Below are positions 1 to 64,000 of a stretch of DNA of 64,000 bases, piece by piece. Source of the stretch: Herbiconiux sp. SALV-R1 (lineage in GTDB: Bacteria; Actinomycetota; Actinomycetes; Actinomycetales; Microbacteriaceae); NCBI RefSeq assembly GCF_013113715.1, contig NZ_CP053344.1, positions 2,232,001 to 2,296,000 on the forward strand, written 5' to 3'. The translations under genes and the position numbers were made by a program. The notes beneath the pieces were generated by a model, which saw nothing but the letters and a program-made list of their open reading frames with translations, ran no database searches and had not been told where the DNA came from. Every line of letters starts with the position of its first letter. Position 1 is the first letter of the stretch.

Positions 1-1152
1 GTCGGCGCCCTGCCGGCGCAGCACCTGCTCGAGGGCGGCGAGGGTGGTGAGCACCGCATCCTTCCGGGCGTTGTACCCCATGGTGCCGATGCGCCACACC
101 TTGCCGTGCAGCGGGCCGAACGAGGTGCCGATCTCGATGCCGAAGTCGTTCAGCAGCTCACCGCGCACCGCGTCGCCGTCGACACCGGCCGGGATCTTCA
201 CCGCCACGACGTTGTTCATCTTCACCGCGAGGTCGCCGAAGGTCTCGAGCCCGAGCCCGCCCACGCCGGCGAGCATCGCCGCGCCGTGCAGCCGGTGCCG
301 CTCGACCGCGTTCGCGAGCCCCTCCTCGACGAGAAGTCGCGCGCACTCGCGCGCCCCGTAGAGCATGGAGGTGGCCTCGGTGTGGTGGTTGAGGCGCTTC
401 TCGCCCCAGTAGTCGAAGATCATGGCGAGATCGAAATAGTTCGATCGGATGCGCGCGGCACGCACCACGTCGCCTTCCGACGCGATCCCGGCCTCGATGC
501 TCTTGCGGGAGTCGATGACCTCGACGGCCCGCGCCGAGAACGTGGCGGGCGCGGAGCCCGAGGGTCCGCCCAGGCATTTCTGGAGGCCGGCGGTGACGGC
601 GTCGAGGCGGAGCGCATCCGTGTCGAAGTCGTTTCCGCCGAGGCTCGCGGTGACGTCGGTGTAGAACAGCACGCCGTGCTTCTCGCACAGCTCGCCGATG
701 CCCTCGAGCGGCTGGGCGACGGTGGTGCTCGTGTCGCCGTGCACGACGGCGAGCAGCTTCGGCTTCGTCGAGGCGATCGCCTGCTCGATCTCGGCGAGCG
801 TGAAGACGGTTCCCCACTCGCGCTCGATGACGTGCACCTCGGCGCCGGCACGCTCGGCGATCTCGCGCAGCAGGTGCCCGAAGCGCCCGAAGATCGGCAC
901 CAGCACGCGATCGCCGGGCTCGACGAGCGACACGATCGCCGCCTCGATGCCCGCGCGCGAGGTGCCGTCGATGAGCAGCGTCTGCTCGTTCGCCGTGCGG
1001 AAGACCTCGCGGTACAACCCCATCGTCTCGTTCATGTACGCGGTCATGGCGGGGTCGTACTGCCCCACCAGCTGCGCCGACATGGCGCGCAGCACGCGCG
1101 GATCGGCGTTGATCGGCCCCGGCCCCATGAGGAGGCGGGTGGGCGGGTTCAC
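1..1152 (-). CDS. pucG: PucG-type (ureidoglycine/alanine-glyoxylate) aminotransferase, 3' end cut by window
   Basis: A fold-type I PLP aminotransferase of the PucG/alanine-glyoxylate family, which in purine-degrading bacteria moves the amino group of (S)-ureidoglycine or alanine to glyoxylate. The frame reads in from a GTG at 1152 and is open to base 1, so 384 codons are seen of an expected ~400. Visible signatures are the N-terminal LLMGPGPINADPRVL, the SRAGIEAA turn near residue 65, Asp166 in FYTDVTAS (contacts the PLP ring nitrogen) and the Schiff-base lysine Lys192 in GLQKCLGG. The start is uncertain: a GAGGAG lies 20 nt before the GTG and no ATG is available. Downstream purine and amide genes (guanine deaminase, amidase, formamidase) support a role in nitrogen salvage; PucG versus generic alanine-glyoxylate specificity cannot be settled from sequence. 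Confidence 0.85.
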   Translation of the reverse strand, partial: MNPPTRLLMGPGPINADPRVLRAMSAQLVGQYDPAMTAYMNETMGLYREVFRTANEQTLLIDGTSRAGIEAAIVSLVEPGDRVLVPIFGRFGHLLREIAERAGAEVHVIEREWGTVFTLAEIEQAIASTKPKLLAVVHGDTSTTVAQPLEGIGELCEKHGVLFYTDVTASLGGNDFDTDALRLDAVTAGLQKCLGGPSGSAPATFSARAVEVIDSRKSIEAGIASEGDVVRAARIRSNYFDLAMIFDYWGEKRLNHHTEATSMLYGARECARLLVEEGLANAVERHRLHGAAMLAGVGGLGLETFGDLAVKMNNVVAVKIPAGVDGDAVRGELLNDFGIEIGTSFGPLHGKVWRIGTMGYNARKDAVLTTLAALEQVLRRQGAD

Positions 1153-1205
1153 GGGCTGAGCGACGATGACGACTCCTCGAAAATCCTGTTTCTCTCCCCC
1201 CATCC

Positions 1206-1235
1206 TACGAAACGAACGTTTCAGGAGTGTTTCGG
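1206..1235 (-). promoter_or_regulatory. candidate GlnR-like box upstream of pucG
   Basis: Read on the minus strand there is GAAAC (1233-1229), six bases, then GAAAC (1222-1218). This resembles the actinobacterial GlnR half-site pair GnnAC-n6-GaAAC. The second half is also part of an inverted repeat, GAAAC-gaac-GTTTC (1209-1222). The site lies about 65-80 bp upstream of the pucG start. Similarity is by eye only. Confidence 0.35.
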
Positions 1236-1250
1236 ATGCGCATCCGTTCT

Positions 1251-1308
1251 TTTTGGTCGCGCAAAGTGCTCTCAAAACGCTAGATGGGAGCAGTTTGCGC
1301 GACCAAAA
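1251..1308. terminator. long hairpin, 3' end of the amidase operon
   Basis: Arms 1251-1273 and 1286-1308 pair over about 21 of 23 positions around a 12-nt loop. The outer ends are TTTT and AAAA, so on either strand the stem is followed by a short U run. It follows the amidase stop on the minus strand and probably ends that transcript. Confidence 0.7.
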
Positions 1309-1327
1309 GGTGGCGAAGCCTGCGGGC

Positions 1328-3073
1328 TCAGGGCGCGAGCTCGGCGGCGATGGAGGTGGCGAGGCCGATGAGGGGGAGGTCGGTGCCGCGGGGGCCGACG
1401 AGGCAGAGGCCGACGGGGGCGGTGCCGCCGGAGGCGGGCACGCGGAGGAGGGGGGCGGAGACGGCGGGGTAGCCGCCGGCGCCCGCCACCGAGGTCATGC
1501 GGAGGGTGGCGGCTCGCACCGACGCGATGACCTCGGCGGAGGCGTCGAGCGCGGGCGCCGACGACGACGCCGAGGGCAGCAGCAGCACACGCCCGGCGAG
1601 CACCTCGTCGAAGCGGCGGCGCGCGTCGGCGAGCAGAACGCGCGCGGCATCCTCCTGAGAAGCCGTCACGCGCGATCCCAGCTCGAAGCGCTCGGCGATG
1701 TCGGGGCCGAGGGCGCCGGGGTGCTCGGTGATCCAGGCGCCGTGCTGACGCCAGGCCTCGGCACCCTGCACCGCGCGGAACGCCGCGAACACCGCGTCGA
1801 GGTCGCCGAGGTCGACCTGGTCGACGAGCCCGAACACCAGCTCGTCGGTGACATGGTCGAACGCCGCCTGCACCTCGGGCGTGCACCCGGCGACGAGGTC
1901 GGCAGCCACGACGAACCGCGGCTCGAGCGTCGGGAGCGCACCCGGCTCCCCCAGCGTCGCCACCGCCGCCGCCCGCAGCACCTCCGGCGAGCGCGTCAGC
2001 CACCCCACCGTGTCGAAGCTCGGCGCGAGCGGCAGCAGCCCCCGCGTCGACACCGCACCGTGCGTCGTGCGGATGCCCCACAGCCCCTGATACGACGCCG
2101 GCACCCTGATCGACCCGCCCGTGTCGGTGCCGAGCCCGATCGTCACCTGCCCGAGGGCCACGGCCGACGCCGGTCCGCTCGACGATCCGCCGCCGATGGC
2201 TCCCGGCACGGCGGGGTTCGGCGAGGTGCCCGAGTGCACGTTGCGCCCGGCCACGCTGTAAGCGAACTCGTCGGTCTGGGCGATGCCCACCACCGACGCA
2301 CCGGATGCGCGCAACGCCGCCACCGCATCCGCATCGTCGTTCTCGAACGGCGCCGTCGCGAGGTACTCGGGCACCCCGGCCCCGATGGCGAAGCCGCGCA
2401 CCGCGAACAGGTCTTTCACCGCCACTGTCATGCCGTCAAGAGCACCTGACCCAGCTGCGGGCACGAGCGGCGCCCCCGCCACCCGCCACACCCGGCCGTC
2501 GACGGCGGGGGCGGCGGCGTGCACGTGCGCCGCCGAGATCACCCATCCGGAGTCGAGCCTCGTCCACAACTGCGTCTGCTGCCCCGAGCCGCCCTTCGCC
2601 GGAACGCTGATCGACACCACGAGCACGGTGAGCGGGTTCGACCCGGCGATCACCCGCAGGTGCACGTCGGTGAGACTCCGCGGGGGAACGCCCCCGCGGA
2701 GTCCTCGGAACGCGCTGATGCGGTCGTGGCCGACCAGCAGCGCCGACGCGTCACCCCGCAGCGTCGCGGGGCCGGGCGTGAAGTACCGGTCGAGCGCGTC
2801 GAGGTCGTTGGTCATGAGCGCCGCCTCGTACCCGCGGAAGGCCCGCAGCAGCTCGTCGAGTGTCGCCTCGTCGAGCGCTCCGTCGATCGAGGTCACCCCC
2901 TCGGGCGCGTCGTCGCCCGCCGCGAAGACGGGCTCCGGCCGAGCGGCGACACCGGCGGCGCCGTCGTCGAGGGGCTCTCCGTCGGGCCCCATGTGAAGGC
3001 CGGCCCTCCGCGCCTCCGCATCCGCGTCGTCGGCGAACTGCGCCTCGAAGTCGTCGACCCAGCCCTCAACCAC
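1328..3073 (-). CDS. amidase-signature hydrolase with N-terminal HpxZ/AtzH-like (DUF3225) domain
   Basis: A 581-residue, apparently cytosolic fusion. Residues ~70-185 form a SnoaL-like fold of the DUF3225 (HpxZ/AtzH) type, with LLRAFRGYEAAL at the start and GWVISAAHVH at the end. Residues ~200-581 are an amidase-signature hydrolase with the expected Lys-cisSer-Ser triad: Lys220 in MTVAVKDLF, Ser297 in GGGSSSGPA and Ser321 in DTGGSIRVPA. DUF3225 proteins are normally separate small partners of AtzE-type amidases in cyanuric acid and oxalurate breakdown, so the fusion suggests a carbamoyl or ureido substrate. Residues 1-60 are acidic and unassigned. The start overlaps the stop of the upstream formamidase by 8 nt, indicating translational coupling. 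The exact substrate is unknown. Confidence 0.85.
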   Translation of the reverse strand: MVEGWVDDFEAQFADDADAEARRAGLHMGPDGEPLDDGAAGVAARPEPVFAAGDDAPEGVTSIDGALDEATLDELLRAFRGYEAALMTNDLDALDRYFTPGPATLRGDASALLVGHDRISAFRGLRGGVPPRSLTDVHLRVIAGSNPLTVLVVSISVPAKGGSGQQTQLWTRLDSGWVISAAHVHAAAPAVDGRVWRVAGAPLVPAAGSGALDGMTVAVKDLFAVRGFAIGAGVPEYLATAPFENDDADAVAALRASGASVVGIAQTDEFAYSVAGRNVHSGTSPNPAVPGAIGGGSSSGPASAVALGQVTIGLGTDTGGSIRVPASYQGLWGIRTTHGAVSTRGLLPLAPSFDTVGWLTRSPEVLRAAAVATLGEPGALPTLEPRFVVAADLVAGCTPEVQAAFDHVTDELVFGLVDQVDLGDLDAVFAAFRAVQGAEAWRQHGAWITEHPGALGPDIAERFELGSRVTASQEDAARVLLADARRRFDEVLAGRVLLLPSASSSAPALDASAEVIASVRAATLRMTSVAGAGGYPAVSAPLLRVPASGGTAPVGLCLVGPRGTDLPLIGLATSIAAELAP

Positions 3074-4178
3074 GGCGCTTCACCCCCGCCGCGACGCCCG
3101 CGAAGTCGGCGACCCGCACCCGCGCGTGCACCCCCTTCACGATGTCGACCACCTGCGAGATGTCGAAGTCGGTGGCGGCGCTGAGGTAGGCGTAGGCGAG
3201 CGCGCGGTCCATGCCGTAGCGCGCCTCGAGCAGCGCGAGCGCTGCCCGCACGCAGTTCTGCACGGCGACGTCGAGGTCTTCGTCCATGCCCGTCGGCACC
3301 AGGAACTCGCTCGTCTCAGCCATCGGGCCGACGAGCTCACCGAACGAGGCGACGGCCTCCTCCTGCGGCACCAGGTCGAAGCGCACGGTCACGCGCAGCG
3401 ACGCCTCCATCGCGGTGAGCGCGACCTCCCCGTCGCCCTGCGCGAAGTGCGGGTCGCCCACGTAGGCGAGCGCCCCCGGCACCTGCACCGGCAGGTAGAG
3501 CGACGAGCCCACCGTGAGCAGGTTGATGTCGATGTTGCCGCCGTGCGCCCCGGGCGGCACCGAGTGCGGCCTCACATCGCCCGCGACGGCGACGCCCATG
3601 ATGCCGAGGAACGGCCGCAGCGGGAACCGCACGACGGGCTCTCCGCCCGGCACGAGCGGCAGCGCCCCCACCTGCAGCCCCTCGAGGGTGTGCTGCAGTT
3701 CGGCGAAGATGCTCACGTTCGCCTCGGCGGCCGGCAGCTCCCCCACCAGCGCACCCTTGCCGTGCCGGTTCGAGATGACGCCGTAGGGCACTCGGGGCGT
3801 CGTCTCGACGACGGTCATTTTGAGAAGGTCTCCCGGGCGGGCCCCACGGATGCCGATGGGCCCCGTGACCACATGCGGGCCGTCGGCGGGCGTGCGCGGG
3901 TAGTCGGATGCGGCCAGCGCGATCGCGTCGTCGAGCACGAACGAACGGTCGACGCCCTGCGCGGCGAAGAACGCCCGCGGGTCACGGCCCTGGTCTTCGA
4001 GGAGGCCCTCGTGGCTGATGGTGTCGATGGTGACCTCGGTGCCCGGGTCGATCTCGAGCACGGGCCGGTCGCCGGCGCAGGGCAGGCGGCCCCACAGCAC
4101 GTGATCGCGGGTCGCGGCGAGGTATTCGGTGGCACGGATCTCTCCCGCGCCCGGCTGGAGGGCAGCTGTCATCGACAT
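3066..4178 (-). CDS. acetamidase/formamidase family protein
   Basis: A 370-residue member of the FmdA/AmdA family, which hydrolyses formamide or short amides to ammonia and the acid. Family features include the N-terminal YLAATRDHVLWGRL, the IDTISHEGL region near residue 55, the GPIGIRGARPGDLLKM segment near residue 105, and the GAHGGNIDINLL and GDPHFAQGDGEV segments in the second half. Length is at the lower end of the usual range. It is first in a two-gene unit with the amidase, whose ATG overlaps its stop. It faces the YoaK-type gene across ~150 bp that hold a GlnR-like box, in keeping with use as a nitrogen source. Confidence 0.9.
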   Translation of the reverse strand: MSMTAALQPGAGEIRATEYLAATRDHVLWGRLPCAGDRPVLEIDPGTEVTIDTISHEGLLEDQGRDPRAFFAAQGVDRSFVLDDAIALAASDYPRTPADGPHVVTGPIGIRGARPGDLLKMTVVETTPRVPYGVISNRHGKGALVGELPAAEANVSIFAELQHTLEGLQVGALPLVPGGEPVVRFPLRPFLGIMGVAVAGDVRPHSVPPGAHGGNIDINLLTVGSSLYLPVQVPGALAYVGDPHFAQGDGEVALTAMEASLRVTVRFDLVPQEEAVASFGELVGPMAETSEFLVPTGMDEDLDVAVQNCVRAALALLEARYGMDRALAYAYLSAATDFDISQVVDIVKGVHARVRVADFAGVAAGVKRRG

Positions 4179-4263
4179 GTTCCCGAGGGTAACGCCCGTT
4201 TGCCCCGCGCACCGCCGCCGGGCTACCGTGTCAACGCCCCGTGGGCGCGGCCGGCCCGAATCT

Positions 4264-4279
4264 GTTACATGCCCGAAAC
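4264..4279 (+). promoter_or_regulatory. GlnR-like box between formamidase and YoaK genes
   Basis: GTTAC-ATGCCC-GAAAC matches the GlnR consensus gTnAC-n6-GaAAC exactly at both half-sites and the spacing. It sits ~85 bp upstream of the formamidase start and ~50 bp upstream of the membrane protein start. One match of this length can arise by chance, but nitrogen-scavenging enzymes are the usual GlnR targets. Confidence 0.45.
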
Positions 4280-4327
4280 GTGCACGCGCGAGGCTCTAGC
4301 TCCACCACCTCATCGACGGGACAGCTC

Positions 4328-5020
4328 GTGCTCACGAAACTCCGCGCCAGACGCGACAACCTCCACCTCGCGCTCATGCTCGCGCTCACCTTCTCGACCG
4401 GGGTGGTCGACGCGGTGGGCTACCTGGGTCTCGACAAGGTGTTCGCGGGCAACATGACGGGCAACGTCGTCATCCTGGGCATGGCGCTCGCCGGTGCCGA
4501 CGACCTGCCCTGGGTCGGCCCGCTGCTCGCGCTCTTCGCCTTCATGTTCGGCGCCGTCATCGGGGGCCGGGTGCTGCGCCCGGTGAAGGCGGGCTGGACC
4601 ACCCGCACCACCTGGCTCTTCCTCGTGGTGGGCATCGTGCTGACCGCGCTGGCGGTGACGCTCTTCATCACCCAGGGCAAGCCGCCGCAGCCGTGGGAGC
4701 TGCTCATCACCTTCTTCCTCGCCGCGGCGATGGGCCTCCAGGCCGCCACCGCGCGCCACATCGCGGTGAAAGACGTCACCACGGTGGTCGTCACCTCCAC
4801 CATCACGGGTTTCGCCGCCGACTCGCGCCTCGCGGGCGGCAAGGGTCAGCCGTGGTTCCGCCGCGCGGCAGCCATCGTGCTCATCGCGGCCGGCGCCGGC
4901 GTCGGCGCCCTGCTGCTCCTCCTCGGCATCGGCTGGGGCGTGGCCGCGGCCGCACTCGTCACCCTCGTGGCGGCGTTGTTCGGGCACCTCGCCGCCCATG
5001 TGAAGTACCCCGTGGCGTAG
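4328..5020 (+). CDS. YoaK-family (DUF1275) membrane protein
   Basis: A 230-residue integral membrane protein of the YoaK/DUF1275 family, function unknown. The family signature is present at the N-terminus: TFSTGVVDAVGYLGL followed by NMTGNVVILGMAL. About six hydrophobic segments follow. I chose the GTG at 4328 because family homology begins just after it; an upstream in-frame ATG at 4241 would add 29 non-hydrophobic residues with no visible ribosome binding site. It converges on mutM across a strong hairpin. Confidence 0.85.
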   Translation: MLTKLRARRDNLHLALMLALTFSTGVVDAVGYLGLDKVFAGNMTGNVVILGMALAGADDLPWVGPLLALFAFMFGAVIGGRVLRPVKAGWTTRTTWLFLVVGIVLTALAVTLFITQGKPPQPWELLITFFLAAAMGLQAATARHIAVKDVTTVVVTSTITGFAADSRLAGGKGQPWFRRAAAIVLIAAGAGVGALLLLLGIGWGVAAAALVTLVAALFGHLAAHVKYPVA

Positions 5021-5038
5021 GCCGGGGGCCCGGGCCGC

Positions 5039-5096
5039 TTTCTTGCGGACAAAGTCCGTCAAGACGCGCTTTCGGACGGACTTTGTCCGCAAGAAA
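5039..5096. terminator. bidirectional terminator hairpin between YoaK and mutM
   Basis: A perfect 22-bp inverted repeat (5039-5060 and 5075-5096) around a 14-nt loop. The stem begins TTTCTTGCGGAC and ends with its complement, giving short U tracts on both strands. It lies exactly between two convergent genes. Confidence 0.85.
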
Positions 5097-5110
5097 GTGA
5101 ATGGGCTGGC

Positions 5111-6064
5111 TCAGGCCGCCGCCGCCACCACCCGCGCCCGCCGCTGGCACCTCGGGCAGAAGTGCGAGCCGCGGTTCATGAACGACTCGCGCACGACGAG
5201 GGTGCCGCAGCGCGGGCACGGCTTGCCCTGGCGGCCGTAGACGTTGAGGCTGTGCGAGAAGTAGCCCGAGGCGCCGTTCACGTTCACGTACTGCGCGTCG
5301 AAGCTCGTGCCGCCCTCGGCGAGGGCCCGCTGCAGCACGAGCCGCACCTCGGCGAGCAGCTGCCGCGCCCTGGCCCGGGGCAGCCGGTCGGCCGGATGCT
5401 CGTAGTGCACCCGCGCCGCCCACAGCGACTCGTCGGCGTAGATGTTGCCGATGCCGCTCACGAGCGTCTGGTCGAGCAGCGCCCGCTTGATGCCGGTGCG
5501 CTTGCGCGCGAGCGCCGCGAGGAACGCGCGGTCGTCGAAGGCGGGGTCGAGCGGATCGCGGGCGATGTGCGCCACCTGCGACGGCACGGCGGCCAGCCAG
5601 TCGAGCGCCCCCTCGGAGTCGGGCGCGAGGGCGCCTGCCGCTCCCGCGAAACCGCCTGGGGCGTGGTCGGGTGTGGCGAGCATCCGGTCGACGGCCATCG
5701 ACCCGAAGATGCGCTGGTCGACGAAGTTCACCCAGAACTCGCCGTGCACCGGATGCTCGATGCCGAGTCTGATGCGCAGCAGGCCGTCTTCTTCGACGCC
5801 CGGTGTGCGTAAGAGCACCTGCCCGCTCATGCCGAGGTGCGTGACGAGCGCCCTGCCCGAGGAGAGCGGGAACCAGAGGAACTTGCCCCGGCGAACGGCG
5901 GCGAGCATCCGTTCGCCCGAGAGGAGCGCCTCGAACTCGCCCTCGAGGGGGCTGTGACGCTTCAGCGAACGCCGGTCGAACACCTCGACGGCGGCGATGG
6001 CGGCTCCGGTGACGGCGGGCTCGAGGCCCGCCCTGACGACCTCGACCTCGGGCAGCTCAGGCAT
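5111..6064 (-). CDS. mutM: formamidopyrimidine-DNA glycosylase (MutM/Fpg)
   Basis: Bifunctional base excision glycosylase and AP lyase that removes 8-oxoguanine and formamidopyrimidines. The 317-residue protein begins MPELPEVEVV, giving the catalytic Pro1 after Met removal and Glu2. It contains LVTHLGMSGQ, the helix-two-turn-helix segment near SGIGNIYADESLWAA, and a complete C-terminal zinc finger, CPRC-x16-CPRC. It is the last gene of the yceD-rpmF-rnc-mutM run, 7 bp after rnc. In many relatives smc follows mutM; here the strand switches to unrelated genes. Confidence 0.97.
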   Translation of the reverse strand: MPELPEVEVVRAGLEPAVTGAAIAAVEVFDRRSLKRHSPLEGEFEALLSGERMLAAVRRGKFLWFPLSSGRALVTHLGMSGQVLLRTPGVEEDGLLRIRLGIEHPVHGEFWVNFVDQRIFGSMAVDRMLATPDHAPGGFAGAAGALAPDSEGALDWLAAVPSQVAHIARDPLDPAFDDRAFLAALARKRTGIKRALLDQTLVSGIGNIYADESLWAARVHYEHPADRLPRARARQLLAEVRLVLQRALAEGGTSFDAQYVNVNGASGYFSHSLNVYGRQGKPCPRCGTLVVRESFMNRGSHFCPRCQRRARVVAAAA

Positions 6065-6071
6065 GGCAGGC

Positions 6072-6785
6072 TCAGCCGAGCTGCTGGAACGCCGCGGCGG
6101 CGGCGGCCATCTCGGCGTGCTTCTTGCTCGACCCGTTCCCGGTGGCCGACACGACGTGGCCCTTCCCCGCCGGGCGGAGCGTCACGGTCGCCAGGAAGCT
6201 CTTCTGGTGGTCGGGCCCCGACTCCTGCATCTCGTAGACGGGCGCCTGGTAGCCGCGCTGCGCTGCACGCTCCTGCAGGGAGGTCTTCGGGTCCATCGAG
6301 ATGCCGAAGCGGCTCGGGTCGTCGGCGAGGGGCATGACGAGCCGGAGCACCAGAGCGGTGGCGACGTCCGGGCCCTGGTCGAGATAGGTGGCGCCGATGA
6401 TCGCCTCGACGGTGTCGGCGAGGATGGACGCCTTGTCGCGGCCGCCGGTGAGCTCTTCGCCGCGACCCAGCTTGAGGTAGCCCCCGAGCCCGACGGTGCG
6501 GGCGATCTCGGCGAGCGCGACCGTGCTCACCAGCGCGGCACGCCGCTTGGCGAGCTCGCCCTCGTCGAGGCCCGTGTAGGTGGTGTAGAGCATCACCGTG
6601 ACGGCCTGGCCGAGGATGGAGTCGCCGAGGAACTCGAGCCGCTCGTTGGTGGGCACGTTGCCGTGCTCGTACGCGTAGGAGCGATGGGTGAGCGCCAGGT
6701 CGAGCAGCTCGGGCGAGAGCTCGACCTGCAGGGTCGCCAAAAGGTGCGACCGGTCTCCCTCGGTGTCCGAAGACATGGGCCGCAC
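6072..6785 (-). CDS. rnc: ribonuclease III
   Basis: Double-stranded RNA endonuclease for rRNA and mRNA processing. The 237-residue protein has the catalytic-domain signature NERLEFLGDSILG near residue 47, preceded by THRSYAYEHG, and the second acidic cluster around ADTVEAIIGATYLD near residue 130. A C-terminal double-stranded RNA-binding domain starts near residue 160 (DPKTSLQERAAQRG) and ends with the GNGSSKKHAEMAAA helix. It lies between rpmF and mutM in the same direction. Confidence 0.97.
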   Translation of the reverse strand: MRPMSSDTEGDRSHLLATLQVELSPELLDLALTHRSYAYEHGNVPTNERLEFLGDSILGQAVTVMLYTTYTGLDEGELAKRRAALVSTVALAEIARTVGLGGYLKLGRGEELTGGRDKASILADTVEAIIGATYLDQGPDVATALVLRLVMPLADDPSRFGISMDPKTSLQERAAQRGYQAPVYEMQESGPDHQKSFLATVTLRPAGKGHVVSATGNGSSKKHAEMAAAAAAFQQLG

Positions 6786-6799
6786 CTTTCGAACCGGCT

Positions 6800-7003
6800 T
6801 TAGACGTCGGCGACCTTACGGCCCTTGTACTCCAGGAAGAGCGGGGTGCCGGCGGAGTCTTCGACGACCTTCGCGCGGTGGGGAAGGCTGTAGGTGGTCT
6901 TGCCGTTCTCGACGGTCTTGACGAGGGTGGGGACCTCGGCCTTCCACTGCGAGCGACGCGCGTGGGTGTTGGAACGTGACTTCTTCCGCTTCGGAACAGC
7001 CAT
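6800..7003 (-). CDS. rpmF: 50S ribosomal protein L32
   Basis: A 67-residue ribosomal protein. The start [20 protein letters not shown] is the L32 signature. There are no CxxC zinc motifs, so this is the zinc-independent form common in actinobacteria. It sits between yceD and rnc, its usual place. Confidence 0.96.
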
Positions 7004-7066
7004 GACTATCTCTCTTCTCTTCTGTCGTGCTGCGCGCGGCGCAACACGGCGGTTTCGACACCCGGG

Positions 7067-7627
7067 CTAGCTGCCGTCGGTGTCCGTGTCTTCGGAAGCC
7101 CCCGACTTCTCAGGATCAGCCAGGCCTGCCAGCGCCGACCATCTCGGATCGATCGGCTGGGCAACAGGGGCTGCCGGATGATCGGCCAGTCTCTCCCCCG
7201 TCACGGGGTCGAGGCCCGGGCAATCCGGCGTGCACACCGGCTGGAACGGCAGTGACAGCACCACCGAGTCCCTGATCAGAGGTTCGAGATCGACATGGTC
7301 GTCGTGAACCTCGTGATCGAAAGCTTCGTCAGAAGAATACGCGAAAAGCTCCTGGAATTCGACTTCGACAGGCTGACGGATCTCCCGGAGGCACCGACCG
7401 CACTCGCCGTCGGCCTCCGCCTCGACCTCGGCGGTCACCAGGATGCCCTCGTGCACCGACTCGAGCCGCAGCTCGACGTGCAGTTCTTCGCCGGGCTTCA
7501 CGGCGATGAGGCCCTCGCCGAGCTTCTCGGTGACGGGGATGTCGAAGGAGTGCTCGCGCATCTCCCCCGGCTTGTGGAGGAGGTCGCGCACGTTGACCGT
7601 GTAAGGGGTCTTCTTGAATGTGCTCAC
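7067..7627 (-). CDS. YceD/DUF177 family protein
   Basis: A 186-residue member of the YceD (DUF177) family, nearly always encoded just upstream of rpmF and linked to 23S rRNA accumulation and ribosome assembly. It shows the family motif CGRCLREIRQPVEV near residue 97 and an acidic C-terminal half. The start is a GTG whose first base is the last base of the upstream LysR gene stop codon, so the two are coupled. In related genomes coaD usually lies directly upstream; here coaD is about 31 kb away. Confidence 0.93.
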   Translation of the reverse strand: MSTFKKTPYTVNVRDLLHKPGEMREHSFDIPVTEKLGEGLIAVKPGEELHVELRLESVHEGILVTAEVEAEADGECGRCLREIRQPVEVEFQELFAYSSDEAFDHEVHDDHVDLEPLIRDSVVLSLPFQPVCTPDCPGLDPVTGERLADHPAAPVAQPIDPRWSALAGLADPEKSGASEDTDTDGS

Positions 7628-8613
7628 TACGAGATTCTACCGTCGCCCGCGGGGGTGGGCGTCGCTGCCGGGTCGACGTCGCACGGCGGGTTGCGGTGGG
7701 CGTTCGCCGCGACCACAGCAGCCGCCTCGTCGCGCAGGGCGTCGACGACGGTGCGCACCGCGAGCCGCTCGGCCCGGTCTGGGCGCATGAGCGCGAAGAT
7801 GTGCCGCTCGGCGACCACGCCGCGCAGGTTCCGCAGCACGATCTCGCTGCGGTAGGCGCCTCCCGCCGTGTAGCAGGGCAGGATGGCGATGCCGAGCCCC
7901 GCGGCCACGAAGGCCTCGGTCACGCGCGTGTCTCCGAAGCGCTGCACGACGTTCATCGGGGCGCCGGCCGCCGCCGAGATCTCGTGGATGGTGCGCTCGA
8001 ACGGGTACCCCCACGGCACCCCGATCCAGCGCTCGCCGATGAGGTCTTCGGGGTTGAGGAGGTCTTTCGACGCGAGCCGGTGCCCGGGCGGCAGCGCGAT
8101 GTCGAGCGGCTCGGTCATGAGCTTCACCATCACCACCTCGCGGCTCGCCCAGTTCGTGGCGGCGGGGGTCGGCGTGTGCGCGAGCACGATGTCGAAGTCG
8201 GCGGTGAGGGCCGGGAAGTCGTCGCTCTCGGGGTCGCGGTCGGAGCAGTGCAGCGTGAGCCCGCCCACGGCGTCGAGCCGGCTCACCACCCCGGGCAGCA
8301 GCATCTGGCCACCGGTGGGGAACGACGCGAGCGACACCTCGCCCGTGGGGTCGTTGCGGAACTCGTCCCAGAGCGCGTTCGCGTGCTCGATGGCGACGGC
8401 CACGTCGGTGGCGCTCCTCGCCAGCGCCCGTCCGGCGTCGGTGAGCACGATGCCGCGCCCCGACTTCTCGGTGAGCGGAAGACCCGCCTCGCGCTCGAGC
8501 ACCCGCAGCTGCTGCGACACCGCCGACGGGGTGCGGTGCGTCGCCTTGGCGACCTCGGTGATGCTCCCCCGCTCGGCGAGTTCGCGCAGCAGCTCGAGCC
8601 GTCTCACGTCCAT
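7627..8613 (-). CDS. LysR-type transcriptional regulator
   Basis: A 328-residue LysR-family regulator. The N-terminal winged helix (residues 1-60) contains ITEVAKATHRTPSAVSQQLRVLE; the rest is a periplasmic-binding-protein-like effector domain with GLGIAILPCY near residue 250. Targets are not evident. It diverges from a small membrane protein gene, and a LysR-type box lies in the intergenic space. It overlaps yceD by one base, which would place ribosome-related genes on its transcript, an arrangement probably created by rearrangement. Confidence 0.92.
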   Translation of the reverse strand: MDVRRLELLRELAERGSITEVAKATHRTPSAVSQQLRVLEREAGLPLTEKSGRGIVLTDAGRALARSATDVAVAIEHANALWDEFRNDPTGEVSLASFPTGGQMLLPGVVSRLDAVGGLTLHCSDRDPESDDFPALTADFDIVLAHTPTPAATNWASREVVMVKLMTEPLDIALPPGHRLASKDLLNPEDLIGERWIGVPWGYPFERTIHEISAAAGAPMNVVQRFGDTRVTEAFVAAGLGIAILPCYTAGGAYRSEIVLRNLRGVVAERHIFALMRPDRAERLAVRTVVDALRDEAAAVVAANAHRNPPCDVDPAATPTPAGDGRIS

Positions 8614-8641
8614 GAAGCGATGCTACACCGCCACCCAAGAA

Positions 8642-8662
8642 CTCTGCGATTGATCTACAGAA
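8642..8662. promoter_or_regulatory. LysR-type T-N11-A box
   Basis: On the minus strand TTCTG and CAGAG flank 11 bases, an imperfect dyad of the T-N11-A type bound by LysR regulators. It lies 29-49 bp upstream of the lysR start and ~95 bp upstream of the divergent small gene, fitting autoregulation and control of the neighbour. Confidence 0.5.
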
Positions 8663-8756
8663 CGGATGCTGCCACCGTGAGCCTTACCGACCAGCACCAC
8701 CGCACCGCCGGCCCACCCCCGCCGGAACGCCCTCGACCGTCATGAAAGGAACCCCG

Positions 8757-8963
8757 ATGATCACCGTACTCGTCCTCCTCGGCGCACTCGCCGCATCCGG
8801 AATTGCCGCCACCGTCGTCGCGGTGGCCCGTGACGGCCACCACAGGGTCACGACTCGGGGCACCGGACGGGCCGAGGGCTGGGCGCACGCCGCGTGGGCG
8901 GGCACCCAGCCCCTCCCCGACTACGGAGCGGGCGACGCGAGCGAGGCGAAGGCCTCGTCGTAG
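8757..8963 (+). CDS. small single-pass membrane protein
   Basis: A 68-residue protein with one N-terminal hydrophobic helix (ITVLVLLGALAASGIAATVV) followed by RDGHHRV and a polar tail. The ATG at 8757 is preceded by AAAGGA at good spacing; an ATG 15 nt upstream is less likely. The last 43 nt overlap the 3' end of the convergent transaminase gene. Function unknown; its position opposite the LysR gene suggests that regulator controls it. Confidence 0.7.
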   Translation: MITVLVLLGALAASGIAATVVAVARDGHHRVTTRGTGRAEGWAHAAWAGTQPLPDYGAGDASEAKASS

Positions 8964-10258
8964 ATCGCCAGCGCCCGATCGACCTCGGCATCGGTGACGA
9001 TGCAGGGCGGCACGACGTGCAGGCGGTTGTCGGCGAAGAACGGCAGCAGCCCGCGCTCGAGCAGCGCCGCCTTGAGCGCCCCGACGACGGATGCGGGAGC
9101 CGGCTCGCGGGTCTCCCGATCGGTCACCAGGTCGAGCGCCCAGAACACGCCGAGCCCGCGCACCTCGCCGATCAGCTCGTACTTCTCGGCGAGCGCCGCG
9201 AGCCCGGGTGCGAGCTTGTCGCGCCCGATGCGCTCGGCGTTCGCGACGATGCCCTCCGACTCCATGGCGTCGATCGTGCCGACGATCGCCGCCATGGCGA
9301 GCGGGTGCCCCGAGTAGGTGAGGCCGCCGGGGAACACGGCGTCGTCGAACTGCTCGGCGATGGCCGGCGAGATGATGACCCCGCCGGCGGGCACATAGCC
9401 CGAGTTCACTCCCTTCGCGAAGGTGATGAGATCGGGCTGCACCACGACACCGTCTTCGGCGAGCGACTGGAAGGCGAACCAACCGCCGGTGCGGCCGAAC
9501 CCGGCCATCACCTCGTCGAAGATGAGCACGATACCGTACTCGTCGGCGAGCTCGCGCACGCCGGCGAGGTAGCCGGGCGGGGGCACGATGACGCCCGCGG
9601 TTCCGGGGATGGTCTCCAGCAGGATGGCGGCGATCGACGCGGGCCCCTCCGCCTGGATGACCCGGCGCAGGTGGTGCAGCGCGCGCTCGCTCTCCTGTTC
9701 GGGGCTCTCCGACCAGAACTCCGAGCGGTAGGAGAACGGCCCGAAGAAGTGCACGTGCCCGCGGGAGTACTCGTTCGGCACCCGCCGCCAGTCACCCGTC
9801 GCCACGACCGCCGCACCCGTGTTGCCGTGGTAGGAGCGGTAGGTCGAGAGCACCTTGTCGCGGCCGGTGTGCAGCCGCGCCATGCGGATGGCGTTCTCGT
9901 TCGCGTCGGCTCCACCGTTGGTGAAGAACACCTTCGAGAAGGAGCTTCCCGCCTTCTCGAGGATCTTCTGCGCAGCCTTGCCCCGAGTGAGGTTCGCGTG
10001 AGCGGGCGCCACCGTCGTGAGCACGTCGGCCTGCTCCTTGATCGCGGCGACGACCGCCGGATGCTGGTGCCCGATGTTGGTGTTCACGAGCTGCGAGGAG
10101 AAGTCGAGGTACTCGTTTCCCTCGAAGTCCCACACGGTCGAGCCGAGACCTCCCGCGATCACCATCGGGTTCAGCGCACCCTGCGCCGACCACGAATGGA
10201 ACACGTGCGCCCGATCCAGCTCCCGGGTGAGCTGCTGGTCGTTGGAGTCCGTGGACAT
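8921..10258 (-). CDS. class III aminotransferase, probable beta-alanine (omega-amino acid) transaminase
   Basis: A 445-residue fold-type I class III PLP aminotransferase. Features are the N-terminal HVFHSWSAQG, the phosphate-binding turn FFTNGGADANENAIRMAR, the LIFDEVMAGFGRTG block with the PLP aspartate, and FAKGVNSGYVPAGGV carrying the Schiff-base lysine. It is closest in pattern to taurine- and beta-alanine-pyruvate aminotransferases. It is the last gene of the operon that begins with a beta-ureidopropionase-like nitrilase, so the likely job is to deaminate beta-alanine or 3-aminoisobutyrate, the end product of reductive pyrimidine breakdown. It is 4 bp from the binding protein gene. The substrate is inferred from context. 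Confidence 0.85.
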   Translation of the reverse strand: MSTDSNDQQLTRELDRAHVFHSWSAQGALNPMVIAGGLGSTVWDFEGNEYLDFSSQLVNTNIGHQHPAVVAAIKEQADVLTTVAPAHANLTRGKAAQKILEKAGSSFSKVFFTNGGADANENAIRMARLHTGRDKVLSTYRSYHGNTGAAVVATGDWRRVPNEYSRGHVHFFGPFSYRSEFWSESPEQESERALHHLRRVIQAEGPASIAAILLETIPGTAGVIVPPPGYLAGVRELADEYGIVLIFDEVMAGFGRTGGWFAFQSLAEDGVVVQPDLITFAKGVNSGYVPAGGVIISPAIAEQFDDAVFPGGLTYSGHPLAMAAIVGTIDAMESEGIVANAERIGRDKLAPGLAALAEKYELIGEVRGLGVFWALDLVTDRETREPAPASVVGALKAALLERGLLPFFADNRLHVVPPCIVTDAEVDRALAIYDEAFASLASPAP

Positions 10259-10262
10259 GGTG

Positions 10263-11417
10263 CTAGTTCCCGCCTTCCTTCAGCTCCACCGTGATCGGCT
10301 CGAAGTCGGCTCCCATGACGTCGACCCCCTCGTCCTTCAGCTCCGCGAGCGCCTTCTCGACGTACTCGTTGCTGTAGGCGGTCGCCGGCGGCTCGGAGGT
10401 GATGACCGTGGCTCCGGTCTCGTTCGGGGTGTCCATCGCGATCTTCACGGTCTGGTCCCACTGGTCCTGGTTGATCGTGCCGACGCCCGAGGTGCTCGGC
10501 CAGATCAGCTTGTTGACCTCGTTGGTCATCCAGAGCTGGTGGCTCTCACCGAGCTGCGAGCCGGAGTCGGTGACGATCGCCGCGGCCTCGGCCGCGTTGT
10601 CGCGGGCGTAGGCCCAGCCCTTGATGGACGCCTTGATGAACTTCACCGCCGTGTCGGCGTAGTCGGCGTCGTCGGCGAGACGGTCGCTGTCGGCCCAGAT
10701 GGCGTCTTGCAGCATCGCCGTGCCCTCGGTGTTCCAGTCGATGACGTTGAGCTCGTCGGGCTGGTAGAGCTCGCCGGTGGCCGGGTTCACGGTCTCGAGA
10801 ACCTGGGCGTACTCGTTGTAGGTCATCGCCTGGGCGGCCTGGATGTCGCCGGCGAGGAAGCCGCTCATGTCGAAGGCCTGCTGCACCAGGGAGATGTCGC
10901 CGAGGGCGACCCCCGCCTTGTCCATGCCGGCGAACAGCTCCCACTCGTTGCCGTACCCCCAGCTGCCGACGGTCTTACCCTTGAGGTCGGCCGCGGTGGT
11001 GATGTCCTCGTCCTTGAACGAGATCTGGGTGGTGCCGGAGCGCTCGAAGATCTGGGCGATGTCGGTGACCGCGGCGCCCTGCTCGATCGAACCGAGCACC
11101 TTCGGCACCCACGAGATGGCGAAGTCGGCGTCTCCGCCCGTGAGCACGTCGATCGGAACGATGTCGGCGGCACCCTCGAGGATGGTGACGTCGAGGCCCT
11201 CGTCTTCGTAGTAGCCCTGCTCGAGCGCGGCGTAGTAGCCGGCGAACTGGGCCTGCGAGTACCACTGCAGCTGCAGCGAGACGGGGGTGAGCTCGCCGGC
11301 GTCGCCGTCGGCGGCGCCGGTCGACGTGCCCGAGCCGCCGCTCGAGCAGCCCGCGAGTGCGAGGGCGGTGACGGCGAGGGCGCCGACCCCTGAGATGAGA
11401 CGGGTGCTGTGTTTCAT
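10263..11417 (-). CDS. ABC transporter substrate-binding lipoprotein, NMT1/THI5-like
   Basis: A 384-residue secreted lipoprotein with an N-terminal signal ending in the lipobox LALAGC. The mature part has the NMT1/THI5-like pattern: QLQWYSQAQFAGYYAALEQG, then EDEGLDVTILEGAAD and GDADFAISWVPKVL. Relatives bind pyrimidines (thiamine precursors), riboflavin, sulfonates or nitriles. The ATG at 11417 follows an AGGAGGAG ribosome binding site. With the two permeases and the ATPase it forms one importer, and the linked dihydropyrimidinase suggests a pyrimidine base, dihydropyrimidine or hydantoin as ligand. Confidence 0.88.
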   Translation of the reverse strand: MKHSTRLISGVGALAVTALALAGCSSGGSGTSTGAADGDAGELTPVSLQLQWYSQAQFAGYYAALEQGYYEDEGLDVTILEGAADIVPIDVLTGGDADFAISWVPKVLGSIEQGAAVTDIAQIFERSGTTQISFKDEDITTAADLKGKTVGSWGYGNEWELFAGMDKAGVALGDISLVQQAFDMSGFLAGDIQAAQAMTYNEYAQVLETVNPATGELYQPDELNVIDWNTEGTAMLQDAIWADSDRLADDADYADTAVKFIKASIKGWAYARDNAAEAAAIVTDSGSQLGESHQLWMTNEVNKLIWPSTSGVGTINQDQWDQTVKIAMDTPNETGATVITSEPPATAYSNEYVEKALAELKDEGVDVMGADFEPITVELKEGGN

Positions 11418-11455
11418 GTGCTCCTCCTTGTGTGCTGCGTCGGGTGGTGCGTGGT

Positions 11456-12229
11456 CTAGGTGGTGGGGCTGTAGTGCCGGGTGGCGAACTTCTCGACCGC
11501 GAGGGTGACGCAGTAGAAGACGAGCCCCACGAGAATGGCGCCGAGCACGTAGGCCCAGGCCAGGTTGTAGTTCGACGAGGCGGCCGCCGAGGTGATCGAC
11601 TTGCCGAGACCGCCCACCGGCCCGCCGAAGTACTCGGCGATGAGGGCCGAGATCACGGCGAGGCTCGAGGCGATGCGGAGCCCCGTGAAGATGAACGGCA
11701 GCGCGCCGGGGACGGTCACCGTGCGGGTCATCTGCCACGAGGAGGCGGCGTACACCCGCATGAGGTCGCGGTGCACGGGCCGCACCTGGCGGAGGCCGCG
11801 CAGCGTGTTGATGTAGACGGGGATGAACACGGCGATGGCCGCCACCAGCTGCCGGGCCGTCTCCGCACCAGCGCCGAACATGTTGTAGAGCACGGGGGCC
11901 AGCGCGACGATGGGCACCACCGCGACCGCCGAGACGATCGCGGCGCTCAGCTCGTCGACTGCCCGCACGAGCGCGGCCAGCACGGCGAACAGGATGCCCG
12001 CCACGCCCCCCACGATGAGCCCGACGAGGGCGTTGCCTCCCGTGACGAAGGCGCCCTGGGCCACCGTGGCGATGTTCTCGCCGAACTCCGCGCCGATGGC
12101 GACGGGGCCCGGCACGATGAACGGCTTGATGTCGAAGGCGACGACGATGAGCTGCCACAGCGTCAGCGCGACGATGCCGAGCACCACCGGTGCCAGCACC
12201 GTGCGGAACGGCTGCGCGTCGGCCCTCAT
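11456..12229 (-). CDS. ABC transporter permease (SsuC/ThiX type), first of two
   Basis: A 257-residue inner-membrane permease with about six transmembrane segments and the EAA-type cytoplasmic loop around RVYAASSWQMTRTVTVPGALP (near residue 160). It belongs to the SsuC/TauC/ThiX group that works with NMT1-like binding proteins. Its ATG overlaps the stop of the ATPase gene by 4 nt (ATGA). It probably forms a heterodimer with the second permease at 13107. Confidence 0.9.
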   Translation of the reverse strand: MRADAQPFRTVLAPVVLGIVALTLWQLIVVAFDIKPFIVPGPVAIGAEFGENIATVAQGAFVTGGNALVGLIVGGVAGILFAVLAALVRAVDELSAAIVSAVAVVPIVALAPVLYNMFGAGAETARQLVAAIAVFIPVYINTLRGLRQVRPVHRDLMRVYAASSWQMTRTVTVPGALPFIFTGLRIASSLAVISALIAEYFGGPVGGLGKSITSAAASSNYNLAWAYVLGAILVGLVFYCVTLAVEKFATRHYSPTT

Positions 12230-13110
12230 CGGTTCTCAACCCCCTTGATGCCCACCGGGGTCTCCCCGTGCAGCAGCTCGCGCACCTTGCTCACGTTCTC
12301 GAAGAAGCCCTCGTTCTCGCGCAGCTCGTCGCCGCGCTCCCCCGCCGAGCCGAGCGACACGGTGAGGATGTCACGGATGCGGCCCGGTCGCGGCGACATC
12401 ACCACGACGCGGTTCGACAAGAAGACCGCCTCGGGGATGGAGTGCGTGACGAACACCACCGCGGCGCCGGTCTCACCGCAGATGCGCACGAGCTCCGTCT
12501 GCATCCGTTCGCGCGTCATCTCGTCGAGGGCACCGAAGGGCTCGTCCATGAGCAGCAGCCGCGGGCTCTCGGCGAGCGCCCTGGCGATCGCCACGCGCTG
12601 CTGCATGCCACCGGAGAGCTGGTCGGGGTAGCTCTCGGCGAAGTCGGAGAGGCCGACCAGCGACAGGAGCTCCGCCGAACGGGACTTGCGGGCCGCCGAG
12701 GAGACCCCGTGCAGCTCGAGCGGCAGCTCGATGTTGCCGGTGACGGTGCGCCAGGGCAGCAGACCCGCCTGCTGGAAGGCGATGCCGTACTCCTGATCGA
12801 TGCGCGCCTGCCGTGCCGTCTTGCCGAACACCTCGACGGTACCGGTCGACGGGGTGTCGAGGTCGGCGATCAGGCGCAGCAGGGTCGACTTGCCACAGCC
12901 CGAGGGGCCGATGAGCGAGACGAACTCGCCGGGCGCGACGGTGAGGTCGACGTTCTGCAGGGCGGTGACGCTCGGCTTCGACTTCTTCTTCGGCACGAAC
13001 ACCTTGTCGACGCCGACGACCTTCACGGCGGGAACGGATGCGGCCGCGGGAACGGCGGCGGCAGGCGCAGGCGCGGCTGCGGGAACGGATGCGGGGGTGG
13101 CGTCGCTCAT
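12226..13110 (-). CDS. ABC transporter ATP-binding protein (SsuB/ThiZ type)
   Basis: A 294-residue nucleotide-binding subunit. Visible motifs are Walker A GPSGCGKST, the Q-loop around IAFQQAGLLPW, signature LSGGMQQRVAIARAL, Walker B LLLMDEPFGALDE and the switch histidine in VFVTHSIPEA. The first ~30 residues are a low-complexity Ala/Pro stretch. The start overlaps the upstream permease stop (ATGA) and its own stop overlaps the next permease, so all three are translationally coupled. Confidence 0.95.
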   Translation of the reverse strand: MSDATPASVPAAAPAPAAAVPAAASVPAVKVVGVDKVFVPKKKSKPSVTALQNVDLTVAPGEFVSLIGPSGCGKSTLLRLIADLDTPSTGTVEVFGKTARQARIDQEYGIAFQQAGLLPWRTVTGNIELPLELHGVSSAARKSRSAELLSLVGLSDFAESYPDQLSGGMQQRVAIARALAESPRLLLMDEPFGALDEMTRERMQTELVRICGETGAAVVFVTHSIPEAVFLSNRVVVMSPRPGRIRDILTVSLGSAGERGDELRENEGFFENVSKVRELLHGETPVGIKGVENR

Positions 13111-13967
13111 GCGGGCACTTCTCCTCGACGGTAGCGGCGGAGCAGCACTCCGAGCAGGGCGATGAAACCGGCGGCCACGAGGCCCACGGCGATGGCGCCG
13201 AAGATCGGCGCCCAGGTCTTGGCGGGGTCGCCCGAGGCCTGTTGGGCGAACTCGATGATCATGCGTCCGATACCACCACGCAGGCCGATCGAGACCTCGG
13301 CGACGACGGTGCCGATCACGGCGTTCGCGGCGGCCAAGCGGAGAGCCGGCAGGAGGTACGGCACGCTCGCCGGGAAGCGCAGCGTGACGAGGGTGCGCCA
13401 CCATCCGATGCCGTAGCTGCGGAACAGCTCGACGTGGATGCGGTCGGGCGAGTTGAGCCCGCGGAGCGCACCGATCGACACCGGGAAGAACGCGAGGTAG
13501 CTCGCGATCACCGCCACCGACATCCAGTTCTCCCAGGTGAAGTCGCCGAACTGCAGCTGGGCGCCCCACCGTCGCACCAAGGGCGCGATGGCGATGAGCG
13601 GCACGGTCTGGCTGAGGATGATCCACGGCAGCACCGCCGACTCCGCGGTGCGGAACCGCTGCATGAGCACGGCGAGCAGCAGGCCGACGACCACGCCGAC
13701 GATCCAGCCGACCGCGGCGACCCCGAGGGTGAACACGGCGGCCTGACCGACCGCGAGCCAGACCGGCAGGGCGTTGCGGCCGTTGCCACTCGTCTCGAAC
13801 AGCCTCGCCACCATGTCCCAGACGTGGGGCATGGCGAGATCGGTGGTGCGGGGAAGGATCGTGAGGTCGCCGACCATCACGCCGGTGGCCGGGCCGAGCG
13901 CCTTGTACAGCTCCCAGACGACGACGAGCAGGAGGATGCCGCCCGCGCCGAGAAGGACCTTACACAT
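13107..13967 (-). CDS. ABC transporter permease (SsuC/ThiX type), second
   Basis: A 286-residue permease with about six membrane segments and the coupling-loop signature ELFRSYGIGWWRTLVTLRFP near residue 190. Compared with the first permease it carries a longer periplasmic segment after helix 1 (residues ~30-75). It starts 7 bp after the LLM flavoenzyme gene ends. Two different permeases are less common than one homodimeric permease in this transporter group. Confidence 0.9.
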   Translation of the reverse strand: MCKVLLGAGGILLLVVVWELYKALGPATGVMVGDLTILPRTTDLAMPHVWDMVARLFETSGNGRNALPVWLAVGQAAVFTLGVAAVGWIVGVVVGLLLAVLMQRFRTAESAVLPWIILSQTVPLIAIAPLVRRWGAQLQFGDFTWENWMSVAVIASYLAFFPVSIGALRGLNSPDRIHVELFRSYGIGWWRTLVTLRFPASVPYLLPALRLAAANAVIGTVVAEVSIGLRGGIGRMIIEFAQQASGDPAKTWAPIFGAIAVGLVAAGFIALLGVLLRRYRRGEVPA

Positions 13968-13974
13968 CCGGCCC

Positions 13975-14991
13975 TCAGGCCTTCGCGGTGATGTGGTCGC
14001 GGAGCGCGGGCATCACGGTCTCGCCGTACACGCGGAGGGTCTCCTCCTTGTTGTCGTGCTGCAGGTACCCGGCGAACTGGGTGCAGCCGATCTCGCGGAA
14101 CTGCTCGAGCTTCTCGATGTGGTCCTTCGCGGTGCCGAGCACGCAGAACCGGTCGACGATCTCGTCGGGCACGAAGGCGGCGTGCGTGTTGCCGGCCTGA
14201 CCGTGCTGGTTGTAGTCGTAGCCTTCGCGGCCTGCGATGTAGTCGGTGAGGGCCTGCGGCACCGCACCATCCGTGCCGTACTTCGCGACGATGTCGGCGA
14301 CGTGGTTGCCCACCATGCCGCCGAACCAGCGGCACTGGTCGCGCATGTGCTCCCAGTCGTCGCCGATGTACATGGGTGCCGCGATGCAGAACTTGATGGC
14401 CATCGGGTCGCGGCCCGCGTTCGAGGCCGCCGTGCGCACGGTCTCGATCATCCACTTCGCGATGTCGACGTCGCCGCACTGCAGGATGAAGCCGTCGCCG
14501 ACCTCGCCCGTGAGCTTGAGCGCGAGCGGGCCGTAGGCGGCCACCCACATCTCGAGCTCGGAGCCGTGGCTCCACGGGAACTGCAGCGTCGCACCCTTGT
14601 ACTCGACGGCACGGCTCGACGCCAGCTCACGGATGACGTGGATCGACTCGCGCAGCGCCTTGAGCGTCGTGGGCGCCCCGTTGGTGACGCGCACCGCCGA
14701 GTCGCCGCGGCCGATGCCGCACACCGTGCGGTTGCCGTACATCTCGTTGAGAGTGGCGTAGACGGATGCGGTGACGGTCCAGTCGCGGGTCGCCGGGTTG
14801 GTGACCATCGGGCCGACCTTGATCTTGTGCGTCTCGGCCAGGATCTGGCTGTAGATGACGTAGGGCTCCTGCCAGAGCAGGTGCGAGTCGAAGGTCCAGA
14901 AGTAGTCGAAGCCGTACTGCTCGGAGAGCTTCGCCAGGCCGACGGTGCGGGCGGCGGGAGGGTTGGTCTGAACGACCGCGCCGAAATCCAT
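13975..14991 (-). CDS. LLM-class (TIGR03842-like) flavin/F420-dependent oxidoreductase in pyrimidine operon
   Basis: A 338-residue TIM-barrel enzyme of the luciferase-like monooxygenase superfamily, resembling the TIGR03842 (CPS_4043) putative F420-dependent group. It starts MDFGAVVQTNPPA and contains YFWTFDSHLLWQEPYV, KVGPMVTNPATRDW, NRTVCGIGRGDSAVR and a C-terminal EQFREIGCTQFAGYL strand. Its cofactor (FMN or F420) and reaction are not known. It sits between the dihydropyrimidinase and the importer in a tight operon, where a classical pathway would need dihydropyrimidine dehydrogenase. A role in reducing or oxidising the pyrimidine ring is therefore likely. It differs from RutA in context: no RutB-F homologues are present and a dihydropyrimidinase is. 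Confidence 0.85.
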   Translation of the reverse strand: MDFGAVVQTNPPAARTVGLAKLSEQYGFDYFWTFDSHLLWQEPYVIYSQILAETHKIKVGPMVTNPATRDWTVTASVYATLNEMYGNRTVCGIGRGDSAVRVTNGAPTTLKALRESIHVIRELASSRAVEYKGATLQFPWSHGSELEMWVAAYGPLALKLTGEVGDGFILQCGDVDIAKWMIETVRTAASNAGRDPMAIKFCIAAPMYIGDDWEHMRDQCRWFGGMVGNHVADIVAKYGTDGAVPQALTDYIAGREGYDYNQHGQAGNTHAAFVPDEIVDRFCVLGTAKDHIEKLEQFREIGCTQFAGYLQHDNKEETLRVYGETVMPALRDHITAKA

Positions 14992-15018
14992 GGTGGTTCC
15001 TGTCTGTGGGAGTTCGGG

Positions 15019-16455
15019 TCAGATGAGGTATTGGCTGAGGCCGCGCTTGAAGTACGCGCCGTCGCCCTTGCGTCCGAGGTAGCTGTTGTCGTCGACGATC
15101 TTGCGGCCGCGGGAGAACACGGTGTCGACGTGGCCGTCGATCTCGAACCCCTCCCAGGCGGAGTAGTCCATGTTCATGTGGTGGGTCTTCTCCAGGCCGA
15201 TGGATGTGTGGCCGTTCGGGTCGTAGATCACGACGTCGGCGTCGGCCCCGGGCTGGATGACGCCCTTCTTGCCGTAGATGCCGAACATCCGTGCCGGGGT
15301 GGTGCTCGTGAGCTCGACCCAGCGCGGCAGTGAGATCTCCCCCATCACGACGCCCTGGTAGATGAGGTCCATGCGGTGCTCGACCGAGCCGATGCCGTTC
15401 GGGATCTTGGCGAAGTTGCCGAGCCCCATGTCCTTCTGGCCCTTCATGCAGAACGGGCAGTGGTCGGTCGAGATGACCTGCAGGTCGTTGGTGCGGAGCC
15501 CCTGCCACATGTGGTGCTGGTGACCCTCGTGCTTCGAGCGCAGCGGGGTGGAGCACACCCACTTCGCACCCTCGAAGTCGCCCCACTTCTCGCTCGAGGC
15601 GCCGAGCTGGTCTTCGAGCGAGAGGTAGAGGTACTGCGGGCAGGTCTCGGCGAACACGTTCTGGCCGTTGTCGCGGGCCGCGGCGATCTGCTCGACCGCC
15701 TGCTTCGCGCTCACGTGCACGATGTACAGGGGCGCCCCGGTGAGGTTGGCGAGCATGATGGCGCGGTGCGTGGCCTCCTCCTCGGCCTGCCAGGGGCGCG
15801 AGACGCCGTGGTAGTAGGGCGAGGTCTCGCCGCGCTTGAGGTGCTGCTGCACGAGCAGATCGATGACCGAGCCGTTCTCGGCGTGCATCATGATGAGCGA
15901 TCCGTTGTCGGAGGCGCGCTGCATCGCCTTCACGATCTGGCCGTCGTCGCTGAGGAACACGCCCTTGTAGGCCATGAAGAGCTTGAAGCTCGTGACGCCC
16001 TCGTTGATCAGCTCGTCCATGGCGGTGAGTGACGAGTCCTGCACGTCGGAGAGGATCTGGTGGAAGCCGTAGTCGACCGCGCACTGGCCGGCCGCCTTCT
16101 CGTGCCAGAGGTGGTACTGGTCGAGGATGTTCTCGCCCGCGTACTGCACGACGAAGTCGATGATCGACGTGGTGCCGCCGTGCGCGGCAGCCCGGGTGCC
16201 GGTCTCGAAGGTGTCGCTGGCCTCGGTGCCGCCGAAGGGCATCTGCATGTGCGTGTGCGCGTCGATGCCGCCGGGGATGACGTACTTGCCGGTGGCGTCG
16301 ACCACCTCGTCGACGTTGTTCTTCACGTCGAAGCCGAGCAGCGTCGAGCCGGGTGCGAGAACCGCGGCGATGGTGTCGCCGTCGAGCAGAACGTCGGCCT
16401 GGGCGGTGCCCGTCGCGTTCACGACGGTGCCACCGGTGATGAGGGTCTTGGTCAT
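15019..16455 (-). CDS. dihydropyrimidinase / D-hydantoinase
   Basis: A 478-residue cyclic amidohydrolase that opens dihydropyrimidine or hydantoin rings to N-carbamoyl amino acids. The binuclear metal site is complete: GGIDAHTHMQMP (His67, His69), the carboxylated lysine Lys158 in SFKLFMAYKG, further histidines in MMHAENG and IVHVSAK, and the aspartate in STDHCPF. The ATG at 16455 has GGAG seven bases upstream; the in-frame ATG at 16533 lies inside the nitrilase gene. It is the second gene of the operon after the ureidopropionase-like nitrilase. Uracil/thymine-derived substrates are most likely; hydantoins are possible. Confidence 0.93.
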   Translation of the reverse strand: MTKTLITGGTVVNATGTAQADVLLDGDTIAAVLAPGSTLLGFDVKNNVDEVVDATGKYVIPGGIDAHTHMQMPFGGTEASDTFETGTRAAAHGGTTSIIDFVVQYAGENILDQYHLWHEKAAGQCAVDYGFHQILSDVQDSSLTAMDELINEGVTSFKLFMAYKGVFLSDDGQIVKAMQRASDNGSLIMMHAENGSVIDLLVQQHLKRGETSPYYHGVSRPWQAEEEATHRAIMLANLTGAPLYIVHVSAKQAVEQIAAARDNGQNVFAETCPQYLYLSLEDQLGASSEKWGDFEGAKWVCSTPLRSKHEGHQHHMWQGLRTNDLQVISTDHCPFCMKGQKDMGLGNFAKIPNGIGSVEHRMDLIYQGVVMGEISLPRWVELTSTTPARMFGIYGKKGVIQPGADADVVIYDPNGHTSIGLEKTHHMNMDYSAWEGFEIDGHVDTVFSRGRKIVDDNSYLGRKGDGAYFKRGLSQYLI

Positions 16456-16475
16456 GATCAGCTCCGTTGCTGGGG

Positions 16476-17324
16476 TCAGGGTTTCGGGATGCTCGTGTAC
16501 GACTCCGGGCGGCGATCGCGGTAGAACTGCCAATCGTCTCGTACCGCCCGGATCATGTCGAGGTCGAGGTCGCGGATGACCACCTCCTCGGCATCGCCGG
16601 AGGCGTAGCCGCCCACGATGTTGCCCTGCGGGTCGGCGAACTGGCTCGTGCCGTAGAAGGTGACGGCGAGGTCGCCGTACTCGTTGTCCTCACGGCCCAC
16701 CCGGTTGGGGGCGGCGACGAAGTAGCCGTTGGCCGCGGCCGCCGCGGGCTGCTCGAGCTCCCAGAGGCGGTTCGACAGTCCCGGCTTCGTGGCGTTGGGG
16801 TTGAACACTATTTCGGCGCCGTTCAAGCCGAGTTCGCGCCAGCCCTCGGGGAAGTGGCGGTCATAGCAGATGTAGACGCCGATGCGGCCCACGGCCGTGT
16901 CGAACACCGGGTAGCCCATGTTGCCGGGGCGGAAGTAGAACTTCTCCCAGAAGCGGTCGACGTGCGGGATGTGGTGCTTGCGGTACTTTCCGAGGATGGT
17001 GCCGTCGGCATCCACCACGACCGCCGTGTTGTAGTAGATGCCCGGCTGGTCCTCCTCGTAGATGGGGAGCACCATCACGAGGTTCAGCTCCTTCGCCAGG
17101 GCCGCGAAGCGCTGCACGATGGGGCCGTCGGCGGCCTCGGCGTAGGCGTAGTACTTCTTGTCCTGCGTGATGCCGAAGTAGGGGCCGTAGAACAGCTCCT
17201 GGAAGCAGATGACCTGGGCGCCGTCGGCAGCCGCGTCACGGGCGAACTGCTCGTGCTTGGCGATCATCGATTCCTTGTCGCCTGTCCAGCTGGCCTGGGT
17301 GATCGCCGCGCGTACCGTTGTCAT
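16476..17324 (-). CDS. nitrilase-superfamily amidohydrolase, probable beta-ureidopropionase
   Basis: A 282-residue carbon-nitrogen hydrolase with the Glu-Lys-Cys triad: Glu43 in CFQELFYGPYF, Lys116 in GKYRKHHIP and Cys153 in YICYDRHFPEGW. The RKHHIPHVDRFWEKFYF segment is typical of N-carbamoyl-beta-alanine and N-carbamylputrescine amidohydrolases. Next to a dihydropyrimidinase, release of beta-alanine, CO2 and ammonia from N-carbamoyl-beta-alanine is the best guess. The ATG at 17324 follows GGAAGGA; an upstream in-frame ATG at 17366 lacks a ribosome binding site. It is the promoter-proximal gene of the eight-gene operon. Confidence 0.9.
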   Translation of the reverse strand: MTTVRAAITQASWTGDKESMIAKHEQFARDAAADGAQVICFQELFYGPYFGITQDKKYYAYAEAADGPIVQRFAALAKELNLVMVLPIYEEDQPGIYYNTAVVVDADGTILGKYRKHHIPHVDRFWEKFYFRPGNMGYPVFDTAVGRIGVYICYDRHFPEGWRELGLNGAEIVFNPNATKPGLSNRLWELEQPAAAAANGYFVAAPNRVGREDNEYGDLAVTFYGTSQFADPQGNIVGGYASGDAEEVVIRDLDLDMIRAVRDDWQFYRDRRPESYTSIPKP

Positions 17325-17394
17325 CGAGCATCCTTCCGGTCTTTTGTTATTATTCGGCTTGAACATTTCTCGTGTGTTTCACCATGTGACGCAG

Positions 17395-17420
17395 GCGTAA
17401 ATATGTCAAGAGTTGTCAAG
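17395..17420. promoter_or_regulatory. MocR promoter and direct-repeat operator
   Basis: Between the divergent operon and the MocR gene, two direct copies of TGTCAAG lie at 17404-17410 and 17414-17420, one helical turn apart. On the minus strand each reads CTTGACA. A -10-like TAAATA lies at 17397-17402 on the plus strand. MocR/GntR regulators often bind direct repeats in such spaces, so this is the likely operator for both directions. Confidence 0.5.
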
Positions 17421-17461
17421 CAGTCGTCCATGCGCTAACGGATCCACGGAATCGGGGCCGG

Positions 17462-18799
17462 ATGCTCGTCCAGATCGTCGACGCAGTCGAACACCGCACG
17501 CCCGACGGCATCGCCGCCGCCATCTCGCGTCTCATCCGCTCGGGTGCACTCGCCGCCGGGGAGCGCCTGCCCACCGTGCGGGTCGTGGCGAGCGAGCTCG
17601 GGGTGAGCCCTGCGACCGTCAGCAACGCCTGGCAGGCCCTCGCCGGCGTGGGTCTCATCACCTCGCGCGGCCGGGCCGGCAGCTTCGTGCTGCAGGCCTC
17701 GACGGCTTGGATGCCGCCGCACTTCGGCGAGCTCGCCGGGTCGCACGTGGAGGCCAGGCTCGACCTCTCCACCGGCACCCCCGACCCCGAGCTGCTGCCC
17801 GACCTCAGCGCGGCCTTCCGCTCCCTGCCCACCAGGGCCGACACGGCGAGCTACCTGAGCTCACCCGTGCTGCCGGAGTTGGAACGCCACCTGCGCGCAT
17901 CCTGGCCCTACCCGGTTCCCGCCCTCACCATCGTCGACGGGGCGCTCGACGCCGTGTCGCGGGCGCTCGAGAGCATCGTGCGGTTCGGCGACCGGGTCGT
18001 GGTGGAGAACCCGGGCTTCCCGCCGTTCCTCGACCTGCTCGAGCACTTCGGGGTGGAGCGGGTGCCCGTCGACATCGACGCGGAAGGCATGCGACCCGAC
18101 CGTCTCGCGGCGGCGCTGGCGTCGCATCCGGTCGCGATCATCCTGCAGCCGCGTGCCCACAACCCCACCGGCATCTCCATGACCGAGGGGCGCATGCGCG
18201 AGATCGCGCGGGTGCTGCGCAGTCACTCGCACCTCGGCGACCCGGTCGTGATCGAAGACGACCACTCCGGGGAGATTTCCAGCGCACCGGCGTTCAGCGT
18301 CGGCAACTGGCTGCCCCAGCGCACGCTGCACGTGCGGAGCTTCGCGAAATCGCACGGGCCCGACCTCCGCATCGCGGCGCTCGGCGCGCCCGACCAGCTG
18401 CTCGACCGCATCGTGGCACGACGGATGCTCGGGCCGGGGTGGACGTCACGGATGCTGCAGACCATCCTCTACGAACTGCTCACCGCGAGCCCGTCGCTCA
18501 CCACGGTGCACGACGCGCGACGCATCTACCAGGCGAGGCAGCGGCGGCTCTCGGAGGCGCTGGTACGGCACGGCATCGAGCACTCCCCCTCCGACGGCAT
18601 CAACACCTGGGTGCCTGTGGCCGACGAGAAGGCGGCGACGGTGGCGTTGGCGGCCGGGGGCATCAGGGTGGCGGCGGGGTCGACGTTCTCGTCGTCGTTC
18701 GCGCCCGAGCCCGAGCAGCACGTGCGAGTGACGGCCGGGAACGTGCGCGACGACTTCGACCGCATCGCGGGGCTGCTGGCGGGGGCGGCGCGGGCCTGA
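17462..18799 (+). CDS. MocR-family (GntR-aminotransferase) transcriptional regulator
   Basis: A 445-residue PLP-dependent regulator. Residues 1-75 are a GntR winged helix (GERLPTVRVVASELGVSPATVSNAW); the rest is an aminotransferase-like domain with RAHNPTGISM near residue 231 and the PLP lysine Lys296 in RSFAKSHGPDL. MocR proteins sense amino compounds through PLP, for example GABA, taurine or beta-alanine-like ligands. It diverges from the pyrimidine operon, whose final product would be beta-alanine, so beta-alanine or a pathway intermediate is a plausible effector. The ATG lacks a strong ribosome binding site. Confidence 0.92.
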   Translation: MLVQIVDAVEHRTPDGIAAAISRLIRSGALAAGERLPTVRVVASELGVSPATVSNAWQALAGVGLITSRGRAGSFVLQASTAWMPPHFGELAGSHVEARLDLSTGTPDPELLPDLSAAFRSLPTRADTASYLSSPVLPELERHLRASWPYPVPALTIVDGALDAVSRALESIVRFGDRVVVENPGFPPFLDLLEHFGVERVPVDIDAEGMRPDRLAAALASHPVAIILQPRAHNPTGISMTEGRMREIARVLRSHSHLGDPVVIEDDHSGEISSAPAFSVGNWLPQRTLHVRSFAKSHGPDLRIAALGAPDQLLDRIVARRMLGPGWTSRMLQTILYELLTASPSLTTVHDARRIYQARQRRLSEALVRHGIEHSPSDGINTWVPVADEKAATVALAAGGIRVAAGSTFSSSFAPEPEQHVRVTAGNVRDDFDRIAGLLAGAARA

Positions 18800-18819
18800 G
18801 GCCCTGCGCGGCCGCCGGG

Positions 18820-18939
18820 GTCACTCGCACTCGGCGGTATCGGGTCATTCCCGCGCGGCGCCGCCGGGTCACTCCCACTCGGCGGTATCGGGTCACTCCC
18901 ACTCGCCGGCGCCGGGTCACTCCCACTCGGCGGTGTCGG
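18820..18939. repeat. five tandem 24-bp repeats derived from the 3' end of the MerR gene
   Basis: Five consecutive 24-bp units (18820, 18844, 18868, 18892, 18916), each starting GTCACT or GTCATT and ending CGG. The last unit contains the stop codon and final codons of the MerR/TipAS gene (PDTAEWE-stop on the minus strand); the other four lie just beyond it. Copies differ at several positions. They fill the space between two convergent genes. Confidence 0.85.
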
Positions 18940-19711
18940 GGTCGATGCCGTGGGAACGCGCGCTCGCGTCGATGCTGCGGCGAAGCCACGACGCGAGGCC
19001 CGGGCGCAGCGCGTCGTAGTGCGCGGCGAAGGAGGCGTCGGCCTCATACATGCGGCCGAGCACCACCTGCATGCTGCGCGAGATCGGGAAGTACGCGGAG
19101 AACGCCGCCCGGTGCCGCTCGACCAGCTCATCAGCCTCCGGGCTGCCGGGCTCGACGCCCGCCGCCAGGGCGTCGGCGAGGGCGCGCTCGGCAGCCGCGG
19201 TCGTCGCCGCGACCGCCTTCCAGTCGTCGGGGGTGCGCGCGGCGGAGCGCTCGGCGTACTGCTGCCACTGCGGGGAGTCGCCCCAGCGCTCGCGGGCCTC
19301 GGCGGGCCAGCCCGGGTTCCAGGCCGGCCCGAACGCCGCGGCCTGCTCCTCCTCGCTCAGCAGGAGTCCGCGCTCGTGCGCCGCGATCATCGTGTCGAGG
19401 TCGCCGCTCAGCGAGCTCAGGCGCTCGATGCGCTCGGCAAGGTGCTCCTGCTGGGCGCGCAGGGCACTCACGACGTCGGTCGCGGGGTCGTCGAGCACGG
19501 AGCGCACCTCGTCGAGGCCGAGCCCGAGCTCGCGGTAGACGACGATGCGGCGGAGCCGCTCCACGTCGGCGTCGGTGTAGAGCCGGTACCCGGCCGCCGA
19601 GCGGGCCGACGGTTCGGCGAGGCCGATCTCGTCCCAGTGGTGCAGGGTGCGCACCGTGAGGCCGAGCAGCGCCGCGGCACGGCCCACCGTGAGTTCGCCC
19701 TCGGCGGTCAC
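18917..19711 (-). CDS. MerR-family regulator with TipAS-type C-terminal domain
   Basis: A 264-residue regulator. The N-terminal MerR helix-turn-helix (ELTVGRAAALLGLTVRTLHHWDEIGL; GYRLYTDADVERLRRI) is followed by a coiled-coil dimer helix (~80-120) and a C-terminal TipAS-like helical domain with QQYAERSAARTPDDWKA. TipAL-type proteins activate drug-responsive promoters after binding hydrophobic or thiopeptide compounds. Its ATG overlaps the stop of the upstream VOC gene by 4 nt. The 3' end is the source of the adjacent 24-bp tandem repeats. Confidence 0.92.
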   Translation of the reverse strand: MTAEGELTVGRAAALLGLTVRTLHHWDEIGLAEPSARSAAGYRLYTDADVERLRRIVVYRELGLGLDEVRSVLDDPATDVVSALRAQQEHLAERIERLSSLSGDLDTMIAAHERGLLLSEEEQAAAFGPAWNPGWPAEARERWGDSPQWQQYAERSAARTPDDWKAVAATTAAAERALADALAAGVEPGSPEADELVERHRAAFSAYFPISRSMQVVLGRMYEADASFAAHYDALRPGLASWLRRSIDASARSHGIDPDTAEWE

Positions 19712-20205
19712 GGCACGATCCCCATCGCGGCGAGGTTCTGGGCGGCTTCGCTCGCCGGGTCGTAGGGTTTCGCCGCGGTGAAGACCACGCGGGTGTTCTC
19801 GGGCGTGATCACGTCGACGTCCCTCGTGTTCCAGGGAGTGTCGTGCGGCTCACCCACCCGGCCCGTGCCGACCTCACGGCACCGCTCCACCATCGCGTCG
19901 AGTTCGCTCAGAACGCACGCGAAGCTCACGCTCATCGTCGGCGCCGTGGCATCGGTCTCTCCCGGCACCAGCAGCACGTCTTGGAACGCCCACCGCCGCA
20001 GATGCACCAGCCGCTCCGGCACCCCGAACAGCTCGAAGAACCCCAGCCCCCGCGTCCAGAACTCGACCGACGCCTTCAGATCCCCCGTCCGCACCGTCAC
20101 GAACGCCGGCATCCCGTAGATCCCCCGAAACGGCTCCGGCGCCACCGCATCCACCCTCGGCACCGGCACCGGACTCACCTCGAACGCATCGAAATACTCA
20201 CTCAT
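19708..20205 (-). CDS. VOC superfamily (glyoxalase/bleomycin resistance-like) protein
   Basis: A 165-residue vicinal-oxygen-chelate protein, one VOC module of two beta-alpha-beta units: AFVTVRTGDLKASVEFWTRGLGF near residue 35 and the closing NTRDVDVITPENTRVVFTA near residue 130. Substrate unknown. It leads a two-gene unit with the MerR/TipAS regulator and is preceded by a MerR-type operator, so it is probably induced by the compound the regulator senses; binding or modifying that compound is plausible. Confidence 0.85.
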   Translation of the reverse strand: MSEYFDAFEVSPVPVPRVDAVAPEPFRGIYGMPAFVTVRTGDLKASVEFWTRGLGFFELFGVPERLVHLRRWAFQDVLLVPGETDATAPTMSVSFACVLSELDAMVERCREVGTGRVGEPHDTPWNTRDVDVITPENTRVVFTAAKPYDPASEAAQNLAAMGIVP

Positions 20206-20218
20206 GCCCCCACCCTCC

Positions 20219-20242
20219 CCCCTCCCGCTACGTGAGGGTCAA
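20219..20242 (-). promoter_or_regulatory. MerR-type operator/promoter of the VOC-MerR unit
   Basis: On the minus strand a -35 TTGACC (20242-20237) runs into the dyad ACCCTCACGTAGCGGGAGGG. CCTCAC-n-GTGAGG type dyads placed just after the -35 are characteristic of MerR-family drug-sensing promoters with long spacers. It ends ~15 bp before the VOC start; the -10 is poor. Confidence 0.55.
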
Positions 20243-20518
20243 TCCCCCTCATCGGCCACCTGAAAGCGACAACGTCTCGCTTCTGGGCGCGGCAGTCCTA
20301 CCATCGCGACGTCGAAGATGAATCCACGCGAGACCTCGCCACCCGCATCCGCAGACTCCTCGCCCCGATCGGGGGTGCCGACGATCTCGCAGACGCGGTA
20401 CAGCGCGACCGCGCTGCCACACCCGCCATCGGCGCCGACGCACCGAACGTCTTTCGGCGATCGTCAGGAGAGGCGGGTGGTCACGTGGGTGACGAGGTAG
20501 ACGGCGGGGCGGAGAGCT
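20243..20518 (+). pseudogene. possible gene remnant in the 20206-20536 gap
   Basis: This 331-bp gap has no convincing gene. One plus-strand frame ending at the TAG at 20518 is open from 20243 and codes for a stretch with good codon choice (SRFWARQSYHRDVEDE, then RRLLAPIGGADDLADAV), but has no ATG or GTG start and no family I recognise. It may be the remains of a gene or chance in high-GC DNA. Confidence 0.25.
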
Positions 20519-20536
20519 AGGCGGGGCGGGGGCGGG

Positions 20537-21085
20537 TCAGCAGTGGGGGTCGGTGACGCGGATGCGGAGGGTGAGGTCGGTGCGGTCGTTGTCGACGAGT
20601 TCGAAGCGGGCGCCGGAGGGGTCGAGGGTGCTGATGCCGGTCCAGCCGCCGTCGAGCTGGCGTTCGCCGTCGACGGGGGCGAAGCCCTTCGCCTCCAGCG
20701 CGGGGCCGAGCACGGCGAGCAGCTCGTCCCAGCCGCCAGCCGCCTGCACGAGCGAGGGGCGGGCCTCGGCGGGTCCGACCACCACCACGCACCCTTCCCC
20801 ACTCGTCGACTCGATGCGCGGGCCGCGGTCGTCGTCGCGCGTGATCGCCACCGACGGGAACGCCTCGGTGAGCGACCCGGTGATCGCCGCCGCCACACCG
20901 CCATAGGTCTCGAGCGCCTGGCTCGACGCCATGGTCGGCTCGGGCAGCTCCGTCGTGCCGGTGCACCCCGCCAGCAGCGCCGCCGCGGCCGCCGCCAGCA
21001 CGATCGCCGCACCGCGACGCGCCCGGTGCCGGACCTCGGGCCGGGCCCGGCTCCCGCCCCGCTCCACCGCCTTCATACCGCTCAC
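20537..21085 (-). CDS. putative secreted lipoprotein
   Basis: A 182-residue protein with a basic N-terminus, a hydrophobic alanine-rich signal and the lipobox LLAGC near residue 41, so it is probably anchored outside the membrane. The mature part contains PTMASSQALETYGGVAAAI and a C-terminal LTLRIRVTDPHC; no known domain is recognised. An ATG three codons in (MKAVER) is an alternative start. It diverges from cofD with 44 bp between starts. Confidence 0.8.
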   Translation of the reverse strand: MSGMKAVERGGSRARPEVRHRARRGAAIVLAAAAAALLAGCTGTTELPEPTMASSQALETYGGVAAAITGSLTEAFPSVAITRDDDRGPRIESTSGEGCVVVVGPAEARPSLVQAAGGWDELLAVLGPALEAKGFAPVDGERQLDGGWTGISTLDPSGARFELVDNDRTDLTLRIRVTDPHC

Positions 21086-21129
21086 GGTTCAAGCCTAACG
21101 ACGCCCGGCGCGCATCCGGATGCTGTTGA

Positions 21130-22131
21130 ATGAATGCCGTGAAGGTGACGGTTCTCGCGGGCGGTGTCGGGGGTGCGAAGTTCCTCAAAGGGCTGCGCAC
21201 CGAGCTGCGGAGGCGCTACCCGAACGGTGACGGCGGGTCGACCGCCGAGATCACCGCGGTCGTGAACACGGGCGACGACATGTGGCTGACGGGGCTGCGG
21301 GTGTGCCCCGACCTCGACTCGATCATGTACGCCCTGGGCGGCGGCAACGACGAGGTGCGCGGCTGGGGCCGCGCCGACGAGACCGAGCGGGTGGCCGCCG
21401 AGCTCACCGCCTACGGCATCGGCTGGCCCTGGTTCACGCTCGGCGACCTCGACCTCGGCACGCACATCGCACGGTCGAGCTTCCTCCGCGACGGACTCAC
21501 CCTCACCGAGGCCACCGCCCGCCTCTGCGAGCGCTGGAACCCCGGCGTGAGGCTGCTGCCGATGAGCGATCAGCCGGTCGAGACGCACGTCGACATCCTG
21601 GTCGACGGCAAGCGGCGCATCGTGCACTTCGAGGAGTGGTGGGTGAAGTACCGGGCGACGGTGCCGGCGCAGCGCTTCATCCAGGTGGGGGTCGACCAGG
21701 CGAAGCCGACGCCGCAGGTGCTGCGGGCGATCGAGCACGCCGACGTGGTGCTCGTCGCCCCGTCGAACCCGGTGGTGTCGATCGGCACGATTCTGGGGGT
21801 GCCCGGGATGCGCGAGGCACTCCGCGGGGCACGCGCACCCATCGTGGGTGTGTCGCCCATCATCTCGGGGGCCGCCGTGCGCGGCATGGCCGACGCGTGC
21901 CTCACGGCGATCGGCGTCGAGACCACCGCGGCCGCCGTGGCGAAGCACTACGGTGCGCGCAGCCGGGGAGGACTCCTCGACGGCTGGCTCGTCGATACGA
22001 GCGACGCGACGGTCGTGCCCGTGCTCGAGGGGTCGGGCATCCGGGCGCGCGCGGTACCACTGTGGCTGACGGATGCCGACACCAGCGCCGCGCTCGCGGG
22101 GGACGCGCTCGACGCAGCTCGCGCACGCTGA
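21130..22131 (+). CDS. cofD: 2-phospho-L-lactate (or PEP-linked) transferase, CofD/FbiA
   Basis: A 333-residue member of the CofD/FbiA family, which moves the phospho-lactyl or phospho-enolpyruvyl group from the guanosine-activated donor made by CofC onto Fo during coenzyme F420 synthesis. Signatures are VTVLAGGVGGAKFLKGL at the start, VVNTGDDMWLTGLRVCPDLDSI near residue 48, LPMSDQPVETHV near residue 150 and VLVAPSNPVVSIGTIL near residue 215. Mycobacteria keep fbiA next to fbiB; here cofE is 15 kb away, but all F420 genes lie in this window. Confidence 0.95.
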   Translation: MNAVKVTVLAGGVGGAKFLKGLRTELRRRYPNGDGGSTAEITAVVNTGDDMWLTGLRVCPDLDSIMYALGGGNDEVRGWGRADETERVAAELTAYGIGWPWFTLGDLDLGTHIARSSFLRDGLTLTEATARLCERWNPGVRLLPMSDQPVETHVDILVDGKRRIVHFEEWWVKYRATVPAQRFIQVGVDQAKPTPQVLRAIEHADVVLVAPSNPVVSIGTILGVPGMREALRGARAPIVGVSPIISGAAVRGMADACLTAIGVETTAAAVAKHYGARSRGGLLDGWLVDTSDATVVPVLEGSGIRARAVPLWLTDADTSAALAGDALDAARAR

Positions 22132-22157
22132 GGCGCGGGGCCGGAGCGGAGCCGGCC

Positions 22158-22250
22158 AGCGCAGCCGCCCCGCGCATCCGCTCAGCGCAGCCGCCCCGCG
22201 CATCCGTTCACCGCAGCCGCCCCCGCGCAGCCAGCCCCGCGCATCCGCTC
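22158..22250. repeat. short direct repeats downstream of cofD
   Basis: Two adjacent 26-bp units (22158-22183 and 22184-22209) differ at one base; a third, expanded copy follows (22210-22250). Each carries GCGCATCCG, a motif enriched throughout the window. They lie between the convergent cofD and ABM-domain genes. Confidence 0.75.
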
Positions 22251-22267
22251 GGCAATCGGGGCGGGGC

Positions 22268-23269
22268 TCAGCCCCCGCCGCCCGTGTACGCCACGGGCCC
22301 CAGCGAGATCAGCCACGCGTACACCGCCATCGACACCGCGTACAGCGCCACGATGATGGCGTAGCCGTAGAAGTGCACCCGCGGCGTGCGGTCGCGCTTG
22401 ATCCACCAGCCGAACAGCTTGAACGCCCACGGCACGAGTAGCCAGCCGAGCAGCTGCGTCGACACCAGGTTGCCGATGAACAGGGCGAGCCAGAACGGCA
22501 TGCCGTTGCCGATGAGCAGCGGGTCGGCGATGAAGTAGCCCCAGAGGAAGACGATGGGGTACAGCATCAGCAGCACGACGAGGTTGCTCTTGAACACCGG
22601 GTCGGGAAGCGAGGTGCGGCTTCCCGTCCAGAACCCGAAGCCGTAGCTCGCCTTGGTCAGCGTGAGCTGCTCGTTGTAGGCCTTGCCCTCCTCGAGCAGC
22701 TCCTTGCGCTCGGGCGAGTCGATCCAGGCGTTCAGGTGCGCCTCGGTGTCGAAGCTCAGCACCACCACCCAGTCGTCCTGCACCCCGGGAACCGGGCGTT
22801 CGATCTTGTGGCCGAGGAACCCGTCGAAACGCGACTCCGCCGCCGAGATCTGCCGCTGCCAGTCGAGGAACGCCCCCTCCTCGTCGACCGGCACCCGGCT
22901 GGAGATGAGCACGGAGGCGGCCTCCGACGGATGCTTCGCCTCCTCCGTGAAGAGGTGGATGTCGTCGTTGCCGATGAAGCGGTCTTTGATCTCGCCCATC
23001 AGCTGCGCGCGCTCGGCGCTCTGCAACCAGCCGCGGGCCGACTCGACGTCGCGGAAGCGCTGCACGATGATCCAGTCGACCTGCAGCGGCGGCTTCGGCG
23101 CGATGACCTGCCGGTCGAGGAAGCCGGGCCAGTGCGCGATGCGCTCGCCCACCTTCTTCTGCCAGGCCTCGTAGGCGGCGTAGCTCTCCTCCGCCAGCCG
23201 ACGGCGCACGACCAGCGAGACCGCCGCGCCGGCCACGGCGGCGGGGGTGCTGGCGGCCGTCTCGGTCAT
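22268..23269 (-). CDS. tandem ABM-domain membrane protein
   Basis: A 333-residue protein with two antibiotic-biosynthesis-monooxygenase (ABM) ferredoxin-like domains (residues ~15-110 and ~115-210) followed by three membrane helices (starting LVVLLMLYPIVFLWGYF, LALFIGNLVSTQLLGWLL and AIIVALYAVSMAVYAWL). The second ABM half includes PGVQDDWVVVLSFDTEAHLNAW. ABM domains range from cofactor-free monooxygenases to heme-degrading and purely sensory forms; the reaction here is unknown. It starts 5 bp after the guanine deaminase stop, so the two are co-transcribed and probably act on related compounds or conditions. Confidence 0.85.
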   Translation of the reverse strand: MTETAASTPAAVAGAAVSLVVRRRLAEESYAAYEAWQKKVGERIAHWPGFLDRQVIAPKPPLQVDWIIVQRFRDVESARGWLQSAERAQLMGEIKDRFIGNDDIHLFTEEAKHPSEAASVLISSRVPVDEEGAFLDWQRQISAAESRFDGFLGHKIERPVPGVQDDWVVVLSFDTEAHLNAWIDSPERKELLEEGKAYNEQLTLTKASYGFGFWTGSRTSLPDPVFKSNLVVLLMLYPIVFLWGYFIADPLLIGNGMPFWLALFIGNLVSTQLLGWLLVPWAFKLFGWWIKRDRTPRVHFYGYAIIVALYAVSMAVYAWLISLGPVAYTGGGG

Positions 23270-23274
23270 GGCAC

Positions 23275-24675
23275 TCACGCCTTCTGGTAGGCGAGCTCGC
23301 CCATCACCCAGGTCTGGTCGACGGCGCGCTCGTCGGCGACCATCATGATGCCGAACAGCAGGTCGGAGACCGTGTCGAGTGAGAGCTCGTTCCCGCCCTT
23401 CTCGAGCAGCAGGCTGGCGTGCCAGGGCGCGGCGGGCGGTCCGGCCGTCCAGTCGAGGGCGACGAAGTCGGCCTCCTTGCCGATGTCGAAGGTGCCCACC
23501 TTGTCGTCGATGTAGAGCGACTCGGCGCCACCGCGCGTGAGCAGGTAGAACGCGCGGAGCGACGAGAGCTTGTTGCGCTCCGACTCGGCCAGGTCTTGGT
23601 CGCTCGGCACGATGGAGCCGTCGAGGATGGTGTTCTGCAGCATCCCGACCTTGTAGGCGTCTTCGAGCGAGTTGAGCAGGCTGAAGCGGTTGCCGCCGCC
23701 CATATCGGTGCCCACCGAGACGAGCACGCGGTGCTCGGGGTCGAGGGCTCGGCCGAGGCGGAAGAGGCCGGAGCCGAGGTAGAGGTTCGACGAGGGGCAG
23801 AACGCCACGGCGGCGCCCTTCTCGCTGAACCGCCGGAACTCGTTGTTCGACAGCCACACTCCGTGACCGCCGGTGAACTTCGGGCCGACGAGGTCGAACT
23901 TCTCGTAGACGCCGAGGTAGTCGGTGCAGTCGTCGTGGAGGGCGAGCACGCCGTGGATCTCGGCCGGGTTCTCGGAGATGTGGGTGTTCACCCACAGGTC
24001 GGGGAACTCCTGCTTGAGCTTCTGGCAGGCGGCCATGAGCTCGACCGAGGCACCGAAGGCGAACCGCGGGGTGATGGCGTAGAGGTTGCGGCCGGTGCCG
24101 TGCCACTTCTCGATGAGCGTTTTGGAGTCGTCGTAGAACTGCTCGGGGGTGTTGGCGAAGTAGTCGGGCACGTGGGTGTCGATGCCGGTGAGGCCGCCGA
24201 TCATGCGCATGTTGCGGCGCGACGCCTCCTCGAAGAACACCTCATTGCAGGTGAGGTTGCCCGTGGTGAAGGTCTGGGCGGTCGTGGTGCCCGAGGCGAG
24301 CAGGTTGTCGAAGAAGTGCTTGGTGCCCTCTTCGGCGTACTCGCGCTCGGAGTACTTGTGCTCCTCGGGGAACACCCACTTCTGCAGCCACGGCAGCAGC
24401 TGCTCGCCGTAGGCGCCGAGCACGCGGGTCTGCGGCAGGTGGATGTGGCCGTCGATGAAGCCGGGGAGGATGATGCGGTCGCGGATCTCGGTGATCTCGA
24501 CGCCCTCGTGACGGGGTGCCACCTCGTCGTAGGCGCCGAAGTCGGTGATGATGCCGTCTTCGGTGACGAGGAGTCCGTCGACGTGGAACCGCACCGCGGC
24601 CTGCTCGTCGCCGACATGCTTCCACGGGTCGTCGATGAAATCGACGAAGGTGCCGCGCACTGCTTTCTTGACCAC
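23275..24675 (-). CDS. guaD: guanine deaminase
   Basis: A 466-residue amidohydrolase converting guanine to xanthine and ammonia. Metal-binding and active-site motifs are present: PGFIDGHIHLPQ near residue 73 (HxH), VNTHISENPAEI (His and the catalytic Glu), GHGVWLSNNEF, AFCPSSNLYLGSG and GTDMGGGNRFS (final Asp). Length matches the bacterial GuaD type. It is the first gene of a pair with the tandem-ABM membrane protein and faces fbiC. With the PucG-like transaminase at the left of the window it supports purine nitrogen salvage; xanthine dehydrogenase and uricase are not in the window. Confidence 0.95.
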   Translation of the reverse strand: MVKKAVRGTFVDFIDDPWKHVGDEQAAVRFHVDGLLVTEDGIITDFGAYDEVAPRHEGVEITEIRDRIILPGFIDGHIHLPQTRVLGAYGEQLLPWLQKWVFPEEHKYSEREYAEEGTKHFFDNLLASGTTTAQTFTTGNLTCNEVFFEEASRRNMRMIGGLTGIDTHVPDYFANTPEQFYDDSKTLIEKWHGTGRNLYAITPRFAFGASVELMAACQKLKQEFPDLWVNTHISENPAEIHGVLALHDDCTDYLGVYEKFDLVGPKFTGGHGVWLSNNEFRRFSEKGAAVAFCPSSNLYLGSGLFRLGRALDPEHRVLVSVGTDMGGGNRFSLLNSLEDAYKVGMLQNTILDGSIVPSDQDLAESERNKLSSLRAFYLLTRGGAESLYIDDKVGTFDIGKEADFVALDWTAGPPAAPWHASLLLEKGGNELSLDTVSDLLFGIMMVADERAVDQTWVMGELAYQKA

Positions 24676-24883
24676 GTGGGATCCCCTTTTGTCGTGTTGT
24701 GTCCATGGTCACACAGAGCATCCCTCAGCGCTCCGGAGGAAGCCGCCCCAATGCAGGGGGTAGGCTCGGTGCATTCTGTGTACGGGCCTGGCTTTGGGCT
24801 CATCTCTCGTCGTTCCCTCTCGACCGCTTTCTCAGTTCCGCACGAGTCTCCTCACGGGTCACCGCCCGAGTCCCCTCGCGCGC

Positions 24884-24920
24884 GAGCCCACCGAGACCCA
24901 CCGAGACCCACCGAGATCCG
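24884..24920. repeat. short direct repeats in the fbiC leader
   Basis: CCCACCGAGA occurs three times in a row at 11-bp period just upstream of the fbiC ribosome binding site. It may be slippage; an effect on translation is possible but unsupported. Confidence 0.6.
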
Positions 24921-24931
24921 CGAGGTTCACC

Positions 24932-27574
24932 ATGCCGTCCGACCTTCCCGTCCCCACCCGCCGCCGCACCGAACCGCAGCCCGTGGTGCAGAGCTTCATC
25001 CCGAACGCCTCCGCCATCCGCCGGGCGCTGAAACGCGCCGACGAGGGTGTCGCCCTCAACGCCACCGAGGCCGAGACCCTGCTGCACGCCCGCGGCGACG
25101 ACCTCGACCGCCTCCTCACCGCCGCGAGTCGCGTGCGCGACGCCGGGCTCGAGGCCGCCGGCCGGCCCGGCGTCATCACCTACTCGCGCAAGGTGTTCAT
25201 CCCGCTCACCCACCTCTGTCGCGACCGCTGCCACTACTGCACCTTCGTCGAGACCCCCGGCGGGCTCTCGAAGCAGGGCAAGGCGCCCTACCTCTCCCCC
25301 GACGAGGTGCTCGAGGTCGCCCGCCAGGGCGCGGCGCTCGGCTGCAAGGAAGCGCTGTTCACCCTCGGTGACCGGCCCGAAGACCGTTGGCCCGCCGCCC
25401 GGGAGTGGCTGGATGCGCACGGCTACGACTCCACCATCGCCTACCTCCGCGCGATGGCGATCCGGGTGCTCGAGGAGACCGGGCTCCTCCCCCACCTCAA
25501 CCCGGGCGTGATGACGTGGGAGGAGATTCAGCGCCTCAAGCCCGTCGCCCCGTCGATGGGCATGATGCTCGAGACCACGGCCACGAGGCTGTGGAGCGAA
25601 AAGGGCAACGCCCACTACGGCTCCCCCGACAAAGACCCGGCGCTGCGCCTGCGGGTGATCGAGGACGCCGGCCGGTCGAACGTTCCGTTCACCACGGGCC
25701 TGCTGCTCGGCATCGGCGAGAACTACGAGGAGCGCGTCGACGGCCTGTTCGCGCTGCGCTCCGCCGCCCGCCGGCACGGGCACGTCCAGGAGGTGATCGT
25801 GCAGAACTTCCGGGCGAAGCCAGCCACCGCCATGATGGGCGCCGACGACCTCGAGACCCAGGAGTACGTCGCCGCGGTCGCGGTCGCGCGGCTCGTGCTC
25901 GGGCCGAAGGCGCGCCTGCAGGCCCCGCCGAATCTGACGGATGCGCGTGAACTGTCGCTGCTCATCCGCGCCGGTATCGACGACTGGGGCGGTGTCTCGC
26001 CCCTCACGCCCGACCACGTGAACCCCGAGCGGCCGTGGCCGCACATCGACGACCTCGCCCGCCTCACGGCGGAGTCGGGCTTCACGCTGCGCGAGCGCCT
26101 CACCGCGCACCCGCACTACGTGCGCGCGGAGGAGCCGTGGCTCGACCCGCGCGTCATCCCGCACGTGCGCGCCCTCGCCGACGCCGACGGGCTCGCCGTC
26201 GAGGGCCGGGTGCCGAGCGGTCTGCCGTGGCAGGAGCCGGAGTGGGGGTCGTCGTCGGGCCGCACCGAGCTGCACACCGAGATCGACACCGTCGGCCGCA
26301 CCGGAGACCGGCGCAGCGACTTCGACGACGTGTACGGCGACTGGTCGGAGCTGCGCGAGCAGGTCGGGGCGAACCCCGGCAACCGCACCCGAGCATCCGG
26401 CGACCCCGCCGTGCGCGCCGCGCTCGCGCGTGCTGCGGAGAACCCCGCGGGGCTGGCCGACGCCGACTACCTCACGCTGCTCGGAGCCGACGGCCCCGAC
26501 CTCGACGCGCTGGCCGCCGTCGCCGACGAGGTGCGCCGAGCCACCGTGGGCGACGAGGTGGGCTACGTGGTGAACCGCAACATCAACTTCACCAACGTCT
26601 GCTACACCGGCTGCCGCTTCTGCGCCTTCGCACAGCGGCGCAATGACGCGGATGCGTACACGCTGTCGATGCAGCAGGTGGGCGACCGCGTCGACGAGGC
26701 CTGGTCGATCGGGGCGACCGAGATCTGCATGCAGGGCGGCATCCACCCCGACCTGCCCGGCACCGCGTACTTCGATCTGGCGCGCACGGTGAAGGAGCGG
26801 CAGCCCGACATCCACCTGCACGCCTTCTCGCCGATGGAGATCGTGAACGGGGCGGCTCGCACGGGGCTGTCGTTCCGTGACTTCCTGCTCGAGGCTCGAC
26901 ACGCCGGGCTCGACACGATTCCGGGAACGGCCGCCGAGATCCTCGACGACGACGTGCGCTGGGTGCTCACGAAGGGCAAGCTGCCGGCCGCGCAGTGGAT
27001 CGAGATCGTCACCACGGCGCACGAGGTCGGGCTGCGGTCGTCGTCGACGATGATGTACGGGCACGTCGACAACCCGACGCACTGGGTGGGGCACCTACGC
27101 ACGCTGTCGCGCATCCAGGACGAGACGGGCGGATTCACCGAGTTCGTGCTGCTGCCGTTCGTGCACATGAACTCGCCGGTTTACCTGGCAGGTGTCGCCC
27201 GGCCGGGCCCGACGCTGCAGGAGAACCGGGCCATCCACGCGGTGGCGCGGCTCATGCTGCACGGGCGCATCGACCACGTGCAGACCTCGTGGGTGAAGCT
27301 CAGCGACGCCGGCACCCAGCAGATGCTGCAGGGCGGGGCCGACGACCTCGGCGGAACCCTCATGGAGGAGACCATCAGCCGCATGGCGGGCGCCGACAAC
27401 GGCTCGGAGAAGACGGTCGACGACCTCGAGGCTGTCATCCGCGGCATCGGGCGCGTGCCGGTGCAGCGCACCACCACCTACGGGCGCCCCACCGCCGAGC
27501 GCGCCGCCGTCGCCCGCGAGTTCGCCTCCCGCGGCTTCGCCGCCACCGGCAAGAAGTTGCTCACGGTGCTGTAG
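24932..27574 (+). CDS. fbiC: Fo synthase, bifunctional radical SAM enzyme (FbiC = CofG-CofH)
   Basis: An 880-residue fusion of two radical SAM enzymes that build Fo, the deazaflavin chromophore of coenzyme F420, from tyrosine and a flavin pathway intermediate. The CofG-like half has CRDRCHYC (Cys96, 100, 103) and the CofH-like half CYTGCRFC (Cys557, 561, 564). Other blocks include [49 protein letters not shown] and [18 protein letters not shown] chose the ATG at 24932 because it has GAGG at good spacing and matches the family start; a frame extension to 24794 is Arg/Pro-rich and unlikely. It is monocistronic and followed by a long palindrome. Confidence 0.97.
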
Positions 27575-27585
27575 CGCGCGGGGCG

Positions 27586-27658
27586 GTTCGAAAACGCAAA
27601 CGTCGCGCCGACCTGCGCCCATGCGGGCGCGGTCGGCGCGACATTTGCGTTTTCGAAC
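27586..27658. terminator. long palindrome after fbiC (copy 1 of a repeated element)
   Basis: Arms 27586-27620 and 27625-27658 pair almost perfectly (one mismatch, one bulge) around a 4-nt loop. The left arm is identical over 36 bases to that of the palindrome at 28599. The stem contains TTCGAAAACGCAAA at its base, leaving U-rich ends. It lies between two genes in the same direction. Confidence 0.8.
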
Positions 27659-27726
27659 GGCCTGCCGACGGCGGTGGCGTGGGCGCCGACCCTCGGGTGT
27701 CCTCGGGGCGGGGTAGGGTGCGGGGC

Positions 27727-28572
27727 ATGAGCGGGAATGGAGTGCCTCGTCGGTATCCGAACGGGGTGAGCAGCTGGGTCGACACCGAGCAGCCTGACAC
27801 GGAGGCCGCGGCGGCTTTCTACGGCGGCCAGTTCGGGTGGGAGTTCGCGAACGCGATGCCACCGGGGGCGCCCGGGGTGTACCTCATCGCCACGCTCGAC
27901 GGCGCGGATGTCGGGGCGATCGCCTCCGCGAGGCCCGGCGCCTCGAGCGGAGTGTGGAACACGTATTTCGCCGTCGACGATATCGACGCCGCCGTTGCGG
28001 GCGTCGTCTCTTCGGGCGGAACCGTGGTGGAGGAACCCGTCGACGTGGGCCCGGGTGGCCGTTCGGCAGCGGGTCGCGACCCGCAGGGCGCCGGGTTCGG
28101 GCTGTGGCAGGCGCGCAAGCGGCTGGGTGCTCAAGTGGTGAACGTTCCCGGCGCGTGGAACTTCAGCAACCTGCGCACGAACGATGTCGCGGGCGCGAAG
28201 GGCTACTACGAGCACTTGTTCGGCTGGCGCTACCTCGACCTCGGCGACACCGTCGAGGCGATGATCGCCGTCGACGGGTACGGGCGGCACCTTGCTGACA
28301 CCGCCGACCCCGAGATCTTCGAGCGTCAGGCGGGCGCGCCGGCCGGCTTCGCCGACGTCATCGGCGCGGTGCAGTCGGCCCGCGACGGCGAGGAGTCGCA
28401 CTGGCGGGTCGTGTTCAGCGTCGCCTCCCGCGAGGAGTCGCTCGCCCTGGCCGAACGGCTCGGCGCCACCGTCGAGCGCACCGACGACACCCCGTGGTCG
28501 CTCCTCGCCGACATCGTCGACCCGCAGGGAGCGCGCCTCACCCTCAGTCAGTACGTCGACGCCCGCCCGTGA
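27727..28572 (+). CDS. double VOC-domain protein
   Basis: A 281-residue protein of two consecutive VOC modules: the first starts SSWVDTEQPDTEAAAAFYGG, the second starts NFSNLRTNDVAGAKGYYEHL near residue 148. Tandem VOC proteins of this size are common in actinobacteria and their ligands are mostly unknown. It stands alone between the two copies of the long palindrome. Some relatives are annotated as glyoxalase or hydroxylase, which the sequence does not support. Confidence 0.85.
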   Translation: MSGNGVPRRYPNGVSSWVDTEQPDTEAAAAFYGGQFGWEFANAMPPGAPGVYLIATLDGADVGAIASARPGASSGVWNTYFAVDDIDAAVAGVVSSGGTVVEEPVDVGPGGRSAAGRDPQGAGFGLWQARKRLGAQVVNVPGAWNFSNLRTNDVAGAKGYYEHLFGWRYLDLGDTVEAMIAVDGYGRHLADTADPEIFERQAGAPAGFADVIGAVQSARDGEESHWRVVFSVASREESLALAERLGATVERTDDTPWSLLADIVDPQGARLTLSQYVDARP

Positions 28573-28598
28573 AAGACGCGACGGTCTGACCGAGGGGC

Positions 28599-28672
28599 GG
28601 TTCGAAAACGCAAACGTCGCGCCGACCTGCGCCCGGGAGGGCGCGGTCGGCGCGACGTTTGCGTTTTCGAAC
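28599..28672. terminator. long palindrome between VOC and glpK genes (copy 2 of a repeated element)
   Basis: Arms 28599-28634 and 28639-28672 around a 4-nt loop. The whole element is nearly identical to that at 27586-27658, about 1 kb away. Here it separates two convergent genes and can work as a bidirectional terminator. Confidence 0.85.
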
Positions 28673-28683
28673 AGGCGGAGAAG

Positions 28684-30213
28684 CTACTGCACGTCGTCGT
28701 CGACCCAGTCGAGGGTCTTGGTGACGGCCTTCTTCCAGTTGCGGAGCTGGCGCTCGCGCTCGGCCTCGTCCATCTGGGGCTCCCAGCGGGAGTCCTCCTG
28801 CCAGTTGGCGCGCAGCTCGTCGAGCGAACCCCAGTACCCGACCGCGAGGCCCGCGGCGTAGGCCGCACCGAGCGCGGTGGTCTCGGCCACCACGGGGCGC
28901 ACGACGGGGACGCCGAGGATGTCGGCCTGGAACTGCATGAGCAGGTTGTTGGCGATCATGCCGCCGTCGACCTTGAGCTCGGTGAGGTCGACACCCGAGT
29001 CGGCGTTCACCGCATCGAGCACCTCGCGCGTCTGGAACGCGGTCGCCTCGAGCGCCGCCCGAGCGATGTGCGCCTTGTTGACGTAGCGGGTGAGTCCCAC
29101 CAGGGCGCCACGCGCATCCGACCGCCAGTACGGGGCGAACAGGCCCGAGAACGCCGGCACGAAGTACGCGCCGCCGTTGTCCTCGACCGAGGCCGCCAGC
29201 GTCTCGACCTCAGGGGCCGAGGCGATGATGCCGAGGTTGTCGCGCAGCCACTGGATGAGCGACCCGGTCACCGCAATCGACCCTTCCAGCGCGTAGTGCG
29301 CGGGCTCGTCACCGAGCTTGTAGCCGAGGGTGGTGAGCAGCCCGTTCTTCGAGTGGACGATCTCGGTGTCGGTGTTGAAGATGAGGAAGTTGCCGGTGCC
29401 GTAGGTGTTCTTCGACTCACCCGCGTCGAACGCCGCCTGGCCGAAGGTCGCCGCCTGCTGGTCGCCCAGGATGCCCGCCACCGGCACCTCGCGCAAGAGG
29501 TTCGACGACTCGACGGTGCCGTAGACCTCCGACGACGACTTGATCTCGGGCAGCATGCTGCGCGGCACGCCGAACTCCGCGAGGATGTCGTCGCGCCACT
29601 CGAGCGTCTCGAGATCCATGAAGAGCGTGCGCGAGGCGTTGGTGACGTCGGTGGCGTGCACGCCGCCGTCGGTTCCGCCGGTGAGGTTCCACAGCACCCA
29701 GGTGTCGGTGGTGCCGAAGATCAGGTCGCCGGCCTCGGCGGCTTCGCGGGCGCCGTCGACGTTCTCGAGGATCCAGACGATCTTCGTTCCCGAGAAGTAC
29801 GTCGCGAGCGGCAGACCCACGATCGGCTTGAACCGCTCGAGGCCCGCCTCGTCGCCGGCGGCGAGCCGGTCGACGATCGACTGGGTGCGGGTGTCCTGCC
29901 ACACGATGGCGTTGTAGACGGGCTTGCCGGTGTTCTTGTTCCACACCACCGCGGTCTCGCGCTGGTTGGTGATGCCGACCGCGGCGATGTCGTGCCGGGT
30001 GAGGTCGGCCTTCGACAGGGCGAGGCCGATGACCTCGCGCACGTTGTCCCAGATCTCGATCGGGTCGTGCTCGACCCAGCCCGCCTTCGGGAAGATCTGC
30101 ACGTGCTCCTTCTGGCCGGTCGACACGATGGTGCCGGCGTGGTCGAAGATGATGGCGCGCGACGAGGTGGTTCCCTGGTCGATCGCGAGGACGTACTTCT
30201 TCTCGTCAGTCAT
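28684..30213 (-). CDS. glpK: glycerol kinase
   Basis: A 509-residue FGGY-family kinase that phosphorylates glycerol to sn-glycerol 3-phosphate. It has the N-terminal ATP motif [15 protein letters not shown], the FGGY signature regions ([30 protein letters not shown]) and the C-terminal [21 protein letters not shown] block. It is the last gene of the glpD-glpF-glpK unit. Confidence 0.97.
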
Positions 30214-30268
30214 GACATAACTCCTTCGTTGATGCTGTCGTCAGGTGATGAACGGATGCTCGTGCCGG

Positions 30269-31039
30269 CTAGGTGAGGATCGGCAGGAGCGGGATGGCGG
30301 CCCAGCCGGCGAGCAGACCACCGATGATGGGGCCGGCCACGGGCACCCACGAGTAGGCCCAGTCAGACGTGCCCTTGCCCTTGATCGGCAGGATCGCGTG
30401 CGCGATGCGCGGGCCGAGGTCACGCGCCGGGTTGATCGCGTAGCCGGTCGGGCCACCGAGCGAGGCGCCGATACCGATCACGAGAAGCGCCACGGGAAGG
30501 GCGCCGAGGGCCGCGAGGCCGCCCTCGCCCTGACGCCCGCCGCTGAACCCGATCACGACGAACACCAGCACGAAGGTGCCGATGATTTCGGTGACCAGGT
30601 TCCAGCCGTACGAGCGCATCGCCGGACCGGTCGAGAACACGCCGAGCTTGTTGCCGGCCTCCGGCTCGGAGTCGAAGTGCTGCTTGTACGCCAGCCACAC
30701 GAACACCGCGCCGATGATCGCACCGATCATCTGCGCACCGATGTACGCGATGACCGACAGGAAGTTCACCGGAACCGAGGTGGCCGCCGACCCGAAGGTC
30801 TCGGCCCCGTTCGCCACGAGCCCGAGGGTCACGGCCGGGTTGAGGTGGGCGCCGGAGGCGTACGAGACGATGACACCGGCGAAGACCGCGAGGCCCCAGC
30901 CGATGTTCACCATCAGGAATCCGCCGTTGAAGCCCTTGGTGCGCACGAGCGCCACGTTCGCGACGACACCGCAGCCGAGGAGCACGAGCAACGCCGTTCC
31001 CACCAGCTCGGAGACGAAGTCGATACCGAGATTGTCCAC
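30269..31039 (-). CDS. glpF: glycerol uptake facilitator (aquaglyceroporin)
   Basis: A 256-residue channel of the MIP family with six membrane helices. Both pore motifs are intact: HLNPAVTLG near residue 66 and the aquaglyceroporin-type INPARDLGPR near residue 205, where Asp after NPAR marks glycerol rather than water channels. It lies between glpD and glpK, so glycerol enters and is phosphorylated by the next product. Confidence 0.95.
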   Translation of the reverse strand: MDNLGIDFVSELVGTALLVLLGCGVVANVALVRTKGFNGGFLMVNIGWGLAVFAGVIVSYASGAHLNPAVTLGLVANGAETFGSAATSVPVNFLSVIAYIGAQMIGAIIGAVFVWLAYKQHFDSEPEAGNKLGVFSTGPAMRSYGWNLVTEIIGTFVLVFVVIGFSGGRQGEGGLAALGALPVALLVIGIGASLGGPTGYAINPARDLGPRIAHAILPIKGKGTSDWAYSWVPVAGPIIGGLLAGWAAIPLLPILT

Positions 31040-31079
31040 ATTGACCTTTCGTTCGGAGCGGCGCCCACGCCGCCCTCGG

Positions 31080-32819
31080 TTAGTTGACGGCGCCCGCCGC
31101 CGTCTTGTTCGACGCCTCCACCACGATGCCGTGGAAGAAGCGAAGATTCTCCGCCGCCTGCGCCCGCTCGTCGGCGAGGCGCTCCGGCGACCAGCCCTGG
31201 GCCGCGGCGGCGAGCTCGCTGAGCTCGTCGAACACGGCCTGGTCGAGCGAGCCGACGAAGGCGATGATGCTGCGGCGCAGCACCAGGTCGCTGAGGTGCA
31301 CGGTGTGCTCCCCCATCAGGTAGCCGATCTCGGCGGTGCTGTAGCCGGGCAGGGTGGCCAGGGGCGCATCCGTCTCCTCGGCGGCCACGATCGCGGCGAT
31401 GACCTTCGCGGCGTTGGTGCCGTAGCGGCCGAGCAGGATGCGCGTGCGCTCCTCGCCCAGGTCGGCCCCGTTCGCCTTCACCCAGGTCGCGACGGCGGCC
31501 GGCGTCTGCGGGAAGCCCACGCCGCCGCCGATGGCGAGGTCGGCGGTGCTCACCGTGCGGCTGCGACCGAGGAGGGCCAGCGTGTCGTTCGCGAGGTGCT
31601 CGGCGAGGGCGCGGAAGGTCGTCCACTTGCCGCCCACCAGGCTGAGCTGCTTGACCGTCTTCGAGCTGCCGAAGGCGGCCTGCTCGATGCGGTAGTCGCG
31701 CGAGACGAAGCCGGGGGCGGTGTCGCCGTGACCGGGCAGCGGGCGGATGCCCGAGTACCGGTAGACGATCTGCGGGCGCTCGACCGTGATCGTCGGGAAC
31801 ACGTGGCCGACGAGCTCGAAGAAGTAGTCGACCTCCTCCTCGGTGCAGAGGGCGGGCTCGCTCGGGTCGGCCTCGAGATCGGTGGTGCCGACGAGCACGC
31901 GACCGTTCAGCGGGTAGATGAGCACGATGCGGCCGTCGTTGTTCTCGAAGAACACCTCGCCACCGGCGCAGGCCTCGTAGAGCTCGGGGTTGTCGAGCAC
32001 GATGTGCGAGCCCTTGGTGCCCCCCATGAAACGGGTGGCCCCGCCCAGCGCGGCGTTCGTGAGATCGGTCCACGGCCCGGTGGTGTTGACGACGACCTGC
32101 GCGGTGACCTCGAAGGTCTCGCCCGAGACGGTGTCGCGGAGCACCACGGCGTCGCCGTTCGAGCCGATCGCCTCGACGTAGTTGGCGGTGCGGGCGTGCG
32201 AACCGGTGGCCAGCGCATCCTGAACCAGGTCGAGAGCGAGCCGCTCGGGGTTCTCGACCGCGGCGTCGTAGTAGGTGGCGGTGTACTTCACGTCGGGGCG
32301 CAGCTTCGGCAGCTTCGCGAGCGACTTCTTGCGGCCCACGAACTTGTGGCGCGGCACGTTTCCGCCGTCGCGCGAGAACGAGTCGTAGCCCATGAGGCCG
32401 ATTTTGATGAGCAGCGCGCCGCGCTCCTTCGGCTTTCCCGACTTGTGGGTGAGGAAGCGCAGCGGGGCGCTCAGGATGCCCGAGAAGGTGGAGAAGATCG
32501 GGATGGTGGTGGGCAGCGGCTTCACGTAGTGCGGGGCCAGACGGAGCAGGCGGTTGCGCTCCTGCACGCTCTCCTTCACGAGGCGGAACTCGCCGTTCTC
32601 GAGGTAGCGCACGCCGCCGTGGATCATGTGGCTCGACGCACTCGACGCGCCCGAGGCGTAGTCGCCGCGCTCGACCAGCACCACGTCGACGCCCTGCAGG
32701 GCCAGGTCGCGGAAGGTGCCGATGCCGTTGATGCCGCCGCCGATGATGAGCACCTGGGTTCTCGGGTTGCTCCGGATGGCCTCGACGTCGGAGCGGATGT
32801 CGGTCTGTGAGGTGCTCAC
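31080..32819 (-). CDS. glpD: aerobic glycerol-3-phosphate dehydrogenase
   Basis: A 579-residue FAD enzyme that oxidises glycerol 3-phosphate to dihydroxyacetone phosphate and feeds electrons to quinones at the membrane. Features are the Rossmann motif VLIIGGGINGIGTFRDLAL near residue 22, the family block SSASSHMIHGGVRYLENGEF, and a C-terminal DUF-type helical domain (after residue ~410). The start is a GTG. It leads the glpDFK unit, which diverges from a SorC-type regulator. Confidence 0.96.
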   Translation of the reverse strand: MSTSQTDIRSDVEAIRSNPRTQVLIIGGGINGIGTFRDLALQGVDVVLVERGDYASGASSASSHMIHGGVRYLENGEFRLVKESVQERNRLLRLAPHYVKPLPTTIPIFSTFSGILSAPLRFLTHKSGKPKERGALLIKIGLMGYDSFSRDGGNVPRHKFVGRKKSLAKLPKLRPDVKYTATYYDAAVENPERLALDLVQDALATGSHARTANYVEAIGSNGDAVVLRDTVSGETFEVTAQVVVNTTGPWTDLTNAALGGATRFMGGTKGSHIVLDNPELYEACAGGEVFFENNDGRIVLIYPLNGRVLVGTTDLEADPSEPALCTEEEVDYFFELVGHVFPTITVERPQIVYRYSGIRPLPGHGDTAPGFVSRDYRIEQAAFGSSKTVKQLSLVGGKWTTFRALAEHLANDTLALLGRSRTVSTADLAIGGGVGFPQTPAAVATWVKANGADLGEERTRILLGRYGTNAAKVIAAIVAAEETDAPLATLPGYSTAEIGYLMGEHTVHLSDLVLRRSIIAFVGSLDQAVFDELSELAAAAQGWSPERLADERAQAAENLRFFHGIVVEASNKTAAGAVN

Positions 32820-32893
32820 TGTGTACTCGCCTTCGTGTTACGTCAGGGTTGCGGGCGGCAATCCATGCGACGACATACAGTTCTACGACCAAG

Positions 32894-32928
32894 TTCACAT
32901 ATGATCAAGCTCGGTGCACATATGTGCA
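32894..32928. promoter_or_regulatory. paired 14-bp operators of the glp SorC-type regulator
   Basis: A perfect 14-bp palindrome TGCACATATGTGCA (32915-32928) and a related box TTCACATATGATCA (32894-32907) lie 21 bp apart centre to centre, two turns of DNA. They fall between glpD and the regulator, 75-109 bp upstream of glpD and 30-64 bp upstream of the regulator start, an arrangement suited to a cooperative tetramer. Confidence 0.7.
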
Positions 32929-32957
32929 GTTCCATGGGCGAAAGGACGCGACGAGGC

Positions 32958-33923
32958 ATGTCCGGAGACGGTTTCACCAGCGAGAAGGAGCGCGACGCGC
33001 TGCGCGCCGCACATCTGTACTACATGCAGGACCTCACGATGGAGGCCATCGCGAGCGAGCTGCACACCTCCCGCTCGTCGGTCTCGCGCCTGCTCGGGTA
33101 CGCCAGGGACACGGGTCTCGTGGAGATCCAGGTGAAGTCGCCCGTCGACCGCCTCTCCTCGGTGCAGGACCGCATCCGGGAGCGCCACGGGGTGACCGCG
33201 CACGTCGTGCCCGTCCCCGATTCCACGGCCGAGGTCGACCGACTGGAGCGGGTGGCGATGAGTGCCGCGCGCATCCTGGGCCCGTTCTTCGACTCGAACA
33301 TGACGATGGGCATCGCCTGGGGGTCGACGCTCTCGGCGGTGTCGCGGCACCTGCAGGAGAAGGTCACGCACAACTCACAGATCGTGCAGCTCAACGGGGC
33401 CTCGAACGCCCGCACGACGGGCATCGGCTACGCCAGCGAGATCATGAGCCGCTTCGGCACGGCCTTCGGGGCGTACGTGCAGCAGTTCCCGGTGCCGGCG
33501 TTCTTCGACGACCCGCGCACGAAGGAGGTGCTGTGGCGGGAGCGCAGCATCCGCCGGGTGCTCGAGATCCAGAAGCATATGGACATCGCGCTGTTCGGGC
33601 TCGGCTCGGCCTACGCCGACGTGCCCTCGCACGTGTACGTGGGCGGCTACCTCGACGACGCCGACTTCGAGCAGCTCGGGCGGTCGGAGGTGGTGGGCGA
33701 CGTCGCCACGGTGTTCTACCGCGCCGACGGGTCGAGCGAGGACATCCCGATGAACGCCCGCTCGTCGGGCCCGTCGCTGGCGGTGCTGAAGAAGGTCGCG
33801 CGCCGGGTATGCGTGGTGTCGGGCCGGTCGAAGCTCCCGGCGCTGCGCGGGGCTTTGGCCGCCGGCGTGATGACCGACCTCATCATCGACGAGGCCACGG
33901 CGCACGCACTGCTCGAGGGCTGA
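32958..33923 (+). CDS. SorC/DeoR-family sugar-binding regulator of glycerol genes
   Basis: About 321 residues from the ATG at 32958. The N-terminal helix-turn-helix is YYMQDLTMEAIASELHTSRSSVSRLLGYA; the rest is a SorC-type sugar-phosphate-binding domain with GIAWGSTLSAVS, LNGASNARTTG, ALFGLGSAY and a final AGVMTDLIIDEATA. Family members are effector-released tetramers. Divergent placement next to glpDFK with two palindromes in between argues that it controls them, with glycerol 3-phosphate or DHAP as likely effector. Start choice is uncertain: an ATG at 32934 is also in frame. Confidence 0.88.
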   Translation: MSGDGFTSEKERDALRAAHLYYMQDLTMEAIASELHTSRSSVSRLLGYARDTGLVEIQVKSPVDRLSSVQDRIRERHGVTAHVVPVPDSTAEVDRLERVAMSAARILGPFFDSNMTMGIAWGSTLSAVSRHLQEKVTHNSQIVQLNGASNARTTGIGYASEIMSRFGTAFGAYVQQFPVPAFFDDPRTKEVLWRERSIRRVLEIQKHMDIALFGLGSAYADVPSHVYVGGYLDDADFEQLGRSEVVGDVATVFYRADGSSEDIPMNARSSGPSLAVLKKVARRVCVVSGRSKLPALRGALAAGVMTDLIIDEATAHALLEG

Positions 33924-33944
33924 GCCGGGCTGCCTCCCCGGCGA

Positions 33945-34577
33945 TCAGCCGAGGGCGCGGCGGGTGTGCTCGCCGACGCCGCGGGCGATCGCCTCGGCGA
34001 GGTCGGCCTCGGTGTCGACGTCGAGTCGCAGTGTCGACGTCGGCGGCACCTCGAGCGGCCGGTGACCCGCGGCGAGGTGGCGGGCGGCGGAGCCCGACCC
34101 GAACTGCGGAACGAGCCCTTCGCCGGCACGAGCCGTGAGCAGCGTGGTGCCCGAGCCCTCGGCATCGGCGACGACGGCGAGCGGATGCTGCTCCGCGAGC
34201 CTGAGCGCAGCGGCGAGGTCGGCGGACCGGAGGCTCGGCAGGTCGCCGAGCAGAACGGCGAGGTGCGAGCCGGACGAGCCGTGCGCGACGGTGTCGAGGG
34301 CGGCGCTGATGGCGGGGTTGAGCCCGAGGCCCGGATCGGCGACGATCTCGGCACCGAGGGTGCGGAGCGCGGCGGTGGGGCCGGCATCCGGGTCGGTGAC
34401 GACGATCACGCGGCCCACCGAGGGGGTGCCCTGGAGGGCGGCGAGGGTGTCGAGCGCGAAGGCCTCGGCGAGCAGGGCTCGGCGTGTGCTGTCGACAGTG
34501 GGCGACATCCGGCTCTTCCCGGCGGCGGTTCCCTTGACCGGGACGACGACCGTCCACACCGCTGCCGAATCGCTCAC
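33945..34577 (-). CDS. cofC: 2-phospho-L-lactate/phosphoenolpyruvate guanylyltransferase, CofC/FbiD
   Basis: A 210-residue nucleotidyltransferase that activates 2-phospholactate or phosphoenolpyruvate with GTP for F420 synthesis. Motifs are the GT-A-like VVPVKGTAAGKSRM near residue 11, VIVVTDPDA, DPGLGLNPAISAALD, LLGDLPSLRSADLAAAL and the LRLDVDTEADLAEA end block. Actinobacterial enzymes of this kind (FbiD) use phosphoenolpyruvate. It converges on the SorC gene with a 21-bp gap and appears monocistronic. Confidence 0.93.
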   Translation of the reverse strand: MSDSAAVWTVVVPVKGTAAGKSRMSPTVDSTRRALLAEAFALDTLAALQGTPSVGRVIVVTDPDAGPTAALRTLGAEIVADPGLGLNPAISAALDTVAHGSSGSHLAVLLGDLPSLRSADLAAALRLAEQHPLAVVADAEGSGTTLLTARAGEGLVPQFGSGSAARHLAAGHRPLEVPPTSTLRLDVDTEADLAEAIARGVGEHTRRALG

Positions 34578-34631
34578 CGTACCGATTATCCCGCACAGCG
34601 CGCGGGCCCCGGTCGGCGCGCGTCGCGTCGG

Positions 34632-35117
34632 TCAGCGCTCGGTGGTGACGATGTCGACACTGCCGAAGGGGAACGGCAGGAGGGTCGAGAAGTGCTCGCC
34701 CGGGGCCCAGCCTGCGGTCGGATCAGTGGCGAACCAGAGGTAGCAGACGGCGAGCGAGACGAGCGCGAGGAGCGCGATGGCGGCGGCTGCGCGGTCGATC
34801 GTGCGCTGCGAGGCGCGGGTGCCCGCCCCCGGTCTCGCGACGCGGGCGAGTGCGACGAGGAGGATCGCCGCCATCGCCAGGAAGACCAGCGGGCTCGGCG
34901 AGAGCGTGACGGAGATGCATCCCTCGCCCCTGCCGCTCGCTTCGGGCGCGCCGCCGAGGCAGCGACCCGCGGAGGCGTGGGAGAACACCGTGTAGGTCGC
35001 CGCCGAGATCGCGGCGAGCACCACCAGCCGTCGCCGCCGTGGCGACACTGCGGCGGGTGTGACGGCATCTGACGTGAGCGCGAGCGCCGGCGCCGTCTGC
35101 GGATCAGCCTGGGCCAT
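34632..35117 (-). CDS. small membrane protein, unknown function
   Basis: A 161-residue protein with three hydrophobic segments (LVVLAAISAATYTVF, PLVFLAMAAILLVAL, AAAIALLALVSLAVCYLW) and a short outside loop holding two cysteines (RCLGG and GCISV). I chose the ATG at 35117 because GGGAGG precedes it; an upstream ATG at 35243 would add an Arg-rich tail. No family recognised. It is 54 bp upstream of cofC in the same direction. Confidence 0.7.
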   Translation of the reverse strand: MAQADPQTAPALALTSDAVTPAAVSPRRRRLVVLAAISAATYTVFSHASAGRCLGGAPEASGRGEGCISVTLSPSPLVFLAMAAILLVALARVARPGAGTRASQRTIDRAAAAIALLALVSLAVCYLWFATDPTAGWAPGEHFSTLLPFPFGSVDIVTTER

Positions 35118-35204
35118 CGCACCTCCCGACACGTGTCGTTCACGCGGTTCCAGCTTTCGCGACCGGGCGCGGGGTGTCAAGCGGGAGGGTCGGGGGGGGG
35201 ATCC

Positions 35205-35218
35205 AGAACGATCGTTCT
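35205..35218. promoter_or_regulatory. 14-bp palindrome resembling a LexA/SOS box
   Basis: AGAACGATCGTTCT is a perfect dyad containing GAAC-n4-GTTC, the core of Gram-positive LexA sites. It is 43 bp upstream of the hexapeptide protein start and ~90 bp upstream of the divergent membrane protein. Neither neighbour is a typical SOS gene, so another regulator may bind. Confidence 0.35.
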
Positions 35219-35260
35219 TTTCGCGGGAATGATACGGATGCATGCGGTGTTATTCAGGAC

Positions 35261-35674
35261 GTGAGCAGAACATTCCATGAGATCGAGGGCGAACGCGGCG
35301 AGGTGTCGCGGTATCGCCGCCACCCCAACGGCAAGGGCTTCGTGGCCGTGGGCTCCGAGGTCGACCCGAGCGCGTTCGTCGACCCGAGCTCGTACGTGGA
35401 GACGGGAGCGCGCATCGGTCCGCGGGCGAGCATCGGCCCCGGCAGCTGGGTCGAGAGCGGGGCCGCCATCGGCACCGGCGTGCTCATCGAGGCCAACGTG
35501 CACATCGGCCAAGGAGCGCAGATCGGGCGGGGCGCCCGCATCGGCAGCCACACGCGCATCGGCGCCCGCGCCGGCGTGGCCGACGAGACCCGCGTCGAGC
35601 GCGACAGCACCATCGCCCCCGGCACCCTCATCCGCCGCTCCGGCCCCGCCGGCGAGTACATGAAAGCCGCCTGA
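35261..35674 (+). CDS. left-handed beta-helix (hexapeptide repeat) protein
   Basis: A 137-residue protein made largely of hexapeptide repeats from residue ~35 on (VDPSSYVETGARIGPRA, then SIGPGSWVESG and IGTGVLIEANVHIG), the fold of LpxA-like acyltransferases and gamma-carbonic anhydrases. No histidine pattern for a carbonic anhydrase or full acetyltransferase C-terminal helix is present, so it may be structural or a minimal transferase. The GTG at 35261 follows AGGA and fits the coding region better than an ATG at 35174. A hairpin follows the stop. Confidence 0.75.
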   Translation: MSRTFHEIEGERGEVSRYRRHPNGKGFVAVGSEVDPSAFVDPSSYVETGARIGPRASIGPGSWVESGAAIGTGVLIEANVHIGQGAQIGRGARIGSHTRIGARAGVADETRVERDSTIAPGTLIRRSGPAGEYMKAA

Positions 35675-35689
35675 CCCCGACCCCTCCAT

Positions 35690-35706
35690 CGCGCCCGTCG
35701 GGCGCG
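35690..35706 (+). terminator. short GC hairpin after the hexapeptide gene
   Basis: Seven-base arms CGCGCCC/GGGCGCG with a 3-nt loop, 16 bases after the stop. There is no U run, so termination strength is uncertain. Confidence 0.45.
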
Positions 35707-35834
35707 GGCGCCCCGGTGAGCCCGTGCGCGGCCCGGGCCGGCCGGCGAGCGCGAGAGGGGAAGTCCGCCTGAGGTCGGCGTGGGTTCGTCGACCAGTGCG
35801 CGGGGGTGGTGCCGGGCGCGATAGTGTCGCCAGT

Positions 35835-36290
35835 ATGGAGCAGCGCCTGCGCGAGACACCCTCGCCCGAACGCGAACGCGAGCGCGATCGCGCCCGCGCT
35901 GGCGCGCGCGAGGTGTGGCGCGTGCTCGACGGGTCGCCGCGGTTGCGGTCGTTGAGCGTGGTGCTCGGACTGCTCGGTGTGAGCTCGTTCTCGGCGCTGC
36001 TGCTCTCGGCCCTCGGTGCGGTCGGTGCAGCGGGCAGCACGGGTGCCGGCGTCGGCCCCGGTGCCGACGGCGTGCTCGCCGCCCTCGCCCTCGCCGCCGT
36101 GGTCACCACCGCCTGCGCCGTCGCCGCACTCGCGCTGGTGCTCCTCGCCGCCTCCACCCGCCATCGGCACACCCGACGGTGCGAGTCGTCCGACGACGCC
36201 GATCTCCCCACCGTCATCACCCAGTCCCGGCCCGACGCGCCGGGGCGGCCCCGCACCAGGGCTCCTGGGCGTCTCCTCGCGATCGCCTAG
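35835..36290 (+). CDS. small membrane protein upstream of YidC paralogue
   Basis: A 151-residue protein with a charged Arg/Glu-rich N-terminus (RETPSPERERERDRARA), two hydrophobic segments (SVVLGLLGVSSFSALLLSAL and LAALALAAVVTTACAVAALALVLL) and a basic tail. Family not recognised with certainty. The following gene in the same direction is a YidC-type insertase, 104 bp downstream. Confidence 0.7.
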   Translation: MEQRLRETPSPERERERDRARAGAREVWRVLDGSPRLRSLSVVLGLLGVSSFSALLLSALGAVGAAGSTGAGVGPGADGVLAALALAAVVTTACAVAALALVLLAASTRHRHTRRCESSDDADLPTVITQSRPDAPGRPRTRAPGRLLAIA

Positions 36291-36394
36291 GAGACCCCGG
36301 CCCTCCGGCCGTTCGTGCGCGCTGCCCGGCGCCGCGCATCCGTTCGTCTCCTCGGCGATCACACGGTTCCATCCGTCACTGATCGAGGAGTCCC

Positions 36395-37192
36395 ATGAAC
36401 ATCTACGAATTCCCGCCCGTCGCGGCGGCACTCGACGGCGCCTACGCCGTCGTGCAGTTCCTCACCGAGCTGCTCTCCCCTCTCGCCGGAGCGAACGCCG
36501 CGGCCGCAGCCGTCGTGCTGCTCACCGTGATTGTGCGCCTCGCCCTCATCCCGGTCGGGGTGTCGCAGGCGCGGGCCCAGCTCATGCGCAAGCGGCTCGC
36601 GCCCCGGCTGCAGGAGCTGCGCCGCCGCCACGGCAAGAACCCCGAGCGTCTGCAGCGCGAGACCATGGCGCTGTACGCCGAAGAGAAGGCGTCGCCCTTC
36701 GCCGGATGCCTGCCCCTGCTCATCCAGGCCCCCGTGCTCTCGCTCGTGTACGGCGTGTTCCTGTTGCCGACGGTGAACGGGCACCCCAACTCTCTGCTCA
36801 CCGAGACGCTCCTCGGGGCGCCCCTCGGCCGCAGCTTCGTCTCGGCGCTCACCGGCGGCGACGACCCGATCGGCGTGATCGTGGGCGCGATCGTGCTGCT
36901 CGTCATCGGCGTGATCGCCGTGCTGTCGCGCCGCCTGTCCATGCGCCTCGCCGCGCTCGGTGGTGCCACCCCTCCCGCAGTGCCCTCGCGGCCCTCCCCC
37001 GGCGGAACGAACACAACGGATGCTCTCGCCGCCCTGGCCCCCGACGGCAGCGTCGGTCGGCTGCTCAGCTGGCTCCCGCTGCTGACCGTGGTGTTCGCGG
37101 CATTCGTGCCCCTCGCCGCCAGCCTCTACCTGCTCGTCAGCACGAGCTGGACGCTGGGCGAGCGCACCGTGCTGAGCCGCCTCATCCGCTGA
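36395..37192 (+). CDS. YidC/Oxa1-family membrane protein insertase (paralogue)
   Basis: A 265-residue insertase-like protein with membrane segments near residues 25-55, 100-125, 145-170 and 225-255. The YidC core is clear: AAAAVVLLTVIVRLALIPVGVSQARAQ, then LQELRRRHGKNPERLQRETMALY and SPFAGCLPLLIQAPVL. The conserved groove arginine is Arg47 in TVIVRLALIP. It is shorter than the main YidC and not at the usual rnpA-yidC locus, so it is a second copy, perhaps for a specific client. Start follows GAGGAG. Confidence 0.88.
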   Translation: MNIYEFPPVAAALDGAYAVVQFLTELLSPLAGANAAAAAVVLLTVIVRLALIPVGVSQARAQLMRKRLAPRLQELRRRHGKNPERLQRETMALYAEEKASPFAGCLPLLIQAPVLSLVYGVFLLPTVNGHPNSLLTETLLGAPLGRSFVSALTGGDDPIGVIVGAIVLLVIGVIAVLSRRLSMRLAALGGATPPAVPSRPSPGGTNTTDALAALAPDGSVGRLLSWLPLLTVVFAAFVPLAASLYLLVSTSWTLGERTVLSRLIR

Positions 37193-37210
37193 GGGTGCGG
37201 CGAGGCGGGC

Positions 37211-37231
37211 GCGGGGTCAGCTCAGCCCCGC
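37211..37231. terminator. hairpin between convergent yidC-like and cofE genes
   Basis: GCGGGG/CCCCGC arms with a 9-nt loop just after the yidC-like stop, in a GC-rich gap where AGCTCAGCCCCGCTC occurs twice. Weak, without a U run. Confidence 0.4.
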
Positions 37232-37270
37232 TCCCCGTGGGGTCGCGCGGCCGACGCGGGCAGCCGCAGC

Positions 37271-38131
37271 TCAGCCCCGCTCGCCCCGCGCCGCCGCCCG
37301 CCCCGCCGCGAGCCCCGCGGCCAACCCCGCCTCGTACCCCTCGGCGTACCCCGCCGCCCGCCCCTCCGCGAGCGCCTCGTCGGTGCCGAGCCTGAACATG
37401 TCGCCGGGCCCGGTGCGGGTGAGGGCGCGCGCCGGGGTGTCGAGCGACTCCACCACGGCGTGCGCGAGCCCGCGCACGACGGCCACGGGCATGCCGCTCG
37501 CCTTGCCCTTCACGAGGTCGCCGGCGGAGGCCAGCTCGTCGGCGATCGCCGCCTGCGTGACGACGAGCTGCTGCCCGAAACTGTCGCGCGATCCGCGGAG
37601 GTCGTCGAGCACGGCCACCCCCGCCGCCCCGATCGCCTGGTCGATCTGCCCCTGCCGCCACGGCCGCCCGAGCGTGTCGGAGACGATCACCCCGAGCAGC
37701 ACCCCGAACCGCTCCCGCAGCCCGCGGGCGAGCCGCGTCGCCGAGGCGTCGGGGTCGACCGGGAGCAGCAGGACCGTGCCCTCGGGCGTGTTCGACGCAT
37801 CCACCCCGGCCGCCGCCTGCACGATGCCCTGCCGGTTCTCGACGATGCGGGTCACACCCCCGGGGTGCGCCCGGGTGGCCACCACCCGCACGGTCTCGGC
37901 GGTGATGGCGTCTTCGCGGTCGGAGGCGGCGACGACGCGCCCCTCCGCCTTCGACACGATCTTGCTGGTGACCACGAAGACGTCTCCGTCGCGCGGCTCG
38001 AGCCCCGCTGCTACCGCGGCGTCGCCGATGAGCGCGACCAGGTCGTCGCCCGCCGAGATCTCGGGAATGCCCCCGAACGCCGCCACCCGCAGGCCCCACG
38101 CGGCCCGCCCCTCGGCCCCTCCCCCGCTCAC
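37271..38131 (-). CDS. cofE: coenzyme F420-0:L-glutamate ligase (CofE, N-terminal half of FbiB) with GxxxG-rich tail
   Basis: A 286-residue ligase that adds gamma-linked glutamate to F420-0 using GTP. Conserved blocks include [72 protein letters not shown]-like [19 protein letters not shown] and [17 protein letters not shown]. The last ~35 residues are an Ala/Gly repeat of the type AxGxAxGYxAG. Mycobacterial FbiB carries a C-terminal nitroreductase-like domain that reduces dehydro-F420-0; it is absent here. The GTG at 38131 overlaps the upstream LLM gene stop (GTGA), so the two are coupled. Confidence 0.92.
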
Positions 38132-39129
38132 CGGTGCAGCTTCGGGATGACGTCGCGACCGAACACGTCGATCCACTCCTTCTGGTTGCGGCCCACGTTG
38201 TGCAGGTAGATGCGGTCGAATCCGAGGTCGGCGAAGCGCTGGATGTAGGCCCGGTGCGCATCCGGATCGCTCGAGATGTTCAGCCGCCCGTCGAAGTCGT
38301 CGGGCCGCACGAGCCGCGCGATCTGCTCGAACTCGAACGGACTGCGGATGTCGGCCTTCGGGAACCGCATCCCGCCGTTCGGCCACTCGGTGACCGCGTT
38401 CGCGAGCGCCTCCTCGTCGGTGGGCGCCCACGACAGATGCAGTTGCAGCACCTTGGGCATGGTCGACGGGTCGCGCCCCACCTCGCGAGCACCGTCGTCG
38501 AACTTCGCGAACAGCCCGGCGATCTTCTCCAGCGGCGCGCCGAGGTTGATCATGCCGTCGACGGTGCGCCCCGCCCGCCTGGCGGTGACCGGCCCGGCTG
38601 CCGCCACCAGGATCTCGGGCGCCTTCTCGGGCATCGTCCACAGCCTCGTCGACTCGAGGCTGAAGTGCGGGCCGTGGTGCTTCGCGTCCTTCCCGGCGAG
38701 GGATGCGGTGAACAGCTTGTTGATGACGTCGACCGCCTCGAACATGCGGTTGATGCGCTCGGGCGCCTCGGGCCAGTAGCCCCCGACGACGTGCTCGTTG
38801 AGCGCTTCGCCCGGCCCGATGCCGAGCCAGTGCCGCCCGGGGTACATCGCGCCTAGGGTCGCGGAGGCCTGCGCCACCATCGCGGGGTGCCAGCGGAAGC
38901 TGGGCACGGTGACGCCCGGCCCGATGTCGCCGTCGGTGCGCTCACCGAGCGCGGCGAGCACGTTCCAGACGAACGCGGCCTGCCCCTGCCGGGGCACCCA
39001 GGGCTGGAAGTGGTCGGCGGCCATCACCCCCGTGAAGCCGTGGTTCTCGGCGTAGACCGCGAGCTCGATCGCGTCGCTCGGGGCGAACTGCTGCAGCATC
39101 GCGGCGTAGCCGACGGGGATGCGCTCCAC
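38128..39129 (-). CDS. F420-dependent LLM oxidoreductase (FGD-like)
   Basis: A 333-residue TIM-barrel enzyme resembling F420-dependent glucose-6-phosphate dehydrogenase and its TIGR03557-type relatives. Features are [20 protein letters not shown] near residue 27, [25 protein letters not shown] near residue 90, and the barrel block [16 protein letters not shown] near residue 173. The substrate is not identifiable; no phosphate-binding set typical of true FGD is asserted. It lies 3 bp after coaD and overlaps cofE by 4 nt, linking F420 use and synthesis in one transcript. Start is a GTG. Confidence 0.88.
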
Positions 39130-39132
39130 GCG

Positions 39133-39624
39133 TCAGTCCGCGGTGTGCTTGAGGAACTCCGCCACGACGGCGGGCACGTACGGCGCCACGTCGCCGCCGA
39201 GCGCCGACACCTGGCGCACGAGCGAGCTCGAGACGTGGGCGTGGGCGGGGTCGGGCAGCAGGAAGATCGTCTCGACGTCGGCGAGGTTTCGGTTCACGAT
39301 CGCCATGGGCGTCTCGTAGGCGACGTCGATCTGCGAGCGGATGCCCTTCACGATGGCCGTCGCGCCCACGTCGGTGCAGTAGTCGACGAGCAGCCCCATG
39401 CTCCACGAGCTGATGACGATGCCGGCCCCCGTGAGCTCGCGCTCCTCGAGCGACTTCTCGATGAGCGACACCCGGTGGGCGATGGGGATGAGGGCGTGCT
39501 TGTCGGGGTTGTGCACCACGACGACGTGCACCTCGTCGAAGATCGAGGCAGCGCGCTCGATCACGTCGAGGTGACCGAGGGTGATGGGGTCGAAGGAACC
39601 GGGGACGACGGCCACACTGCTCAT
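39133..39624 (-). CDS. coaD: phosphopantetheine adenylyltransferase
   Basis: A 163-residue nucleotidyltransferase catalysing the penultimate step of coenzyme A synthesis. The nucleotide motif [20 protein letters not shown] and the C-terminal [17 protein letters not shown] (ISSTxVR type) are intact. In related genomes it normally precedes yceD-rpmF; here F420 genes follow it instead. Start is the ATG at 39624; longer upstream frame extensions overlap the next gene and are not coding. Confidence 0.96.
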
Positions 39625-39661
39625 GCCCCCAAGGCTATCAAGGGCGGATGCGGCGATGACG

Positions 39662-40420
39662 TCAGGAGACCAGCTCGTGGTCCCCGCTTCCCGCCCGGAC
39701 CGTCTCGGCGACGGCCGCCACGGGCCGTGCCGCGGCCTCGGCGGCGACGAAGCCCTCGACCAGCGCGATCGACGTCGCCAGGAGCTCGTACAGCCTCTGG
39801 TCGGGGTAGTCGGCGCACGCCGAACGCACCCCGTCGACCGCCATCGCGATCGTGGCCTGCGTCTGCCGGCGGGTGATCTCGCCGCGCTGCCAGCGGAGAT
39901 TGCGCTCGAGGAAGCGCTCGGCCCAGCGGTGCGCCTCGGGCGCCGCGGCGAGTGCGTCTTCGAGCTCGGCGAGCACCGCGGTGGTGGCTGCGGCGTGCGC
40001 GGCGACGGCCGGCGCGGGGAGCCGCCGAAGCGCCGCACGGCACACCAGCGCGCCGACACCGAGCGCGTGCTGGCGGTCGACGGGCGCCTCGGGCAGCGAG
40101 CGCGCCACGGTGTGCACGGCGAGCAGCAGGTCGAGACGGATGTCGTCGCTGGTGAGGCCGATGACCCCCGGCACCAGGGGCGCCAGCCGGGTGCGCGCCT
40201 CGTTCGAGGTGAGGTCGTTGACGGCGCGGGCGAGGTGCGCGAGGCCCGCGTGGGTGCACGCGGGATGGTCGCTCCACCGCTCACCGGCGAGGAAGGAGGC
40301 GTACTCCATGAAGCAGGCGCCCGACCGGGCACTGCGATGCTTCCCCGCACCGAGTACCGGCATGGCGTCGAAGCTCAGGCCTGCTGCGGGCCTCGTGCGT
40401 CGTGGCTTCAGAATGGGCAT
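39662..40420 (-). CDS. conserved protein of unknown function with Cys/His motif
   Basis: A 252-residue, mostly helical protein without membrane segments. A motif near residues 36-56 ([19 protein letters not shown] followed by [12 protein letters not shown]) holds two cysteines and two histidines and could bind a metal or cofactor. Codon use is normal and the ATG at 40420 has a GAGGTGG ribosome binding site. I do not recognise the family. It lies between recG and coaD in the same direction, so it may belong to that housekeeping transcript. Confidence 0.75.
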
Positions 40421-40527
40421 GTTCCACCTCGTCTCCGCTGACTTCCACTGTGCGCCCGTCGCGCCGAATTATCAATGGGGTGCGGCGCTCAATCGCGAGG
40501 TGCGCGAGACGACGAGGAGACCGTCGC

Positions 40528-42792
40528 TCAGGTCTTGGCGAGGAAGCTCCGCTCCGACTCGCGCAGGCGCCGCTCGAGGGCGTCGCGGAGGGCCGGATGC
40601 TCGTCGAGCCCGGGATCGTCGCCCACCACGGCGAAGGCCGCGGCCCTCGCCTCCTGGATGAGGTCGGCGTCTTTCACCACCCGCAGCAGACGCAGTGACG
40701 AGCGCCCGCCCGACTGGGTGCTGCCGAGCACGTCGCCCTCGCGGCGGAGCTCGAGGTCGACCTCGGCGAGCTCGAAACCGTCGAGCGTCGACGCCACCGC
40801 GTCGACCCGTTGCCGGGCCACCGACTCGGCCTCGGCGCGACTGACCAGGAGGCACAGGCCGGGCACCCCGCCTCGGCCGACGCGGCCGCGCAGCTGGTGC
40901 AGCTGGCTCACCCCGAAGCGGTCGGCGTCGAGCACGACCATGGTGGAGGCGTTCGGCACGTCGACACCCACCTCGATGACGGTCGTGGCGACCAGCACGT
41001 CGATCTCACCCGCGGCGAACGCCCGCATCACCGCGTCTTTCTCGTCGCTCGGCATGCGGCCGTGCAGCGCCTCGATGCGCCGGCCGGCGAGGAGCGGCAT
41101 GGCCCTCAGCTGCGCGAGCGTGTCGACGACGTTCGCCTTCGCGGGAGCGGCGAGACCGTCGCCTTCCGCGGGTTCGGAACTCTCTTCCCCGTCAGCCGGA
41201 TCGGCGGGCTCCACCGGATCTGCAGGATCGATGGCGGGGCAGACGACGAACGCCTGCCGGCCCTGCTCGAGCTCTTCGGCCACCCGCTGCCAGATGCGCG
41301 GCCCCCAGCCCGGCTTCTCGGCGAGCGGAACGCTGAAGCTCTCGATGCCCTGCCGACCGGCGGGCAGCTCCGAGATGGTGGAGACGTCGAGGTCGCCGAA
41401 CACCGTCATCGCCACCGTGCGCGGGATGGGCGTCGCCGTCATGACGAGCACGTGGGGCGGGGTGGCGCCCTTCTGCCGGAGGGTGTCGCGCTGCTCGACG
41501 CCGAAGCGGTGCTGCTCGTCGACCACCACGAGCCCGAGGTCGTAGAACTGCACCTTCTCCGACAGCAGGGCGTGCGTGCCCACCACGAGCTTCGCCTGAC
41601 CCGAGACCATGCGCAGCAGCGCCTTCTTGCGCTCGGCGGTGGAGAGCTGGCCGGTGTGCAGCGTCGGCATCAGCTCGGCGGCGAGGTCGGGGCCGAGCAC
41701 CTTCACGATCGACCTGAGGTGCTGCGAGGCGAGCACCTCTGTGGGCGCGAGCAGCGCCGACTGCCCGCCCGAGTCGGCGACCGCGAGCATGGCGCGCACC
41801 GCCACGAGCGTCTTGCCCGAACCCACCTCGCCCTGCAGCAGACGCATCATGGGGATGTCGCCCGCGAGATCGCGGGCGATCTCGGAGCCCACCAGCTGCT
41901 GGTCGGCGGTGAGCCGGAACGGCAGCGCGGCGTCGAAGCGCTCGAGGTAGCCGCCCGGCTTCGGCACGCGCGGTGCGGTCTTCACCGCGTGCGCCGCCCG
42001 GCGCTGGCTCACCAGTGCCGACTGCAGCACGAAGGCCTCGTGGAAGCGCAGGGTGTCGCGGGCGCGCATCCATTCCCCGTCTTTCTGCGGTCGGTGGATC
42101 TGCTCGTAGGCGCGCCCGAGCGGCAGGATGCCCTGCTCGTCGCGGAGCTCGGCGGGAACCGGGTCGGGGACGGAGCCGCGCAGCGCGTCGAGCACGAGCG
42201 ATACCGAGTTCGCGATCTGCCAGCTCTGCAGCGTGGAGGTGGCCGGGTAGATGGGGATGGGCATCTCGGCCCAGCGGCGTGCCTCGGCGTCGTCGAGCGC
42301 CGAGGGGTCGACGAGACCGTCGGCGCCGGCGGCCGCGCCGAGCTCGTCGAAGAGCTCGTAGTTGGGGTGGGCGAGCTGGAGCGCCCCGCGGTAGTTCGAG
42401 ACCTTGCCGGCGAAGATGCCGCGCACTCCCGGCCGCAGCTCGCGGGCACGCCAAGCCTGGTTGAAGAAGGTGAGGGTGATGATGCCCTCGCCGTCGGAGA
42501 TGGAGACCTCGGTGAGGGAGCCGCGACGCGCCCGCATCTGCCGCTCCTTCACGTCGCGCACCTCGGCGACGATGGTGACGTTCTCGTCGAGCGGCAGCTT
42601 CGAGATGGCGGTGAGCTCGCCCCGGCGCGCGTAGCGCCGCGGGTAGTGGCTCAGCAGATCGCCCGCCGTGGCGATGCCGAAGGCCTTCTCGAACGCCCCC
42701 GCCGTGCGCCCGCCGAGCAGGCCGGTGAGCTTGCTGTCGAGGGTGAGGCCCGACGCGCTCGCGCCCGAGGGGGTGCGAGCGGGGCCGGTCAT
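40528..42792 (-). CDS. recG: ATP-dependent DNA helicase RecG
   Basis: A 754-residue superfamily 2 helicase that remodels stalled forks and branched DNA. An N-terminal wedge/OB domain (residues ~50-200) is followed by motor motifs LQGEVGSGKTLVAVRAML (Walker A), VVDEQHRFGVEQR (DEQH box) and VMTATPIPRTVAMTVFGDLD, then the C-terminal motor with IDVLVATTVIEVGVDVPNAS and QLRGRVGRGG. About 25 acidic residues (near 520-545) insert a low-complexity Pro/Glu/Asp stretch between helicase blocks. Confidence 0.97.
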   Translation of the reverse strand: MTGPARTPSGASASGLTLDSKLTGLLGGRTAGAFEKAFGIATAGDLLSHYPRRYARRGELTAISKLPLDENVTIVAEVRDVKERQMRARRGSLTEVSISDGEGIITLTFFNQAWRARELRPGVRGIFAGKVSNYRGALQLAHPNYELFDELGAAAGADGLVDPSALDDAEARRWAEMPIPIYPATSTLQSWQIANSVSLVLDALRGSVPDPVPAELRDEQGILPLGRAYEQIHRPQKDGEWMRARDTLRFHEAFVLQSALVSQRRAAHAVKTAPRVPKPGGYLERFDAALPFRLTADQQLVGSEIARDLAGDIPMMRLLQGEVGSGKTLVAVRAMLAVADSGGQSALLAPTEVLASQHLRSIVKVLGPDLAAELMPTLHTGQLSTAERKKALLRMVSGQAKLVVGTHALLSEKVQFYDLGLVVVDEQHRFGVEQRDTLRQKGATPPHVLVMTATPIPRTVAMTVFGDLDVSTISELPAGRQGIESFSVPLAEKPGWGPRIWQRVAEELEQGRQAFVVCPAIDPADPVEPADPADGEESSEPAEGDGLAAPAKANVVDTLAQLRAMPLLAGRRIEALHGRMPSDEKDAVMRAFAAGEIDVLVATTVIEVGVDVPNASTMVVLDADRFGVSQLHQLRGRVGRGGVPGLCLLVSRAEAESVARQRVDAVASTLDGFELAEVDLELRREGDVLGSTQSGGRSSLRLLRVVKDADLIQEARAAAFAVVGDDPGLDEHPALRDALERRLRESERSFLAKT

Positions 42793-42861
42793 GCCTCGAG
42801 TCTAGGCGCGGCCGCCGACAGCCGGGCGGGGCCGGGCGCCGATGGGGATAAGGTGCTCCAC

Positions 42862-43476
42862 GTGACTCGCATCATCGGAGGGGCCGCCGGCTCCCTCACT
42901 CTCGCCGTACCCCGCTCGGGAACCCGCCCCACCAGCGACCGGGTGCGCGAAGCGATCTTCTCGGCCCTCGACGCCCGCGGCGGCCTCGACGGCCTGCGGG
43001 TGCTCGACCTCTACGCCGGCTCCGGTGCCCTCGGGCTCGAGGCCCTCAGCCGCGGTGCCGCGACCGTCACGCTGGTCGAGCGCAACGCGGGTGCGGCGCG
43101 CGTCGCCCGCCAGAACGCAGCCACGGTCGAGCGCGCCGTGCGTGCGGCGGGCACGGCGACGGATGCTGCTCCCGCGCGCGTCGACGTGGCAGCCCAGGCC
43201 GTGCAGCAGTACCTGCGCGGGCTGCCGGTGGTGCCGGGCGCCGGTTTCGACGTCGTGTTCCTCGACCCGCCCTATGAGCTCGACGAGACTGAGCTCGGAG
43301 CCGACCTCGAGCTGCTGGTGCCGTTGCTCGACCCCGACGCCACCGTGCTGGTGGAACGCAGCAGCCGCTCTCCCGGGCCCCGCTGGCCGCGAGGCCTCGA
43401 GCTCGACCGCTCGAAGGCCTACGGCGAGACCGTGCTCTGGTGGGCCTCGCCTACCACCCCCTCCGCTGAGGGCTGA
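42862..43476 (+). CDS. rsmD: 16S rRNA (guanine-N2)-methyltransferase RsmD
   Basis: A ~204-residue SAM methyltransferase that modifies G966 of 16S rRNA. It starts VTRIIGGAAGSLTLAVP, has RPTSDRVREAIFSAL, the SAM motif VLDLYAGSGALGLEALSRGA and the catalytic DVVFLDPPYE. The GTG at 42862 fits the family start; a GTG nine bases upstream is an alternative. It diverges from recG with 69 bp between starts. Confidence 0.94.
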   Translation: MTRIIGGAAGSLTLAVPRSGTRPTSDRVREAIFSALDARGGLDGLRVLDLYAGSGALGLEALSRGAATVTLVERNAGAARVARQNAATVERAVRAAGTATDAAPARVDVAAQAVQQYLRGLPVVPGAGFDVVFLDPPYELDETELGADLELLVPLLDPDATVLVERSSRSPGPRWPRGLELDRSKAYGETVLWWASPTTPSAEG

Positions 43477-43503
43477 ACCGGCACCGTGCTCCGGATGCGC
43501 GGC

Positions 43504-44625
43504 TCAGCCGGCCGCGCCGTCCCACCCCTCGTAGGGGTCCCAGCCGCCGCGGGCGGAGTAGGGCGTGTCGCCGAGCAGCACCGGCTCGGCTGCGTCGACC
43601 GGGTCGCCGATCTCGCCCAGCCGGCGGAAGCCCTCCGGCAGCTCGGCACCCGCGGGGAACGTCGCGAGCAGCGCATGGTCCTCCCCGCCCGCCAGCACGA
43701 AGTGCGAGGCGTGGTCGGAGACCACGGCGTCGAGGTCGTTCAAGGCCCTCGCCTCGCGCGCGATCGCCGCGGGGTCGAGCCGCACCGAGCATCCGCTGGC
43801 CACCGCGAGACGCCGGGCGTCGAGCACGAGCCCGTCGGAGACGTCGAGCATCGCCGTCGCGCCCGCAAGGGCAGCCCGCACACCCGCCTCGATGGGCGAC
43901 ACGGGTGCCAGCTGAGCCTCGACGAGCTGCGGATGCGCCTCCCGCACCGCGCGCGCCCGCACCTCGTCGGGCGCCGTCGTGCCGCGCTGCTCGGAGACGC
44001 CGTTGCGGAACAGCAGCCACAACCCCGCGCCCGCCCGGCCCAGGTCGCCGGCCACGGCGAGCACGTCGCCTGTCGAGGCACCGGATCGGGTGACCGGGGC
44101 GCGGCCGTCGAGGTCTCCGAAGGCGGTGACCGCGAGGGTCAGGGTCGACGACACGGAGAGGTCACCGCCGACGACCCCGCAACCGGGCGCGGCCAGCGCA
44201 CAGGCGTCGCGGAGCCCGTCTGCGATGCCGAGGAGGGTCGACACGGGGGTCTCGAGCGGCGCGGCGATCGCCACCACCAGCGCGGTCGGCCGCGCCCCCA
44301 TGGCGGCGACGTCGGAGAGGTTCGTCATCGCGGCCTTCCAGCCGAGGTCGTGCGCGGTCGACCAGGCCGACCTGAAGTCGGGCCCGTGGATCATCATGTC
44401 GGTCGTCACCACGAACCGCCCGTCGGGCGCCGCCACCACCGCGGCGTCATCGCCCGGACCGAGCAGCTCGCCCTCGGCGTGCGGCAACCGCGGGAAGATG
44501 CGCCGGAGCGTCTCGCCCTCCCCCACCACCGCGAGCGTCTCCGAGGCGTCGAGGGAGTCGGCGGTGGAGCCGTCGAGGGATCCGTCGTGATCGTCGTTCG
44601 CAGCGAAACCGGAGTCGGGGAGCAC
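43504..44625 (-). CDS. thiL: thiamine-monophosphate kinase
   Basis: A 373-residue kinase making thiamine diphosphate. Family blocks are LGPGDDAAVVAAPDGRFVVTTDMMIHGPDF, AMTNLSDVAAMGARPTALVVAIA, VVGGDLSVSSTLTLAV and ATAMLDVSDGLVLDARRLA. Homology begins near the ETLAVVGEGET segment, so the true start could be a GTG near 44529 rather than the GTG at 44625, which would also lengthen the 24-bp gap to the divergent DUF3515 gene. Confidence 0.93.
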   Translation of the reverse strand: MLPDSGFAANDDHDGSLDGSTADSLDASETLAVVGEGETLRRIFPRLPHAEGELLGPGDDAAVVAAPDGRFVVTTDMMIHGPDFRSAWSTAHDLGWKAAMTNLSDVAAMGARPTALVVAIAAPLETPVSTLLGIADGLRDACALAAPGCGVVGGDLSVSSTLTLAVTAFGDLDGRAPVTRSGASTGDVLAVAGDLGRAGAGLWLLFRNGVSEQRGTTAPDEVRARAVREAHPQLVEAQLAPVSPIEAGVRAALAGATAMLDVSDGLVLDARRLAVASGCSVRLDPAAIAREARALNDLDAVVSDHASHFVLAGGEDHALLATFPAGAELPEGFRRLGEIGDPVDAAEPVLLGDTPYSARGGWDPYEGWDGAAG

Positions 44626-44649
44626 CTCACAACGGTAGCCTGAACAGCG

Positions 44650-45228
44650 ATGTCCTCGCCCTCCAGCCCTACCCCGCACCCCGCCTCGCCCCGGCTGCCG
44701 CGCCGCTCCGCGCTCCGCGCGACCGCGCTCGCCACCGCCGGTCTCGCCGCAGCCGCCCTGCTCAGCGGATGCTCGACCGCCGTGGCCCTGGAGCCCGCGC
44801 CCGACGCCACCGACCCCGCCTGCGCCGACGTCATCGTGCGCCTGCCCGACACCGCGGCCGACGCCGAACGGCGCGAGACCGACGCCCAGGCGACGGGCGC
44901 CTGGGGCAGCCCCGCCTCGGTGCTGCTGCGCTGCGGCGTCGAGCCCTACGGCCCCACCACGCTGCCGTGCGACAACGTGAACGGCGTCGACTGGATCCGC
45001 GACGACTCCGAGGCCCCCACCTACGTCTTCACCACCTACGGCCGCACGCCGGCCGTGCAGGTCGTCGTCGACTCGAACGCCGTCTCGGGCACGAGCGCCC
45101 TCGTCGACCTGGAGGCCGCCGTCGCCGCCATCCCGCAGACCGACGCCTGTCTCAACGCCGACGACGTGCTCGGCACCGAGACCACCCCGACGCCGACCCC
45201 GACGCCCACGCCGGGCCCTCAGAATTAA
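44650..45228 (+). CDS. DUF3515 lipoprotein
   Basis: A 192-residue secreted protein with a twin-hydrophobic signal ending in the lipobox ALLSGC near residue 41. The mature domain matches DUF3515 (DPACADVIVRLP at the start, AWGSPASVLLRCGVEPYGPTT and DWIRDDSEAPTYVFTTYGR in the middle), a family often adjacent to ddl in actinobacteria. It ends in a TPTPTPTPTPGP linker-like tail. Function unknown; the position suggests the cell envelope. Confidence 0.88.
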   Translation: MSSPSSPTPHPASPRLPRRSALRATALATAGLAAAALLSGCSTAVALEPAPDATDPACADVIVRLPDTAADAERRETDAQATGAWGSPASVLLRCGVEPYGPTTLPCDNVNGVDWIRDDSEAPTYVFTTYGRTPAVQVVVDSNAVSGTSALVDLEAAVAAIPQTDACLNADDVLGTETTPTPTPTPTPGPQN

Positions 45229-45268
45229 GTCAGGGCGCGACGACGCGACGCGACTCTCTCAGCGCGCC

Positions 45269-46357
45269 CTACTCCTCCAGCGCGAGCGCGATGAGCTCCT
45301 CGATGAGCTCGGGATACGTCACCCCCGAGGCGATCCAGCACTTGGGGAACATCGAGATGGGCGTGAACCCCGGCATCGTGTTGATCTCGTTCACCACGAA
45401 CCCGGTCAGGGTGAGGAAGAAGTCGACCCGTGCCAGCCCGGCGCCGTCGATGGCGGCGAAGGCCCGGGCGGCCAGCGACTGCATCTCGGCGAGCTCGTGC
45501 GGTGCGAGCGGCGCCGGGCAGACGAGCTCGACCCCGGCCGCCCCGAGGTACTTGGCCTCGAAGTCGTAGAACTCGCGCGTGGTCATGACGATCTCGCCCG
45601 CCACCGACACCCGCGGAGACCCGCCGCCCCGGCCGCCGAGCACGGCGCACTCCACCTCGCGGCCCACGACGGCCTGTTCGATGAGCACCCGCGAGTCCTC
45701 CCGCAGCGCCACCTCGATCGCCTCCGCCAAGCCGTCGGGAGACGAGACCTTGCTCACCCCCACCGAGGAGCCGGCCCGGGCGGGCTTCACGAACACCGGG
45801 TAGCCGAGCGTTCCCGCTGAGGCGACCACCGCATCCGGAGCCGCCGCCCACTCGCGGGCGGTCAGGGTGCGCCACGGGGCGACGGCGATGCCAGCCTTCT
45901 CGAGCACGGTCTTGGTGAAGTGCTTGTCCATGCCGAGGGCCGACGCGAGCACACCCGAGCCCACGTAGGGCAGGCCGATGAGCTCGAGCAGCCCCTGCAC
46001 CGTGCCGTCTTCGCCGTACGGGCCGTGGAGGATGGGGAACACCACGTCGATGTCGCCGAGCGAGCGCTCGGTGCCGTCGGCCTCGCGCACGGTCAGCTCG
46101 CGCGACCGGGTGGATTCGGGCCAGTGCACCCGGGTGCCGTTGTCGACGACCTCGGGCAGGGCCTCGACGTCGAGCCGGAACTTCGCCGGGTCGGCGTCTT
46201 CGAGCACGAACGCCCCGTCGCGGGTGATGCCGACGGGCACGACCTCGAAGCGGGTGCTATCGATCGCCTCGAGCACCCCGCCCGCCGTGGCGCAGCTGAT
46301 CGAGTGCTCGCTGGAGCGACCTCCGAAGAGCACCACCACCCTGGTCTTGCCTGGCAT
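45269..46357 (-). CDS. ddl: D-alanine--D-alanine ligase
   Basis: A 362-residue ATP-grasp ligase making the D-Ala-D-Ala dipeptide for peptidoglycan. It has VVVLFGGRSSEHSIS at the start (HSIS serine motif), GPYGEDGTVQGLLELIGLPYVGSGV near residue 110, FVKPARAGSSVGVSKV near residue 185, and the metal site LARVDFFLTLTGFVVNEINTMPGFT near residue 320. The ATG follows AAAGGA. The first 101 nt overlap the 3' end of gpsA in another frame. Confidence 0.97.
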   Translation of the reverse strand: MPGKTRVVVLFGGRSSEHSISCATAGGVLEAIDSTRFEVVPVGITRDGAFVLEDADPAKFRLDVEALPEVVDNGTRVHWPESTRSRELTVREADGTERSLGDIDVVFPILHGPYGEDGTVQGLLELIGLPYVGSGVLASALGMDKHFTKTVLEKAGIAVAPWRTLTAREWAAAPDAVVASAGTLGYPVFVKPARAGSSVGVSKVSSPDGLAEAIEVALREDSRVLIEQAVVGREVECAVLGGRGGGSPRVSVAGEIVMTTREFYDFEAKYLGAAGVELVCPAPLAPHELAEMQSLAARAFAAIDGAGLARVDFFLTLTGFVVNEINTMPGFTPISMFPKCWIASGVTYPELIEELIALALEE

Positions 46358-47405
46358 CGAGAGTCCTTTCGCCCTGCGGCGCCGAATCGTCGTCGGTCGT
46401 CAGGTGGGGGGCAATGTCTTTCGGATCGAGCGTACCGGCCAGCACCTGGCTCACCTGACGGCAGATGGGCATGTCGACGCCCTGGGCCTCCGCGAGCGCG
46501 AGCACGGGCGCCACCGAGGCCAGCCCCTCCGCCGTCTGCTGCATCGACTTCACCACGTCGGCGAAGCTGTAGCCCTGGCCGAGCAGTCGCCCGGCGGTGT
46601 TGTTGCGGCTGAGCGACGATCCGCTCGTGGCGATGAGGTCGCCGAGGCCGGCGAGGCCCGACAGGGTTTCCGGATGCCCGCCGTAGGCCACCGCGAAATC
46701 GGTCATCTCGACGAGTCCCCGCGTGATGATCGAGGCCTTCGTGTTCTCGCCGTAGCCGACACCGTCGACGATGCCGATGGCCACGGCGATGAGGTTCTTC
46801 AGAACTCCCCCGAACTCGGTGCCGATGACGTCGGTGTTCACGTACGACCGGAAGTAACGGTTGGTCGCGATGGTCGCCACCGCCTCGGCGGTCTCGAGGC
46901 TCGTCGAAGCGACGACCGCGGCGGTGGGCTGCTCCTTCGCGATCTCGAGGGCGAGGTTCGGCCCCGAGGCCACGGCGATGCGCGCCGGGTCGATCTCGAG
47001 CACGGTCTCCAGCACCTCGCTCATGCGGAGGCCGGTGCTCTTCTCGACGCCCTTCATGAGGCTCGTGATGGGGGCGTCGGCGGGCAGGGCGGCACGGATG
47101 TCGGCGAGGTTGCCGCGCAACGACTGGCTCGGCACCGAGACGAAGACGTACTGCGCGCCGTCGAGCGCTGCCGCCACGTCGGAGGTGGCCGTGACCGAGG
47201 CGGGGAGGTTCACGCCCGGCAGGTAGTCGCTGTTGCGCTTGGCCTCGCGGATCTCCTTCGCGAGCTCGGGGCGGCGGGCCCAGAGGGTGACGTCGGAGCC
47301 GCCGTCGGCGACGACCTTCGCGAAGGTCGTTCCCCAGCTGCCCGCGCCCAGCACGGTGACGCGGGGGCGCGGCGCCTGCGCCTGCCCCCGGGGTGCGCGG
47401 CTCAC
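46257..47405 (-). CDS. gpsA: NAD(P)-dependent glycerol-3-phosphate dehydrogenase GpsA, C-terminus extended into ddl
   Basis: A 382-residue enzyme making sn-glycerol 3-phosphate for phospholipids. It shows VTVLGAGSWGTTFAKVVADGG near residue 15, SLMKGVEKSTGLRMSE, ASGPNLALEIAKEQPTAAVVAS and the catalytic-lysine region FGGVLKNLIAVAIGIVDG. After the usual end (LDPKDIAPHL) the frame continues ~45 residues and overlaps ddl by 101 nt before a TAG. The GTG start overlaps the plsC stop by 4 nt. With plsC downstream in function, it supports a phosphatidic acid unit. Confidence 0.94.
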   Translation of the reverse strand: MSRAPRGQAQAPRPRVTVLGAGSWGTTFAKVVADGGSDVTLWARRPELAKEIREAKRNSDYLPGVNLPASVTATSDVAAALDGAQYVFVSVPSQSLRGNLADIRAALPADAPITSLMKGVEKSTGLRMSEVLETVLEIDPARIAVASGPNLALEIAKEQPTAAVVASTSLETAEAVATIATNRYFRSYVNTDVIGTEFGGVLKNLIAVAIGIVDGVGYGENTKASIITRGLVEMTDFAVAYGGHPETLSGLAGLGDLIATSGSSLSRNNTAGRLLGQGYSFADVVKSMQQTAEGLASVAPVLALAEAQGVDMPICRQVSQVLAGTLDPKDIAPHLTTDDDSAPQGERTLDARQDQGGGALRRSLQRALDQLRHGGRGARGDR

Positions 47406-48184
47406 TGCTCGCGCTCCTCGAGTCGGCCGTACTCGGTCTGGTTGTGGGCCGCCGGGTTCCAGCGCTCGGCCGGGGCGGTCTCGCCGCGGAGCTCCTCGAG
47501 CAGGGCGGTGATTGCGGCCATCACCCGGTCGGTGCCCTCCACGAGCACCTTCTGCGTGATGGGCTGGCCGCGCAGGTCGTCGAGGTCGACGGGCTCGCCG
47601 AACGAGATCTCGATGCGCTTGCGCGGGAACACGCTGAGCTTCTTCGAGTAGCGCGGCAGCACCGCCTGGGTGCCCCAGTGCGCCGCCGGGATGAGCGGCA
47701 CCCCGTGCTCGAGCGCGAGCCGCACGGCGCCCGTCTTGCCGCGCATCGGCCACATGTCGGGGTCGCGGGTGAGCGTGCCCTCGGGGTAGACGATGACGCC
47801 CTTCTCGTGCTCCACCAGGTCGTTGGCGGCGGCGATGGGCGCGTTGCCCCGGCCTGAGCCGGCGCGGTCGACCGGGATCTGACCGCTGCGCCGCAGCGCG
47901 AACCCCACGACGGGTACCTTGAACAGCGACGCCTTGGCGAGGAAGCGCGGGGCCCGCCCCAGCTTCCACACCGCCCACGCCATGATGACGGGGTCGATGT
48001 TGCTGTAGTGGTTCGGGCTCAGCACGAACGGGCCGGTGGCCGGGATGCGCGCCCCACCACGGATGTCGAGCCTGGCGATGACGTTCAGGAACGGCACCAC
48101 CAGCGCCTCGAGCATGGTGAACGCGACCGTGCGCTCGTGACGACGGCGCTTCGGCAACGACTCCGGAGACACCGCCGTCGTCAC
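47402..48184 (-). CDS. plsC: 1-acyl-sn-glycerol-3-phosphate acyltransferase (PlsC-like)
   Basis: A 260-residue membrane-associated acyltransferase of phospholipid synthesis. The catalytic NHYSNIDPVIM (HX4D type, here H-YSNID) is near residue 57 and the acceptor motif VYPEGTLTRDPDMWP near residue 130. Position between murA and gpsA is typical of the order. It starts with GTG overlapping the murA stop (GTGA) and ends overlapping gpsA. Confidence 0.93.
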   Translation of the reverse strand: MTTAVSPESLPKRRRHERTVAFTMLEALVVPFLNVIARLDIRGGARIPATGPFVLSPNHYSNIDPVIMAWAVWKLGRAPRFLAKASLFKVPVVGFALRRSGQIPVDRAGSGRGNAPIAAANDLVEHEKGVIVYPEGTLTRDPDMWPMRGKTGAVRLALEHGVPLIPAAHWGTQAVLPRYSKKLSVFPRKRIEISFGEPVDLDDLRGQPITQKVLVEGTDRVMAAITALLEELRGETAPAERWNPAAHNQTEYGRLEEREQ

Positions 48185-49551
48185 CGGAGGAACGAGAAGT
48201 CGGCGCCCAGTTTCTCGAGCTTGCCCACGAAGTCGCCGTAGCCGCGGGCGATCAGGCCCACGTTCGAGATCTCGGAGCGGCCCTCCGCCACGAGCGCGGC
48301 GATGAGGTGGCTGAAGCCACCGCGCAGGTCGGGAACCTCGAGCTCGGTGCCGTGCAGCTTCGTGGGGCCGGTGATGACCGCCGCCTGCTCGAGCGGCCGA
48401 CGGGGCACCCGGCGGTTCGGGTCGGCGAGCCCCTCCTTGTGCACCTCGATGTTCGCACCCATCTTGATGAGCGCATCCGTGAAACCGAAGCGGTTCTCGT
48501 ACACCGTCTCGTGGACGATGGAGGTGCCGTGCGCCTGGGTGAGGGCGACGATGAGCGGCTGCTGCCAGTCGGTCATGAAGCCGGGGTGCACGTCGGTCTC
48601 GATGACGACGGGCTTGAGGTCGCCGCCCGGGTGGTAGAAGCGGATGCCGTCTTCCTCGATGTCGAAGGCGCCGCCGATCTTGCGGAAGACATTGAGGAAG
48701 GTCATCATCTCCGACTGCTTGGCGCCGGTGGTGAAGATCGAGCCGCCGGTGGCGAGCGCGGCGGAGGCCCAGGATGCTGCCTCGTTGCGGTCGAACAGCG
48801 CCCGGTGGTTGAAGCCGTTGAGCGTCTCGACGCCCTCGATGAAGATGGTGCGGTTCGGCTCGACCGAGATGATCGCGCCCATCTTCTGCAGCACGGCGAT
48901 GAGATCCATGATCTCGGGCTCGATCGCCGCGTTCTTCAGCTCGGTGGTGCCCAGCGCACGCACACCCGTCAGCAGCACCTGCTCGGTGGCGCCGACGCTC
49001 GGGTAGGGCAGCTCGATGTTCGCGCCGCGCAGCCCGTTCGGGGCGGTGATGTTGATGCCGCTCGGCAACTTGTCGACGACCGCTCCGAAGGCGCGCAGCG
49101 CATCGAGGTGGAAGTCGATCGGCCGGTCGCCGATGCGGCAGCCACCGAGGTCGGGGATGAACGCGTGACCGAGGCGGTGCAGCAGCGGGCCGCAGAACAG
49201 GATGGGGATGCGGCTCGAACCCGAGAGCGCGTCGATCTCGGCGCTCTTCGCGCTCGCCACGTTCGCCGGGTCGAGCTGCAGCACGCCGGTGGCGGCGCTG
49301 CCCGTGATCTTCACCCCGTGGATCTCGAGCAGGCTCGCCACCACGTGCACGTCGCTGATGTCGGGAACGTCTCGCAGGGTCGACGTGGTGTCACCGAGGA
49401 GGGAGGCGACCATCGCCTTGGTGACGAGGTTCTTGGCCCCGCGCACGTCGATCGTTCCGCGGAGCGGACGGCCGCCGTTGATGACGATCGTGTCGGACGT
49501 CAATCCGACGCGTTCGGCTGCCTTCCGACCATCCTGGACGAGACTGTTCAC
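48181..49551 (-). CDS. murA: UDP-N-acetylglucosamine 1-carboxyvinyltransferase MurA
   Basis: A 456-residue EPSP-synthase-fold enzyme for the first committed step of peptidoglycan synthesis. KNLVTKAMVASLLGD (the phosphoenolpyruvate lysine region) and LGGCRIGDRPIDFHLDALRAFGA are present; the Cys in LGGCRIG is the fosfomycin target residue, so it is predicted sensitive. The ~25 N-terminal residues before DTIVINGG are extra relative to many homologues. Coupled to plsC by a 4-nt overlap. Confidence 0.96.
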   Translation of the reverse strand: MNSLVQDGRKAAERVGLTSDTIVINGGRPLRGTIDVRGAKNLVTKAMVASLLGDTTSTLRDVPDISDVHVVASLLEIHGVKITGSAATGVLQLDPANVASAKSAEIDALSGSSRIPILFCGPLLHRLGHAFIPDLGGCRIGDRPIDFHLDALRAFGAVVDKLPSGINITAPNGLRGANIELPYPSVGATEQVLLTGVRALGTTELKNAAIEPEIMDLIAVLQKMGAIISVEPNRTIFIEGVETLNGFNHRALFDRNEAASWASAALATGGSIFTTGAKQSEMMTFLNVFRKIGGAFDIEEDGIRFYHPGGDLKPVVIETDVHPGFMTDWQQPLIVALTQAHGTSIVHETVYENRFGFTDALIKMGANIEVHKEGLADPNRRVPRRPLEQAAVITGPTKLHGTELEVPDLRGGFSHLIAALVAEGRSEISNVGLIARGYGDFVGKLEKLGADFSFLR

Positions 49552-49595
49552 TGGATCACCTGCACTGACTTCTGTCGCTTGTTCGACCGATTCGA

Positions 49596-50192
49596 TTACT
49601 TCACCGGAAGTGTTCTAGGTCGCCAACTCTCGCGGCGGCTCTCGAATTCCGTGATGGCCGCCTCGTTGCGGAGAGTCAGCCCGATGTCGTCAAGACCCTC
49701 GAGCAACCTCCACCGAGTGTAATCGTCGATGGTGAAGGAGACTGTGAGGTCGCCGATGGCGGCGGTTCGCTCGATCAGGTCGACGGTGATCTCGACGCCG
49801 GGCTGCGCCTCGATCGCCGCCCAGAGCTTCTCGACGTCGTCTTCGTCGACCTGGCCGGCGAGCAGGCCCTGCTTGCCCGAGTTGCCGCGGAAGATGTCTG
49901 CGAAGCGCGGGGCGAGCACGGCCTGGAAGCCGTAGTCGCGGAGTGCCCACACCGCGTGCTCACGGCTCGATCCGGTGCCGAAGTCGGGGCCGGCCACCAG
50001 CACTCGGGCGTTCTGGTAGGCGGGCTGGTTCAGCACGAACTCGGGGTCGCTGCGCCACGCCGCGAAGAGTGCGTCTTCGAAGCCGGTCTTGGTGACGCGC
50101 TTGAGATAGACGGCGGGGATGATCTGGTCGGTGTCGACGTTCGCGCGCTTCAGCGGAACGGCCACCCCGGTGATGATGTCGATCTTGTCCAT
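49596..50192 (-). CDS. leuD: 3-isopropylmalate dehydratase small subunit
   Basis: A 198-residue swivel subunit of isopropylmalate isomerase in leucine synthesis. Signatures are [27 protein letters not shown] at the start and [26 protein letters not shown] near residue 70. It begins 5 bp after the leuC stop. The frame upstream of 50192 is the leuC shadow and not coding. Confidence 0.96.
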
Positions 50193-50197
50193 GGGTA

Positions 50198-51658
50198 TCA
50201 GGCTCCTACCATCTCGCGCTGCGCATCCGCTGTCTCGTCGAGGTCGGCCACGCCCGAGAGCGTGCCCCGGATGGCGGTCGCCGCGGCGACCACGGGCGAC
50301 ACCAGGTGGGTGCGGCCGCCCTTGCCCTGGCGGCCCTCGAAGTTGCGGTTCGAGGTGCTCGCACAGCGCTCGCCGGGGGCGAGCTGGTCGGGGTTCATGC
50401 CGAGGCACATCGAGCAGCCGGCGAAGCGCCACTCGGCGCCGAACTCCTCGACGATCTTGTCGATGCCCTCGGCCTCGGCCTCGATGCGCACACGGGCGCT
50501 GCCCGGCACCACCATCACGCGCACGTTCTCGGCCTTCTTGCGGCCCTTGATGATGCTGGCGAAGGCACGCAGGTCTTCGATGCGGCTGTTCGTGCACGAG
50601 CCCATGAACACGGCGTCGACGGCGACCTCCTTGAGGGGGGTGCCGGCCTTCAGGTCCATGTACTCCAGGGCCCGCTCGGCGCTCGCGCGCTCGTTGAGGT
50701 CGTCGATGTCGGCGGGGTTCGGCACCACGTCGCTCAGCGAGACGCCCTGACCGGGGTTCGTGCCCCAGGTGACGAACGGTTCCAGCGCATCCGCGTCGAT
50801 GAAGACCTCGGCGTCGAAGACGGCGCCCTCGTCGGTGGGGAGCGTCTTCCAGTAGGCGACCGCGTCCTCCCAGTCCTGGCCCTGCGGGGCGTGGGGGCGG
50901 CCCTCGAGGTAGTCGAAGGTGGTCTGGTCGGGGGCGACCATGCCCGCACGGGCGCCCGCCTCGATCGACATGTTGCAGATGGTCATGCGGCCGTCCATCG
51001 ACAGGGAGCGGATGGCGCTGCCGCGGTACTCCAGCACGTAGCCCTGGCCGCCGCCGGTGCCGATCTTGGCGATGACGGCGAGGATGATGTCTTTCGCGGT
51101 GACGCCCGGCTTCAGCGTGCCCTCGACCGTGATGGCCATCGTCTTGAACGGCTTGAGCGGCAGGGTCTGCGTGGCCATGACGTGCTCGACCTCGCTGGTG
51201 CCGATGCCGAACGCCATCGCCCCGAAGGCGCCGTGGGTGGAGGTGTGGCTGTCGCCGCAGACCACGGTGATGCCCGGCATGGTGAGGCCGAGCTGCGGGC
51301 CGACGACGTGCACGATGCCCTGCTCGACGTCGCCGAGGGAGTGCAGGCGCACCCCGAACTCCTGCGCGTTCTTGCGGAGGGTGTCGATCTGGGTGCGGCT
51401 CGTGAGGTCGGCGATCGGCTTGTCGATGGCGAGCGTCGGGGTGTTGTGGTCTTCGGTGGCGATGGTGAGGTCGAGGCGGCGCAGCGGCCGGCCCTCGGCG
51501 CGCAGGCCGTCGAAGGCCTGGGGGCTCGTGACCTCGTGCACCAGGTGCAGGTCGATGTAGATGAGGTCGGGGCTGCCGTCTTCGCCCTTGACCACGAGAT
51601 GGTCGTCCCAGACCTTCTCGGCCAGGGTGCGGGGTCGGGTGCTCGCGGGAGTGCTCAT
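50198..51658 (-). CDS. leuC: 3-isopropylmalate dehydratase large subunit
   Basis: A 486-residue aconitase-family subunit with a [4Fe-4S] cluster. The cluster cysteines lie in [14 protein letters not shown] and [15 protein letters not shown]; other blocks are [45 protein letters not shown] and [16 protein letters not shown]. It leads the leuCD pair and is preceded by a leader with a hairpin. Confidence 0.97.
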
Positions 51659-51705
51659 GATTCGCGTGTCCTTCGGAGAGTAAGTGGGTCAGCCAACGAC
51701 GAACT

Positions 51706-51744
51706 CCGCGACGAGGGAGGCCTGAGAACTAGGACTCGTCGCGG
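51706..51744 (-). promoter_or_regulatory. hairpin in the leuCD leader
   Basis: Perfect 10-base arms CCGCGACGAG (51706-51715) and its complement (51735-51744) around a 19-nt loop, ~50-85 bp upstream of leuC on the minus strand. No U run follows and no clear leucine-rich leader peptide was found, so attenuation is possible but unproven. Confidence 0.4.
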
Positions 51745-51851
51745 CAGCGAAGGAGAAGGCGACCGAACAGCACCTGCCGATCGTACCACTGCCGGTGGGC
51801 GAGGTCGTGGTGGCTGCTGCTCGTCTTGTACTGTCGTGGCCAGGGGGAACA

Positions 51852-54800
51852 ATGACTCGGTTCGATCGTCGGGTGCTCACGGGCGCTCTTGCTGTGCTCT
51901 GCTCGGTCGCGCTTGTGGGGGCGCCGGCTGTCGCGTCTGCTGCTGCCGCGTCTGCCGGGTCTGCCGCGTCTGCCGCTCCGACCGCGGGCTCCTCCGCGCC
52001 GGCGGCACCGGTCGCGTCCGGCGCCGACTGGACCGTCGAGCCGCTCGCCGACGGTTCCGGCTACCGCGTCACCAAGACCGTCAGCGACCTCCCCGACCGC
52101 TCCGCCGTGCCCGTGCTCTGGGCCGACGGTGTGGCGCTCGGCGCCGCGGTGCGCACGGCCGACGGCACGGGCCTCGTCGTCGACACCTCCGACGAACACG
52201 TGCTCCAGGCGACGTCGGTGCTCGTGGGCTGGAGCGGCGAGGGCGACCCGGCCGACGACGCCGCGGCGCGCGACGGCGACGACAGCGCGGACGGGGCACG
52301 AGCATCCGTCACCCCGCCCACCAGCGGCAGCACCACCGCCGCCGGTGCCGCCCAGCTCGACGTCGACCCGGGCGCCCCCGGCCCCTACGTCGTCGAGCGC
52401 GCCGACTACGACCTCGGCGACGAGGCCGAGGAGATCTACGGCTTTGACGGCGCCCGCGGCGAGATGCGCGCGGCCGTCTACCTGCCGCAGGGGCTCGCGG
52501 GCGAGCTGCCCGTGGCGGTCTTCCTGCACGGCCAGCACATCGCCTGCGCCACCGACGACCCGGATGCGCCGGCGGTCTGGCCGTGCGCCGCCGGCGAGAC
52601 CGAGATCCCCAGCTACCTCGGCTACGACGGGCCCGCCGAGGCGCTCGCGTCGAACGGGTACGCCGTGGTATCGATCTCGGCGAACGCCATCAACCGCCTG
52701 AACGGGCTGCACGGTGCCGACCAGGGAACGGATGCGCGGGGTCACCTGGTGCTCGACCACCTCGCACTGCTGCGCGCCGCCGACGCCGGCCCCGTCGACG
52801 GGATCGGGTCGTCGCTCGTCGGCCGCCTCGACCTCGACCGCGTCGGTCTCATGGGCCACTCCCGCGGGGGTGACGGGGTGGTGCGGGCCGCGGTGCTCAA
52901 CGCGTCGACTCTGGTCGGAACGCCCGAGGGCGCCTTCGGCATCGCATCCGTTCTCGCCCTCGCCCCCACGAACTTCACGCGCACGGCGCTGCCCGACGTG
53001 CCCACCGCGGTGCTGCTGCCCTACTGCGACGGCGACCTCGTCGATCTGCAGGGTCAGCACTACGTGAACGACTCGCGGCACGCCTTCGGCGACGACGTAC
53101 TGCGCTCGACGGTGCTCGTGCTCGGCGCGAACCACAACGCGTTCAACACCGTGTGGTCGTCGCCCGAGTACCTCGAGTCGGGTGACGACTGGGACGAGAA
53201 CCCCACGCTCGGGCCTGACGACCCCACCTGCGGGTCGCCCGCTCCGTCGCGACTCACCCGCGACGAGCAGTACGCGGTGGGCACGGCCTACGTCGCCGGG
53301 TTCTTCCGCCTCACCCTCGGTGACGAGACGTCGCTGCTCGGTCAGTTCGACGGCTCGGATGCGCGGCCCGCGTCGATCGGGCGCGCCGACGTGCGCGTCA
53401 CCGCGGTGTACCCCTCGTCGGCTCGTCTCGACGTGAACACCTTCGCCGATCCGGCGGTCTCGGTCGCGACGTCGGGGCGCGGCGTCGCCTCGTACTGCGA
53501 GAGCACGGAGAACATCGCCGACCCGTCGTCGCTCCCGTTCTGCCTCTCGGGGAACGTCCACCCGGAGCAGGCCGGCGAGTTCGCGGGGTCGTTGTACGGC
53601 GCGCGCATCCCCGCGACGACGTCGCTGCACTTCCAGTACTCAACGGAGCCGGCCGGCCGTGCGGAGCCCTCGACGCTCGTGGTCGATGTGCCGGGCGGGT
53701 CGCTCGACGCGTCGGGCGCCGAGTTCCTGACCGTACGGGCGATGCCCGACGAGACGGTGGTGGACTCGACGGAGCTCACCGTCACCGTGGTCGATGCGGC
53801 GGGTGGATCGGCGACGGTGAACGCCGCCGACTTCGGCGCGGCGCTGACGCGCCTGCCCGGGTCGAGTTCGGCGCTGCCGAAGATGCTCTACCAGGATCTG
53901 CGCATCCCGGTCTCGGCGCTCGACAGCGTCGACCTCACGCGCGTCGCGTCGGTCGTGTTCACCGGTGTCGGCACGGGTGCCGTGCTGCTCTCCGACCTGG
54001 CGTTCGTGACCGCACCCTCGATCGGGTCGGCAGCTGTGGTGCAGCGCGCAGTGGTCTCGGTGCAGCACGGTGCCGTCGATGTCGACGCCTCGGTGTCGTC
54101 GGCGAAGGTAGCCCTGGTGCTCGCGCAGCCGGCGTCGGAGCCGGTGCGTGGCTGGCTCACGCACTACGCCTCGGACCAAGACCTGCACGCCCTGCCGTTC
54201 ACGGTCGAGACCGGCTCGCGCTGCGTCGCGGTCGACGTGCCGCTCGGCACCCGTCGGCCTGACACCGGTCGGCGCTCGGGCTTCGGCACGAGCGTCGGAC
54301 TCGTCACCGGCGGCGGCGTGGTGGGTGCCGCGTTCGACAGCATGCTCCTGCGTGACACCGCCGTTCCCGTCGTCGACGGCGACCCGACCACCCTCCCGTA
54401 CGGCCTCCAGGGCGACGCTTGCGCCGAGGCCCTGGCGGCCGAGTCTCCGGTGCCGCTCACCGCTCCCGCCACGGCGGCGCAGGGCTCCGTCGTGCAGCTC
54501 TCTGCCTCGGGCTACCGCCCGGGCGAGGGCGTCACCGCCCGCCTCGGCGACACCCCCGTGGCCGCAACCCTCGCCGACGCCACCGGCACCGCCACCCTCC
54601 CCGCAACCATCCCCACCACCTCCCCCCTCGGCCCCACCACACTCACCTTCACGGGCTCCGGCTCCGCCCTCCGCGCCACCTCCCCCCTCACCATCACCCC
54701 CGCCCCATCTCCGACGCCGACCCCGACGCCGCCCGCGCCCTCACCCGACCCGTCGCCCGCGCCGACCCCCGACCCAGGCACCGGATCGGGGTCGGTTTCG

Positions 54801-54947
54801 AGCCCCGACGGTACCCGCTTGGCCGCCACCGGCGTCACTCCCGACTCACTCACCCTCCCGCTGATGGGGTCTCTCGCCGCACTCGTCGTGGGCTCGGCGC
54901 TCCTCCTCGGCCTGCGCACGCGCGTTCGCGCCCGCTCGCGCCACTGA
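51852..54947 (+). CDS. large secreted alpha/beta hydrolase with LAATG wall-anchor signal
   Basis: A 1031-residue exported protein. Residues 1-35 are a signal peptide; ~190-500 is an alpha/beta hydrolase with VAVFLHGQHIAC, the nucleophile elbow MGHSRGGDG (Ser337), LLPYCDGDLVDLQGQ (acid) and LGANHNAFNTVW (base). Middle beta-rich regions precede a Pro/Thr linker and a C-terminal sorting signal: LAATG (residues 990-994), a hydrophobic segment and the basic tail RTRVRARSRH. LAxTG signals are used by class E sortases. Substrate unknown; ester or polymer hydrolysis at the cell surface is plausible. The ATG follows AGGGGGAA. Confidence 0.88.
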   Translation: MTRFDRRVLTGALAVLCSVALVGAPAVASAAAASAGSAASAAPTAGSSAPAAPVASGADWTVEPLADGSGYRVTKTVSDLPDRSAVPVLWADGVALGAAVRTADGTGLVVDTSDEHVLQATSVLVGWSGEGDPADDAAARDGDDSADGARASVTPPTSGSTTAAGAAQLDVDPGAPGPYVVERADYDLGDEAEEIYGFDGARGEMRAAVYLPQGLAGELPVAVFLHGQHIACATDDPDAPAVWPCAAGETEIPSYLGYDGPAEALASNGYAVVSISANAINRLNGLHGADQGTDARGHLVLDHLALLRAADAGPVDGIGSSLVGRLDLDRVGLMGHSRGGDGVVRAAVLNASTLVGTPEGAFGIASVLALAPTNFTRTALPDVPTAVLLPYCDGDLVDLQGQHYVNDSRHAFGDDVLRSTVLVLGANHNAFNTVWSSPEYLESGDDWDENPTLGPDDPTCGSPAPSRLTRDEQYAVGTAYVAGFFRLTLGDETSLLGQFDGSDARPASIGRADVRVTAVYPSSARLDVNTFADPAVSVATSGRGVASYCESTENIADPSSLPFCLSGNVHPEQAGEFAGSLYGARIPATTSLHFQYSTEPAGRAEPSTLVVDVPGGSLDASGAEFLTVRAMPDETVVDSTELTVTVVDAAGGSATVNAADFGAALTRLPGSSSALPKMLYQDLRIPVSALDSVDLTRVASVVFTGVGTGAVLLSDLAFVTAPSIGSAAVVQRAVVSVQHGAVDVDASVSSAKVALVLAQPASEPVRGWLTHYASDQDLHALPFTVETGSRCVAVDVPLGTRRPDTGRRSGFGTSVGLVTGGGVVGAAFDSMLLRDTAVPVVDGDPTTLPYGLQGDACAEALAAESPVPLTAPATAAQGSVVQLSASGYRPGEGVTARLGDTPVAATLADATGTATLPATIPTTSPLGPTTLTFTGSGSALRATSPLTITPAPSPTPTPTPPAPSPDPSPAPTPDPGTGSGSVSSPDGTRLAATGVTPDSLTLPLMGSLAALVVGSALLLGLRTRVRARSRH

Positions 54948-54960
54948 CGCGCCCCGCTGA

Positions 54961-55185
54961 CACGCCACTGCCGACAGGCTCCCGCCCACAGGCCACCGCC
55001 GACAGACCACTGCTAACGCGCCCCAGCCCACACGCCATCGCCGACAGACCACCGCCAACACGCCCCAGCCCACACGCCATCGCCGACAGACCACCGCCAA
55101 CACGCCCCAGCCCACACGCCATCGCCGACAGACCACCGCTGACGCACCCCAGCCCGCACGCCCTGCTGATAGGCCCCCGCCCCCA
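54961..55185. repeat. 42-bp tandem repeat array
   Basis: Four 42-bp units (54989, 55031, 55073, 55115), the middle two identical, with a partial unit before (54961) and degraded sequence after. The unit starts CACGCCATCGCCGACAGACC. As 42 is a multiple of three, all frames stay open through it, which creates artefact ORFs. No gene is supported in 54948-55321. Confidence 0.9.
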
Positions 55186-55263
55186 CGCCACCGCTGACAC
55201 GCCCCCACTCCGCCGACCGGATCCACACGCCACCGCCTGGACCCCGCCGTAGACACGACTCTC

Positions 55264-55292
55264 GCTGACCGGCTCTTAACGAACCGGTCAGC
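55264..55292. terminator. hairpin between hydrolase and CWB2 genes
   Basis: Nine-base arms GCTGACCGG/CCGGTCAGC with an 11-nt loop between two convergent genes, just beyond the 42-bp array. Confidence 0.6.
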
Positions 55293-55321
55293 AAGGAAGC
55301 GCGCCCACGTGGCGACGTGGA

Positions 55322-56626
55322 CTATCCGAGGTGGGTGGCGAGTTGGTCGTAGGTGGTGGCGGAGATGGTGGTGGGGCCGCCGAGGACGACGATGCGGGTG
55401 GGGTTCAGGCGGTCGAGTTCGGTGGCGGTGGAGGTGGGGATGCCGTCGCGGGTGACGAGGAGCACCGGGGCGTGGGCGCGGATGGCTGCGGCGGAGCCGG
55501 AGAGCGCGTCGGGGAAGACCTCGCCGGAGGCCACGTAGACGGTGTGGTCGACGAGGGGCAGGAACGTCTTCTCGGAGACCGTGGCGGCGGTGGCGTAGCG
55601 GTCGGTGCCGGCAATGCGCGCACCCACCAGGCCAGCGAGTCGGTCGACCTCGGCGCGGGTGGTCTCACTGATGGTGTTGGCTCCGCCGAGCACCACGACG
55701 GCGAGCGGCTTCAGGCGACCCAACTCCGTGGCGACGGCAGCCGGCACCGCGTCTTTCTGCACGAGGAGGACCGGCCCGCCCAGGCGACCCGCAGCCGCCG
55801 AACCCGAGAGGGCATCGGGGAACACCTCGCCGGAAGCGATGTAGACCACGGGGCGAGCCGGGGCGAAGGTGCGGACCGAGACTGCCGCTGAGACGGCGTA
55901 GCGGTCGGCGCCGGCGACGCGGGTGACGTCCTTGGCGCCGTAGGTGCCGAGGGCGGTCTCGACCGTGGTGGAGACGGTGTTCGACCCACCGAGCAGCACG
56001 ATGTGGTCGGGTGACAGGCGCTGAAGTTCTTGGTCGACCGCCCCCGGGATGGCGCCATTCTGCACCAGCAGCACCGGAGCATCCTTCGCCCCGGCGGCCG
56101 CCGAGGCCGACAGCGCGTCGGGGAACACCTCGCCCGAGGCCACGAAGACCGTGTCGACGTCGGCCGGGAACTTGCGCGCCGACACCGCCGCAGCGGTGGC
56201 GTAGCGGTCGGCACCGTCGATGCGCTCGATGACGGGGTTCGTCGTGATCGTCACCGTCGCGGTCGACCCCGCGCAGAACGCCAGCGGCTTCGGCAGCTTG
56301 AGGCAGTACTGGAACGTGTCGGTGCCCGCCCAGCCCTCGAGCGGCGTGTAGGTGAACGAGCCGTCGGGCAGGATGCCGGAGAGCGTGCCGTGCACCGGCG
56401 GGGTCTCGAGGGAGATGAGCAGCCCGAGCCCCACGTCGATTCCGAGGTCGTTGGCGAGCAACCCCGAGGCGGCATCGACGGTGAGCACCGCATCGGTGGA
56501 GAGCGAATAGGCGTCGTCGACGGCATCCGCATCGGCGGCCGAAGCCGCGTTGGGCGCAGCCAGCGCGAGTGCGGCGACGGCTGCCGCAGCGAGCAGAGCC
56601 CCCGCGCGGGGAACGGATCGGGACAT
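55322..56626 (-). CDS. secreted cell wall-binding protein (three CWB2 repeats)
   Basis: A 434-residue exported protein. A signal peptide (1-30) is followed by an Ig/cadherin-like domain (~35-125, AVDDAYSLSTDAVLTVD to GTDTFQYCLKL) and three cell-wall-binding type 2 repeats (~135-235, 236-335, 336-434). Each repeat starts with a IDGADRYATAAAVS-like block and contains VASGEVFPDALS and VVLLGG strings. CWB2 triplets attach to anionic wall polymers. Together with the neighbouring LAATG protein this makes a small surface-protein locus. Confidence 0.93.
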   Translation of the reverse strand: MSRSVPRAGALLAAAAVAALALAAPNAASAADADAVDDAYSLSTDAVLTVDAASGLLANDLGIDVGLGLLISLETPPVHGTLSGILPDGSFTYTPLEGWAGTDTFQYCLKLPKPLAFCAGSTATVTITTNPVIERIDGADRYATAAAVSARKFPADVDTVFVASGEVFPDALSASAAAGAKDAPVLLVQNGAIPGAVDQELQRLSPDHIVLLGGSNTVSTTVETALGTYGAKDVTRVAGADRYAVSAAVSVRTFAPARPVVYIASGEVFPDALSGSAAAGRLGGPVLLVQKDAVPAAVATELGRLKPLAVVVLGGANTISETTRAEVDRLAGLVGARIAGTDRYATAATVSEKTFLPLVDHTVYVASGEVFPDALSGSAAAIRAHAPVLLVTRDGIPTSTATELDRLNPTRIVVLGGPTTISATTYDQLATHLG

Positions 56627-56635
56627 GGTTACCCT

Positions 56636-56670
56636 CCAGGATCGAGACGACGTGGTGTCGTCAATCCTGG
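56636..56670 (-). terminator. hairpin in the terC-CWB2 gap touching the CWB2 ribosome binding site
   Basis: Outer arms CCAGGAT/ATCCTGG and inner GACGAC/GTCGTC form a 35-nt hairpin. On the minus strand its 3' arm runs into CCTGGAGGG, the ribosome binding site of the CWB2 gene. It may end the terC transcript, mask translation, or both. Confidence 0.5.
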
Positions 56671-56707
56671 GCGCGAACAGCCCCCGAGCAGCGTGAGTAG
56701 TTGTTGC

Positions 56708-57733
56708 CTACTCCGAGCGCTCCGGCTCCCCCTGAGCCGCCTCCTTCAGCTCCTCCTTTACCGACGCGCCGCGCCGCTTCATGACGACGAGCGACGCGAT
56801 CGTCGCCACCGCCATCGAGAGGATGATGACGGCGAGCGACGTCCACGTGTCGATGTCGGGGATCCACTCGATGTGCTCGCCGCCGTTGATGAACGGCACC
56901 TCGTTCTCGTGCAGCGCGTGGAAGACGAGCTTCACCCCGATGAAGGCGAGGATGAACGCGATGCCGTAGTGCAGGTAGATGAGCCGGTCGAGGAGACCGC
57001 CGAGCAGGAAGTACAGCTGCCGCAGCCCCATCAGCGCGAACACGTTCGCCGTGAACACGATGAACGGGTTCTGCGTGATGCCGAAGATCGCCGGGATGGA
57101 GTCGAGCGCGAACAGCAGGTCGGTGGAGCCGAGCGCGATGAACACGATGATCATCGGCGTGAAGATCCTGTGCCCGTCGACGACGGTGCGCACCTTGGCC
57201 CCGTCGAAGTCGTCGGAGATGCGTACCTGCCGGCGCAGCATCCGCACCAGCCGGTTCTCACCCGCACCCTCGTCGTCGTCGTGCCCGAAGGCCTGCTTGA
57301 ACGCCGTGTAGAGCAGGAACGCGCCGAAGATGTAGAAGATCCAGCTGAGCGACTCGATGAGCTGCGCCCCGATGAGGATGAAGATGCCGCGCAGCACCAG
57401 CGCGATGATGATGCCCACCATCAGCGCCTCCTGCTGGTACTTCCTCGGCACGTTGAAGCGGCTCATGATGATGACGAAGACGAACAGGTTGTCGATCGAC
57501 AGGCTGTACTCGGTGAGCCAGCCGGCGAGGAACTGCCCCGCCTGCTCGCCGTCGGAGAACAGCAGCATGAGCAGCGCGAAGATCAGCGCGAGCCCTACGT
57601 AGAAGACCACCCAGAGCGTCGCCTCCTTGAACGACGGCACGTGCGGTCTCTTGTACGCCAGCACCAGGTCGGCGGCGAGGATGAGCACGAGCACGACCAG
57701 CGAGACGATCTCGAAGGCGACGGGAAGTTGCAC
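56708..57733 (-). CDS. TerC-family membrane protein, probable manganese exporter
   Basis: A 341-residue protein with about nine membrane helices. Both family acidic motifs are present: YSLSIDNLFVFVIIM near residue 78 and GSTDLLFALDSIPAIFGIT near residue 203. TerC/Alx proteins export Mn2+. A yybP-ykoY manganese riboswitch precedes the gene, which supports that function over tellurite resistance. A charged C-terminal tail (KEELKEAAQGEPE) follows the last helix. Confidence 0.94.
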   Translation of the reverse strand: MQLPVAFEIVSLVVLVLILAADLVLAYKRPHVPSFKEATLWVVFYVGLALIFALLMLLFSDGEQAGQFLAGWLTEYSLSIDNLFVFVIIMSRFNVPRKYQQEALMVGIIIALVLRGIFILIGAQLIESLSWIFYIFGAFLLYTAFKQAFGHDDDEGAGENRLVRMLRRQVRISDDFDGAKVRTVVDGHRIFTPMIIVFIALGSTDLLFALDSIPAIFGITQNPFIVFTANVFALMGLRQLYFLLGGLLDRLIYLHYGIAFILAFIGVKLVFHALHENEVPFINGGEHIEWIPDIDTWTSLAVIILSMAVATIASLVVMKRRGASVKEELKEAAQGEPERSE

Positions 57734-57769
57734 GGAAGGCGACCTTTCAGGTGTTTTCAGACAGCACGA

Positions 57770-57897
57770 GGCTCCGAAAGTCTCTCCTGCGCTCGCACGG
57801 TGTCAATCGGGTTGACGGATGCGCGCCGCTGCCCCCGGGTGCACGACGACGGGCACCGTGATGACGATGGCAGCGAAGTGGATACTCCCCTTCTCAG
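57770..57897 (-). ncRNA. yybP-ykoY manganese riboswitch upstream of terC
   Basis: On the minus strand the leader has GAAGGGGAGTA at its 5' side and GAGACTTTC at its 3' side, which pair (GAAGG with CTTTC) as the basal stem, with the conserved GGGGAGTA and AGACTTT loops and an internal CGTCATCACGG arm. This is the yybP-ykoY pattern, which binds Mn2+ and turns on Mn exporters. It begins right after a -10-like TACTAT (57907-57902) and ends ~40 nt before the terC start. Confidence 0.75.
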
Positions 57898-57934
57898 GGC
57901 AATAGTACAGCCGCGCCGCCTCTAGGATTTCCTC

Positions 57935-58747
57935 GTGAGCCGAGACGATCGACCCGACAGCACGAGTTCCTCAAGCACCGCAGCCGACCGCGCCTATCGC
58001 GATTCCCCCACCTCCAAGGCGCTCGGCTACTTCATCTTCGCCAGCCGCTGGCTGCAGGCACCGCTCTACTTCGGCCTGATCGTGGCGCAACTGGTGTACG
58101 TGATCGTCTTCATGGTCGATCTGGCGCACATCGTCGAAGACGTCGCCACCGGCATGACCGACATCGACGAGACCAAGATCATGCTCGCCGTGCTCGGTCT
58201 CATCGACGTGGTGATGATCGCGAACCTCCTGATCATGGTGATCATCGGCGGCTACGAGACGTTCGTGTCGAAGATCAGGGTGCACGGCCACCCCGACGAG
58301 CCGGAGTGGCTCGCGCACGTCAACACGAACCTGCTCAAGGTGAAGCTCGCGGTGTCGATCATCTCGATCTCGTCGATCCACCTGCTGCGCACCTTCATCG
58401 AGGTGGGTGACATCGGGGCGCCCGACGCGCACTCGGAGACCGGTGAGAGCTACACCGAGGCGGGTGTGTTCTGGCAGGTGATGATCCACCTGTCGTTCGT
58501 GGTCTCGGCTCTCGCACTCGCGCTCATCGACCGCATGTCGCACCACGGCTCGCGCGGCCGCAAGAGCCGCCGGATCGACCCCACCGAGCCCACGGCCCCG
58601 CGCCCCGGCTTCGGCGGAGGCGCGAGCGGCGCCGGCACCGGCACCGGCACCGGCACCGGCACGACCCCCGAGCCCCTCCCGGCCGGGGCCGTGCCGGCCA
58701 CCGCGGTGCGCGGCTACCTCGTCGACGGCAGGTTCATCGAGGCCTGA
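57935..58747 (+). CDS. UPF0114 (YqhA-like) membrane protein with Gly-Thr repeat tail
   Basis: A 270-residue protein with the UPF0114/YqhA core (residues ~25-200): FIFASRWLQAPLYFGLIVAQ, a second hydrophobic pair near MLAVLGLIDVVMIANLLIMVIIGGYETFVSK, and LKVKLAVSIISISSIHLLRTF. A C-terminal extension includes a hexanucleotide repeat (GGCACC) that codes for alternating Gly-Thr, then LVDGRFIEA. Function unknown. The GTG start is divergent from the terC riboswitch with ~30 bp to its promoter. Confidence 0.9.
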   Translation: MSRDDRPDSTSSSSTAADRAYRDSPTSKALGYFIFASRWLQAPLYFGLIVAQLVYVIVFMVDLAHIVEDVATGMTDIDETKIMLAVLGLIDVVMIANLLIMVIIGGYETFVSKIRVHGHPDEPEWLAHVNTNLLKVKLAVSIISISSIHLLRTFIEVGDIGAPDAHSETGESYTEAGVFWQVMIHLSFVVSALALALIDRMSHHGSRGRKSRRIDPTEPTAPRPGFGGGASGAGTGTGTGTGTTPEPLPAGAVPATAVRGYLVDGRFIEA

Positions 58748-59402
58748 GCTCGTCGCGGAACTCGGCCCGCACCTCGTCGAGCCGCAGCTTCAACCGGTCG
58801 ACGACCGCGGGGTCGAGGCTCCGCGCCGAGGCCTTCCGCAGGTCGAGCCTCATCGCCTGCCGGAAGTCGGTGAGCGCCACATCCGCCGACCGCAGCGCCT
58901 CCGCCGACTCGGCCCGGCTCGGGAATCCGGATGCGTCGGAACCGCCGGTCTGCGACCATCCGGCACCGGAGGCTCCCGCCGACCGGGCCGAGCGCGCCGA
59001 CTCCTTCGCCGAGGCGCGCGCCTCGCGGGCCGCCGACGCGAGGTCGGCCTTGAGGCTCTTCATCGCCTCGTTGACCCCCGACCGCACCTCGTCGGCGATC
59101 CGCCGCACCGAGTCGGAGAGCTGGGCCTCGATCTCGTCGAGCTCACCGCGACGCGACTCGACCTCGGCGCGCCCCGCATCCGTGATGGAGTAGACGGTCT
59201 TGCGCCCGTCGGCGGTCTTGGTGACGAGCCCTTCCTCCTCGAGCTTCGCTAGCCGCGGGTAGATGGTGCCCGCGCTCGGGCTGTAGGTGCCGCCGAAGCG
59301 GTCGCTGAGCGCCTGGATGAGCTCGTAGCCGTGCTTCGGCGACTCGTCGAGCAGGCTCAGCAGGTACAGGCGCAGGTGTCCGTGGCCGAAGACGGGGGTC
59401 AT
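58734..59402 (-). CDS. PadR-family transcriptional regulator
   Basis: A 222-residue PadR protein: winged helix at residues 5-85 (LRLYLLSLLDESPKHGYELIQALSDRFGG; SAGTIYPRLAKLEEEGLV) and a long Ala/Ser/Glu-rich helical C-terminal region. It is coupled to the upstream DUF4097 gene by a 4-nt overlap and its 3' end overlaps the convergent UPF0114 gene by 14 nt. It probably represses its own operon through the three boxes upstream. Confidence 0.92.
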   Translation of the reverse strand: MTPVFGHGHLRLYLLSLLDESPKHGYELIQALSDRFGGTYSPSAGTIYPRLAKLEEEGLVTKTADGRKTVYSITDAGRAEVESRRGELDEIEAQLSDSVRRIADEVRSGVNEAMKSLKADLASAAREARASAKESARSARSAGASGAGWSQTGGSDASGFPSRAESAEALRSADVALTDFRQAMRLDLRKASARSLDPAVVDRLKLRLDEVRAEFRDELRPR

Positions 59403-60277
59403 GCCGTCGCCCCCTCGTCGAAGGAGGGAGCGGATGCGGCGGAGGCACCGGCCGGCGTCTCCGCCGTCCCGTCGCCCGACTCCTCCCGGAACATGACGGT
59501 GATGTCGCCCGAGACCGAGTTCGCCCTGAACTCCGTCCACGCCCCGTCGAGTTCGCCGGTGTGGCCGTTGTAGCCGCCACCGCGGAGTCCCTTGATGGTG
59601 GAGGGGCCGAGCTGGAGGGTGCCCGAGACCGAGTTGACGTTGTAGCGTGCCGCCGTGCTCTCGTCGAGGCGCACGGTGAGGTCGCCCGAGACGGTGTTGT
59701 TCTGGATCTCGTCGGGCACACCCGTGCTGTCGACGAACACCTCCCCCGCGACGCCGTCGCAGGAGAAGCGGCGGATGGCGCCGGAGACCGTGATGTCGCC
59801 CGACACGGTGTGCGCGTTGACGAGACCGGTGTGATCGCGCACCAGCACCTCGCCGCTCACCGTGTTGAGGTCGAGGTCGCCCGTCACCGAGTCGACGACG
59901 ACGTCGCCGTTGACGGTGCTCACCCGCGCATCCGCCTGCAGCCCCGAGATGAGACCCGAGGCCGAGATGACACCGAACTTGAGGGCGACGTCGCGCGGCA
60001 CCAGGATGCTCACGTCGGCCTTCGCGTTGCCGCGCCACGACTTGAACACCTCGATGAAGTTGTCCCAGCGCAGCTGGGGGTGGTCGATCTCGAGGGCGTC
60101 GCCGTCGATGGAGATCTTCAGGTCTTTGCCCGAGACGGAGTGCACCTCGATGCGGGCGCCCGGCTCGTCGTGCCCGATGATGTCGACCTGCCCGCCGATG
60201 AGGCCGACCTTGAGCGAGCGCACGAGCTCGATGTCGATGACTCTCGGACCGTCGACGATCCACTTCTCCAAGACCAT
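59399..60277 (-). CDS. DUF4097 beta-strand repeat protein
   Basis: A 292-residue protein made of repeated short beta strands of the DUF4097 type, with the recurring theme VSGDITV or VSGTLQL (for example LDLNTVSGEVLVRD and NNTVSGDLTVRLDE), which predicts a right-handed beta-helix. No signal peptide or membrane segment, so cytosolic. DUF4097 proteins often pair with PadR or anti-sigma regulators in envelope stress loci, but their role is not established. The tail is acidic and Ala-rich. Confidence 0.88.
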   Translation of the reverse strand: MVLEKWIVDGPRVIDIELVRSLKVGLIGGQVDIIGHDEPGARIEVHSVSGKDLKISIDGDALEIDHPQLRWDNFIEVFKSWRGNAKADVSILVPRDVALKFGVISASGLISGLQADARVSTVNGDVVVDSVTGDLDLNTVSGEVLVRDHTGLVNAHTVSGDITVSGAIRRFSCDGVAGEVFVDSTGVPDEIQNNTVSGDLTVRLDESTAARYNVNSVSGTLQLGPSTIKGLRGGGYNGHTGELDGAWTEFRANSVSGDITVMFREESGDGTAETPAGASAASAPSFDEGATA

Positions 60278-60297
60278 GATGACCTCCCGGTCGAAGT

Positions 60298-60370
60298 CGC
60301 GTTATATCGCGTTTCTGCTTCTGGGGACACGATAGATCGCGACCGACCCGAAAGTCAAGATATATCGTGA
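60298..60370 (-). promoter_or_regulatory. promoter of the DUF4097-PadR operon with three related dyads
   Basis: Three 14-bp near-palindromes with core GATATATCG: 60298-60311, 60328-60341 and 60356-60369, about 28-30 bp apart. On the minus strand a -35 TTGACT (60355-60350) and a -10 TATCGT (18-bp spacer, inside the middle box) form a likely promoter, so boxes flank and overlap it, fitting repression. Confidence 0.65.
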
Positions 60371-60393
60371 GTCGCCAGGAGGGGCGCGAGGCG

Positions 60394-61122
60394 TCAGATG
60401 ATCCCGTGCTCCGTCATGAACGGCATCGGGTCGTAGCGCACGCCGTCGGCGCCGTAGAGCTCGAAGTGGGTGTGCTCGGTGGTGGCGTTGCCCGTGCGGC
60501 CGGTGAGGCCGATCACCTGGCCCGCCTTCACGGTGTCGCCGACGCCCGCCATGAGCGAGCCGTCTTGGAAGTGCATGTACATGCTGCACACGGCGACCCC
60601 GCCCACCTTGTGCGCGATAGAGATGTAGACGCCGCCCGTGCCGCCGTTGCCCGAGGCTCCGATGACGATGCCGTCGGCGATCGCGTGCACGGGCACGCCC
60701 GGCCCGTTCAGCATGTCGATGCCCTTGTGGAAGCCCTCGGCGCGTGGGCCGAACAGGTCGGACATGCGGTTGCCGTCGGGGTAGACGGGTGAGAAGCCCG
60801 CGGTCTCGGCCACCGCATCCGCCCCGGCCTGGCACTGGGCGCCGCCGTAGCCGCCCTGGCTGGAGGCCACGGGCTTCGGCGTGGGTGTCGGCGTGGGGGT
60901 GTGGATGACGTAGCCGTCGCGGGCGACGGCGGCGAGCTGGCCAGACGCCGCGTCGAACGACTGCTCGGCCCCGGGGGCGGCGTCGATGCGGATGTCGTCG
61001 AACGACCCGACGGTGGCGAGGGAGGCGGCGGGAACGGAGGTGGCGACCGCGACGCCGACCACGAAGGTCATGGCGACGACGCCCAGCACGGTTCCGCGGT
61101 ACTTCACCCCGTCATTCTTCAT
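60394..61122 (-). CDS. M23 (LytM-type) peptidase, secreted
   Basis: A 242-residue exported protein: membrane signal (TVLGVVAMTFVVGVAVATS) near residue 10, a PTPTPTPKP linker, then an M23 domain with the zinc ligands in GFHKGIDML and EHTHFELYG and the conserved ITxTGRTGNATT-like LTGRTGNATT. M23 enzymes cut peptidoglycan peptide bonds; all ligands look intact, so activity is expected. The start at 61122 was chosen over an Arg/Cys-rich extension to 61218. Confidence 0.88.
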   Translation of the reverse strand: MKNDGVKYRGTVLGVVAMTFVVGVAVATSVPAASLATVGSFDDIRIDAAPGAEQSFDAASGQLAAVARDGYVIHTPTPTPTPKPVASSQGGYGGAQCQAGADAVAETAGFSPVYPDGNRMSDLFGPRAEGFHKGIDMLNGPGVPVHAIADGIVIGASGNGGTGGVYISIAHKVGGVAVCSMYMHFQDGSLMAGVGDTVKAGQVIGLTGRTGNATTEHTHFELYGADGVRYDPMPFMTEHGII

Positions 61123-61149
61123 CGGCAGCTGCCGGAGCACAACACGGCA

Positions 61150-61176
61150 GGCACACCCGGCACACCCGGCACACCG
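61150..61176. repeat. three 9-bp direct repeats
   Basis: GGCACACCC occurs three times in tandem in the divergent gap between the peptidase and GH15 genes. Simple slippage is the likely cause. Confidence 0.55.
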
Positions 61177-61230
61177 GGCGGCCCAGCGCGCCCGAGTGCA
61201 CGTGTCGGTGGTTCGCACCAGAATCGGAGC

Positions 61231-63006
61231 ATGTCACTCCCCATCGCGGACTACGCACTCATCGGCGACTGCCACACCGCGGCCCTGGTCGGCACCGACG
61301 GCAGCATCGACTGGCTGTGCCTTCCCCGCTTCGACTCCGCGTCGACCTTCGGTGCGCTCCTCGGCACCGAGGAGCACGGCCGCTGGGTCGTCGCACCCGC
61401 CGACCCGGGCGCCACCAGCACCCGCTCCTACCTCGACGACACCTTCGTGCTGGTCACCCGCTGGCAGACCGAGCAGGGCGTCGCCGAGGTCGTCGACTTC
61501 ATGCCCATGGGCGCGGGCCGCGCCGAGGTGGTGCGCCGGGTGCGGGGCGTCGAGGGCACCGTGCGCCTGCGCGAGGAGCTCGCCATCCGGTTCGGCTACG
61601 CGGATGCGCTGCCGTGGATGCGCCAGGCACCCGAGCAGGGCGGCAACGCGGTCGTGGGGGTGGCCGGGCCCGACGCCGTGATCGTGCGCGGCCCCGCCCT
61701 CACCGCCTCGAACCACGCCCACACCGCCGAGTTCGAGGTGAGCGAGGGCGACGAGATCGACATCGTGCTCACCTGGTACCCCTCCCACCGCAACCCGCCG
61801 GGAGCCCTCGACGTCTCGGAGCAGCTCGACGACACCCTCGCCTGGTGGCGCGAGTGGGCGTCGGCGGCCCCGGTCGAGGGCGAGTACGCCGAGGCGGTGA
61901 GGCGCTCCCTGCTCGTGCTGCGCGCCCTCACCCACGCCGAGACGGGCGGCATCGTCGCGGCGGCCACGACGAGCCTCCCCGAGCAGTTCGGCGGCGCCCG
62001 CAACTGGGACTACCGCTACACCTGGATCCGCGACGCCTCGCTCACCCTGAGCGCCCTCATGATCTACGGCTATGAGGCCGAGGCCGGTCACTGGCGCCGG
62101 TGGCTCCTCCGCGCCATCGCGGGCGACCCCGCCGACATCCAGATCATGTACGGGCTCTCCGGCGAGCGCCACCTGCCCGAGTACGAGCTCGCCAGCCTCC
62201 CCGGGTACCAGGGCTCCTCCCCCGTGCGCGTCGGCAACGACGCCTCCACGCAGTACCAGGGCGACATCTTCGGCGAGCTCATGATCGCCCTGCGCGAGGC
62301 CCGGCGCATCGGCGTCGACGAAGACCAGTACTCCTGGCCGCTGCAGCGCTCCCTGCTGGGCTTCCTCGAGAAGACCTGGCAGCGGCCCGACAACGGCATC
62401 TGGGAGATCCGCGGCCCGCAGCAGGCCTTCACCCACTCCCGGGCGATGATCTGGGCGGCGTTCGCCTGCGGGGTCGAGGCCGTCGAGCACTATGGTCTGC
62501 CGGGTGATGCCGCGCGCTGGGCGGAGCTCCGCGACACCATCCGCGCCGAGATCGAGGAGCACGGCTACGACGCCGAGCGCAACACCTTCGTGCAGCATTA
62601 CGGCGGCACGCAGGTCGACGCCTCGCTGCTGCTGCTCGGGCAGATCGGCTTCGTCGCCCCCGACGACCCACGGATGCTCGGCACGGTCGCACAGATCGAG
62701 AAGGAGCTGCTGCGCGACGGCCTCCTCATGCGCTACCGCACCGAGACCGGTGTCGACGGGCTGGCCGGCGGCGAGCATCCGTTCCTCGCCTGCTCGTTCT
62801 GGCTGGTGGGACAGTACGCGCACTCGGGCCGGCTCGACGACGCCCGCGCGCTGATGTCGAAGCTCGTGGCCCTCTCGAACGACGTGGGCCTGCTGTCGGA
62901 GGAGTACGACGTCGAGGGCCGACGGCAGGCGGGCAACACACCGCAGGCGTTCTCGCACCTCGCGCTCGTGCGCGCCGCCGATGCGATCGCGCGCGCCTCG
63001 GCGTAG
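61231..63006 (+). CDS. glycoside hydrolase family 15 protein (glucoamylase/trehalase type)
   Basis: A 591-residue cytosolic enzyme of the GH15 group, often glucoamylase-like or mycobacterial-type trehalase. It starts LPIADYALIGDCHTAALVGTDGSIDWLCLPRFDS. The catalytic-domain blocks are ARNWDYRYTWIRDASLTL near residue 252 (with the acid region nearby), DIFGELMIALREAR and GNTPQAFSHLALVRAA at the C-terminal base region. Substrate (trehalose or maltooligosaccharide) cannot be told from sequence. The ATG follows GGAG. Confidence 0.92.
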   Translation: MSLPIADYALIGDCHTAALVGTDGSIDWLCLPRFDSASTFGALLGTEEHGRWVVAPADPGATSTRSYLDDTFVLVTRWQTEQGVAEVVDFMPMGAGRAEVVRRVRGVEGTVRLREELAIRFGYADALPWMRQAPEQGGNAVVGVAGPDAVIVRGPALTASNHAHTAEFEVSEGDEIDIVLTWYPSHRNPPGALDVSEQLDDTLAWWREWASAAPVEGEYAEAVRRSLLVLRALTHAETGGIVAAATTSLPEQFGGARNWDYRYTWIRDASLTLSALMIYGYEAEAGHWRRWLLRAIAGDPADIQIMYGLSGERHLPEYELASLPGYQGSSPVRVGNDASTQYQGDIFGELMIALREARRIGVDEDQYSWPLQRSLLGFLEKTWQRPDNGIWEIRGPQQAFTHSRAMIWAAFACGVEAVEHYGLPGDAARWAELRDTIRAEIEEHGYDAERNTFVQHYGGTQVDASLLLLGQIGFVAPDDPRMLGTVAQIEKELLRDGLLMRYRTETGVDGLAGGEHPFLACSFWLVGQYAHSGRLDDARALMSKLVALSNDVGLLSEEYDVEGRRQAGNTPQAFSHLALVRAADAIARASA

Positions 63007-63074
63007 GCGGGGGCTCTCCCGGGGGCGGCGCGCACGCTTTGCCGTGTCGTCGGCTGAGGTTTACGCTCGTACCG

Positions 63075-63569
63075 ATGCAGCCACTCACCGAGGCGGAGAT
63101 CCGCGGGTCGTTCACCAACATCAGCGAGCACGAGCTCGAGCGCATGGTGCTCCCCGGGCTCCACGAGATCGTGTGGGAAGACCGCGAGTTCCTCGGCTGG
63201 CGCGACCCGCACGCCATCCACCGCGGCTACATCGTGTTCTGGCGCGACGGCGAACCCGTCGGCATCCTGCTGAAGGCCGCGGGCTCGCGTTCGCGGCCCG
63301 GCATCGCGGCGATGTGCACCTTCTGCCGCACTCCCCTGCCGGGCGGCCAGGTGACGCTGTTCAGTGCGCCCCGCGCGGGTCAGGCGGGCTTCGACGGCTC
63401 GACGGTCGGCACCTACATCTGCAGCGACCTGGGCTGCTCGAACCTCATCAGGATCGTGCCGCCGAAGTCGGAGCTGCAGCCCGACCCCGACGCCGTCATC
63501 GCGCTGCGCGCCCACGGCCTGTCGACCCGGCTGAACTCCTTCACCGAGAACGTGTTGCGCGCGAGCTGA
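63075..63569 (+). CDS. FBP-domain (FusB-like) zinc-finger protein
   Basis: A 164-residue protein whose C-terminal half has a treble-clef finger with CTFCRTPL and YICSDLGCSNLIR (four cysteines), as in the FBP domain of the FusB elongation-factor-G-binding proteins. FusB proteins rescue EF-G from fusidic acid. Many actinobacteria carry such a protein without known phenotype. The ATG at 63075 fits the coding region better than one 36 bases upstream. Confidence 0.85.
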   Translation: MQPLTEAEIRGSFTNISEHELERMVLPGLHEIVWEDREFLGWRDPHAIHRGYIVFWRDGEPVGILLKAAGSRSRPGIAAMCTFCRTPLPGGQVTLFSAPRAGQAGFDGSTVGTYICSDLGCSNLIRIVPPKSELQPDPDAVIALRAHGLSTRLNSFTENVLRAS

Positions 63570-63599
63570 GGCGGGTCGCACGCGCGGCCACCGCCTGTG

Positions 63600-64000
63600 T
63601 CAGCTCGCGAGCGCCGACAGCCCGAGCACCGCGATCCAGACGATGAACGCGAGATAGATGAGCCGCTCGCCGAAGCCGAAACCCCAGGCGAGGCTAGGGC
63701 TCCGTCGCGACACGAGCATGAGCACGGTGCCCACCACCCCGACCACTCCGCCGATCGTCGCGACGAGTCCGGCCGTTGCGAACCCCGCGTCGTGCAGCAT
63801 GCCGGCGGCCACGAACATGGCGGCGATGACGCCGCCGAAGGCCAGCACCGCGAGCAGGTTGTGCACCCGCCCGGTCGTCGTCGTGGCAGCATCCGGAGCG
63901 TCCATCGGGAAGAACGGGATGAGGATGCGCGCGGCAGCGAACACCGCGAGCAGCACGACGGTGGGCAGCGAGCCGGGCAGAGCGGCCACGGCCACGAGCG
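63600..64000 (-). CDS. DUF998-type membrane protein, 5' end cut by window
   Basis: At least 133 residues with four hydrophobic segments and the DUF998-type outside motif ILIPFFPMDAPD followed by GRVHNLLAVLAF. The frame is still open at base 64000, so the N-terminus is missing. Function unknown. Confidence 0.75.
   Translation of the reverse strand, partial: LVAVAALPGSLPTVVLLAVFAAARILIPFFPMDAPDAATTTTGRVHNLLAVLAFGGVIAAMFVAAGMLHDAGFATAGLVATIGGVVGVVGTVLMLVSRRSPSLAWGFGFGERLIYLAFIVWIAVLGLSALAS

What the first reader, a model, noticed from the sequence alone, without database searches (positions are those of the whole stretch)
8921..18799. Pyrimidine/hydantoin salvage operon in which an LLM enzyme takes the place of dihydropyrimidine dehydrogenase
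Eight minus-strand genes with small gaps or overlaps encode beta-ureidopropionase-like nitrilase, dihydropyrimidinase, LLM oxidoreductase, a four-part NMT1-type importer and a class III transaminase, with a divergent MocR regulator. This is every step from dihydropyrimidine to malonate semialdehyde plus uptake and a PLP sensor, but PreA/PreT or PydA/PydX reductases are absent. The LLM enzyme sits where the ring reductase should be. Its F420-type family and the F420 genes in this window suggest an F420- or FMN-dependent uracil reductase (or a hydantoin-modifying step) that has not been described to my knowledge.
Basis: partly seen in the sequence, partly recalled or inferred. Interest (0 to 1): 0.8.

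Follow-up and report, generated by a model that had tools for sequence, protein, structure and literature searches.

The report
F420-linked uracil breakdown operon
This operon looks like the ordinary bacterial uracil-degradation pathway in which the usual ring-reducing enzyme has been swapped for an unrelated enzyme that probably uses the rare cofactor F420, which would give a testable reason why some bacteria make that cofactor.

Summary
The operon is real: eight tightly packed minus-strand genes plus a divergent MocR regulator in a Herbiconiux-type genome. The LLM gene belongs to NCBIfam TIGR03842, a hypothetical equivalog. Its nearest solved relatives are F420 enzymes (Mer).

In 246 Actinomycetota genomes TIGR03842 passes its cut-off in 53. 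Of these, 52 have a dihydropyrimidinase over cut-off (43 within 12.1 kb), 49 have cofD, and none has PreA. In the two Leisingera plasmids read, it ends an operon cofG-H-D-C-E-npdG-LLM beside a nucleobase symporter, dihydropyrimidinase, Zn-dependent amidohydrolase, transaminase, transhydrogenase and a RutR-type regulator. A related Rhodobacterales plasmid has PreT-PreA instead. Of 49 plasmid records with a similar hydA, 36 have PreA, 10 (all Leisingera) the LLM, none both.

Best reading: an F420H2-dependent uracil/thymine reductase. No activity, substrate or cofactor has been shown. Against it: five near-complete Micrococcales genomes carry the gene without cofD or cofH. Ten library searches (no bioRxiv, few subscription journals) found no report of such an enzyme; a 2025 paper proposes an analogous F420 enzyme for a purine.

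The parts
13975..14991 (-). TIGR03842 LLM enzyme, proposed F420H2-dependent uracil/thymine reductase
   Evidence: TIGR03842 573 bits, cut-off 295; best solved relatives Mer; AF2 model pLDDT 90.3 with best folds Mer, some with F420
15019..16455 (-). dihydropyrimidinase (PydB-type)
   Evidence: TIGR02033 544 bits, cut-off 393; D-hydantoinase/dihydropyrimidinase structures
16476..17366 (-). nitrilase-type amidase, proposed beta-ureidopropionase (PydC function)
   Evidence: CN_hydrolase; best solved relatives Drosophila CG3027, N-carbamoylputrescine amidohydrolase and beta-ureidopropionase, 177-186 bits, versus about 106 for the best D-carbamoylase
13107..13967 (-). ABC importer permease A
   Evidence: BPD_transp_1
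12226..13110 (-). ABC importer ATPase
   Evidence: ABC_tran; 52% identical to the ATPase of a PreA-containing pyrimidine operon
11456..12229 (-). ABC importer permease B
   Evidence: BPD_transp_1
10263..11417 (-). NMT1/THI5-type binding protein, proposed pyrimidine-binding
   Evidence: NMT1; solved relatives 4nmy (ligand not named) and the formylaminopyrimidine-binding protein 3ix1; 38% identical to that of a PreA operon; ATG start at 11417
8921..10258 (-). class III aminotransferase, proposed beta-alanine transaminase
   Evidence: Aminotran_3; best solved relative taurine:2-oxoglutarate aminotransferase 6jix
17462..18799 (+). MocR-type regulator (GntR + aminotransferase)
21130..22131 (+). CofD/FbiA, F420 biosynthesis
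   Evidence: TIGR01819 355 bits, cut-off 257
24794..27574 (+). FbiC (CofG-CofH fusion), F420 biosynthesis; ORF as listed, true start probably further in
   Evidence: NF006687 1481 bits, cut-off 1018, residues 65-908
37391..38086 (-). CofE (F420-0:glutamate ligase), matched stretch
   Evidence: TIGR01916 231 bits, cut-off 181
38128..39129 (-). F420-G6PDH-family LLM, possible source of F420H2
   Evidence: TIGR03557 266 bits, cut-off 210; FGD equivalog 208 of 420; FMN-dependent TIGR03885 293 of 399

Best explanation
This is a reductive pyrimidine catabolism (Pyd) operon in which PreT-PreA/PydA is replaced by the TIGR03842 LLM enzyme. Proposed working: the NMT1-type importer brings in uracil/thymine (inferred). 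Reduced F420 is supplied by a glucose-6-phosphate-dehydrogenase-type LLM (this genome) or by NADPH via NpdG (Leisingera) (inferred). The LLM enzyme passes the F420H2 hydride to C6 of the ring and an enzyme acid protonates C5, giving dihydrouracil (inferred). Dihydropyrimidinase opens the ring, the nitrilase-type amidase gives beta-alanine, ammonia and CO2, and the class III transaminase gives malonate semialdehyde (assigned by homology). Shown here: gene content, co-occurrence, replacement pattern and predicted fold. Not shown: any activity, substrate or bound cofactor.
For: (1) LLM over cut-off in 53 of 246 Actinomycetota genomes; 52 of 53 have dihydropyrimidinase over cut-off versus 23 of 193 LLM-negative genomes (Fisher p 7e-34, not corrected for relatedness); in 43 of 53 the two lie on one contig at most 12.1 kb apart (G200 by a second, partial LLM copy). 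(2) PreA over cut-off in 2 of 246, 0 of 53 LLM-positive (E<=1e-60); in G196 PreA-PreT sits beside dihydropyrimidinase and a Zn-hydrolase. (3) cofD over cut-off in 49 of 53 LLM-positive versus 83 of 193 (p 2e-11). (4) Two Leisingera plasmids read: NCS1-hydA-ZnH-AptA-PntB-PntA beside cofGHDCE-npdG-LLM and a RutR-type TetR, 42% identical to E. coli RutR over 179 residues. (5) Qingshengfaniella has PreT-PreA-TetR-ZnH-hydA plus an importer homologous to the window's. (6) Of 49 listed plasmid records with hydA at least 54% identical, 36 PreA, 10 LLM, 3 neither, 0 both. (7) The next enzyme can be a nitrilase or an unrelated M20 amidohydrolase; 24 of 25 diverse LLM loci have one or the other. The Leisingera one is near N-carbamoyl-L-amino-acid hydrolase (642 bits) and N-carbamoyl-beta-alanine amidohydrolase (633 bits). 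(8) One locus has nitrilase-LLM-RutG-like permease-npdG. (9) Fold and sequence nearest Mer.
Against: No biochemical or genetic data. Five of 50 LLM-positive Micrococcales genomes (G322, G329, G346, G370, G385; 99-100% complete) have no cofD at E<=1e-60 and no cofH over cut-off. Three of them have cofE-like and F420-G6PDH-family genes beside the operon (only G370's pair was scored by model), but the latter also scores higher, below cut-off, to an FMN-dependent family; two show neither there. In the phylum set G115, G224 and G232 show no cofD. G194 has the LLM and no dihydropyrimidinase over cut-off. 23 dihydropyrimidinase-positive genomes lack the LLM, and 22 of these also lack PreA, so a third route (or contig ends, seen for G119 and G155) exists. 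The Paracoccus and G393 (L185) LLM clusters have no dihydropyrimidinase in the stretch read. This genome also holds a RutA-like LLM (387 bits, cut-off 498) and a DHODH-like protein that could touch pyrimidines, and no NpdG over cut-off (47 bits). The best-scoring NCBIfam name of the Leisingera Zn-hydrolase is allantoate amidohydrolase. Mycetohabitans rhizoxinica plasmids have PreA; this species (as Paraburkholderia rhizoxinica; synonym recalled) makes an F420 variant, so not every proteobacterial F420 producer fits. Leisingera chromosomes were not searched for PreA.
Confidence: 0.72

Rival explanations
1. The LLM enzyme is an F420H2-dependent malonate semialdehyde reductase (or 3-hydroxypropionate dehydrogenase) acting after the transaminase, like other F420 LLM enzymes that work on carbonyl/alcohol pairs; dihydropyrimidines would come from outside or from an unknown reductase.
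For: Known F420 LLM enzymes include alcohol and sugar dehydrogenases; a class III transaminase is often in the operon (65 of 80 loci).
Against: The tightest partner is dihydropyrimidinase, not the transaminase: of 21 diverse loci with LLM and dihydropyrimidinase 8 have no class III transaminase in the stretch fetched (some stretches end at contig ends). The Rhodobacterales swap is against PreT-PreA and not against an aldehyde reductase. It leaves 53 of 53 genomes without a PreA.
Confidence: 0.07
2. It reduces a different cyclic ureide or pyrimidine (hydantoin-like, a modified uracil or a purine-derived ring) and uracil is not the main substrate.
For: Dihydropyrimidinases and hydantoinases are close in sequence; the Leisingera NCS1 symporter is nearest to the Mhp1 hydantoin transporter; a putative F420 LLM enzyme has been proposed as a yanthine reductase in Chloroflexota (PMC12507026, passages).
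Against: The neighbouring amidases are near N-carbamoyl-beta-alanine hydrolases, the neighbouring regulator in Leisingera is RutR-like, a RutG-like permease is present in one locus, and PreA stands in the same slot elsewhere.
Confidence: 0.11
3. It is a uracil reductase that uses FMNH2 or NAD(P)H rather than F420.
For: Five of 50 LLM-positive Micrococcales genomes lack cofD and cofH.
Against: cofGHDCE-npdG-LLM operon in Alphaproteobacteria; nearest structures are F420 enzymes; three of the five exceptions have cofE-like and F420-G6PDH-family genes next to the operon, which hints at F420 or precursor uptake.
Confidence: 0.07
4. It is a RutA-like oxygenase that opens the uracil ring with O2 and reduced flavin.
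For: RutA is also an LLM protein, annotated as a pyrimidine monooxygenase (chemistry recalled).
Against: The LLM does not match the RutA model at E<=0.001; an oxidative ring opening would not need dihydropyrimidinase, its near-constant partner; no RutA- or RutG-like gene over the score threshold in the 80 Micrococcales loci (RutB was not tested there).
Confidence: 0.02

Closest known systems
Reductive pyrimidine degradation (Pyd) pathway with PreT-PreA / PydA
   Same: Dihydropyrimidinase, beta-ureidopropionase-type amidase, class III transaminase, an importer homologous to that of a PreA operon; RutR-type regulator in the alphaproteobacterial forms read
   Different: No PreA/PydA; an LLM enzyme of another family stands in its place, with F420 genes nearby
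Mer, F420-dependent methylene-tetrahydromethanopterin reductase (LLM superfamily)
   Same: Nearest solved sequences and folds, 20-27% identity over the full length; GPxVTNPxxR segment retained
   Different: Catalytic Glu6 of Mer is V, T or C in 25 of 25 representatives; a family-specific RxxYDYxxHG insertion is absent from Mer; bacterial pyrimidine gene context
Putative F420-dependent yanthine reductase of Chloroflexota (proposed in PMC12507026, passages; not tested in the passages seen)
   Same: Same idea: an F420 LLM enzyme in place of a PydA-like reductase in a reductive N-heterocycle pathway
   Different: Different pathway (uric acid), different phylum; whether it is TIGR03842 was not checked
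Ferredoxin-dependent PydA of Clostridium chromiireducens (PMC7332683, title and abstract start in the search listing)
   Same: Variant electron supply to the first Pyd step
   Different: A PydA homolog; the enzyme here is not

Membership tests
NCBIfam TIGR03842 (F420_CPS_4043) | Score over the curated cut-off along the whole model | tested here: met
   573 of 295 bits, residues 2-330 to model 1-329
F420-dependent LLM oxidoreductases | Luciferase-like TIM barrel, nearest to F420 enzymes | tested here: met
   AF2 pLDDT 90.3; ranks 1-13 of the fold search are Mer, FGD2 or F420 alcohol dehydrogenase, rank 14 a luciferase
F420-dependent LLM oxidoreductases | Binds and uses F420 | not testable with these tools
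   Only indirect: cofGHDCE-npdG-LLM operons and cofD co-occurrence
F420-dependent LLM oxidoreductases | Host makes F420 | tested here: inconclusive
   Own genome: FbiA, FbiC, CofE over cut-off. cofD in 49 of 53 and 45 of 50 LLM-positive genomes; five Micrococcales lack cofD and cofH
Mer (methylene-H4MPT reductase) | Score over the TIGR03555 cut-off | tested here: not met
   133.6 of 348.7 bits
Mer (methylene-H4MPT reductase) | Catalytic Glu6 (PMC11094777, passages) | tested here: not met
   V, T or C in 25 of 25 representatives
Reductive pyrimidine (Pyd) pathway | Dihydropyrimidinase | tested here: met
   TIGR02033 544 of 393 bits
Reductive pyrimidine (Pyd) pathway | Beta-ureidopropionase | tested here: inconclusive
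   Nearest solved relatives include beta-ureidopropionases, but also N-carbamoylputrescine amidohydrolase, whose TIGR03381 model is its best NCBIfam match, below cut-off (254 of 410)
Reductive pyrimidine (Pyd) pathway | PreA/PydA ring reductase | tested here: not met
   No NF006183 match at E<=1e-60 in the genome; one DHODH-like protein at 112 of 335 bits
Reductive pyrimidine (Pyd) pathway | Growth on uracil as nitrogen source | not testable with these tools
   -
Rut pathway (RutA) | RutA-type LLM | tested here: not met
   The operon's LLM does not match TIGR03612 at E<=0.001; a RutA-like gene elsewhere in the genome is below cut-off, 387 of 498 bits

The most novel reading that the evidence does not exclude
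TIGR03842 is a new, non-homologous class of uracil/thymine reductase that uses F420H2. It is the usual partner of dihydropyrimidinase in F420-making Actinomycetota and travels in Rhodobacterales as a self-contained module with its own F420 synthesis and NADPH:F420 reductase, so uracil breakdown is one reason that these bacteria make F420.
Probability: 0.68. Interest if true: 0.85.

Novelty: new variant of a known kind. Interest (0 to 1): 0.77.

Why it matters
A 2021 F420 review says that no F420H2-dependent reductase had been studied experimentally in bacteria outside Actinobacteria, and lists why Proteobacteria and Chloroflexi make F420 as unanswered (PMC8498797, passages and one section read). 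A cofGHDCE-npdG-LLM operon beside uracil-degradation genes makes that question directly testable with one purified enzyme. It would also give a cofactor and a substrate to an unassigned family, fill the missing first step in many actinobacterial pyrimidine operons, and add a non-homologous replacement of dihydropyrimidine dehydrogenase, the enzyme class that also inactivates 5-fluorouracil (recalled).

Tried and rejected
Rejected: RutA-like oxygenase (no match to the RutA model, dihydropyrimidinase as near-constant partner); Mer itself (model score and Glu6 not met); D-hydantoin route (amidase nearer to beta-ureidopropionase than to D-carbamoylase). Weakened but not excluded: malonate semialdehyde reductase.

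Led nowhere: looking for TIGR03842 in whole proteobacterial genomes (no proteobacterial centre could be given), so the proteobacterial evidence comes from plasmid records alone and is dominated by ten Leisingera plasmids of two species; the gene order was read in two of the ten, the other eight are known only by their LLM and hydA matches. Reading Ney 2017 and Selengut and Haft 2010 (not held). The second structure library. No docking or ligand modelling was done. A first conservation script took some proteins in a wrong frame; it was replaced. In some searches the binding protein was taken two codons upstream of its ATG (11423 instead of 11417, found).

Limits of the counts: PreA was searched at E<=1e-60 in the 246 genomes, so weaker PydA relatives are not excluded there. 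Genomes are related, so Fisher values overstate. Of the 26 regions are LLM loci picked by me for diversity out of 53 LLM-positive genomes and one is the separate dihydropyrimidinase region of G044. Distances were typed. The hydA search listed 60 of 78 records; 49 of those 60 are at 54% identity or more. In one search, 60 of 62 PreA records were listed, so a 'neither' record could be among the two unseen. Presence of F420 genes in the 80 loci rests on tblastn score thresholds set by me.
Full report
Observation. The window lies in a 4.52-Mb genome; its LLM protein is 96% identical to that of a Herbiconiux MAG. Eight intact minus-strand genes run from 17366 down to 8921 with gaps of at most 38 nt or 4-nt overlaps: nitrilase-type amidase, dihydropyrimidinase, LLM enzyme, permease, ATPase, permease, NMT1 binding protein, class III aminotransferase. 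A MocR regulator diverges at 17462. Nearby are F420 biosynthesis genes CofD, FbiC and CofE and an LLM over the cut-off of the F420-G6PDH family, which also scores higher, below cut-off, to an FMN-dependent family.

What the LLM protein is. It matches NCBIfam TIGR03842, a hypothetical equivalog, at 573 bits (cut-off 295) and does not match the RutA model at E<=0.001. Solved sequences nearest to it are Mer (E 3.5e-33), then other F420 enzymes and one alkanal monooxygenase. An AlphaFold2 model from 38 aligned sequences has mean pLDDT 90.3; its best folds are Mer structures, some with F420, then FGD2 and F420 alcohol dehydrogenase. Mer's catalytic Glu6 (PMC11094777, passages read) is V, T or C in 25 of 25 representatives, while the GPxVTNPxxR segment is kept; an RxxYDYxxHG stretch is absent from Mer. 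So it works on the F420 LLM plan but is not Mer.

Conservation of the operon. In the 80 best loci of a scan of GTDB species genomes (537 relatives found, 80 kept), dihydropyrimidinase lies just upstream of the LLM gene on the same strand in 80 of 80, 78 of them within 150 nt. The nitrilase is found in 77 of 80; the three others (L060, L071, L072) are on contigs that begin close to the dihydropyrimidinase. The aminotransferase passes the threshold in 65 and the importer genes in 61-64. F420 genes (FbiA, FbiC, cofE or an FGD-family gene, by score threshold) lie in 52 of these 80 loci of about 20 kb; PreA, PreT and RutA in 0 of 80.

Co-occurrence. In 246 Actinomycetota genomes TIGR03842 passes its cut-off in 53, dihydropyrimidinase TIGR02033 in 75, cofD in 132 and PreA in 2. 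Of the 53 LLM-positive genomes 52 have dihydropyrimidinase, 49 have cofD and 0 have PreA. Of the 193 LLM-negative genomes 23 have dihydropyrimidinase and 83 have cofD. In 43 of 53 the LLM gene and the dihydropyrimidinase are on one contig at most 12.1 kb apart (in G200 by a second, partial LLM copy); in the others they are on different contigs (7), far apart (2) or the dihydropyrimidinase is missing (1). In 198 genomes of the own order the LLM passes in 50; 45 of these 50 have cofD versus 34 of 148 without the LLM. In one genus of the own family (g3) 4 of 4 LLM-positive genomes have cofD and 1 of 5 LLM-negative ones does.

Exceptions. G322, G329, G346, G370 and G385 (order set) have the LLM but no cofD at E<=1e-60 and no cofH over cut-off. 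In each the LLM gene sits beside dihydropyrimidinase and nitrilase. G329, G346 and G370 have cofE-like and FGD-family genes nearby; G370's were scored by model: CofE 225 of 181 bits, F420-G6PDH family 281 of 210, but FMN-dependent TIGR03885 312 of 399. G322 and G385 show neither within the stretch fetched. Uptake of F420 or a precursor, or another cofactor, is possible. In the phylum set G115, G224 and G232 show no cofD, and G174 has only pieces of it with a stop inside but has cofH over cut-off.

Replacement of PreT-PreA. The two Leisingera plasmids read carry cofG-H-D-C-E-npdG-LLM, then a TetR regulator, 42% identical to E. coli RutR in the one compared; on the other side lie PntA, PntB, a class III transaminase (AptA model 742 of 500 bits), a Zn-hydrolase, dihydropyrimidinase and an NCS1 symporter. 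Solved relatives: RutR for the regulator, Mhp1 for the symporter, N-carbamoyl-L-amino-acid hydrolase (642 bits) and N-carbamoyl-beta-alanine amidohydrolase (633 bits) for the Zn-hydrolase, whose best NCBIfam name is allantoate amidohydrolase. Paracoccus alcaliphilus has the same cof-npdG-LLM run followed by an NMT1-type ABC importer, without a dihydropyrimidinase within the 31 kb read. Qingshengfaniella (same order) has PreT-PreA-TetR-Zn-hydrolase-hydA followed by an importer whose ATPase is 52% and binding protein 38% identical to the window's. Of the 49 listed plasmid records with hydA at least 54% identical to Leisingera's, 36 also have PreA, 10 (all Leisingera) have the LLM, 3 have neither and 0 have both. 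Caballeronia sp. SBC2 has PreA on one replicon and a truncated LLM stretch on another. In Actinomycetota, G196 shows dihydropyrimidinase, Zn-hydrolase, PreA and PreT side by side without an LLM of this family.

Which substrate. Among 25 LLM loci chosen for diversity, 21 have dihydropyrimidinase within the stretch, 24 have either the nitrilase type or the M20 Zn-hydrolase type of amidase, 15 a class III transaminase, 12 the binding protein, 0 PreA. Two unrelated amidase families that both include beta-ureidopropionases filling the same place speak for N-carbamoyl-beta-alanine as the intermediate; the actinobacterial Zn-hydrolases are only 31-35% identical to Leisingera's. The nitrilase's nearest solved relatives are beta-ureidopropionases (Drosophila CG3027 counted as one from memory) and N-carbamoylputrescine amidohydrolase, ahead of D-carbamoylase. 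Among the binding protein's solved relatives are a formylaminopyrimidine-binding protein and THI5-type enzymes. One more locus (L185, G393) has nitrilase, LLM, a permease of the RutG/uracil type (348 bits to RutG, below its cut-off 759) and npdG (221 of 150 bits) in a row, with no dihydropyrimidinase in the 20 kb read. Uracil and thymine are therefore the likeliest substrates; other rings are not excluded.

Mechanism, inferred. F420H2 from an FGD-type enzyme or NpdG gives a hydride to ring C6, an enzyme acid protonates C5, and dihydropyrimidinase takes the product. The PntAB-NpdG-LLM grouping in Leisingera makes sense for a reductive direction. Candidate acid or binding residues are the invariant W222, N229, H230, R255, Y258, D259, Y260 and H263; this is a guess from conservation.

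Literature. Ten searches of the held library showed no F420-dependent uracil reductase in their listings, and none of the library's papers names TIGR03842; subscription journals and bioRxiv are mostly not held, so absence there is not shown. PMC12507026 (passages) proposes an F420 LLM enzyme as a yanthine reductase replacing PydA-like enzymes in Chloroflexota. PMC4617892 (passages) describes an induced reductive uracil pathway in Mycobacterium smegmatis with not all genes identified. PMC8498797 (passages and one section) calls the role of F420 in Proteobacteria unanswered. PMC6279831 (passages) does not mention TIGR03842 or hydantoin.

Verdict. It remains a prediction; a single enzyme assay would settle it.

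Noticed in passing
G322, G329, G346, G370, G385 (loci L177-L181): Near-complete Micrococcales genomes with the LLM operon but no cofD or cofH found; L178, L179 and L180 have cofE-like and FGD-family genes beside it, which would fit uptake of F420 or a precursor.
   Followed up: partly
own genome G000:C1:3367851-3368888 (L157/L160) and C1:1288.8-1290.4 kb (L161): A RutA-like LLM (44% identical to E. coli RutA, 387 bits, below cut-off 498), and a second RutA-like gene (34%) beside a RutB-like one (30%).
   Followed up: partly
own genome G000:C1:3354625-3355299 (L002): A DHODH-like protein distantly related to PreA (112 bits, cut-off 335); neighbouring ORFs look like an aldolase and a zinc alcohol dehydrogenase by eye.
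   Followed up: partly
window 23275-24675: Guanine deaminase between the pyrimidine operon and fbiC, so nucleobase catabolism and F420 synthesis genes are interleaved here.
   Followed up: no
L162 (G083), 6107-7456 and 8644-9552: A dihydropyrimidinase beside a distant LLM (104 bits to TIGR03842, below cut-off): perhaps a second LLM clade paired with this step.
   Followed up: no
22 of 246 Actinomycetota genomes, e.g. families f19 and f40: Dihydropyrimidinase over cut-off but neither the LLM nor PreA; in two of the 22 (G119, G155) the contig ends beside the dihydropyrimidinase.
   Followed up: partly
L124 (Caballeronia sp. SBC2 plasmid) 10001-10387: A truncated LLM stretch beside a Zn-hydrolase and transhydrogenase genes, in a strain with PreA on another replicon.
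   Followed up: no
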